Assembly (NCBI RefSeq): GCF_030936135.1
Contig: NC_082598.1
Span: 50,622,347 to 50,686,346 of the forward strand
DNA: 64,000 bases
Direction: 5' to 3'
DNA from: Gavia stellata
Lineage: Eukaryota; Chordata; Aves; Gaviiformes; Gaviidae
A model generated the notes under the pieces. That model worked only from the letters and a program-made list of their open reading frames with translations. It was not told where the DNA came from and ran no database searches. Position 1 is the first letter of the stretch; each line of letters begins with the position of its first letter. Of the stretch, positions 1 to 64,000 are shown piece after piece. A program made the position numbers and the translations under genes.

Positions 1-1275
1 GAAAGGCTAAAACAACTTGTGATATAAACCGTAAGCTGACTTCTTTTTCCCTGCATTGGAGCTTGCTCTGCTAGAGCAAGTGTTGCTTTGGTGGTATTGC
101 TACAGCGGAGTCCTTATGGCTGAGATATGGTAAAATGCCTGCATGGAATTCAGGTGTTGCTTTAGTGAAAGATATTCTCAGCTGGCTTCTAGGCAGATAC
201 TTAGTTGGGGTGGCAGCACCATAGTTCTTTATTTGTGTTAGCTTCTGTTCTGCAAAGGGACATGGTGGGAAATAGTAACTTGCAGAAAACAAGCCTTTCA
301 AATTGTATACGTGCAGGTCTGATGATTTGGTTGTTTCTCTACCCCCCTTGATTTTGGTCTGTGAAGGAACGCTTTGTGAGTAGAGTGGCTCATCTCTAGG
401 TCCTTTTGCATGCAAGGAGGCCAAGAGCCAAGTTGCCTCAGCATGCTTGTGCACCACACATATGAAACACTTGAACAAAGCTACTGTTGTGTAACTGCTT
501 TCTTTTAAATTCTAGCTCCCCCTGCCAGATACGCAAATGCACTTTGATAAAAGTATTGTTTTAAAACTTTTACCCTTTATTTTAAATGCAAGGCTTTTGA
601 TTTAAGTGAACTGAATGTTCTAAATCCCATTGCAGTAGGATTCTGAGGGGTGAGTGGCTCTTGGAGCAAAATGAAGGTCCTGAGAATTATTCTATTGCTG
701 AAAGATACCTGTCCTTTCATGCCCATGGTTTCACTGTAACACGTGAAAGGATTTCTGAGGAACTAAAACAAAGCTATTAAATTTAATGTTTAATGCATGG
801 GAGCAAGCCTTTACAAAAACTCACACCTTTTTTTGATATGTCAGTTATCTCATTGTGTGTGTTGGAGCAGGTTTACCTTTTTGCATCATAAAACTAGCAG
901 TTTTAGCTAAAGTTACATAAGCAATAAATAGCTAAATAGGCATACGTAAGGCGTATTCTATTTGTTAATATATTCACTGCCTTGGCAGATTTCGAGTTTG
1001 TTAGTTATTTTATAGGAAGACGTATTTGGGTACTTTATTCTTCTCTTACCAATGGTTTTGACCCTTCAGTTTCCTTTGTTTTTTTATTAATGAGGTGTTT
1101 AGAAATTATTGAAAGTTTTTGAGTGCTTTTGTGATCTAGTCATCTGAAGAGGGATTGTTTCCATACCTGGAGCTGAGGACATGTGGCAGCATTGGGTATT
1201 AAGCTCTAGGGCCACTCTTGAACAACCAAAGTGGATGTTTCTTCCATTACAGGTAAATGTCTTCTTGTTTTCTAG
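1..1275 (+). other. POLR2B: POLR2B intron (3' part), no exon seen
   Basis: This AT-rich stretch lies upstream of the first recognisable POLR2B exon and ends in the acceptor ttttctag at 1268-1275. I searched it for the preceding coding segment (residues about 60-81 of vertebrate RPB2) and found none, so the first roughly 81 codons lie left of the window. A minus-strand open frame at 71-478 has no family resemblance and is treated as chance. Confidence 0.8.
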
Positions 1276-15314
<14,039 letters not shown>

Positions 15315-15462
15315 CCTTTAAAAGGGGTTTGTTGTTTTTTTTTTTTAATGATGAGACTGAAGTGCTCAGGTTTTGTTTCATTTTGTGTAGGTTACATTTC
15401 AAACACAGTTTTACTCATCTGCTATGTGCTGTTCAAAAGTATGTTTATTTCTTGTAAATAGA

Positions 15463-15468
15463 ATTAAA
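15463..15468 (+). terminator. POLR2B: Candidate POLR2B polyadenylation signal (ATTAAA)
   Basis: ATTAAA lies about 150 nt after the POLR2B stop codon (15312-15314). It is the only good hexamer variant on this strand before IGFBP7 coding sequence begins. It implies a 3' UTR of roughly 160-180 nt; longer isoforms would run into IGFBP7. Confidence 0.55.
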
Positions 15469-15493
15469 ATTTGTAATCAAACTTGTGAATTTC

Positions 15494-15499
15494 TTTATT
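15494..15499 (-). terminator. IGFBP7: Candidate IGFBP7 polyadenylation signal (AATAAA on - strand)
   Basis: The plus strand reads tttatt here, i.e. AATAAA on the minus strand, about 150 nt past the IGFBP7 stop codon. A second copy is at 15444-15449. With the POLR2B signal at 15463, the two genes would end within tens of bases of each other and may overlap. Confidence 0.55.
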
Positions 15500-15646
15500 T
15501 GGGTATCTGTGAAAGAAGTGTGCAAGCAAATTGGTGATCAAAGAATAAGGGAGTTAAGAGGGAATGATTAGTGAGCTAGAAAAAGCCAGAGGTTGCAGCT
15601 TTCCAAAATACTAATTTAAAACTGTGCGTACATGAAAGTCATCACA

Positions 15647-18600
15647 TCACAGCTCTGCACCATCATCTGTGGAAAAACAAAAACATGTTATGCTCTGTAC
15701 TGTTCCAAGGGGTAGTATCACAACTTGGGCAGTAACACAGTGTGTGAGTTAGCTGATGGCTTAGCTAAGGGTGAGACCTGACAACTCAGTCCTGACCCCC
15801 TCCTTCCTTCTTTCCTTCCTTCCTTCCTTCCTTCCTTCCTTCCCTACTGCAGGACTACAGCAGCAGGGGGATGGTTAATAGCTGGCATTTTTCTGTGCTG
15901 AGATCACCTGGACATGGGACACAGACTCCCTAACCACGTAGTGTGTAGTTATGACATCTGACAGTTTGTTATCAATTTCCTTTAAGTAATTGTGGACTGC
16001 CAGCTTATTGCTTAGCTACAGTATGCTTACTTGAGAACTTTCCTACAGCTGAAAAGAAACAGCTGTGACGTGGGGGGGGTGTGTGTGTGTGTAAGAACCA
16101 TGAGATGATATACGTGGTACTACAACCTTGCAGTAGAGTTACTGTGAGAGGGGGAGTGAACATCTTCTATTCTGGGGTATAAGTGTGCTGCTCATGGCAC
16201 AACTCGGTAAAACTCAGTTTCGTTCACATCCATAAATAAGATACTCGAAAAGGGACTAAAGACTAGATAAAAACCTTTAGCAAAGTTCTATGTGTAAGTG
16301 ATACTGGGATTTGGTTTATGCTTTTATTTTAATGCCAGGTGGTGTTAATATTCTCCTGAAGGAAGTCTTTCAGCTATTCAGGGATATAAGGATACAGAAA
16401 GTCAAGGTTCGGATAAAGCTACTGGGATTAAAACTAAGGATGATGTCCAAAAGTGGATTTGGGGGCAGAGTGTTCTCTAGCTGGATGCTTTGTTCCCAGT
16501 GCCTCTGCCTCTAGCATCATTACAATTACGGTTCCAGTTCTCCAGATTTATTCTGAAGTACGTGTGGCCTTGGTACTAAGCCGCCCTCTTTGCAGCTGGA
16601 ATGAGAGGGTGGTTGGTTTGCCATCAGCTTTGCACACAGCCTGGCAAGGAGGACCTGGGTTTGAAAACTGGCTAAGGGCTGGAGGGTAGAGGCTTCAGGT
16701 CTCGCCTAAAGGCCTGCTGTGGCATATCTGTCCCCTCCCGGGTTTGATGCTCCAGCATGCAGGGACTAGGATGTTTGCAGGATGGGGAGGAATAAGGAGG
16801 TGTAGGGACTTGGCAGGAATTTAAGTGCTTGAAGTTCCCCCTCTGTCTTGGGGCTGGTTGTGCCAATACTGCTCCCAGAAGAGATGGGCAGGTTTGGAAG
16901 GGTCCCGAGAACAGTGAAAGGAGGATACAAATTTAGAGCTGGAAAACCACTGACAGTTGCTTTGTAAAAAATGCAAAAGGTGTTTTTAATTTGGTATCTT
17001 AATCTCCAGTATTTTACAGCAGTTGGGGGGTTATTTAACAATCCCTTGAGAACTCTTATCAGCTGAGAATTGCTGGGACTGTTTTGCCAAACCCAGTAAA
17101 AGCTGCATGTTAAACTGGTATTTCTAGTGTGCATTTTTTTTTTTTTCAGAATGCGTTAAACAGAGGTGGTCCTTCTGTATCAAGTAACAGAGTAAACTCT
17201 TAGGGCAAAGAGCTGCTAAGTGTTCAACCACACTACCTACCTTTGGTCAGGGCTATTTCATGCAGAGTTTCCACAACATGGATTTTTGCAGAAGCTGTTG
17301 CCTCTCCTTTGGCATTTGATGCATGACACTCGTATTCTCCAGCATCCTCTTTGCTCAGGGGAGATATCTAGGAGAAGAAACACACCCCCCATCCCCCAGT
17401 AAGTATCCTGTGTATAGGTGGAGGTGATTATGTTTTAAGGTATCTTTATATAACTTTTTAGTTGCTTGATACATAGTAAGATGAACAGGAGTCACCATCA
17501 CTGGACGTGTTCAAGGAACGTGTGGATGCGGCATTGCGGGACATGGTTTAGTGAACGTTGTGGTGTTGGATTGATGGTTGGACTTGATGATCTTACAGGT
17601 CTTTTGCAATCTTGGTGATTCTGTTAGTGCATGAAGTAGCTGACTGCATGATTTCTTCTGTCTGCTCTAAACAGTCTGGTTCAGATTGCGGTGGCTCTCT
17701 TCAGTAAGGTTTGGGACAAGCACCCGCTCCTGTGGATCAGCCTAGCTCTCTTCTCCTCTGCTAGGCCAGATGACGTGTGCTGTAACGCTCCCTCCTTTTC
17801 TTTTATTGTTTACTTAATTTGGAGATGTGTCAGACCACTGCATTCTTGGTAAGGGAAGGGAGGCAGGAAGAAAAAGCCTTCCTACAACATGCTGCATCCA
17901 GTCAGTTCAGCAAAACCATTGGCTCAAACCTCTTCCTCTCCTTGTTTCCACCTCCGCTTTTGCAAGTGGTGTGGGAACCAACACCCTGAGCTGCGCTCCG
18001 CTGTTGCCAGCTTCTCTGCAGCTGGGAGCCGTCATACTTGCAATTCCTTTACTGGGATGCACCGCAGCTCCCCCGGCCACCCTACTGCTTCCCTCTGATG
18101 TGTGGTGATCGCTGATTAGGCTGCAGGTACTCCTGTAGCTTAAGGAAGTCTGCTGAGTGAGAGCTGATGGCTTCTGTGCTGTGCTGCTCTCGGGCAGGTG
18201 ATATGCTTCACTAAGAGGACAGTTCTGCCAGATCTATGAGGGCTTCTCAACTGTGGGTCTTTCTTAGGGATGCCTTGCCTCTGTACTGATTCCTCCCTAG
18301 ACATGGAGAGGGTCTCCTTCCCACTAATAGCAGCAGGAAAGTAATGACATACAGAAAAGGGATCTTAATTATTTAAGTCTCACCTTCTCCGATCACAGAA
18401 CGCATGCTTCTACTGCATGCTAGACAGAGGTGAAAAACTGCAACAGTTGAGACGGGAGCCAGCAGCCACCCTTACCCTTCATGTCTAATTCACACAGGTT
18501 GTTTTCCTCTAAATGCCCTGTCTGTTGCCATATGTCTTCTGTACTGTTCTTTGTTCATGAGTTGTTTGCAAACTATACTGTACTGTTTGTGCAGCTCTGT

Positions 18601-21600
18601 GCATACAGAAAGTACTTACGAGCACCCAGCCAGTCACTTCGTGTTTCTCAGGGCCCCCTCGGGTCTGGATAGCCAAGTTTTCCCGGTCCCCAGGCAGAAG
18701 CTCCATCCTCTGAACACCATACTGTCCCCGAATTATCTAAACAGAAGGGCAGAAAGGTGTGAGAACTTTGGGGCTTATTTATGCTACAGCTGTTAGGACT
18801 ACCCCTGCACACAGACAACACTAGCTTTACATGAATGTGTTTTGTGCAGGAGCAGTTTTTTCCAGTGCCAGCATTTCGCCTTATTCTCCGGGTACTGCAG
18901 CTCCACTACCCCACTGCCTCAGCATCTGCACTGGGGCTGCGTTCTCCTTGCCTCAGCAGGAATGGATAGAGCAGCACAGCTTTCTGCTGTGCACAGTGCG
19001 GGGCAGTGGGGTGTGCAAACATGCCCTGTGCTGACGGTCTCACAGAACTCGTGTGCGTGTTTCCCAGGGGTGTGTTTAGCCCATCAAACAATGCCTGTGC
19101 TGAACAAGGAGGATTCAGCTGCCTGCAGCTGCTGGTATAGCTATACATCAATCCAGTTCAGCAGGCTGGAGCAGCTGCCTTCTGGCTTGGGACTGGGGAG
19201 ACAGCAGGAGCTGACTGTTGTTCTTGTTTGGAGAGGTTCCCCTGTAACTTTCCTGAGGATCAGGCTTTTTTAGCGTGGCAGTGGCAGAGAACCGAGTGTC
19301 TGAATGTTGCTCCTGGAATGTGCTCTCCTTGCATGACTTATCCTCTTCCCAACAGGCCAGAGACAGCCCTGTAGGTTTATGCTGCAGCAAACCAGGCAGT
19401 TCCTCCTGGTGGGCACAGCGTTGATGAGGGAGCAGCAGTGCAGTCGTTCCTCAGTGCTGCGTATCTGAGCCCAGAGCATAGCGTGGCATAAGCAGCGCTC
19501 AGCCCTTTTTACCACCAGGTCAAGCGGTCTCTCAGCCGCGAGGAAGAGGCACGAAAAGCAGAACAGCACTGACAGTCAGTGTAAACACGGTGTGTGCTTG
19601 TAAACAAGCAGAAAATGCTGCCTGGGTCAACACGCCTACGTTGTATGCTCACCCGACAGTCTGCTCTGGGACCCCTGTGAATAGAGCTTGCTGTCTCAGA
19701 ACAGAGTGATGTCTGGGCCAATCTAGTTTTTTTCTCTGTAGTGTTCTTAATCTAGTATTGTTTCAGCTTAATTTTAAGACCCCTCCCAAGCATCCACAAA
19801 CCTGTGGCATTTGAAGAGGCTACAGGGGCCATGCAGTGGCTCTCAGCCCTATGGCTGGGATTCTCTCTGCTCAAGACTGGCCCCTGCCCTAAGCCAGGTG
19901 TTACCAGTGCGCTGCCAAAATCAGCACGCTGCCAGCTAAAAGAGATCACTGCCCCGTGGGGTTCCTGTGCCTGACGTGGGCCAGCCATGTCCAGCCACCT
20001 CAGTCACTGCCGCCAGCAAGGTGACAGCAGGTCAAGGGACAGTCCTCATGTGCTCCAAATACCAGGCGCTACCAAGAGAAACACAAGTCCTGTTCTGCCT
20101 TGGGATCAACGAGAGTTTAGAAAAAGATTAAGCAAAGCCAGATGTTTGGAGGTGGACAGAACTGCACAGATGAGAGAACTCATCAAAGACGTGTGTTTCT
20201 AAGGAGGGATCTGCTACGGCCTTTATGCTTACCAGGCAGTTTCAGCTGGCTCACATTTGCTATGCTCTAAGAGCTCCTAGCAGGGCTCTTACCTTGTTCC
20301 AGATGAGGACAGGGGTTGGGATGCCCATGACTTCACAGCTCAGGTAGATCTGTGCTCCTGTCACATTCCAGATGTCCTTAGGAGGGGTCACGATGGAGGG
20401 TCCTGCAAAAAGGGGGAAATGCTTTTAAGCAGGTGACTGCAAGCCTGTCTCCTCGCTAGCTTTTTAAGTGGGGCCAGTCACTTCTGATGGGTTTTGAAGA
20501 TAAGGTGAAGGGGGGCCCTGCTTGGCGCAAAACTTGCTGGACTGATCCCACATCGCAGCACTTGCCTCTCCAAAGCTACACATGCATCCGACCTTAAGCT
20601 GTTCAGGCTGATGGGCACTTGCCCCAGATGAAAACTCAAGTGCTGAGCAGTTCAGGTGATCAGCCCATCTACTTGCAAGACTAAGGTCAGAGGTAAGATA
20701 GTGTTTGTATTCTGTTACAGCTCAGGGGCTGAGCAGGACTTGACAAACCGCTGCCTTTGCTCACCATGCAGCCACCAAGTGCATCGTTGACACTTGGCTG
20801 GCCTGGAGGAGAGGACCCCCCCAGGAGACAGGAGAGGTCCTACTCACTCTCCCACATCACAGAGAGTTTGGGCAGCTTTGCAGCATCCTTTTTCCCAGCA
20901 TGATTTTAATCTGCAGCACAGCCTGTGGCAGCTGGCTAGCAGAATTCAGTGTTATGCTGCTCCTGTTTTACCTGTGTGCACCATTCAGCCAAAGGAGGCT
21001 GGCTGGAGGGTGGCAGAGCTCTCCTTGGGGGGGACCCGGGAAGGGACCAGGTGAATGCAGAGCTCCCTTTTCCCCAAAGAGCTCCAATCCATGGTTAAAC
21101 AGGGAGTTGTTCCCAAAGCCAGATGGGAACAGAACTGTTTTGCAGATATGGCTGGAGATGTTTACCCCTCGGGCTGGGAAATGCTGGAGACGTAACCCAT
21201 ATCCCAGGAAGGGAAGAATGGCCTTTTCTGTTCAATTGCTCTTTAGTAGGGCTGTTTTGCAAAATGCAGCTATTAATTCCCCGCAATAGGAAGTGCAGAC
21301 CAAAGGAGCACATAGTGTTTATTTCCACTTATTGATAGTTTGAAGAACACAGCAGATTTTCCCCTTCTGCTCTGAAGATGCAGGCAGTAACAGGAAACTG
21401 AAGCTCCCATTAGGCTCCACCAGGAGAAGGCATTTCCTATGCGAACACGTACTCCACAGCCAGCCTGACTGAAGCCTCTGGGTATCCTGGCTCACAGACC
21501 ATGGCTCGTTTCCAGCACCGTAAAAGAGGGACAGGTTTGAGTCCTGATGCTCCTTCTGGGGTCCTGAACATGCACTGACCTCAGCCCTGTGCGTGCACTC

Positions 21601-24600
21601 TGCCCTGCGGCCCTCTCGCAGGCAGTGGGGAGCAGGTTTCAGGTGCATCCCACAGCACCAGCACCTTCCAGCAAAAAGCTGGAGCCTTCTTCCCTCCTCG
21701 GGATCTGGGGACAGATCCACACTGGTATCACCAGCCAGAGGACATCAGCCATTCCTCTGTCTTAGCACAAGGGATGCCGAAGTGGCTCCCGACTCCTGAG
21801 CAGCTGGTGTGATCCTAGAGAAGTGTTTGCTTTCCTCTTCCAAGACTTCCCTGTCCAGGAGTGACTGTACACAGTCTGCTGGCGGAAGCCGCAAAGAGAC
21901 CAGGGTGTCCAAATTCTCCATTACAGAGGTATCCCAGTCCTGGTGTTAACGGGAGATAGCTGCGTAGAAGCAGGGAAGTTTTATGTGTAGCCCCAGGCGA
22001 TGGTTAAAACCACACCTAAAGATCAGTACGGGCTGGTTTCCTGGCAGACATCACAACCCAGGTGCTTCTCATCTGCACAGAACTGTTTCTGACAGATGAG
22101 AGAAGGATTTAAGCAGGGTTTCATTAAACTGCTTACCTTGTTGTTGGTTGTGCTGCTGCATTGACTGATTCCTGTGCACTGGCCAGGAGAGGGGTGTGTC
22201 GGAGTCACAGCACCCTTTCCTGTATGGAAGGGTGCTGCAGTTACCTTTGCTACAGGTAGCCCAGAGCAGATCTGTACCTCCAGGCAGTGCCTGGCTCTGC
22301 ACTCTCAGCAATGCCTTGCTGGAGGTTGTTCCCCCGAATACAACTGTAATGTAGTAAAGGGGGGTGATCCGAGGGGCTAGCACCCCCACCACGCTCCTGC
22401 CCAAAGCGCTGCCTGGCCCCTGCGCAGCAGCAGGGCTGTTGCCAGCCCAGGGTATTGCCGTCCCCATGACGGGGCCACCTCAGGTCACGTACTCTGCTCC
22501 CCTTCCCCAGCACGGCGGTTTCCTGCGCAGCCCTGCTGTTCTTTTTCTGGTGTCCTTTGAACAATAGGGACAACAGGGCACTTGGCAGCTCCGGTGGGAC
22601 CCGGTTGTCCCCAGGCGGCTTAGCTCACCCCATGCTCTGCAAGGACCTCCAGCAGATGAGCACCCAGCATAGTCGCCTGCTGCTGCCGCCTTCTGCTCCA
22701 GCCATGCAAAACCCTCCACATGCCAGGTGCCCTTCCTAGAGCAGAGCTTGGGGCCTGTCCCCAAGCGGCAGGGCTACGTTTGGCCCTGTGTGGCACCGTC
22801 GTCTTTATCACCAGGCGCTGGGGTTCTCCATGAGACGGGAGAAACACAGCTGCCCCCAAATGACCACCATCTCCCACCGCAGGAAAGGAGAGATCCTGAT
22901 TCTTACGTTAAAAGCCAGGTGGATTTTAAGGCACCGTTATGCTCTCCCAGGATCTGGCTCTATTCTTCCCTGGTTGGGAACTGGCAGCATTCAACACGCC
23001 ACTAAATCCACTGCCTGAGGTGTCTCAGTCTCGGCTGCCACTGAGTTTCACCCTGTATCAAGGGCCTGGACACCCTCTGCCCATGGATGTTTGCTCGCCC
23101 TGCCAGAAGAAGGTCACACCAGGATTCTTCTGCAGCAACTGTAAAGAGAGAGGGAATTTCTACCTACCTCCTGGGCGAGGAGAAATTGTTTATCTTCCCT
23201 GGAAAGGGGAATTGCCTGCACAGCTTCACAGCAAAGCTCTGGCTGGCTCAGCACAGCAGCCGCAGCAGAGTGAGAGCCTGGCCCTTACGAGGCAGCCTTA
23301 TGCTCAAGCTCAGGACGTACATCCTGATCAAGCCAGGAGGAATGTCAGACTCTGCCTTTGGCTGCAAAATGAACTGGAGGCATTCACAGGCCTGCGCCTC
23401 TATCCGGCACAGTCCTGAGGCCGGGAGGGAATACACATCCCAAGAGATGCAACAGTGTCATGGGAAGAGTCAGCGTGGTCTCTCAAGATACTTGACTCAA
23501 ATCCAGACAGCCCGAACTCTACAGCTGGGCTTCTTCCTGCTCTAAAAATAAATGAGAAAGGCCAAGAAGTCAGCAGATTTAAAGTCAAATCACGACAGGC
23601 CACAGCAGTAGCTAGACTCCCACCACAGCGAGCTGGCACCCAGGTGCATGGCAGCCACCCTGCTTACTGCCAGTTCTGGTCCCACTCACGCTCTCTCCCA
23701 CAGTCCCCCGAAGCAGCCAGAGACGGACCGGGAACACGGCAACCTGCCGCAACAGGAGAGGCAGGGGATGCCTGAGCCTAGCAGGGACCTCAAAGGATGT
23801 GAGGACATTCCCTCCTGCAAGTCACCCCTCTTGCTTCAGGCGTCCTTGTGAAGGGAGCGAGGCCACCATGCGCTCAGCAGGACTGGAAACAAGCCCACCT
23901 CGTACCGAGCAGATGACTCGATTCCTGCCAGCAAGGAGCCCCCTGACCCTCACCCTACAGCCTGCATCTTTGCTGCTGTGCTTGCAGCACTGCCCACAAA
24001 GGGGAACATTTCTCCCTCCGCTTCCTTCGGGCTGGGGACTTGTGGGTTGCACCCGCTGATGAAAATGGTCACCAACCATCGATGTGGCTGCGCGGTCTCT
24101 GCCCCCCACCAGGGACTGAGCCAGGGGCACTGTGGACGGACAGGATGCTCCCTGCCCGTACTTCTCCCGACCACGCAGGAGCTCCTTGGCCAAGAGGACA
24201 GTGCAGGCTGCTGATGGAGATCAGCTGCTCTCCGCAGGCACTTTAGGCATTTCTTCCCTGTTCTGCCTGTTTTCGTAAGACAAATAGCTCTCCCTGGCCC
24301 GGGAAGGGGCTTATTTACAGAGCCAGCGAGCCCATTCACCCCGGGAGGGGAGCCTGAAAGCGCAGGGATTGTTTTTTCTGCAAATCCCAGGGAGCTGACA
24401 GCCTGCGTTATGTCAAAAGCAGCAGCCGGAGAGGAGTTCCCATTGCTGTTATGTAGTTGCTTTTCTGCCGCTACAGCATGCGGCACAGCCTGTGACTTCC
24501 TAGGTGAGGCTATCATTTGGCATCTGATCCCGACACCCCCCAGCCCAGGCACCCCTTCTCTGCTCAGCCAGAGCAGGCAGAGGTCTGGCATCTCCCAGCC

Positions 24601-27600
24601 CACCCACCTGCCCCTCACTGGTACCAGGATGGTCTATCACAGCTCAGGTTAGCTGGTCCTCTCTGATCTTCCTTTGGTGTCCACGCAGACACAAATAAAT
24701 CACACCCCAGCAAGCAGAGCAGTAACTTTTTTGCTAAAATCAAGGGGGCTACAGGTACGTCACTAAAGGCAAAAATAAGCTTGACATTAAGCGCTGTGGG
24801 GTATGCCCTGGCACTTGGGTGCGCGTGGGAAGTCCCAACCACGAACATAGGAAGCTGTGTACCGCACACCGAGGCTCACATGGGTGCCAGCCTGGTTCCC
24901 AGCCAGCCCTCCTCAGCGCTGCATCGCCGTGCCACGGCCCCGGGTGAAACACAGACTGGGAACACTCCCCGTGAGACAGCAAATCAAAGCAAAAGCTAGA
25001 CATTGTTCACCCTCACAAGCTCTTGCAAGTCTGAAAATAGACCCACTCCAGCCTCCTAAGTTTCTGGGAAAGTATTTTCCCTTGAAAATTACTTTATATG
25101 GAGAAGGGGAAACCTTCCGTAAGCAGCATCTACTCACTCTAGCTGGCATGGACTCAGCTGCTCCCTCCCAGGTCAGTGCTCTGCGAGAGGCAGCAGCAGA
25201 TGGGAAGGGCAAGCAGCTTCTGGCCTTCCTCATTCCCAAAGCTGCCTGCTGCTTGCTGGCAGATTTACAAGCCTCCTTCTTCACCTCTTCCCGAAGACAT
25301 TTCTCCCCCTCCTTTAACCTGCCCTTGAAGAGGCTAAGGAGTTACGGAAGGAAGCTCCGAGACATCCAGACCAAAGGAGATGCCGGATGCTGAGCCTGTT
25401 TGGATGCTCCCCCTCCGACTTCAGCAGCCCAGTGACCCTGGAAAGGCTGCAAACGCGCACGCAGCTTTGTCCCAAGCCCTGGAGACCTGATAACTGAGTC
25501 AGCGTGAGGCAGGGCCCAGGGCCACCATCTGCCACGGATCTCCTCCTGCTTCCCACCCCGCCGGGCTCAGGGCGGAGCAGAACCATACAGCTGGAAATCC
25601 CACCCCCGCTGTTTTACCAGGGTTCGGGAACGCCGCCTTCAGAGACCTTGTGCGTGACCTTTATGTGGCTACTTATCGTTCCTCCGTGGGGTTTACACGT
25701 GGGCTGGGAGGGAGAACGGGGTGCCACTGCAAAGCACAAAACCCTTTCTCCCTTACCTAGCGTGCAGGACGGGTCCGCGCTGGTCCCGGCGTTGTGCCAA
25801 CCTCTCTCCTGCCTTTTCCCCCCATCCTGCCCTTTTTTCCCGCCTCCCTTTCCTTTTGCCAGTCTCTGAAGCATGCTGTCCCTGGGGTTAAACAGGCAGT
25901 AGCTTTCTGCAAACACGCTCGCTGCTTCCCAGCCATATCTGTATGAGTATTTGGGTTTTTTTGTCCCAGACCTTCCAGACAAGCTCTATCAAGAAACTTC
26001 TCTCCTCCTGGCCATCACCTCCCCTCTTCTCTTCGTGTGACCTTGGCTAAAGCCTGGAAAGAATGTGAAAAGCTTGCAGTGGGAGACACAGAAACAAGGC
26101 ATGGCAGCGTTTATGCATGGAAAAGCAAGCAGGGCTTTCAAAAGTCCGCCCTGATTAGACTTGTTACGTGGTAATCTCCTATTTAGTATGAACCTCAATC
26201 AACCTCAGCCCAACAAAGGATTAAATGCATTTTTTAAAACACAGCATGCCTTTCCAGCAACAGAAAAAACAAACACAGGGAGGAATTTGCTGATCTGTAA
26301 TCATGCCTTCCTAGTGATTTTGGATATGCTATGATGACTGAGAAAGAAGACACAGGTGAAGTATGGGATCCTCTTGGTCAGTGGAGGTGTTTGCATAGTC
26401 CCTGGCATACTGGTGCGCTCCAAGACTCTGAGCTGCCGAGTAATACATTAAACAGCTTCCCTAACAAGATTTTAGCATAGTAACCATAAAAACTCAAGCT
26501 CCAATGAACCAAAACCTTTTCAAATAACTAAATGCCCTTTAAGGAGGAATTTATGGCCTATCCTACAACAGTGGAAAAACCCAAAGTTACAGATGAATTT
26601 TAAAAACACAAGCATAAAGCTCCAGCCCTAGAAACTCTGTCTCAAAATCCCAATGCACCGTGTGCTGGAAAAGCAAGCACCACGCTCAATCACATCACAT
26701 CCCCACACCATGCTCCATCTGAAAGGACCCCGTGGTACAAAACGAAAGGTGTAACCCCACCACGCACCCGCGCAGCTCTGCTCTGCCATGGACCCTCTGG
26801 ACGCAGCACAAAAATGCTGGCAAGATCCACCTGCAAATGCAACGCTTTCCTTTGTGGTGGGAGAAAGCGGGTAGCAGGCCACTGCTGCAAGACCCCCACT
26901 CCCTGCTGATGCAGATACCCAAACCAGCTTCCAGGGAGAGTCAGGGAATCCAGTTCTTTCCAACCACAGATGACTTAGCAAAAACTTGTCTAAATCTCTC
27001 CTTCCCCAGCAAAGAAGAAAGCACTTATAAAATGTGGAATTTCTTTTAAGTCCCTTAAAATCCAGGAAAGAAAGAATGGGAGGAAAGAACTAAAGCAACC
27101 TAAGCCAGCTGCTAATTAAAAAGTACAAATCCAGAAGAATTTCTTGCAAAATGTGATCTGATTGATAGGAACTATGCTTGCTGGTGTCTAAAAGATTTGG
27201 GAGCCTTTGAACTTAAGGCAGCTGTATCAGGAGAAGATGAGCCAACGTCGTGATAACAGCACTCTGCCGTCTCCCAGAAAGTCTTCTCCCAAACACCCTG
27301 TTTCTGCTCTACTCTGGCAGTGGATCAAAAAAACCAAACAAACCACCCTCAAAATGAAAATATTTCCGGCAAAGCCTCAACAGCTGAATTTGGATACAAT
27401 GAGCCAACAGATGTGATTTATGTTTCTTGTTTTAAAACTGACCTGTGGGAACTCGGCAGCGCAGATGTAGCTTTATGGGACACCGAGGCACCAGCAAAGT
27501 AAAACCACTGCTGGGGAAAAGTGGCAGGAATCTGGGGGGGTATACTTGCCCCTGGGGCCATCAGTCTCCACGAAGTCCTGGCAGCCATGATCCTATGTCC

Positions 27601-30600
27601 ATCAGCCCATTTTTTAAGCCCTGTGGACAGCCAAGAAACCTTGCACCCACCTTTTCCTGAGCCCCAGAGCTGGCGGGTGGCACCTTAGCAAAAAAACTCT
27701 TCTACGAGGAATGCTGTCCGGGCTTCTGGCAAGCCAAAATGATACCCCTCTGGGGGGACAGCTCAGCTCCGTTGACTGGGATGTCCCCAACTGGGCATCC
27801 TTTAGTGCTGGTTACAGTCAGCTTTAAGAGAGTCTCTCTCCTGGTCCTGCTGTTCATAAGCTCTGCAGCTCGTGGGATGGATCCTGCAAGGTGTTAGCCC
27901 TCATCACCACAGGGCAGACCCCTGCACGTTCCCAATGCTGGGAAAAGACTTTCACGGAGCCACGGAGACATAAGCCATGTTCAGATCAACAGAAATAAAG
28001 CAGGGTGCTTGGCGAGCCAGCAAATCTACCCTTCACCCAGAGAAGCCCTGAGTTTCTGCCTCTGGGAGGTCTTTGTAGGCAGGTACAAAGCAGCACCAGC
28101 TCCCTGGAGAGTGTACTGCTGTCCTCTGATGTCCGCCCAGAGCTGCTTTGTGGTACGCTGCATTTGGGCAAGAACAGGCGCTCGGCTTCCACCAAGAGAG
28201 AAGCGAGCATAACATATAGAGAAAGCCTTGACTGACAACGGCAAAACAACCTGGAGACGCCAACCCTGCTGGAACAAGTATCAGGGACTTCAAACCATAA
28301 GGCCTTTGGGCTGTAATGAGGCAACCTCAGCAGCATCTCCAGCAGTCACGACATGTCCCTCGAAGCAGGTATTTGCCGGTAGCTAATGATAAGAGAGACT
28401 CAGGGGTATTTGTCCCTTCTTGCGCTGGTTAGGCAACAAGTCTGTGCCTGGTATTTTTCAGCTCAGAGAGATCATCATGCCAAAAATCCTGCTAGCTTTT
28501 TGATGGGGGTTGGTGCTTTGAGGTTGTTTTTCTGCCTCGCTTGAGCTGAGCCAAGCAACCCTAATTCTTTATGCCAGTTGGCTTTGCATGGCAGTGGGTA
28601 CCACGGTCCTCCTGCCGCAGGCCCTAGCTGGCTGTAAACAGCCTCACTGTGTGCACTGCAAAGTGAATTTCAGCCTAAATTACTGAAGCCACGAACGCCG
28701 TAAGAGGCTCTTCTGAACATCTGTGCACAGCTGGGTGATGGCAGCGGCCAAGGGCGGCTCACCGGCTGCGACGGCAGCCTCCCCTCCTGCCGAGGCAAGC
28801 ACCGGCGGTGGCACCCCTAACCGCCTCTGCCTGCCCCAGCAGCGGGCTTCTGTTCCGTGCCTGGGCCTGCCCTGCCTGCCAGAGCTGGCAGCAGACCTGC
28901 GTGTAGCTATGCATGTTCACAGGCAGCGAGCAAAGGGCTAATAATCCATTTAAAGGCAACGCTGGAAAGCAGCTGGAAAACTTCACAGCATCCATCTCCC
29001 GCACGGCCTCGGCACTGGGGTTAGCTACGAAGAGGCTGCTGGGGCACGAGGGTAGAGATGGGATGCGGGCAGCGGCTCCCTGGCAGGGAGCGGGGCAAAC
29101 CTCGGGCCAGCTGTGAGTGCAAGCGTGAGGGCACAGCACGAGCCCAGCCGGGAGGAGCACCACGGCATCACTGCCTGCTCCCCCAGAGCAAACGCAGGCA
29201 GCTTTGCCGTGCCCTGCTGACACAGCACCGACAGCAGCCAGGCAGCCTCCAGGAGACGGGAATCAAGCAGGGTGCCTTTTTCCAGCCGTTCCCAATGGTC
29301 CTGCCCACGTGCGACCCACTCCAGGAAGGACAGGCTGGATCCCTGCACCTGCCAAGTGCAGGTATAGCAAGGGGTTATGTCCATCCTCTCAAACTCTTCT
29401 CAACTGTGTCTTCCTTTGCTGTCCAGCAGGAAGTTTTGGCTGCAACGGAAATACCTTTTTCTGCATGGCTTCACTATTTTTGTACAAAGAACACAGGCAT
29501 CAGATCTGAGAGGTCTGGGAAACAAGACGCAGAAAGAGAATCCTGAGGACAAGGTCAAGGCGAGTTATATAGGGCCAAGAACTGGCTCCTTCCTTTTGCT
29601 ATTCAACAACAAAGAAACATCCAAATTTTTCCCAGTCGGTGGGCAGGATCTCTTAGCAAGCAAAAACTGCCGAGCACTGCACAGAAAACCCTGCGAGAGG
29701 CACCGTGATGAATACAGAAAGCTCAACTGGACATGCATTTGGTCACCTTTGTCAAATATAATTTTAATGAACTTTTATCCCCTTGGAAATATATCTATGG
29801 TGGAAAAAGACGTGTGTCTCAAGGAGTGTTTTGCATGTTAAGCCTTATGTAGTTGAGTGCTTTGTTTCCAGGTGGCTTTACTCATGCCCAGATGGTGTTG
29901 CCTATGACCGATCAGTAGGACTGCCCCTCTCAGCAGGTATACCTCCTTCAGACCCTTTGAATACCTGGTACATATGGAACAGAGAGGGAGACAAGGCGAG
30001 AGAGAGGTATGAAATGCAACCCCAGTTAAGCAAGGAATAGGAGCCCAAGTTTTTTAATCGCTTGTGGCCAATCCCGTTCTCAAGCATGATTTTCAAGGCA
30101 GAAGAGGAGGTGGCTGCAGTAAGCCTCATCCCCACCTTGCCTGGGAGGTGAGGTTTGAGCAGAGTGGCAGGAATCAAGAAAAGGATAAACCAGCAGCGTT
30201 TCCCCCATTTGCATCTGTCGATGTCCTGTCTCCTGCCCTGCCACCCCCAGCGTGCCATAGTGCTGGGGTGGGTGCAGAGGAGCATCTACCAATAAGCCGG
30301 TCCCAGACGCGTTCCCTTCTTCCGCTGGATGCCCCATGTCCAGCTGCTGCCCTTCCTGCCGACAACAGCAAAGGCCAACAGCAGCCACAGCTCTGCATTT
30401 CCTCCTCCCGAGCACCAGCTTTCAAATAGATGTGCAAAACAAGCCCTCCCTCTCCGGCTCCACTTGAAAAAAAAAAGCGCAATCACACACAGTTAGGACC
30501 TACAGCTGGCAACATGTTTTTCTGGATCTCTTCTAAGACTTGAAAGGCTGCTCGCTCTTGGACCCAAAGGATGCAATCCTGATAGTCCAGTGAGTGCATA

Positions 30601-33500
30601 CAGACACCTCAGAGCCCATCTGCCACCAGCGTGAAGCCCAAGTCCCCTGTCCCCCAAGGACTTCTTTCTGTGCAAAAGCTGTCACAGAAATGACTGATAG
30701 AGGCAGGATCCTGCCTGTTTGTAGTCTCCCTGTGCAGGATCCCACCCTAGACAGTGCCTTAAGGAGATCACGTCTGTTTGTAGTGGGAAATGGCAAAAGC
30801 CAGAACTTCCACTCTTTGACTCCCACAGCATCTAGGTTCTTTTAGAAACCCAGGAAAGTGCTGTCTCCTATCTGGAAAGATACTGAAAGAGGCTCTACCC
30901 TGCAGGGCTGATGGGATGGATGTCCAACTCCCTTCCTGTCCCCACCCAACAGTCCTAACTGCCAGGAGGCCCTGAGGGCTACAGAAATGCTTCCAGATGT
31001 CTACCATGTGTGTGGGCTGAGTCCCTGCCACAGCTGCAAGCCACAGAGTGATGCATATCACCAGAAGAAGGTCCGCAGCACAAGGAAGATTCACACAGCC
31101 AAGGGAAGTCTCAGAAGAGTCAGTTGCGACACCACGGCTGAGCAGCTGACATCCCTCCTGTTCCCTTCCCCGAGGTGCTGGGTCAGAGCTCTCCCAGCAG
31201 CAGGAGCCTGAAGAAGAGTGGCTCCCCAGAGTGACAGAGGAGGGGACATTTTGCCAGTGGCTCGGCACCACACGCTCCAGCAAAGTTCTTAAACAACAGG
31301 TAACACCCTGCGAAGGTGTCTTGCTGCACATCTGCACACCCAAAGGGACCTTCTCCAAGGAAGGGATGCAGTTTGTGTATGGAGTGGCTGTCCTGCACTG
31401 TGACCTTCTGCAAAGAAGCTGCTGCTGTGATGACCAGAGGACAAAGAAAGTCTCGCGGGAGCTGTTTGAGGCTGGCGGGTCAGTGGCCTCCCACCATCCT
31501 GCCTAGCGGCTCGTGTTTGCATTGCCCTCATCAAACCCTCTCTCCATAGTCTGGGTCAAAGCCCCACCAGGCCAAGCCAGCATTCAGTCTGGGGCGGACA
31601 CAGGGAAGTGCAGCCAAGGGTTGGGGCAGTAGTTTACAATATGAATATCAATACCTGTTTTGCCACAAATCCCCAGGTGACTTTGGGCAAGGTAAGTGAG
31701 AACGCAGCCCTCTTCTCAAGTACACACCTGAAGTATGACCTCAGACATCTTTCAAACACAGCTGCTCACTTGGTCTGGGCTGGCAGGGCCAAGAAGCAGC
31801 ACGCATTTTTAGTACTGCTGTGACCATCTCCGGAGTGCACTGGGCAGGAAAGGCTCCTTCCAAATGCTAGATGGAGGCCCAGACAGAGGCCATTCTAGTC
31901 TCATCCCACATTAGCCTGAGGGCTGAAGCTCCTTCCCTCCAGAGTTAACACTGTACCACAATGTTTCTGGCTAATGTATAAGCCTGATGTTTTGCACACG
32001 GTTTGTGAAAAGCCACGCAGGGCATTTAATGGGCAACATCGAAGTGCATAACCCAATCCTTACCCAGCCTTTCATGCTTTCCTTGGGAGTTTCAGAAACA
32101 TTTTTTTGCAAGACATACTTGGCTTCAGTTATGGGAAGAAAGAGAAGGAGGAGGTGGAGGTTGGGACCGTACACGTACTGTGTTTATGGAAACACTCCTC
32201 CACCAAAACGGCATTGGCGCTGCAATATTGTCCTTGAGATGTTCAGTAAATGGCTGGCGTGCTATGTCCCACCCCACCCTCCCTTCCAGCAAAACTCACT
32301 CTCAGAACCTGGGATTTCTAGTAGAGGGTCCGCAGCAATACAATTTCTTTCCCGAGCACCGTGCCTAAGCTTGGGAAGAATCGAGCTCCTGGCTGAAAAT
32401 GCTGCAAGAGCAAACCGCTATGTGCAGCTCACAGAAAAGTCACTGCTTGTTTTCATTTCGAACCAAAGCAAGCCAGTGAACGTTGGCTCTGAATTTCTGT
32501 GGCTTTCACATGGATTTAATCATTTCCTTTTCTCACTGTCTGCAACCTCCTTCTGCCGAACCCACCCCTGGATAGCTCAACCCTTTTGTCCCATGTCACA
32601 GCATCCCAAATTGCAAGCTGCAGGCAAAGCATGAAAAGCAGGGCAGTGTAGTTCCAGCACAGCTGGAAGCCAAGAGACACTGGCTAAGTTTCTCTGCATT
32701 TCTGGGGCTGCTCCGAAGCCTTACTCCAAGTTTAGGCAGCATCAACCGACTGGGACTCTCAGGTCCATTTAAGGTGGTTTTGAAATCATCTTGACTTCAC
32801 AAATAAGCATCCCGATGGGGTAGGGCAGTACGAGGAGCACTTGGGACCAGCTTTTTCACCGTGAAGTCAGACAGCGCAGCCGGACATCGACCCTCCGGAA
32901 CCGCGCCCGCGGCAGCGCCCGCCCCGGCCCGACCCGCTCCCTCCCCCGGGCGCATCGCCTCCGGCCGCCGCTCCCGCCCGCGCCCCGCACAGCCCAGGCC
33001 GCCGCCCCGCACCTTGCTCGCAGGCTCCCTTGCTGCGCTGGCTGATGGCGGGCTCGCCGCGGCTCTGGGCGCGCAGGCTGGCGGCGCGGAGCTGGCAGCC
33101 GCTGCCGTAGGTGAGCCCGTCGCTGCCGCACACCGGGTAGCGGCTCTTGCAGAGGCACACGCCGGGCGGGCCGGCGGCGGCGGCGGCGGCGGCGGGGGGG
33201 GGGTCCCGGGGCCGGGCCGCCCTTGGCCTTGCGGCGCTGGCGGCTCTTCACGCACTCGAGGCCGGGTGCGCAGCGCCCTCCCGCAGCGCCGCCGCACGCC
33301 TCGCCCTCGCCGCGGCCGCACTGCCAGCAGCAGCCGCAGGCGTCCCGCACCCGGCCCAGCGGGCAGCCCCGCGGCGGCAGCGCCGGGCACCGCGCCGCCT
33401 CGCAGGGCCCGCAGCCCCCCGCCGCCGCCGGGGCGGGCACCGCCAGCGCCGCCAGCAGCAGCAGCAGCAGCGGCAGCGGCAGCAGCGCGGAGGGCGGCAT
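15647..33500 (-). CDS. IGFBP7: Insulin-like growth factor-binding protein 7, five coding exons, exon 1 frame broken by one base
   Basis: A secreted matricellular protein that binds IGF/insulin weakly and modulates growth-factor signalling outside the cell. Exons on the minus strand: 33500-33013, 20402-20293, 18736-18620, 17367-17241, 15666-15647. The ATG at 33500 has a strong GCCGCCATG context; the open frame upstream of it has no ATG. Exon 1 encodes a signal peptide (Leu/Ala-rich, ~26 residues), the cysteine-rich IGFBP domain with DACGCCWQC, then a Kazal-type module ([21 protein letters not shown]). Exons 2-4 encode an Ig-like C2 domain (YLSCEV...EYECHAS) and the short last exon ends DDGAEL, close to EGAEL in mammals. 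Phases fit for 286 residues (human 282) only if one base is removed from the G10 run at 33194-33203, where frame is otherwise lost between the IGFBP and Kazal modules. A sequencing or assembly error is most likely. Confidence 0.95.
15800..15844 (+). repeat. (TTCC)n microsatellite
   Basis: About 45 bases of TCCT/TTCC tetranucleotide with one early interruption (ttctttcc). It lies in the last IGFBP7 intron, 130 bp upstream (in IGFBP7 sense) of the last coding exon. Purine-rich GGAA on the IGFBP7 sense strand. Confidence 0.95.
16071..16092 (+). repeat. G8 run plus (GT)n
   Basis: A T, eight G and then (TG/GT) dinucleotides, ending in gtaag, in the last intron of IGFBP7. Simple repeat with no further signal. 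Confidence 0.9.
17481..17624 (+). mobile_element. CR1 LINE 3'-end fragment
   Basis: The block reads like the 3' end of avian CR1: ggagtcaccatcactggacgtgttcaagga, then gacatggtttagtg, and the terminal gttggacttgatgatcttacaggtcttttgcaatcttggtgattctg, each recognisable in pieces. It is a 5'-truncated copy about 145 bp long in IGFBP7 intron 3, in the opposite orientation to that gene. It supports an avian (or at least sauropsid) origin for the window. Confidence 0.88.
20403..33012 (-). other. IGFBP7: IGFBP7 intron 1, 12.6 kb, no gene recognised
   Basis: This intron runs from the donor after exon 1 (GT at 33012-33011) to the acceptor before exon 2 (AG at 20404-20403). It is moderately GC-rich and full of long chance open frames on both strands, the longest being 222 codons at 23950-24618 and 215 at 31987-32634. 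None shows a domain, a splice-consistent continuation or a recognisable family. I saw no clear interspersed repeat. Enhancers cannot be judged from one sequence. Confidence 0.8.
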
Positions 33501-34110
33501 GGCGGCACGGCGCCGCCCGCCCCCGGCAGGCACTTAAGCCGCGGCGGGGGAAACCCCTCCCCGGCGGCGCCGGCCCGGCCCCGGCCCCGGCCCCCGCCGC
33601 GGCAGCGGGGCGCCGCCGCCCGCCGCCCTCCCGCGGCCGCTCCGCACCGCCGGCTTCGGCCCCTTCGTGTGCTGTCCCGGCTGCCCCTCAGCTCTGGCAC
33701 CACGTTGGTCCCCTCTTTTCCTGCCGCCCGCCTGTGCTCGGCTCACAGCCGTCAGCTGCCGGGGGCTGCAGAGCCCCCGGTGAGACCGAGAGACGGGCCG
33801 GGTTCCTGCGGCAGCGGGGACGAGGGAGAGAAGGAGCGCTCTCAGGCTTCCTTTGTACGCGCTCGGGACACGGTTGCTGCCCGCTGCCGCCTTTCACCGT
33901 GGTTTGTGGCACCTGCCCCGGGACGGCTCCTGAGGGCTCCCCGAGGGGCTGAGGGCGGGGGGCTCTTGCCAGCAGCAGAAACCGGGAATATTCCTCGGGC
34001 AGCGCTGGATGGTGCTGCTTGAGTCTGCTGGGACAGTGCTCGGAAAGTGCAGCGCCCCAAAGCACCGCGGTGCTGCCAGACCCCTCGGGCGGAGGGCGGT
34101 GGGGGGGGCA
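32880..34110. promoter_or_regulatory. IGFBP7: CpG island covering IGFBP7 exon 1 and promoter
   Basis: Dense CpG and GC runs cover IGFBP7 exon 1 (33013-33500) and continue about 600 bp upstream. Several GC-box-like ggggcgg or ccgccc strings are present and no convincing TATA box sits at a useful distance from the ATG. A CpG-island promoter with dispersed starts is the expected reading. Long antisense open frames on the plus strand here (for example 32861-33952) come from GC-rich composition. Confidence 0.8.
33173..33203 (+). repeat. IGFBP7: (GGC)7 followed by G10 inside IGFBP7 exon 1
   Basis: Seven GGC units (33173-33193) run directly into ten G (33194-33203). On the IGFBP7 strand this is C10 then (GCC)7, encoding a Pro/Ala linker between the IGFBP and Kazal modules. 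Upstream frame demands 9 (or 12) C to enter the downstream Kazal frame; 10 are present. This is the exact site of the frame break. Confidence 0.93.
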
Positions 34111-34199
34111 CAGAGTGCTCTTTTCTGCCCCTGCCCTCGTTCCCTCCCCTCGGGCCTCCTGCGCCTGCAGCAGCTTCACCTCGTGCGGGGCAGCCCAGG

Positions 34200-36240
34200 C
34201 CGCGGCGATGCTCAGCCCCGGTACCGCCCGGGCCAGCGTGGCGGGTGCTGCTTTGGCACTCCGGGGTGGAGAAGGAGGGAGGTGGTCAGCGTCCCTCGCT
34301 GTGAGACCGGGGGATGCGGCACTGCCCAGTACGGGTTGCCAGCAGCTGAGCCTTGCTGGGTGGCCCCAGGGTCACCGTGTCCCTTCCCGTGCAGAGCAGC
34401 GGGGGGCTGTGAGCCAGACGGGCCAGCTGAGGGGGGCTGCAGGTTCCCCACACTCCCACGTCTGCTCTGGAGGATTGACCTGCTCGTGCCCATTCAGCTG
34501 CCGACGCTGCGGGAATGGGCTTCTGCCGCACGCTTCCTCCGCGTCCCTGGGGCCCACCATGGGACATTCCTCCCGGGACATCGTGGCAGCTGCGTACATT
34601 TCCTTGGATTTCTCCATTCCCCTCACCCTGGCAGTGCTCCATGCTGCTCTCCTGGGAGAAGGGTTGCCCTCGTAAGTAAGCACTACGCCAAACTCGAGGT
34701 GTTTGACAGACGGGCTTTTTTTTGTTTGTTTGTTTTGTTTGTATGGGTAAGTCACTACAGAAGTGATGAAAAGGGGTGAAATGGCCAAAGTACGGACGGA
34801 CACGTCTGTCAAACCCAGTTCTAGCTATGAAAACCATTTTGCACAGTTCACTTCTGTCCTCTGTCTCCTGCCAGTTGCCAGGCATCTCCCTCGCGGGCTC
34901 CCAGATTCCTTTTGGTCAGACTATCAGGAGCCCTGATACCGCTTGGGCAGAGAACTGCAGGGTGTTTAAGGAACCTGCAGCAGCTTACCAGAGCAAGCCT
35001 TTCTGACATGAAGTCACTGTCAGCAGTCCACTTGGCAGGAGGAAAAATGTAGCTCCGAAAGGATGAAGGATATCGAGGTGTTTCCTTTCCTCCCCTCGAA
35101 TCTCTTCTGTGCCAAACAGGAGGCGAGTGCCCTTGCCTCTGCTTGGAGCACAGATTTTCCTCCCAGGGAGGAGGCGTTAGTTCGTATTTTGGTGCAGAAG
35201 GACCTCTAGTGTCCCTTCGCAGCTCGTGCTTTGGCCTCACAGCTCTAGCTGGGTATTTCTCGATCCCAAGACCCTCCTATGTACTGTGGAAGGAGATAAG
35301 GTGCCCGTAGTGTGTGTAGGAAAGTGGCTGGGAAAGACAGGCTGGGTTGCTCCTCCTTGGGGAGAAGTCAATTACTGTATGCCCCAGGTTCCCCTTGCTT
35401 TGCTTCCGCGGCCCCTCCACATCCCTTTTTCTTCACCTCAGGGGCCTCTGTGTGCCTTTTTGTGTGCCACAGGCAGCTCCATTCAAATACATTAAATGCT
35501 TCTGGTGTCTCAGTAGCGAATTTTCCACTGTGTTTCAGTGAACGCCAGTATAAACCTGTAGATTCATGTTGTGCTTCTTGGGACTTTTGCAGAGTGCCCC
35601 ACTGAAATCCGTGCTTAGTATTCAGCAGCATAAATTTTTCTTAAGCAGATTGAATTTAATTCATCGGTGGAAGCTATTAGGAATACCACGAAAACGCTCT
35701 TACGTGTTTTGATCCATTTCATCATTCACATGGGTATCCCTTATTTCATCATCAAGATGGTCCTGCATGCATCACTCCAGTCAGAAAGTGTGGGAGATGG
35801 GGTGGACCGGGTGGCCTTTCTAGGGGGGGGAAGCTTCCAGGGGCTGTGAAGGCACGGGGGCAGATTTAGCAGACGATAGGAGAGACTATGTGAGAATGGA
35901 AGCAGACAGATTTTTAGACGTTGATGTATTTCTAGACCGGGCATTTCACTTGCTGCTCGACTTCACGCAGCCAAGTAGCCCCTCTGAATTTGCGCGGGCG
36001 CTTACTCAGGATACAGGGAGCAGCAGAGTAGGTCTCTGAGCTCACAGAAAGCTATAAAGGATGGACACAGGCGGGTCACTCTCCGAGGTGGATAATGAAG
36101 TCACACGGGTGCTTTTCCACGCGGAACACCCCGGCATCCTTCCACCCGGCTTCTGGTTTCCCCTCTCCTCCCACCCCGAGCACCAGCCGCCTCCCGCGGA
36201 CCGAGGAGAGCCGCTTCACCAGCGCCCACCAGCTCACACG
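34200..36240. other. Intergenic spacer between divergent IGFBP7 and HERC5
   Basis: No coding exon, repeat family or RNA gene is recognised between the two CpG islands. Long open frames in the first part (such as 34009-34779) are in GC-rich DNA, lack domain similarity and overlap each other on both strands. The two start codons are 2.94 kb apart in head-to-head orientation, so distal control elements for either gene could lie here. Confidence 0.7.
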
Positions 36241-36800
36241 TTTTCAGCGCAGGGGTCGGAGTTGGCCACCTCCGGACTTCCAGGTGCCGGGGATCCCGGG
36301 AACCGGCCGCGCCCGCTTCTCCTCCCGCTGCTGCGGCACCCGCCGAGTTTCGGTTCCGTTTCCCCGCCGGGGCGGGGCGGGCGGGGCGGTCCCGGCGCTG
36401 CCCCCGGCGCTGCCCGAGCTGTCGGGCGGCGGGCGAGCGCGGGATGGCGGCGGGACGGCAGCAGCGGCGGCGGCGGCGGGGCCGGGGGAGCGGTCCCCCG
36501 CGGCGGCCGCGGCGCACGGAAGGTAGCGGCTGGCGGGAGCGGCGTGGCGGAGCCGTCGGGGAGGGCGGCGGGGGCGGCTGGAGCCCTGCGGGGGGTGGGA
36601 GCCTCCTGGCCGACGGCAGACCCGCCGGCGGTGCCGTGCGCCCGGCGGTGAGACCCTCCGGGAGGGGTCCGTGGAGGTGAAATAGGCAATAATCTGCCGC
36701 GCTGCCTCGCAGGGGGAGCGAGCCGCTGCGTGCGGTGCTGAGGGACGTCCCAGTGCGCAGCAGCCGGGGGCGGCTGGCGGGGGAGAGACCGCGGCGGGGA
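36240..36800 (+). promoter_or_regulatory. HERC5: CpG-island promoter of the HERC5-like gene
   Basis: A GC-rich, CpG-dense block surrounds the first coding exon (36444-36522). GC-box-like ggggcggggcgggcggggcgg sequence occurs around 36369-36390, within 80 bp upstream of the ATG. No TATA box is evident. The island ends soon after the exon 1 donor. Confidence 0.75.
36346..36363 (+). promoter_or_regulatory. HERC5: ISRE/IRF-like element in the HERC5 promoter
   Basis: The plus strand reads AGTTTCGGTTCCGTTTCC, whose complement is GGAAAC GGAACC GAAACT. This is three 6-nt-spaced IRF half-sites and a one-mismatch fit to the ISRE consensus GAAANNGAAACT. It sits 81 bp upstream of the start codon inside the CpG island. 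Mammalian HERC5 and HERC6 are interferon-induced, so the location is apt. Binding is inferred. Confidence 0.6.
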
Positions 36801-39800
36801 AGAGACGTTAGTTTCCTCTGTGGTTACACGTTGTGGTTAAGCTGGGGAGGTGTGAGAAGGGGGGACAGGGAGCCTGCCAACAGTGGGCCTCCCCGGAGGT
36901 GTTAGGCAAATCAGGGAAGCTTTGCTGCTGGCTGCCGTTCACGCTTGGGCATCCTGGCTCTCCGGCACTTGGGCTGCAGTGGGGCCACACGCGAGTGACT
37001 GCGTAGATCTGGTGCCTCAGGGTCAGGAAAGCACCTGCAGCCCCTCGGCTGCAGACGAGAAGGGACTTCCTTCTGTTGTAAATAGGCAATGTGTGAATTT
37101 TCCGCCATTGCTTCTCCAGTGTCTTATCCAACATCTGACTTCAAGGCACCCCATCCCCAAGGCTGTGACAAATCTGGGGTGGTCAGATACCTCAGGAAGT
37201 GCTTTATCTCCCCAGGACACTCTCCACAGCTGTGCAACAGTAGCAGAGTGTGCTTCTGCTGACGTTTTGCGCATCATCTTAGGAGCTGGTGACACAGCAG
37301 CCTAAGAGATGGAGAAATGTCTTTTAGTGACAGCCAGGAGAGTTGTCTGGCATGAAACCAAGCAGTGGGTAGGACACTGAAACTCCAAGGGGCCTGAAAA
37401 AAATAAGTCATACACACTTGTCTCACTTCTTCCTGAGGAGCAGAAGCTCTTGGTGAAAGCAGTAGCACACAGAGGTCTTGGGAAAGGGGCCAAGATGGGT
37501 AAGATGCCCCCTGCCTTAGCGTGACTGTCCTGCCTGTCCGTATTTGTTCTGCAGAGCACACACAGTCGCAGAGGAATGGGAAGGTGCAATGTTCAAACCA
37601 CGATGCAACACATAAGCTCTTTCTCTCCCCCGATGGGAAGCTTTCTGAACAGTGGGCTACGGCTTCAGCTGACCGCTCTAAGACAAGGTGAGAAGCTTTC
37701 ACGGGGTGGAGGTATGGATGGTAACAGTCAGAAAATGTGGCCCACTTTTCCTAAAGGTAACATCCAAGAGACTGAGGCGTGTTCCTGTTGTAGAGAGGGA
37801 ATGAATGAACACATTCATGCCTTGTCCCCAAAACTTTATCTTCTTCTGTTACCCAGTAGGAATTGCACTGATTTTGAGGATAACACCAAGATATGAGCTG
37901 CTTGGGATGCACAGGAGACAGATTTCTCTCAAAGTTAGTAAGGATTGGTAGCGTATACCGGAGTAATGCAAATGACTTGCACACCACACATGGCTTGGGA
38001 AAGCTGTGGGTGAAAGACCCAAGCACACCTGAACCTTGCCACCTTCTGATTAAGCTGTGAGGGTGACCATCATCTAAAAACGGCACAGCAGTTTGCTGTG
38101 GGATTTTCTGTTATCTTGCCCAGGGTTGAGCCTGATTCTCTTCCAGCTTCCCATGGTGCAGACCACAATCGAATCAGTTAGCCCAGCTACACTAGGCTAG
38201 CGTAAGAGCAGGGTGAATCAACTTACAGGTGACCTATATTTTTCCACGTAATTCCCGCTAAACGTGCTAGAACTTGGTGAGCAGAGAATCTTCTTCCTTT
38301 ACTTTGTCTCATGGCACAGCATCTATCTATTTTGATTTGGTTTTTTTCCCCGTTATTTTTGTAGGCTGGTGAAAGAACTAGGAAACCAAGATATTGTTCA
38401 AATAGCGTGTGGGGACCAGCACGCCATGGCGCTCTCCAGAGGTAGCCTCTTTCAAGCACACTTTTCCTCCAAATGGGAGTCACATTATGGCAGGCTTGCT
38501 CTTGGAAGGGAGTGTTTGAACTGTGTCCAGTAGTTGGTGACATCTCATTAGAGAGCAATGAGCCATGGGGTGGGGGACACAAAGTGCATTGGCTGTCAGC
38601 GCTGCCCTGTCCTCCCAGCACCCAGGGACCTGGAGCTATGTCTCTCTCCAGTTCCTGAGCCCTACCCCTCCGCAAAGGTGTGTTGTGGAGAGCAGACACG
38701 GCCGCCCCACTCTGCGGTCACCAGACCTGCTCATTCTTAAGTTGGAGCACCTTTCTGGTTGGGAACTTCTTGCAAGTATGGCTTTAGAGGTGGAAGCACC
38801 CGGCCTTTATTCTTGCTGTGCTGAGTCCCACAAGCAGCATGGGACTGCCCTGAAGGGGTCAGAAGCAAACAGGGAGATTTGGTTGCTGCTGATGGTCTCT
38901 CACCTTGCAGCTAGATCCCTGAAAACAGCGCTGATTTTTGCTCCCACTCCTAAAGTGCAAAGACTCAAGGGAAGCAATGAGTCTGAGCTGTTTCCTTTTG
39001 TTCTGTGCGTGAAGGAGGCGAGCTCTTCACCTGGGGCCAGAATACCCACGGGCAGCTTGGAGTAGGGAGCCAAACCACGCTCATCCCTCAACCACAGCTG
39101 GTGGAAAGACTAAAGGGCATCCCACTCGCTCAGATTGCTGCTGGAGGAGCTCACAGCGCCGCTGTGTCACTGTCTGGAGCGGTGTACTCCTGGGGAAAGA
39201 ATGATTTTGGACAGCTGGGACTCGGAGACACAAAAGGTAAGGAAGGACCACAGTTGGAGAGTAAAGCAGTAGGAAGGTGTTTTCCTGGCCGGTGAGCTTA
39301 CTGCAGACACAGGAGTGGCTCCCGACTGTCAAGCTCCTTTGGAGCAGCAGTGGACAGTAAAGTCTTCTGAAGAAAGTATACCTGGATAAGTTGTTTCTGA
39401 GCTATTGTATCCTGACCAGGAAACGCATGCAGGGACAAGGGATTTAGGGGTTGCATTTCTGTAGAGAACTTCCAATGGTGTTATGTGGCCAACTGGATAG
39501 CATGGGCTCTTAAAACCGTATGTCTCAGAGGTCTCTTTCCACTCCCATTCTCTCTCCAGGCAGTCTTGCATGAAAGAAATTAATTTTATACCTCTGCCTT
39601 CTTTAATTCTCTGGAAACGCAAGGTGAGAGAAGACTTAAAATCACCCATTGTCTTCAAACCTAGAAGGCTAGAGCAGAGTTGCCCTAGCCAGACAGAACC
39701 TGAAGCCAGCAGGACCTGAATCAGTCCACACCCTTGAGAGTCAGGTATTTTGAAGCCAAGCACCTTTTGGCAAGCAGATGTGACAGTGCTGTGCTTTGTT

Positions 39801-42800
39801 TCAGATCGAACATAAATGAAAAGAAAATGCTATGAAAATGACAGAACATTATGAGAAAGAGTATGTTATAGTGGAGGGTAGAAAACAACTCAAAACCAAG
39901 TTGTAAATACATGAATTGCTGTAAGACAGGACTGAAAAGCGCTAAAAGCCCCTTTTTTCTAAATCTTTCTTTGTGTGAGACCTCCCAGTACTCTTTCACT
40001 TTAGCAGTGCTATCTTCTTTCCAGACAGGGACTGCCCATCGTATGTTGGAGCATTAGAGCACTGGAAAACTGTATTTATCTCATGTGGGGCAGATCATAC
40101 TGCAGTTCTCTCCAAGGTGAGTCTGAAATGGAAAGTCAGCATCTGAGACCTCACCCTGGGAGAAAAGATATGCTGCTAAAAGTCAGCATGGAGAAATCGG
40201 GATGGCAACACCTGCTTCCATCCGAGTCTGAAGACGATCCCCAAGGGATGCTAACTAAGCTATTGGGAAAACTGGCCTTTTCTCAGATTCCTATCACCTG
40301 CATGCAAACTTTTGCAGGGAGATGGTGAGTGGGAATCCTGGGGCAAAGAGGTGCAGTTCAACTCTCAGTATTTTTGAAAATACTATCTTTTTTGTAGCAT
40401 ATTGGGGACTTCAGAAAATGTGAACAACAGCTAATTCACTAGGGTTTACTTACACAAGTAAAACTCTTAAACAACAGGGAATTAATTATTCTTAGGATTT
40501 AAATGGCTTTTCTCAGGAGTTAAATGATTTGGACATTAGACAACGTAAGATTAGGCTTGATGCGACGTGAACTCTACCTGTGTTTGAATCAGAGGTGTTT
40601 TGAATCAAGTCCCATATAACATACTCTGTCTTGCTGGCTCTCACTCTCGGCGATGACCATTTGAATGACGTTAATAATACAGTGATCCTATTGTTTGTTT
40701 CTTCATCTTTAAGGAGGGGTTGGTGTGCACCTTTGGAGCAGGAGAGGCTGGCCAGCTTGGTCACAACTCCACCCGGAATGAACTCATGCCTCGTGTGGTG
40801 GCCGAGCTGTGGGGAGCAAGAGTTTCGCAGGTTGCCTGCGGCAGGTGGGAAAGTGCCCCTAACGTGCCTTCTAAGGTCAAGGTCTTAGGGAAATCGCTGA
40901 AGAACAGTAGGGAGGGGAGTCACCAAGATACTCAAATCCCTGTATCCCACTAGGTCAGCACTGTCAGAATATCGTCCACTCTTCAAGTGTAAGCCGCCCT
41001 CCTGCCACAGCCCCAGTGAAGGCAGAACTCTCAGCCCATGCCGAGCAGAGGAAGAGGGCTGCAAAAAACACCAGGAGCCCTTGGTTTTTTACTCTTTTAA
41101 GAAACGGAGGGTGCACTGGGCTCCAAAGGGCAAAAGAGTGTCAAAAGCCTGCGTCGGGAAAGTCGCTGAATTCCCATCCGCTTTGACAAATTGGTGCGTC
41201 CTTAGAAAGAACCAAAGAGTGATGATAATTATCCAGTTTCATTCTGCCTTTGTGGAACCGGGCCAGAAAATGTCTCCCGTCAACTTCCCTGGGCTTTGAA
41301 TTAGGCTCAGCAGCATAGAAGTTGCGCTTTAAAAAATGGAAGGGCGTGAAGCTAGCAAGGCATAACACTTTATTTTTGTATGTGGAACCAGGGTAAATTA
41401 CAAACATTGGAGGATAGTATAGGAAATTTGAGTCCATATGTTTCTTTATTGCTGAATGTTTATGCAAGGAAGTGTCCTAAGACTTTGGTTAAAGGGATTC
41501 TATAGCTGGACTGTCAGGACTCTTAAAGACAAGCCTCAGCTATCCACTCTGAAAACGTATCTGTAAATTTTATTCTGACTAGTCCAGTGGTATTAGCTTA
41601 TTATGACCTTCTTTTTCTGAACAGACAGCACACCCTGGTCTATGTCCCCTCCTTGGACAAAGTCTATTCGTTTGGTTCTGGTGAAGGACAGCTGGGAGAC
41701 GAGAGAAAGCCTTATCAGTTGATACCACTTCCCATCAGTTCACCAGTGAATACTGGAAAATCCTGTCAGGGTAATAACCATTGCAGATGTGTACAATCTG
41801 TATTCGTTTTTTCCAGGGAGATAATTGCTTTCTCGATTTCATGTTTACACTGAGGCTAACATTATGTCTCATGCTTGGTTGGTCATCCCAACAGATTCTA
41901 GCAATGGATAATTCCATTTGCTGCTTGATTTATCATCATGGGTAATGGTCATATAGAATCAACTTTTAGACAGACAGCTGCTATCTGAGGGTTTTTTTGC
42001 TGTTCCACATCTGTGCACTGAACTGTCTGAAGATAATGACTGTCTCTTCAAATGTTCCTTTGAAAATCTTTTTATTCTTTCACAGAAAAGAACGCGTCAC
42101 AAAAGGTGATTGAAATTACTGCAGGAGGAAACCGAAGTATTGTCCTTTGCAAGAAGAAAATGGTACGTGCGTATTTGATCATGGCTTCTAATGTTACCAT
42201 TGTTCACATTACTGCTGGAAACATTTGGATTTTCCATACTGCTTTTAGCGCTCCAAGTTCATATATGTTTCCTGCAGTTCTTTCCATACTTACCCAGAAA
42301 CTAACTTGTATTGCGATTATATATCTGTTCTGTGGTTAATGCATCTGGATCATGCTGGATGACCATTAATTTGCTCATACTTAGACTGAAATCTTCTTGT
42401 AATGATTGGCTTGAAGAAGAAGAATCCCATCTGCTAGACCTGTAATCTTGTCAATATTTTCATGCATTTCACACAGAATGCCTATTTGAATGGAACTGCC
42501 ACTCTGAAGGATAAGGAAGTGGATGCATGGATTTCTAATTCCAGTTTGCAACACTGGGAGACTATAAAAAAGTAAGTTGGAAACATGGTGGGGTTTTTTT
42601 CCCCCCTGATACATGATTTTCTCTAAAAACTATTATTCTTCAGAGACTATTGTAGGAACTGATGTTCAAGAATTTAGCCGACGCAGAATCTTGTACCAGC
42701 ACTTCTTACCTAGTTTTGCACAGGAAAAAGAGATGTTGATAAGCAACAGCCCTTCAATAACCCTTTTGCAGGAACAGAGCAGACGTACTGCCTGGCTTTG

Positions 42801-45800
42801 GAAGCCTGTCCTCCTCTTCTTGCACAGAATGGTTGTTAAGCTGATGAAGAGGTGGCAAGTTAAATCAGTGAAAGATTTGGTCTGCAGACCGAGGCCTTGT
42901 GCAAAAATTGTAATTCAGAGTACTCAAGTGTTTTGTGTGTGTCAGCATTTAAAAATTAGTGATCCCTTCTTTAGTTACCCATTTTCAAAAGCAGTAAGTA
43001 TATACTACTGTGGGAAGCCTTACACTTATGGCTGAGAATTATGATTATGTAGTCTTTTTTCAGATCTTATGTGGGAGGTTATTTTCTTTGGGAAAGTCTG
43101 ACTCCAGCTGGTGATTTTGAGCATTTAAAAACCTTGCCTAATTTAGATCTAAATTTTTCTCTGACCACTTTTAGTGTGGTTTGGATCATATTGGACGTGG
43201 TTGTTGAGAGGGTGAGAGAGAGAGAGGGTTCTTTCCAGATCTCAACAGGAAGGGCCTGACAGCAAATTGCCTGATAAAATAGCTGCTTTAATAAGGATAG
43301 AACCAGGAATACCGGTAGTGAGTAAGTCTAATGTCCCTTCAGACGCTGGCAACCCAGTGTTCATGCAGCAGCAAATGGACATCCTGATGGATTTTCCCTC
43401 AGCTTGCTACAGAGATCCCGTCTGTGAAGGGGTTCCTCCTCCCCTCCATGCCGCAGCGCCTTTTCTTTTGTATAACGACAAAACCAGACAATGTCCCAAC
43501 CTGTCAGGAGAAGAACACCCACCGGCACGCAGCACAAGCTGGCATGGGGCAGGTGAGCAGGTTCCCTCACAAAGCCCAGGACAGCAGAGGTGGCTTGCCA
43601 AAGTTCACTAACTCCTCGAATACGTCGTCTTCTGCAACGCTCTCAATAAAGTAACACTAAGAAAAGTTTTATGTGGCCAGGTGCAGACACACTTGTACAT
43701 GTGGTTTTTGTTCTTTCAGAATTAAAAACCTGAAGTTGCTACTCATGTTGAAACGATTGACTTTGGTTTGTTTTTTACTACCAGGAATATCAGACTGATC
43801 TTTTCATCCGAGGCTTGCATCAATGGAAGCTTCCTGGAGAAAAGGTAGTGTGTGCTGACTTAGATGTAACAGAATAGATTGGCTGCATGTAAACTGACCA
43901 GAAAGTGTTATTTTAGCCCACATATGTAGAGAAGATTAGTCGTATCTGAATTTGCAAGAAGCAAGTTTGTATTTTTCAAAGCCCAAGTTAAAATTAAGTT
44001 TTTTATCCCTCCAGTCCTATTGAAATTTGCTGTAGAAGCTCACATTCTAGCAGATTTTCCCACAGTGACATTTGACATATGATGATAATCCCTTTAGGCA
44101 ATATTACGGCTCCAAAGGATCCAAAATAGCTCCTCCCAGCACTGAAGTGCAAGTCATTTTAGGGTGAAATACTGGAAGCCTACCATTAACGGTGCGCAGC
44201 TACACAAGGCAGGAAGGACAGAATATTAATCAGTGAGAATATCTTCATAGAACAGATCAAATTATACCCACTGGCATCAGGGCTGAACTTTCCAAGTATT
44301 TTCTGATGTTAGGATGCTTCGCTATTCAGTTAGTAACAAAAACCAGCTTCTCACATCATTTGGTGTTCTTCTTTTCCTTTGTGATAGAGACAAACATTTC
44401 AAAACTTCCAAAGAGGTCTCGGGTGTAGACATGTCAGAAGTGCAACATTTTTATGAGAAGATCAGCAAGAAACCAAAAGTCTTCCAGGAGGTAAGGATTC
44501 GATATAAGGATTGTCACTGCACAGATACTGACTGAGGAGCTCTGGATTTGTGCATGAAACTTGGGAATTTCCGTGCCAATCTAATTCACAGATGATTTTG
44601 GCAAAACATAATTGCATTTTTAACCCTTGTCTCTTTTTTTTTCCTCTGAAGGTGCAAAAGGAGATTGAGAAATTACTGCCATCATTGTCTTCCTCTCCCA
44701 TCTCACCTGAAAATTTCAGGGTCTACTTGATCTTGCCTTTCCTTCTGCAGGGAGAGGATGAAAGCTCTTACCGTTGTCTCAGGCTGCTAGCACAAGCCAT
44801 CACGAAACTCCAGCCAAAGGACCTGCAAACTCTTGGTAGGGTTTTATGATGATAGAACTGAACGATTTCAATGCTTGATCACCTCCGGCTGCAGAGAAAG
44901 AGTTAGTATCGCTGATGTAATTTCTTCCAAAGTTCAGCCTGGAAGAAATGCTTTCGGTAGGAGTAGAAACATGGGGACTACACAGCAAGACACAAGAAAA
45001 AAAATCATCTCAGTCTGAGGTTTACTAATTTTTATAGTGCAAAATTAAGCTTTTTTTTTTTTTGGTTTAGTTCATGTGATAAAAAGAGAAAATGTGGCTT
45101 CATCCACAAATTGCAGTTATTTGCATGTTACCTGTGACGGATACTTCACTAGCTGTTTTCTTTACAGAATGCTTGTGGTCAAATCTAGATACATCCTTTT
45201 TCAAGCAGCTGGTCATTCTATATCAGAGGGTTTCCCAGAAAAATCTGTCTCAATTTATCATGGAAGTCAGAGGTTGGCAAAGAAACCCCTACAACCTGCA
45301 CCCACATGAAACAGTGACTCTGCAAATACTGCAGATTCTTTACCAGGTGAGAAAGCGTTTGGATCCTGATTATATAGGACGTATCAGTATGAGTTAAGAG
45401 TATTTTAATCCTTTTTACTTGTTAAATTCTCTGGGTTTCCTTCTTAGAAGGGAACATGGGGCCTTGTCATTTGTCATTGCTTCAGGAATCTCTTTGGCTT
45501 TACACCAGCATAGCTTTGAAGGAATCCTGCTCTTGAGTTGTGCCTGGCTGACCCTCTATAGAAATGAAGAGCTGAAGCATGTTATAGCCCCTGGCAGGGG
45601 GCGGGATGCTTTCAGTGGTGTGAGGAGTGCATGCACTGATGCGTACAGAGCTATGGATGTCCTGTCCGTGACGCAGCATGCCCGTTCCCCTTTCTGCTGG
45701 TGAGATCCCCCACCCCAGTAACTGCTCACAGCATTTAAAAGACAACCCACCTGCTTGGCACATCGTGGCTGCTGTGCGATGCTTTAAGAGCCTGTTAGCT

Positions 45801-48800
45801 GAGTTGTTTTCTGGGACAATAGAATTAGAGCATCTTTAGCTGCATACGAACAAGGGGAAGAAAGGGGGCAATAACTGTGTTCTTGACAACCATCCTTTCT
45901 CCTTCTGAGGTGTTCAAAGTTTAGGAAAGTCAAGAGCTCAAGCATGCACTTAGTATGAATACGGGAGAGTCATTAGATTTTGTTCAGAATTGAATATCCT
46001 TTTGGCTGAGAATGCAGATTTGGGCCTCGATGTTTAGGCTTTTGAATCTGTATTTGTCCAGATAAATAAACTCAAAAGTGCAGCAGGCCTACTCCTCTGT
46101 AAGTGCTTACATCCTTTGGAGCTTTACATGTTCACTGTCCCCCTTCCAAAATCGTATCTTTGCCAGGCAACAAGCATGAATGTGAATAGGGAACTTCAGA
46201 TTGTCCTGCAATGTGAAAAGACACTCAAAGTGAAACATACCTTTCCTGATGGAGTCCTGTTAAGGGATCTTCATTGTAGATGAAAATTGCCTTCCTCTCA
46301 GTTTACACATGGCTTTCTGAGACTTCTCGCTGTTGAGTGCTGTGCTACTTGTAGCACTTTTATCCTACCACTTCTGTGCAGGGTCTCAGAGCTCTTTCTG
46401 CAGACAGTCCTTTTACTCCTTAGTCCTGTCCTGCCAGTCAGATGCATAGCTCACTCGATCTGCTGACACCCCTTTTCATATTGCCTGTTATCAATGCAGG
46501 TGAACTCCAGAACTGGTTTCAGAGTACAAGAAAACAACTTCTATGTGCCTCAAGTGAAAGTGATTATCCAATGGTGTTCGTTCTTTAATGCAGAAGTAGT
46601 AAGTATAAAATCTTACCAGCAGTGCAAAACACTTTTTTTTTCTGTTTTATTTAAATGAGTCAATATAGATGAAAGTCAACTCCAGACTCTAGCCCAGTAC
46701 ATCTCAAAGACGTTGCATTTTCCCTAGCTCTCCAGCTGTTCTAAATTATGCAGGCCATTTACCACCCCAGTATTTTAGCAGCTACAATAGTGCCTTTCCT
46801 GAGATGACCCCTGGTTCTGAGAGTCGGAGCTGCCCTCCAGCATCTTGAGCAGCTCTGTTTGCTTTGAACTGGTATCACTGTGAAATAGCACCATGAGGGA
46901 TGATTGCTATACTCGTTACTCTGGATTTTATTATGTTGAATTAACAGAAATATTGTGAGGTGTCTTTAAACTTTTATGTAGAAACCCTATTGACCATTTC
47001 AGTTTACTTACATCTAAAAACAAAGCCATGGTAATAAAAAATAATCTGTGAAATGGTTAATTTCTTGATGACGTGAAGGAGTGAAAATCAGCTACCAAAT
47101 GCAATCGGTGTCACAGGAAGCAGCATGAAATGGAAATGTGGATAGTAGGGGCTTCCTTAGGCAAAAAATGCAGTTTTCTGGCAACTTGGCTGGAATTTCC
47201 AGGGCAACTGCCTAATTCTTTCATAAGCTTTCATTTGCTAATGGACCAATTTTGTACCAATTAACCAGAGCAGAGGAGGAGGTTTGAGAAACAGTATAGC
47301 ATCAAAAGCCAAATAGGACATTACCCGAAGTTGCTGCCTTATCACACTGGAGGTGTAACACTTTGAATTAGCTTATTTTGTATACCAATATCTACTTTTG
47401 GTATTACAGATAATAAACCCACCAGTTTTTAACAACAGTGTACGATAACCTGGGTATCCAGGACGTTTTTACTATGTGTTTTGGTTTAGCTGAGTTATGG
47501 AAGATGCTATTAAAATCACTATTTGTTTTTTTTCTCGGGGCACTGTAACACAAGTGCCTGCCTGCACAGACAGTTCAGATGCCTCTCTGTCAGGGTTTCC
47601 CTCTCACAGAAGTGTTTAGAAGCTGCTTTTAGAAAATGTGCCTCTGTTGCCGTAGTGTTCATGTACACAACAAGGGCATGTTTCAGAGATACAGGAGTTT
47701 GCCAGGGTACAGACTGGTGGTTCAGTCTGCACATGTACCCCCGAACTCTGATTTTGCAAGAGAAAATCAACCCATCTTTTTCTTTATTCCTTGTCATTTC
47801 AGATAGCCCTATGGAAGCTGACCAAATATCCATGCATCTTTGACAGGCAAGACAAGATCGTTGTTCATCGTACAGAATGCAACATTCTGTCCTTCTCTTC
47901 TAGTGGTGTAAGTGTGGCAAAATTTTTACAATTTAGAAGAGATAAACACACTGCTAACAGACTGTTACTTCAATCTACAGCTATGCTTAATACCGATGGG
48001 CCAGGAACACTGGCTTTTTCTGGTCAGAAGAGAGCGCCTTCTGCAAGACATATGGACCCATTTAAATGGTGCACCAACCCAGCAATTCAAGAAGATCTTA
48101 AAGGTAAGATACCAAATTGTATTTGTGTTAGTTCTGCATATATTGCTACAGTGTTCTTTGGTTTTCAGTGTTACTGAAGTACTGCTAGAAGGGTTTCGGT
48201 ATTCACTGAGCATACAACAAAACAACTACTCATCAAATCACTATAAAACATGTTCCATAGGGGATGTAGAGTAAATCTGGAGGGTAGTATCTTACATATG
48301 TATTCCAGGTAGCCATCAAGCTTTGTTGGCATAAGTTAAATGCAAGTGGCAGTGCTATTTACAGTGAAGTTGCTTTGGGGTAATGTAATAGGATCGCTCA
48401 GGAAACTGGTAATTGGCAAAGTTCATTACTGTAACTGCTAGACTGACTTTAAAGACTCTAGGCTAGTTTGCTGTACGTGAAAAACTTGGTGGCTGGGGAG
48501 CCAGCCTTAGAGGCTAGCAAGTGACATAGCCACAAAAGCGATTTCTCTCATGGAGATGCTGCCTGAAGGGAAAGGAAGGATAGTGCCAGCAAGAGAGATG
48601 GAAAGCTGATTATAATGCTGCTGTCTCCATGTGGCTTTAGTCTGTGGTTTCCACACAAACCCAAAGGTTCTGGCAGCTTCAGTTTCTTCAGGTATTGCAA
48701 TGCTAGCCCTGCCCTGCAAAAGCCATTTGATGGCTGACATGGGAACAGGGCACCTGCCCAGAGTGGAGCTCAGCTCAGGGACCATGTGCTGTATCAGTCA

Positions 48801-51800
48801 CTAACCCAAGGGCTGTCAGAGCCTGGCAGCACGCCCGTGCGGCAGGAACTATCAATCTCTGGTTCTGGTTCCTCCCGAGTGAGCCTTCTTGGCAACCAGA
48901 GCTGTCAAAGCTTTTCCTTCCTGTATGCTTAGGAGAAGATTCACAATGGCCCCTAGAGCAACCTTTCCTTCCCCCTTCCTCACTACATCAGCTGAAAGAG
49001 GAATTTATTTATGGAGGCAATAAGGCTTGTGCTCTGTAGTGTCCTCTGCATCTTGAGTCCTTCTCCACTGATTGTACAAGGAGCCCCAACCAACAGCTGC
49101 CCCAACCAACAGCTGCACTAGCTAGAGTCAGCCTTCGAATATGCCTCTTGCAGGCACTGCCTTCCATACCGTGGATGACAGCACTATTTGCCCAGCAGCA
49201 GCCTGATCAATTTGACTACCTTATTGTATCCCACCAAGAGACGCTGAGGTCTGCAGTATTTACAACTTGGTGCTGCATTTCTGAATTTTGCAGCAGGTAA
49301 AGGACATTCATATTTCTGTGTTGCAGATATAAGCCACCCAGTAACAAAACATAAAAAAGAAACCCTTGTAACAGATTATCGTAGCATTAACCTGTCCCCT
49401 TCATAGCTGTGTCCTGTGAAGACATTTTGTCAGACAGTACCGAGAACGTAGTTCTTTGCACCTGACAGCCTCACAGTGGTCTGTCACTCCATTCTCTACT
49501 GTTGCTGTAAATGAAAACAGGGAAAATTGAAGTATTTAGCAGAAGCATCTTCTGTTCACCCTCTGCCGAGGAGGAGATGGTGCTAAGGGGAAAGATACTC
49601 TACATACTTAAACAGCGCATGTAGCTGCCGACTTGGCTACCAAATCCTGGGTTCAGTTGGAGTTACTCTTCCTCTAACCCGTCAGGAGAAGTCTCTTTAA
49701 TGAAGATGACCCAGCCTGGCTATTAAACGTGGGCACTCAGACACATTTAACAAATAGTACAGGGACATACATCTCCTAAGCAGACACTGGAATATGTTGG
49801 AGGCCACTCTAACAAAACCCCCCAATGCACAAGTACATCTTTTCTGCAGTGTTGTCACTTGCCCATCTTTTCTTAAAAGGAAAAAAAAAAAAAAAAAGGG
49901 AAGCAAGCAGCTATTGGACATACAGACATGGGTATCATCCAAGTAAATGTCTTCATTTAACTCAAGTTTTGTTATCAAACATCAGCCTAATTTATTTTAT
50001 GTTCTTCTGACAGTAAGACAAATACATTTCCATACATGTATCAGTTCAAAACAAAACCAAAGCTTGTAATTCAAAGAGAGGTTCATATAGCTGCATGTTG
50101 TCATTGCTTATTATTTAGGCTCAGTTATTTCAGTCAGGGTACAGTTCTTCCTCATAAAAATGATCACCACTTAGAAGATTTTCATTAGTGCCACTACAAA
50201 CGCACAACACTCTTGAAGGGATACACTAGAAGGCATTAGTGCTTATTATTCCTTCTCTTTATCTGCCGTAGCAGTAATTAAGTAATAGGCTGCTGGAGAC
50301 GACGTCATACAGTTCCAGGTATCACTAGGAAAATGACGACAGTCACTAGTGCCAGAAGGGAACTCTCTCAAATCAACTGCAATACCTGATGAGATTAAAC
50401 AAAACCGCATTGCTTTAGAGAAGCCCAGGGGTTAGCAAATGCATCGCACTAGTTGTGCCTAAAAAGCTTAATCCCCATCCAGGTCCACAGGTGGAAGAAT
50501 ACATACACTGGTATTGTAACAGGAAGGAGGAGACTGTAGAAACATAAGCTGTTAGTGCTGGTGCAGCCCTGTGGGAAGGTTTCATCTACACTGGCTGAGT
50601 AAAACAAGCCTGCCAGGGACAGGAGGGGAACCAGTACAGTCAGCGTGGGCAGGGAGGGGAGCATGCCTCCTCCAGCCATCGGCCCCAGTGTACAGCCGTG
50701 GCTGGCGGGTCCTCAGGGCTGCTTCGAGCCCTCAGCTGGGGGCTGCTTCTGAGTTGTCCTGGCAGCCTCTGGGATCATGTTCGGGATGCCGTCGATGATG
50801 GGGTATGCAATGCCCAGCTCCTCGTTAACGAGCTCGTTGGTAGCTTCATCATACCTGGCCAGGCAAGTCAGGGGAAAAAAAACAGAAGAGGAGGCGTGAG
50901 TAACCCGGGTTTGCCCTTTGGCAGCCCCTCTCGCTCGACCCGGGGCAGCGGTAGGCCAAGGGCGGGCAACGAGAGCTGCTCTCCCGCCGCGGAGGGCCCG
51001 CCCCGGCCCCCGGCCCCCGGCCCTCACCTCAGCGGCCGCTTGGAGAGCGGGCACACCAGGAAGCGCAGCAGCGACGGCTCCAGCGGCTGCGCTGAGCCCG
51101 AGCCCTGCCCCTGGCGCTGCCCGCCGCCGCTCGCCGCCCGCCGCAGCACCGCCGCCGCGCCGCGCCCGCCGCCGCGCAGCATGGCCGCCGCCGCCGCGCC
51201 ACTTCCGGTGCGCCGCCAACCCGCCCCGGGCTGCGCTGCGGTGCGCGCACAGGGGTTCCGCCCCGCGGCGGGGGCCGGTGCCCGTCTCCCCGGCGCTATG
51301 GGTGTCTGGGGACTCGCAGGTGTCCTTCGTGGGCGAGGCAGGAGTGGACGAAGGCGGGCTGTCCCAGGAGCTCTTCAGCGTCGCCGTCAGGACCCTCTGC
51401 CAGCCCAGCACCGGGGCCTTCCGCCGCGTCGCCTCCGGCCTGGTGTGGTTCCCCAGCCAGGTAGGGGGCCGGCAGCCCCGCGGCCCGGGGAGGTGGGGAG
51501 CCTGCTCCCGGGAAAGGCAGTCACGGCTTTTTGTACGTGCTTGTTTTTGACCAGGCGTCGAGCTGCGAGGACATCTTCTTCCGGGTCGGGACGCTGTGCG
51601 GAATGGCCCTGTACAACGGCTGCATGGCGCCCTTCCCCTTCCCCAGGGCGCTCTACAAAAAGCTGCTGGGCCTCGCGCCCACCCTGGAGGACCTCGAGGA
51701 GCTGGAGCCAGCCACAGGCCGGTACGAGCCAGCCGCAGGCCGGTACGAGCCAGCCGCAGGCCGGTACGAGCCAGCGACCGGCCAGTACGAGCCAGCCGCA

Positions 51801-54800
51801 GGCCGGTACGAGCCAGCCACCGGCCGGTACGAGCCAGCCGCAGCCTGAGCTTTTGCTGGGATGCTACAGCCGAGGCGGGTCTCCTAGCTTGACGATGCGC
51901 ATGGAGATCTCCAAGGCCCTATTGGGAGTACCCGTGGCAGCTACGTTTGCCGTTGCGGAGCTGCTAAAAGCCACGGATTTCCAAGGTGGTCCTTGGCCGG
52001 GGCACGGATGTTGCTCTCCAACGGAGGCTGGCATCGCCAAAATAAAAAGCCGAGCCCCATGGCTTAGAAGGGGTCAGATTTCTGCTCCATGTTAGCTAAG
52101 TCCACACTCTGAATATACAGTTTAAAACCACTTTGAGCTGTAGTTCGGACTCGGAAGAACTAAGCACTCAATTACAGATGTTGGTTTTTTGTCTGATTTA
52201 CTGATTATCAGTTTCCACAATGATGTTATGCACAAGCACAGTACTAGCATATGCTGCCATTGTGCCAAATCTGAGAACCCGCATGCAGGGTTTCCACATG
52301 CTGGGAAAGGAGATTTCGGGCAGATACAGCAGGGAGAGGTGCTGCTGCCACCAACATAAAGCTTCTAGGCCCCTGAAGCCCAGCTTTCCACTCAAGTGCT
52401 ATAAGCAGCTGAGAAGATGAGAACCCTTTCCCACGAGCCAGTGACTGAAAAATCACAGGTGGACTGAAATGTCAGGTTGCCTGCAATACTTTGAGAGGTG
52501 CTGCATCCCGAAACAGTTCTACCAGATCATCCCACTGGTCCACAACTTAATTCCTCCCTAGATGATACCTGGAAGAACAAGGCTGTGGCCCAAGCCCACT
52601 TGCCATGGAACTTTGTGTAAAGTTATGCCCACAGGGCGTGGGGATGGACTTGCTGGGAATCCTTCACGGTGAAGGCATCTGCCCTCAGCTCATGGCAGCA
52701 GTGGGACATAAGTGTACAGATCAGTTTAGGGCCATATATGAAGGTTCTGTGTGAGTATAGGTGTTCTGTATGTATATGCATTTAAATACTGCTTGTCAAA
52801 GGATGGTTTTCAGCGGAATTTGAAAGTGCATCAAATGGTCATGTTTCTTCTCTCTTTTTTTCCCCTTTGTTTTTTCAAAAGGAGTCTTCAGGGAATTTTG
52901 GATGAAGAATGTGATCATATCATTGAGAGCCTGGACATGGACTTCACGGTAAGACATTATTGTGCCATTCAGACGCCATGCATGTACTCAGGCAAGACAA
53001 TGTCCCACTGTAAACGACACAACTTGTCTGTAAACTTAAGCTAGTAAGAGCGCTCTGTCAGGCCCTACAGAAAGAAAGAAAGATAGATGTAGCACATATA
53101 TATCTGTCATATATAGATATGGCATCCAATGTTTTCATTTATTTGCATAGATAATGGAAGAAGGAGGTTCCATGGTTGCTGTTGAACTTAAAAAAGATGG
53201 TGCCAACATTCCTGTCACTAAGTATAACAGGTCAGTTTTATTTTTATTTTTCTTATGCTGTTGTCATGTTGTGAGTGTGTGAAATACCATATCTATACCC
53301 ATCCCCATATGCTCTTAGAAAATATTGAACATCAGCATCGTGCCGTTGGTCTTGCTCCAGCAGGTTGCATGCTTTCAGTTCTTGCTGTATGTGCTGCGTA
53401 TGTGCCAGACATCAGCAGTTTGTGCTGCAGTGGATAAGAAGGGGATCCTTGGACACCCTGGCATCTGCATATACAGAGATGCCTGACCTTATCAAGGAAG
53501 TTCCTAACAAATGTATAAAGTACCCCTGAACAATATTTTCAGGGAAATATGGACAACTTGTCTGGGAAATCCAGCTGTAGGTGCACCTCTATAAGGTTTT
53601 TTTTTACAAGCAAAATGTTTCCTGCTTAGTTACGTATATGGAATGTATCTTGTATATAACAGAGGAGGAGCAATCTGTCAATAAGGTATTGTGTCAATGT
53701 TAACTTCAGAGGACGGGGGACAGAGAGAAATTCTGTGGCCTGAGTTATGCATATGATCTGAGGACCTACAGGGATGCATGAAAGGGCTCTTTAAGAAGCT
53801 TGGAGCATAGTGTTTACATTGAGTTGATTGTACAACTACAATGTCACTAAAGGTATCCCCATCACAAATAGAGAGAAGAGGGAGACTGTACTGATTAGCA
53901 GCTGTGCAAATATTTATTTTGATTTCAGGGTAATTCTTGGACGTTCGTTTGGAGTTTTGCTGAATTTACACCATTTAGGTCTGCTAGGTTCCATCTTAAT
54001 AGTGAAGTGTCTGATAGGATTTCATTGGAGAGGTCACATGAAGTACAAGGAGTATCATCAAAATGAATCCATGTTGGCCAGCATTCTCTTTTATTTGTGA
54101 TGATCCTCCCCCCTTATTCAGTGAATAAATAATGGCCAGTGATGACTGCTCTCAGTAAAGACTGAGTCTTTATAGTAGAGCGGGTCATACGGAATAAAAG
54201 AATAAGGAATAAAGTTCTTTATAATTCTCCTTTTAAAAAAGCACCTATTGCATTGCTTGTTTGATTCAAAATATCTTTGCAGGAAGGAATTTGTTGACTT
54301 GTATGTGAATTATGTGTTCAATGAATCGATACGGAAGCCATTTGAGGACTTTATGCAAGGGTTTTTAAGAGGCTGCCCAGCTAGACAGTGGAAGATGTTT
54401 CTCCCTGTAGAGCTCCAGATTGTTCTCCAGGGACACACAAAATTTGACTGGCATCTGCTGGAAAAGGTATGGGATACAAGCACACTGTACTTCTGCTACA
54501 TCTGCTGAGCATAAGCTCTTTCTGACCTGTTCTTCTGTTGAGTGCGTAGGTCATGAACAGAAAAACAGAAGCTCAAGGGACTTTCTCTTTTCTTGATATG
54601 TGTTGTTTTGAGTCTGTTTCTAATTTACATCAGTCACAAGAATAAAGGGGACTAAAAATCAAGTCGTAGCTCAAGGATTGTTACAAAAATCTTTGAAAAA
54701 CAAATGAACAAGCAGATTGCAGAGGTTAAGAGGATTTGAATATCTATGAACAGGATTATAAAATTTATTGGATAAACTGTTGTTGCTTTAAATAAAAATG

Positions 54801-55790
54801 GAAATAGTTAGGATTAACTGGCCAGTTTTATTTTTATCTCTTCGACAGAATGTGACATACAGCCAGTATAAAAAGTCAGATCGAACCATCAGGAATTTTT
54901 GGACTGTGTTTCACAAACTCCCAGAAGAAAAAAAGAAACTGTTTCTTGGTAATATATCAGGCATTTTAAACTTTTCATCGCCCTTTTCTCTCCCTCACAA
55001 CACACATTTTAGATGCTTGCACATAAAAATACTATAGTTCCAAAGTGCTTTTTGACATTTTTCCCCCCCGCCACATTTTCTAGTGAAAGCCATGAAGAAG
55101 TGACACAAAGAATTGCACAGACACAGTTCTGACCCTTTTCACATCCCTTGAGGCTTGCCCGAGTGCATCTGACTTCCTTGAACCTTGCAATTACTTTATC
55201 CTTTACTTTTGTGGTTATCAGTTGTTGGTCAGAGGCCTCAACTTGTGTGAGCAGACTATGCTGATGTCAGCATTTCAGCTTTCTCAAAGAATCGCAGAAG
55301 CTAGCTAGTCCTTTTTAAATGTAGAAGGTCAAACCTAGCCTGGCCTTTCTCATCCACAAAGTCTATATAAGTAAAAGAGCACTTATAGTTATGAATCAGC
55401 AAGAGACTTTATTATATTCAGGTACAAATTCAACAATAAAAAAAATTGGCTTATGGAAATAGCTGTATTTTTACACTAATTTTCCCTCATGATTTTCATC
55501 CTCTGATAACATTATCTTGTTTATTTTTTTAAATTTGCTAACTTGTTTTTGTTTTTCTTTTTCCCCTTTGTTCAGCTTTTTTGTCAGGATCTGATCGAAT
55601 CCCTGGCCATGGAGTGGAACATTTTAAATTTTCTATTGCAGATCCTCAAGCAGAAAATCCAGATGAGTGCTATCCTTTTGCCAATACCTGCAACTACATT
55701 TTGTTCCTCCCCAGATACAGCAGTAAAAGAATACTCAAGAAAAAGTTGCTTTATGCCACAGAGCATAATGAAAGTTTTGGCTTGTGCTAA
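36444..55790 (+). CDS. HERC5: Small HERC family E3 ubiquitin/ISG15-type ligase, HERC5-like
   Basis: Exons: 36444-36522, 37555-37687, 38365-38441, 39015-39236, 40025-40116, 40714-40844, 41625-41770, 42086-42162, 42477-42571, 43785-43844, 44388-44490, 44652-44835, 45168-45346, 46500-46598, 47803-47907, 47981-48103, 51320-51460, 51555-51721, 52882-52948, 53151-53230, 54283-54466, 54849-54948, 55576-55790. All are GT-AG with matching phases and give 952 residues (human HERC5 1024). A basic N-terminus is followed by RCC1-type repeats up to about residue 350 (GGELFTWGQN, VYSWGKNDFGQLGLG, CTFGAGEAGQLGH, VYSFGSG), a helical linker (IFSSEACINGSFL), and a HECT domain from residue 636 (VSFVGEAGVDEGGL). 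The catalytic cysteine is in NTCNYILFLP, about residue 920. The RCC1 part resembles HERC5 more than HERC6 or HERC3, and PYURF adjacency agrees. Mammalian HERC5 attaches ISG15 and is antiviral; activity here is inferred. The N-terminus is about 60 residues shorter and the segment before HECT shorter than in human. Confidence 0.9.
47908..47980 (+). other. HERC5: 73-bp intron of the HERC5-like gene
   Basis: The donor GTAAGT at 47908 and acceptor ctacag at 47975-47980 bound a 73-bp intron. Reading through keeps an open frame (47791-48177) but ends in phase 1, incompatible with the phase-0 HECT exon at 51320. Splicing switches to the frame encoding LVRRERLLQDIWTHLN and ends AAG|, which joins VSFVGEAG exactly where HERC proteins read VRRNHLIEDVL...VSF. 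This decides the model. The predicted protein lacks about 25 residues found here in mammals. Confidence 0.75.
49084..49115 (+). repeat. 16-bp tandem duplication
   Basis: Two perfect adjacent copies of ccccaaccaacagctg lie in HERC5 intron 16. It looks like a recent slippage or duplication event. Confidence 0.9.
49991..49996 (-). terminator. PIGY: Candidate PYURF/PIGY polyadenylation signal
   Basis: The plus strand reads tttatt, i.e. AATAAA on the minus strand, about 455 nt past the PIGY stop codon. No closer AATAAA is visible, so this would give one mRNA carrying both ORFs. Confidence 0.45.
50449..50664 (-). CDS. PIGY: PIG-Y, GPI-GlcNAc transferase subunit
   Basis: PIG-Y is a small ER membrane subunit of the GPI-N-acetylglucosaminyltransferase complex, which starts GPI-anchor synthesis. 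The 71-residue product from ATG 50664 is nearly the mammalian protein: LPSLPTLTVLVPLLSLAG forms the first membrane segment and LLLPVTIPVYVFFHL the second, with the ending WTWMGIKLFRHN. An in-frame ATG at 50679 would add five residues (MAGGG); 50664 is chosen because it gives the known length and has G at -3. It lies 48 nt after the PYURF stop, in the same frame and uninterrupted by introns. As in mammals, where one transcript carries both ORFs, PIG-Y is expected to be translated as the downstream cistron. Confidence 0.96.
   Translation of the reverse strand: MLPSLPTLTVLVPLLSLAGLFYSASVDETFPQGCTSTNSLCFYSLLLPVTIPVYVFFHLWTWMGIKLFRHN
50713..51182 (-). CDS. PYURF: PreY/PYURF, mitochondrial Trm112-like protein, two exons
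   Basis: Exons on the minus strand are 51182-51028 and 50854-50713, joined CTGAG|GTATGAT, giving 98 residues (human 114). The conserved core reads LLRFLVCPLSKRPLRYDEATNELVNEELGIAYPIIDGIPNMIPEAAR in overlapping segments, the Trm112/UPF0434 fold hallmark. The first ~30 residues are Arg/Ala/Gly-rich without acidic residues, fitting a mitochondrial presequence. In mammals this protein stabilises mitochondrial methyltransferases needed for complex I assembly and coenzyme Q synthesis. The ATG at 51182 has a GCCATG context. It is antisense inside HERC5 intron 16, and its start codon is only 138 bp from the first HECT exon. Confidence 0.96.
50900..51480. promoter_or_regulatory. PYURF: CpG island at PYURF 5' end, spanning HERC5 exon 17
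   Basis: Very CpG-rich DNA covers PYURF exon 1 and extends over HERC5 exon 17 (51320-51460), and exon 18 is still GC-rich. Minus-strand transcription of PYURF/PIGY should begin between about 51183 and 51320. CpG islands are often bidirectional, so short plus-strand transcripts entering the HECT exons are possible, but no first exon for one can be proved from sequence. Confidence 0.7.
51705..51848 (+). repeat. HERC5: 21-bp tandem array carrying serial in-phase 5' splice sites (HERC5 exon 18 end)
   Basis: Six full 21-bp units start at 51705, 51726, 51747, 51768, 51789 and 51810, followed by an 18-nt partial unit ending in TGA (51846-51848). Each full unit encodes EPA(A/T)GRY-like residues and contains ggcc(g/a)|gtacgag. 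The homologous HERC exon ends at the first donor (exon end 51721), and exon 19 at 52882 continues SLQGILDEE as in family members. Donors recur after 51742, 51763, 51784, 51805 and 51826. Because 21 is a multiple of three, every donor joins exon 19 in frame, adding 0 to 5 copies of YEPAAGR. The fourth unit is variant (cca|gtacgag, Gln for Arg). Read-through of all units reaches the TGA. Confidence 0.85.
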
Positions 55791-58700
55791 CTCTTGGTCA
55801 GGAGCACTTTAAAGCAAAAATAAGAAAAACAAGTCTTTGTTTCACTTGTCATATTTTTCTCTTAGTAACTCCAATTTACTGGTTTCTACCCTGCCTTATT
55901 TTTACTGCACTTTAGAAACACTTGAGCATGTGTATTCACTGAGATTTTATATTGATCATAAAAATAAGCTTAGACCAGATACCTGATGGTTCGATTATAA
56001 AGTTAGGGAAGAAGAATCCTATTTAACACGCTTCCAAGAAGCAAGCTGATAACCAAGTTTGTTTACATATATGTCCATCCTGTCTGCACTGTGTTGGTCT
56101 TTTTTAGTTGGGATTCTGTGATTTGTACATTACCAAACATACAGCCAGTATATGCTAAGCAGTCATCGCTGCAAGAGGAAGCTAGGGTAAGGTTTTCATC
56201 TGTATTAGTTAAGGATTCTCTTGGGGAGCAGCTAATGCTAAGGAGGCATGTTCCTGCAAACTGTGAATTGCAGGGGCAGCCTGTGCTCACCTGAAAATGG
56301 CCTTTGACTTACCTGAGCGAAGTTCTTAGGATGAGGATTTGATCATTCCTAGACTTTGTCAAAAACTGTATTTGTGAAGCATTAAAGGACTTTTTATTAT
56401 TTAGTGTGATAACACTGTGATATTTGTCATGTTTCTTTATATCTTCTAAGGAGATGTTTGGCAATTGAATAAACCAAAACTTGAGGCTTGCAGAACAACT
56501 CTGTCTACAGAACCCTTTGGACATGAGGCTTGCAGGGCTGCTGGAACCTCATTGTCGAAACAGTGCATAGCACTGGCAGGATATTGACAACATCAGGCAG
56601 GATGTAAAGGCAGGATGTGTATTCTTCTGTATATTTTGCTTTGTGTAAAAATACATAGAGAGAAAGACAATCATTTTTCAGCAGTCCTCTCTTTCCTTTG
56701 GTGTGTTAAATGTGTCAGTGGACATACGTATGTAAAGACGACTTTTACTGTGTTGAATTAAATGATGATTGATTAAATCTGCACACCTGTAGTTGGGTTC
56801 TTCATTCATTATGTAGCTGCCTATGTGTGACGGTGTATCTGTTTTCTGTCCTTGATACGGGGAAGCCATTCACAAGAGGAGTCAAAGGCTGATGTAAGTG
56901 CATTTCAAATAGATGGACTGCATAGGCTGAACAAGTCAAGGTCTTTCACACTTGGTGCAGAATATGCTTTAGATGAATGTAAAAATTGAGAGTGAGAAGA
57001 AGACAGCAATTTTTACCTCCTGTTCTGTCTTGACTTTGTGTTGGTATCACATGCACACCCTCTTAGACCAGGGAGACCGCCTCTTTGAAATGCCAGTAAA
57101 TTATATAAACCTTTTTTAGAAGTGACTGTTAGGCTAGTGCTTTTTTTTTTTCTTTAGGAAAGTAAACATTTCCTAGGAAAGACATAGGCATTATTTATGA
57201 ATTTCCAGTTCAGTAAAAAGGACATTGTTACATATTAAGAAAGAGAAAGCTTCCTTTTAAGTTACAGTATAGTAATTAGTAAAGAAAAACTTCAAGCACT
57301 CACCTTAAGCGCCAGTGCGGTACAGAAAAGCAGGTGGCACAGCACTGGTGACGGGAAGAAGAGAATTAGCGCCCCGGAGGATGCCAGCTGCCAGCCAAGG
57401 GGAGTGAGGGGACATGGCCTGCACAGAGCTAACCCCCAGCCCCCTTGCCTGCCTGGGACAGATGGGACTCCACAGGGACGCTTGCACCCTCTGGGAAAGG
57501 CACCACCCTGCTGCCGGTGTGTTTTTGTGGAAAGAAGGAACTGGCAGAAGCCCAAGCTGTTGTCCCTGTTGAGCTGGAGGGTCCCCATCCCACGCCTGGC
57601 TGATGCGGCTGCACCATCACAGCTGTCTGTCGTGGCAGCTGAGCCTGCTGCTCTTCGCCAGCCTGCTCCTGGCCGCTTGTTTCCTTTTTCATGTTTTTCT
57701 AAGCTTCCGTTAGGGCTTGGAAATCCAGAGTGATATTCTGTGCTGTGCAAGGGTACAAAAGATGTATTCTGTTTGCATTTCAAAATAACCCATTAGAGAT
57801 TAAATGATAATAGGTTTATTTAGAGCCTGAAGGAATTTCCTTCTCATCATGTCTGATGCAACGTCACATGGGAGATTAAAGCCCAGAGTAACTTTCAAGG
57901 CTATTTTTAATTTGTCCTCAAATAAGCCCTACTTTTATTAAAAAAAAAAACAAACACAAACCTTCAGAGGGAGCAGAGTAGAGCGCTCCTCTGTCATTTT
58001 CTGAAATTAATTTGAGCACCAAGCCGTGTCTACATTTTCTCAAGCAGTGCTTATTATAAAATATGCAGAGGAATACAATGAGCCTTGCACTCAGCTATGA
58101 GTTTAAAAGGCCTTACAGAGGCAGCGAAACCATATTGAACCTGCAGCAGGAATTTTTTTTAGACCACTCATCTGATTTGAATGTCACCTGTAGCAAAGTG
58201 CAAGAGCCTGGCAGAGCAGCTGATGTAAGCAGGGTGGATCTGGGGCAGCCAGGACACCCCTGCAGCTTGCAAGCCATGAGAAACAAAGGAGGTAGCCTGG
58301 TGAAGTGTGTTAGGGGTGAGCTTCGTGCTGGATTTGCTGCAGAGGACACCACACAGAAATACCGCTTCCACAGGAGGTAGTGGGACTTTGCCTTGGCTGT
58401 CTAATCCCCAGCTGAGCCCCTCTGAAAAGCTCTTCCCTAACATGGGAAGGGCAGGTGAAAGCTGCCACCCTGTCTTCCTTTGTGGAGATAACTCTAATGA
58501 ATAATAACTTGGATTACCACAACATTCAGGAGACCTCACCACATGCTTGCCCATGTGGTTCTTGGCACTGGACTGCTGTTCAGCTGCCTGGGGGAGAAGA
58601 GAGGTGCTTTGGAACTCAGGATGAGCTGCAGATTTTGGCATCTCTGGATATCTTCAGACCTGATCTCTGCATGACCTAACCCACCAAGGAAATGGTGAGC

Positions 58701-60400
58701 TACATGTTCTTCTGAAGAAGGTCCAACCTTGCCATGGGCCTGCCTAGGGCAGCCCTTAGCCAGCAGGGAGATGTGGACTCCAGCCTGACCACCTCCAGGT
58801 GAAGACCCAGGGGCTCTTAGGAAGAAATCTGCAGAGTCAGCGGCCTCCAGAGGGAGCTGTGCACAGCGGAGTGCAGGGACACAAACAAAATGGGTTTATT
58901 TTGGTGTCTTTATTTAATTTTATCCATTTATGAAGGACCAGCCTCGAAAGTTCTCCACGAACCTGAAATGCAGCAGTTAGAAATTGGTTTAAGCAAGAGA
59001 GTCCTGGCTCCCTCGGACAAATTGCAGGCTTTGCTTTCTCATCTACTTTTTTTTTTTGCTTTTCTGTGTGTACCTTCCCCTCGTTCATTACTCAACCAGA
59101 AAAAAACACAGGAAACCGAACATAAAGGGAAATGCTGACTATTTTGCAAAGGTCTCCAAATGATGAAATAAATAAACCAAAAACAAACCAAGGAAATATT
59201 TTTTCCTCTACACTCTCAGATATTATAGAAGCTGCTTTAACACTGGTTAAGTAAAAGCTGTTACGTCACAGGTGTAATTTTACACTAGAGAGTAGCTCTT
59301 TTTATGCTAAACATGCATGATCTATGCAAATACAGGTGAATTTTTATTCAATACATGACACATTGCATGCTAAGTACACAAAGACTGCAAACTGCCAGAG
59401 ATGTAGCATAAGGGAGATGAATACTGTGGGCACTGGACTTGCTTTAGGGACCTCCTTCCCCCTCCTTCCCCCACCCCAAGCCCTTGCAAACTCTCTGTGG
59501 TTTGCTCAAATATTGACTGTCATTTTGATGGTCGGAGTGGGATCCAGCTTGTGCATTGCCCTCGCGGCATGCAGAGTCTTTTTCTAATGGATGGCATCAA
59601 AATCAGAAAATGAGTACTCTGGAGTTATATAATTGCTTGCTCATCGGCCTCTTTTTTTTTCCCTCTTTCTCCCAACAGATATTTATACTTTGACCACAAA
59701 TATTTTCCTAAGGTTGAAGCTTTGTATAAAATGAGTTCCTAAACAAGCCAGCCTGTCAGGTGCCCTAGAGGCCATGTAAAATGCAAGATGAAAAGCAGGA
59801 GAGTGGAAAGGAACTAACTATTGTTATTAATAAGTGGTATTTCATGCTTAACAAAACCAAGAGAGTAATTTTAAACAACGGAAAGCTGGCTTTCCCTCAA
59901 GACCTTCATTTAGACTAGCTTAAATTCTAGAATATTTGCATATGCTTAACTTTACCCATTTATTTCTATTGTCTTTAGGGCAGCTACTGATCTCCTTAGC
60001 TCCTAAGACTTGCCAAATCTCTGCAGTCACAACCCTTGGCCGCGGTTTGCGGCAAGAGCTGGTTATCCATAGCGCTCGGTCTTTGGCAGCAGCCTCAGCT
60101 TCCGTGGCATTTCCCCATCAGCAGGAACGCGGGCATGCGGGCTGACTGCAAGGAGCTCTGACCCCAAGCAGGGCCGTGGCTTCGGGGAAAGGAGATTCCC
60201 TGAACAGACCTTCCTGGGGGACGAGGCAGAAATGGCAACACAACATCCCCGAGGAAGCGTCGTCCACCCCCTGCCCCCAGCAGCAGGCTATAGTCACTGC
60301 CAGACGCCAGCAGGCCGGGGAGCCCCGGAGGACCGGCTGACTCCCTCCTCACCGCTGCTTCCGCCAGGCGGGCCAGGCAAACCCTCAGCACCGGGAGTCG
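55791..60400. other. 3' UTR of the HERC5-like gene, then intergenic DNA without recognised genes
   Basis: After the HERC5 stop at 55788-55790 comes AT-rich DNA with a candidate AATAAA at 56468. A GC-rich block at about 57300-57700 has open frames on both strands (up to 163 codons) but no domain or splice-consistent chain. The rest shows only A or T runs. No transposon family is recognised. Confidence 0.7.
56468..56473 (+). terminator. HERC5: Candidate HERC5 polyadenylation signal (AATAAA)
   Basis: First canonical AATAAA after the HERC5 stop codon, about 680 nt downstream. An ATTAAA variant at 56381-56386 is an alternative. No other gene on this strand could own them. Confidence 0.5.
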
Positions 60401-61480
60401 GGCCTAGCCCGGCCTGAGCGAGCCTCGGCAGCCGCCCGCGCAGGCAGCGCCAGCCTGAAGCAGCCTGTCACGCTGCCTCAGGCCCGGCCCGCCGCCGGCC
60501 GGTGTCGTGGGCTCTTCGGGCGGTGAATGCCCCGCGCGGGGGCCTTCCCGCACCCACCCCACGGGCCCGGGGAAAGCGCTGAGACGGCTGAGGACGAGAG
60601 GCGGGGGACAAGCGGGACCCGCTGCCACCGACCGCCGGCGGAGACCCGCGGACTGACAGAGCGCCCCGCCCCGCGGGGGGCGGGGCGAGGCGCAGCGCCC
60701 GCCGCCGATTTGTGCTCCGGGGCCGACCCCGCACCTTCTATTGGCCGTCCTCAGCCGTCACTCCCGCCGGCGGCGGCGGTATCAGGGGGCTGGACTTCCT
60801 CGTTGCCGTGGCGGCAGCGGCGGGGCTGGCGGCAGGTGAGCGGCGGGGAGCGCAGCTGCGGCGGCCGGGGCACGGGGCGGGGGGGGGGGGGTTGGCGGTA
60901 GCCTCTGGCAGCCGCTCGCCCCGGGCGCCCTGCCCCGCGCGGCGCGGTCAGAGCCCCGCCGGGGTGCGCCCGAGCCCTGAACCGTTGCGCTAGGGTCGGG
61001 CCTGGCCCGGCGCGGCGAGTGCCGGCGGAGGGAGAGCCCAGCTCCCTGGCGGGGCCGCCGGTAGAGCTGCTGCCGGTGCTCGTACCGAAACGGTGTGTGG
61101 GGGAGAGGGGGCAAAATGCAACAGCGGCAGCGCGAGGGTGCGCGTAGCAGCGCGGCGGCATGGCGGAGCCCCGCGGCCCCGCCGCCCTCCCTGGCGCAGG
61201 ACGCGCGTCCCCGGGCGGGGCCTCCCGGGCCGGTGCGCGGAGCCGGGGGTGGCAGCGGGGCTGCGGCAGGAGCCGGGCGGCCTTGATGCTGAATCAGCTT
61301 GCGGGGTGGGCAGGGGTTGCTGCCGTGGGGTGCCGGCGCGGCGGGGGGGGGGGGCGGGCAGCGGGTGCCCCAGGCCGCTGCTGTCGGTCCCTGGCGCCGG
61401 GGGCTCGGTGTCCCCGCCGGGCTCGCTGGAAAGGCCGGTCTGGGTGTGGGCAGCAGCAGCAGTAAGCACGGAAGCCAAGC
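60400..61480 (+). promoter_or_regulatory. CpG-island promoter and probable non-coding first exon of the next gene
   Basis: A 1.1-kb CpG-dense block carries GC-boxes (ccccgcggggggcggggcg near 60670), an inverted CCAAT box (attgg, 60740-60744) and, about 95 bp further on, a strong plus-strand donor ggcag|gtgagc with exon end 60835. This arrangement suggests transcription to the right from about 60770-60800 with a short 5' UTR exon. In human, HERC3 follows HERC5 and PYURF/PIGY, so HERC3 is the first candidate, but no coding exon of it lies in the window. Confidence 0.6.
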
Positions 61481-64000
61481 AGCCCGTGTCTGGGGTGAAG
61501 GCAGGGGGATGTTCCTACTGGGATTGCAAAATGGAGATGATGTGGGGTCTTGCTTGATTTTTATTTACTTATTTTTAAATGTCTTCTTTGCGGACACCTC
61601 TAGCAGAGGGCATGTGGTTATACAATGGAAATGCTCCGTTTCTGCTTCAACTCATTCACTGTTACACCTTACATTCTCTTGCTTTATAGCCTGGTCTACA
61701 CCGGACATTGCGTTGGAGTAAAATGAAGGCAAAAGGAAGAAGAAAGTGGGCTTGGAGGCTTAGTTGCAGAAAGAAGCAGTAAATTCCTTCATTACTGGGC
61801 AATGCTGACAAAAAGAGCACATTTGCCAGCTGAAATCTTGCAAACAATAGGGAGAGAAAAAACTTGTTTATTCATGCCCTGCCAGTTGGCAGATCTCTTT
61901 GTTTAGAGAGCATTCAGCCTTTGAGTGTTGCTTGTTGCAAGCACAATATTTACTTAACTAACTTTCCCAGAAAGGGTGCAGTTGTGGTCGCAGCTATGGC
62001 TTTAGAATATGTTTGTACAATTGTGTGAAGAGACTGTGTATATCATGGTAGCTATTAAAAATAAAGAAAAGGGAGAAGAAAGGCAAAACAAATACATCCT
62101 GTCATGATCTTACATGCACCATTATTATTTTCCCAAACCACCAGGCTTGTTTTATCACCAAAGGATATATACTTAGTATGTCAGCTGAGCCTTATTATAG
62201 CAGAGGGTGGATCTTCCACCCACAATAGATTTACTCAAAATATTCCCCACAGCGTGAGGTTTTCCTATCTCTAGCAGTGCTGTGAACGTCATTCACTGTT
62301 TTGATGGTGAGTTATTCTTGGAATGTCAGTGTTTGAGGATGTTGGGTTATACCTCCCCCCCTTTTTTTGCTGTTGTTAAATATGGGTAGTCTCTCCAAAT
62401 GACCAGCTTTGCTGCATTGCATCTGTTCTTATCTCTAAAACATGAATACCAAGCTGGCTGTGTTGTGATCTGTGAAGAACAGGAATAGGTGATGTAGTTA
62501 GGTACTGCAGTTCTTGTGCTTTTTGCAATCCAATTTTTAAAAGGGACTGGGAACTTTAATGCCTTAACTGATGCATTTAAAAAAAAAACCCACCTTCCCT
62601 AAGGGTTTGTCCTCCGAAGTTAAAAATGCAACCTTTTTTAAGGTGTGTCGAGCTGAATGCTAGGACTAATTAGTCACTTTTAAAATTTCAGATAAGTGAA
62701 TACAAACCTTATCTATATTGTGTATATATATGTGAGTATGTGCAGACACATGTCTGTGTTAGTGCCTGCCCACACTAGAAACTTTTTATATAATTGTTTA
62801 AGGAGGGTATGCAGCTTGTAGAGGTAGTTTGCAGTGTAATATGCATTTTTACTTTGTCTGCTAATGTCAAAGAAGAGTAACTGCCTTAACCAGATTGGAA
62901 ACAGAGTGTGAAATTGTTATTTGAAGTCTTGTTGTGTTTCAGGACACAGCTCCTACTTGAACACATAATGTATTAAGACTTGCAGCAGCTTTTCTGGAGG
63001 GGGAAAAAAAATCAAACACTAAACCAGTTGTGGTTTTAAGAATGTGCTGTCTTTTGAAATATAGAAATTAAAAATGTGGATCACGAGGGCATTGGAAAAT
63101 ATTTAGCTGTGCCTGGACACTCAAATGGAAAGTGGCTACATTGGTTTTCATTCTTGAGTGGAAAGTGCTGCTCTGTCCCCTTGGAATAGAGCTGCACAGG
63201 CATTTATCAGCAAAATGTTTGGAGGATGAGGGGTGGGATTCAAGGGAGATGCTTTTAAAAAACTAACCAAAAATGTAATTAAGACCAGATTTTCTGAAGG
63301 GTCTGGCATGCCTCATTGTTTGCCATAGGGATTGTTAAATTTCAGGGTGCTTCATAAAATCTGGCCACTAGTATGAATGAGGGTTGAACTTCTCTGAAAT
63401 ATCACCCTAGTGTGCGTATGAATTACTGGGAGTTTGAACCCTTCCTGTTTTAAATAGTGTCTTACCCAGGGGAAAAACCATCTCTTACCAATCATGTTGC
63501 ATCCTCCTACCCATTACAGCAACTTCTTGTGTGGAATATGAACACAAAGAAAGTAATTAAAGAATTTAACTTAAAATGCTAAAAATAAGCACTAGGAAAG
63601 ATTACTGTAGTCTATGGGGAGCAGACCGTTCAGGAACCCTTTTGGAAAGATACCCCAAATTAATATTTAGCTCATATTGTACAATGTCATTGTAGTTCAA
63701 GTCATATAGTGGTGCAATGTTTTCAGCTCAGAGGCAACATCCACTTATACTAGCAGGCTGAGAGAAATGTCAGTCCCAGTTTTCTGCTGTTTCAGATGTC
63801 AGTTTTGAAATGATTCCCTGCCTTAGTGTTGCCACCTTCAGGGTGTTGCTTATGCTGTTTTTTTTTGAGACAGAACATGAAGTTCACTATAAATATAGTA
63901 GCTGTGTCACTTAAAGCACGTGCACGCACTTCAATTTTACTGTGTCCCATGGCATTCCTATTCTTAGCATAGGAAATAGTGTGGCCAGCATAGAGGGTAT
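61480..64000. other. Probable first intron of the next gene; nothing recognised
   Basis: AT-rich DNA with a short TA/TG-rich patch near 62715-62735. An acceptor-like cttgctttatag before 61690 is followed by a 19-codon ORF that ends at once, so no exon is called. No repeat family, RNA gene or coding exon is recognised. Confidence 0.6.

Follow-up and report, generated by a model that had tools for sequence, protein, structure and literature searches.

The analysed window, a 64-kb stretch of the genome of the red-throated loon, Gavia stellata, contains an intron-split gene encoding a predicted small HERC ligase, built of an RCC1-like domain and a HECT domain, with the PIGY frame on its opposite strand.

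36444..55790, + strand, HERC5/6-like gene with RCC1-like domain and HECT, split by introns, from start to stop codon (exon 1 uncertain)
50452..50712, - strand, PIGY reading frame (Pfam PF15159, E 2.3e-09), antisense, in the HERC intron preceding exon 17

The gene model was based on spliced alignments, reading of the start codon, the Pfam RCC1 and HECT families and the annotated NCBI Gavia stellata protein (P0001), which agrees with the model except for exon 1 and short misplaced stretches at two exon ends. A candidate exon at 49469-49620, present in the human-guided model with one stop codon, was dropped as absent from the stop-free P0001-guided model. Translated exons of the window matched RCC1 repeats (PF00415, E 1.7e-55; PF25390, E 3.9e-55) and the HECT domain (PF00632, E 5.4e-77), whose catalytic cysteine, Cys911, is invariant in 38 aligned proteins. 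An earlier sequence-only reading had called the gene HERC5; its HERC5/6-like character and the HECT domain with the cysteine were confirmed, but HERC5 proper was not singled out, the relatives among the matches listed being named HERC3, HERC4 or HERC5-like by NCBI. Most birds are reported to lack HERC5 and HERC6 (PMC6002735), and a chicken locus has been judged consistent with HERC6 and HERC5 homologues (PMC4974698). As described there, the chicken gene LOC422513 has the same layout as the loon gene, with PIGY and PYURF antisense within it as in the loon, and is strongly induced by interferon (PMC4974698). The boundary in the chicken-like fragment P0132, unlike that of the loon, is without the array described below.

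The end of exon 18 and the start of intron 18 are occupied by a 21-bp tandem repeat carrying six candidate donors in one phase.

51555..51721, + strand, exon 18 in its canonical form ending at donor 1 (spliced alignment to P0001; aligned relatives join there too)
51705..51843, + strand, 21-bp tandem array of 6.6 units (TRF)
51722..51723, + strand, donor 1 GT, last exonic base 51721, no added heptad, CCG/GTACGA
51743..51744, + strand, donor 2 GT, last exonic base 51742, one added heptad, CCG/GTACGA
51764..51765, + strand, donor 3 GT, last exonic base 51763, two added heptads, CCG/GTACGA
51785..51786, + strand, donor 4 GT, last exonic base 51784, three added heptads, CCA/GTACGA with A at -1, lowest scores
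51806..51807, + strand, donor 5 GT, last exonic base 51805, four added heptads, CCG/GTACGA
51827..51828, + strand, donor 6 GT, intron-proximal, last exonic base 51826, five added heptads, CCG/GTACGA
51846..51848, + strand, TGA closing the frame upon retention of intron 18
52041..52046, + strand, AATAAA within intron 18 that may serve as an early polyadenylation signal (chance possible)
52882..52948, + strand, exon 19 (SLQGILDEE...) with the common acceptor

TRF assigned the array a period of 21 with 6.6 copies, 88% matches, 0% indels and a score of 229, and its overlap with the boundary placed by spliced alignment agrees with the sequence-only reading, according to which the exon end had been amplified jointly with its donor. 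The same reading held that any donor joins exon 19 in frame and that five of the six share one context; both points were reproduced, as each donor joined to 52882 keeps the frame and adds 0 to 5 heptads, and donor 4 alone departs from the common context. The junction which it placed between residues 738 and 739 corresponds to 729/730 in the NCBI loon protein because the exon choices differ, at least in exon 1; in that annotated protein exon 18 ends at donor 1, with zero heptads. The frame remains open across the array as far as the TGA, which is unsurprising since random 21-mers drawn with the local composition were stop-free in a fixed frame in 80% of cases, and on this ground the open frame was rejected as a sign of selection. 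The consensus unit, searched with up to three mismatches, occurred five times in the 64-kb window, always inside the array and with no further copies beyond it (mean of 0 occurrences in 100 dinucleotide shuffles); the Q-bearing unit differs at four places and hence lies outside this limit. No Rfam match reached the gathering score in the window.

The boundary was compared with that of relatives in a set of 122 proteins (120 of 2196 matches plus two added). The tail alignment comprised 111 of them, namely the proteins of more than 700 residues together with P0121 and P0122, each represented by the C-terminal 330 residues (residue 651 onward in P0001); the remaining 11, all of 700 residues or fewer, stood outside it. 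Among the matches listed, none of the 111 HECT tails carries an insert at the exon 18/19 junction, all 111 have Pro beside the first heptad position, and Glu at the first heptad position is found in the loon alone (1/111). Searches of protein databases did not find a heptad-bearing protein. Fifteen short database proteins match exon 18, and 13 of these continue beyond the boundary, reading GR/YEP in 11 cases, GR/YGM in one and GR/YKL in one, with a second unit or heptads in none of the 15. Past the boundary P0123 resembles what follows the array in the translation of loon intron 18, as by eye do P0124, P0129 and P0131, the shortest boundary fragments being too short for such likeness to be judged. 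The single-copy GR/YEP reading elsewhere defines the unit as 14 nt of exon end followed by 7 nt of intron start, and it suggests the donor form GTAYGA for other birds too. As far as these boundaries go, other bird-like sequences have a single copy, which makes the array private to the loon in the proteins sampled, one loon species being among them. Three proteins of the 111 (P0071, P0082 and P0116) have odd gene models just past the junction; P0116, from peafowl, keeps GRYGMS, seemingly intronic, with exon 19 apparently skipped thereafter.

By U1 pairing the good array donors are weak. Their duplex energy is -4.3 kcal/mol each, and all 18 other donors scored (the comparison leaving aside those of exons 1, 14 and 15) pair more strongly, at -5.1 to -11.5 kcal/mol. 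In a weight matrix, by contrast, six donors elsewhere in the P0001-guided model (exons 3, 7, 10, 12, 14 and 22) fall below the array donors, and no listed GT between 51556 and 52880 exceeds them. The mean unpaired probability over three spans was 0.32 to 0.46 for the five good donors, 0.34, 0.43 and 0.15 for donor 4, and 0.12 to 0.48 for eight control donors; the five good donors being similarly accessible, RNA folding that would hide or expose particular donors was set aside. Since these five share nine bases, weak U1 pairing and similar accessibility, the sequence gives no separation of donor use, and the regulated donor choice proposed earlier found no support. When equal donors compete, the intron-proximal site is generally preferred.

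On alignment, with residues counted by hand, the junction corresponds to E6AP 637/638, in that half of the N-lobe where T656 and F690 of the E2 interface lie (numbers likewise hand-counted), which agrees with the earlier placement near the E2-binding side. The surface there was expected to be a variable loop, and this found no support: the predicted model has two helices, 717-723 and 725-736, separated by a single residue, and Pro725 is invariant in the tail alignment among the matches listed. In the N-lobe's E2-binding half, an insert would thus widen a tight, conserved inter-helix turn.

We consider it probable that a young minisatellite has produced redundant weak donors and, with them, leaky and unselected isoforms. 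In the loon lineage a 21-bp segment across the exon 18/intron 18 boundary would have been duplicated in tandem, the segment consisting of 14 nt of exon (CCAGCCRCAGGCCG) and 7 nt of intron (GTACGAG) between two CC dinucleotides. With a donor in every unit and a unit length divisible by three, each further copy would add another equivalent weak donor in frame. The spliceosome probably uses several of these candidate donors, which would yield a mixed population of proteins carrying 0 to 5 heptads without dedicated regulation. At the protein level the copying would moreover mend its own effect, as every predicted form ends in EPA[AT]G[RQ] before SLQ; each unit would thereby restore the start of the next helix after the predicted insert, so that the array could be tolerated in the absence of selection for it. 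The end of the exon, where the loon has Glu724 and other proteins have Leu or another residue, may itself have been overwritten by the array through conversion, the donor unit being one in which GAG represents intron positions +5 to +7; Glu724 could also have arisen from a Leu codon by two point changes. In an extended form of this proposal, a donor ladder, each copy would add an in-frame heptad and rebuild the start of the next helix, and the linker lengths of the E2-binding subdomain would track copy number and could vary between individual loons; this we regard as improbable.

A minor but appreciable likelihood is left to donor 1, or effectively one donor, being used, units 2-6 then forming an intronic minisatellite without effect on the protein. 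The annotated end of exon 18 and the lack of inserts in the aligned tails listed fit this, although the annotation may merely follow homology, and donors 2, 3, 5 and 6 equal donor 1 in nine bases and U1 duplex energy, with no visible silencing. That the insertion is selected, its length varied through splicing to tune the HECT domain of an antiviral ligase, as the sequence-only reading had it, appears decidedly unlikely. The site in the N-lobe half with T656 and F690 and the interferon response of the chicken gene of the same layout, as far as it is described (PMC4974698), speak for it; against it stand the insert-free tails among the matches listed, with their unchanging Pro725, the failure of protein database searches to find a heptad protein, five good donors without a difference open to regulation, and a frame expected to be open by chance. 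The splicing-controlled, tunable loop was therefore not upheld.

It is very unlikely that the array acts mainly through intron retention or early polyadenylation, leading to a protein without the catalytic C-lobe. Read-through would end in YEPAAA-stop within the N-lobe, with the AATAAA about 190 nt on, and U1 pairing of the array donors is low; but the weight matrix ranks the six donors named above lower than those of the array, the GTAYGA form suggested by GR/YEP would be shared by other birds, and a single AATAAA over that length is, in our judgement, unremarkable. Least credible of all is the expansion of a single or double copy during assembly: the IGFBP7-like exon at 32950-33501 has a broken frame, a hint that other parts of the window contain base errors, but units 0-5 differ among themselves at four positions, which is unexpected from simple assembly duplication. 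If one donor alone is used, the array is an ordinary intronic repeat. Loon exon 18 offers a natural experiment on spliceosomal choice among six near-identical weak donors, for which the single-copy relatives serve as controls, and on the way in which a minisatellite at a boundary can insert peptides into a conserved catalytic domain while the neighbouring helix stays intact.

The loon array is a genuine oddity, while tandem repeats at boundaries are as a kind already known. In agreement with the earlier statement that no such case was known in HERC genes, no comparable repeat was found there in the open-licence literature, among the matches listed. Introns are reportedly able to arise from tandem arrays in which the repeated sequence supplies the splice sites (work attributed to Zhuo et al. 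2007); in the loon an existing donor is multiplied and a new intron is not claimed. Variable internal tandem repeats at exon-intron boundaries have been described in primate segmental duplications, where, in the account drawn on here, intron modifications number 27, of which 3 are coding and in frame and have units of 9-30 bp (PMC2812944). These resemble the loon case in having a minisatellite unit of similar size at a boundary and able to alter splicing; they are however RNA-supported novel introns of recently duplicated human genes (PMC2812944), whereas the loon case, in a bird gene, is known from sequence alone and its unit contains the original donor itself. Neighbouring donors compete before one acceptor also in DOK7 intron 4, where the intron-proximal donor is preferred, and in minigenes with the donors 11 nt apart the suppression of the upstream donor weakened when it was made a copy of the downstream one (PMC5585400). 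By that preference, donor use in the loon could settle on one end of the array. As far as the DOK7 system is described, its two donors are unequal, lie 11 nt from each other and include one that shifts the frame (PMC5585400), whereas the six loon donors are in frame and spaced by 21 nt, and five of them share their nine bases.

The sequence-only reading had described a repeated exon end with serial splice donors, any of which would join exon 19 in frame, and both points hold: the 21-bp array is real and spans the end of exon 18 of a HERC5/6-like gene, with six donors in one phase. This boundary minisatellite multiplying a weak in-frame donor is found only in the loon among the sequences compared. 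The features, in window positions, are:

11122-11445, plus strand: exon of RNA polymerase subunit 2 type (PF00562), in the left part of the window
36444-55790, plus strand: HERC-type gene with RCC1 repeats and HECT domain, from spliced alignment (exon 1 uncertain)
50452-51182, minus strand: PIGY (by PF15159) and PYURF frames, antisense to the HERC gene within its intron preceding exon 17
51705-51843, plus strand: 21-bp array of seven units, the last partial
51722, 51743, 51764, 51785, 51806 and 51827 (starts), plus strand: donors 1 to 6, all in phase with the exon 19 acceptor at 52882

Out of 5.8 billion proteins searched, with 8000 candidates scored, the top match was P0001, the NCBI entry 'probable E3 ubiquitin-protein ligase HERC3 [Gavia stellata]'; the names of its relatives disagree (HERC3, HERC4, HERC5-like). 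Apart from exon 1 and a short stretch at each of two exon ends, misplaced by the alignment script, the window exons reproduce P0001; one of these stretches (VSFVGEAG) was located at 51320 by tblastn. PYURF was identified by eye from its reading frame, and its first exon gave no Pfam match. The array lies about 0.5 kb upstream of the PYURF start codon and could thus also touch the PYURF promoter; a second short GC-rich tandem repeat, at 51115-51197, overlaps the PYURF first exon region. Chicken LOC422513 is described with the same arrangement of antisense PIGY and PYURF in a HERC intron; its reported interferon induction is 87-fold from one end and higher from the other, with a 24-fold drop for PYURF in the same study (PMC4974698).

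Translated in order, the units read EPATGRY, EPAAGRY, EPAAGRY, EPATGQY, EPAAGRY, EPATGRY and EPAAA-stop. Variation in units 0-5 is confined to four positions: two synonymous (third bases of codons 3 and 4), one exchanging Ala and Thr, and one exchanging Arg and Gln, which also weakens donor 4. Pairing with the 5' end of U1 gives a duplex energy of -4.3 kcal/mol for the five good donors and -1.7 for donor 4; 18 further donors in the same gene (those of exons 1, 14 and 15 left out) range from -5.1 to -11.5 kcal/mol. A weight matrix gives the five 1.65 and places six other donors (exons 3, 7, 10, 12, 14 and 22) below them. The two measures therefore do not agree on how exceptional the site is, the array donors ranking last by U1 pairing among the donors scored. 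No GT scoring above 0.5 between 51556 and 52880 exceeded the array donors by the matrix; three intronic GTs above that score pair with U1 more strongly than they do (-5.6 to -8.1). Predicted accessibility set no good donor apart.

A search with exon 18, heptads (the seven residues added per extra unit) and exon 19 matched 15 short proteins, 14 of them judged by similarity alone to be of bird origin. One is spliced (P0133, GR/SLR, the slash marking the boundary), one stops at the boundary (P0137) and 13 read past it, as GR/YEP in 11, GR/YGM in one and GR/YKL in one; a second unit is absent in all 13. After the split Arg codon GTAYGARCCN encodes YEP, so that a single donor with this intron start looks ancestral, at least for the 11. 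Beyond the boundary P0123 continues LQPRRVSSLDDVHRD..., resembling the loon intron from about 51864 (LQPRRVS-stop-LDDAHGD...), and P0124, P0129 and P0131 carry ATDFQ- or TDFQ-type text matching, by eye, another frame of it. The loon array is thus made up of additional copies of the boundary segment, each with 14 nt of exon and 7 nt of intron. CC is read at both ends of this segment, which would suit slippage or microhomology-mediated duplication. The predicted Pavo cristatus protein P0116 keeps GRYGMS, seemingly the intron 18 start, and then seems to continue directly into exon 20, leaving out exon 19.

At the first position of the exonic heptad the loon has Glu, where the remaining 110 of the 111 aligned HECT tails have Leu, Ser, Met, Trp, Ile, Phe, Val or Cys; the following Pro is invariant across all 111. 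Two point changes in a Leu codon could give this Glu without any overwriting. The exonic copy carries the same GAG as the repeat units, where this codon would descend from intron positions +5 to +7, so the loon exon end seems, and on codon identity is likely, to have been overwritten by an array unit.

A length switch controlled by splicing, as had been proposed, is possible and found no support: the annotated loon form uses donor 1, which adds no heptad, and none of the 111 tails has an insert at the junction. The donor 1 annotation possibly follows homology. When the heptad-bearing region was searched, 71 proteins came back. Among 122 proteins compared, only P0001 has the motif EPA[AT]G[RQ], in one place, and the 15 short proteins all lack it. 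Judged from sequence, the multiplied donors are probably leaky and near neutral. The loon array would join the known tandem repeats at exon-intron boundaries (PMC2812944).

In the donor-1 protein model (mean pLDDT 93 in blocks 711-720 and 721-730) helices 717-723 and 725-736 are separated by the single residue Glu724, and the splice junction, between 729 and 730, falls within the second helix. Because each unit ends EPA[AT]G[RQ], the stretch PA-x-G-(R/Q)-SLQGILDEE is kept in all forms; the second helix would be rebuilt, and the extra residues would lengthen the turn before it. By alignment, counted by hand, the junction corresponds to E6AP 637/638. The numbering was anchored on the catalytic cysteine, Cys820, with T656 and F690 as a check; PMC8635412 gives these two as catalytic and E2-interface positions. 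Neighbouring residues of this E6AP helix presumably touch UbcH7. The insert place is therefore probably sensitive.

Elsewhere in the window, we take the exon at 11122-11445 to be POLR2B. A first exon at 32950-33501 (minus strand), presumably of IGFBP7, has a reading frame that breaks close to a G-rich run, so that its beginning and its later part lie in different frames, through either a sequencing error or a real change; the stretch tried gave no Pfam match. The GC-rich island at 60400-61500 (66% over 60001-62000) may be the promoter of the gene that follows, which judging by gene order in other species would be HERC3.
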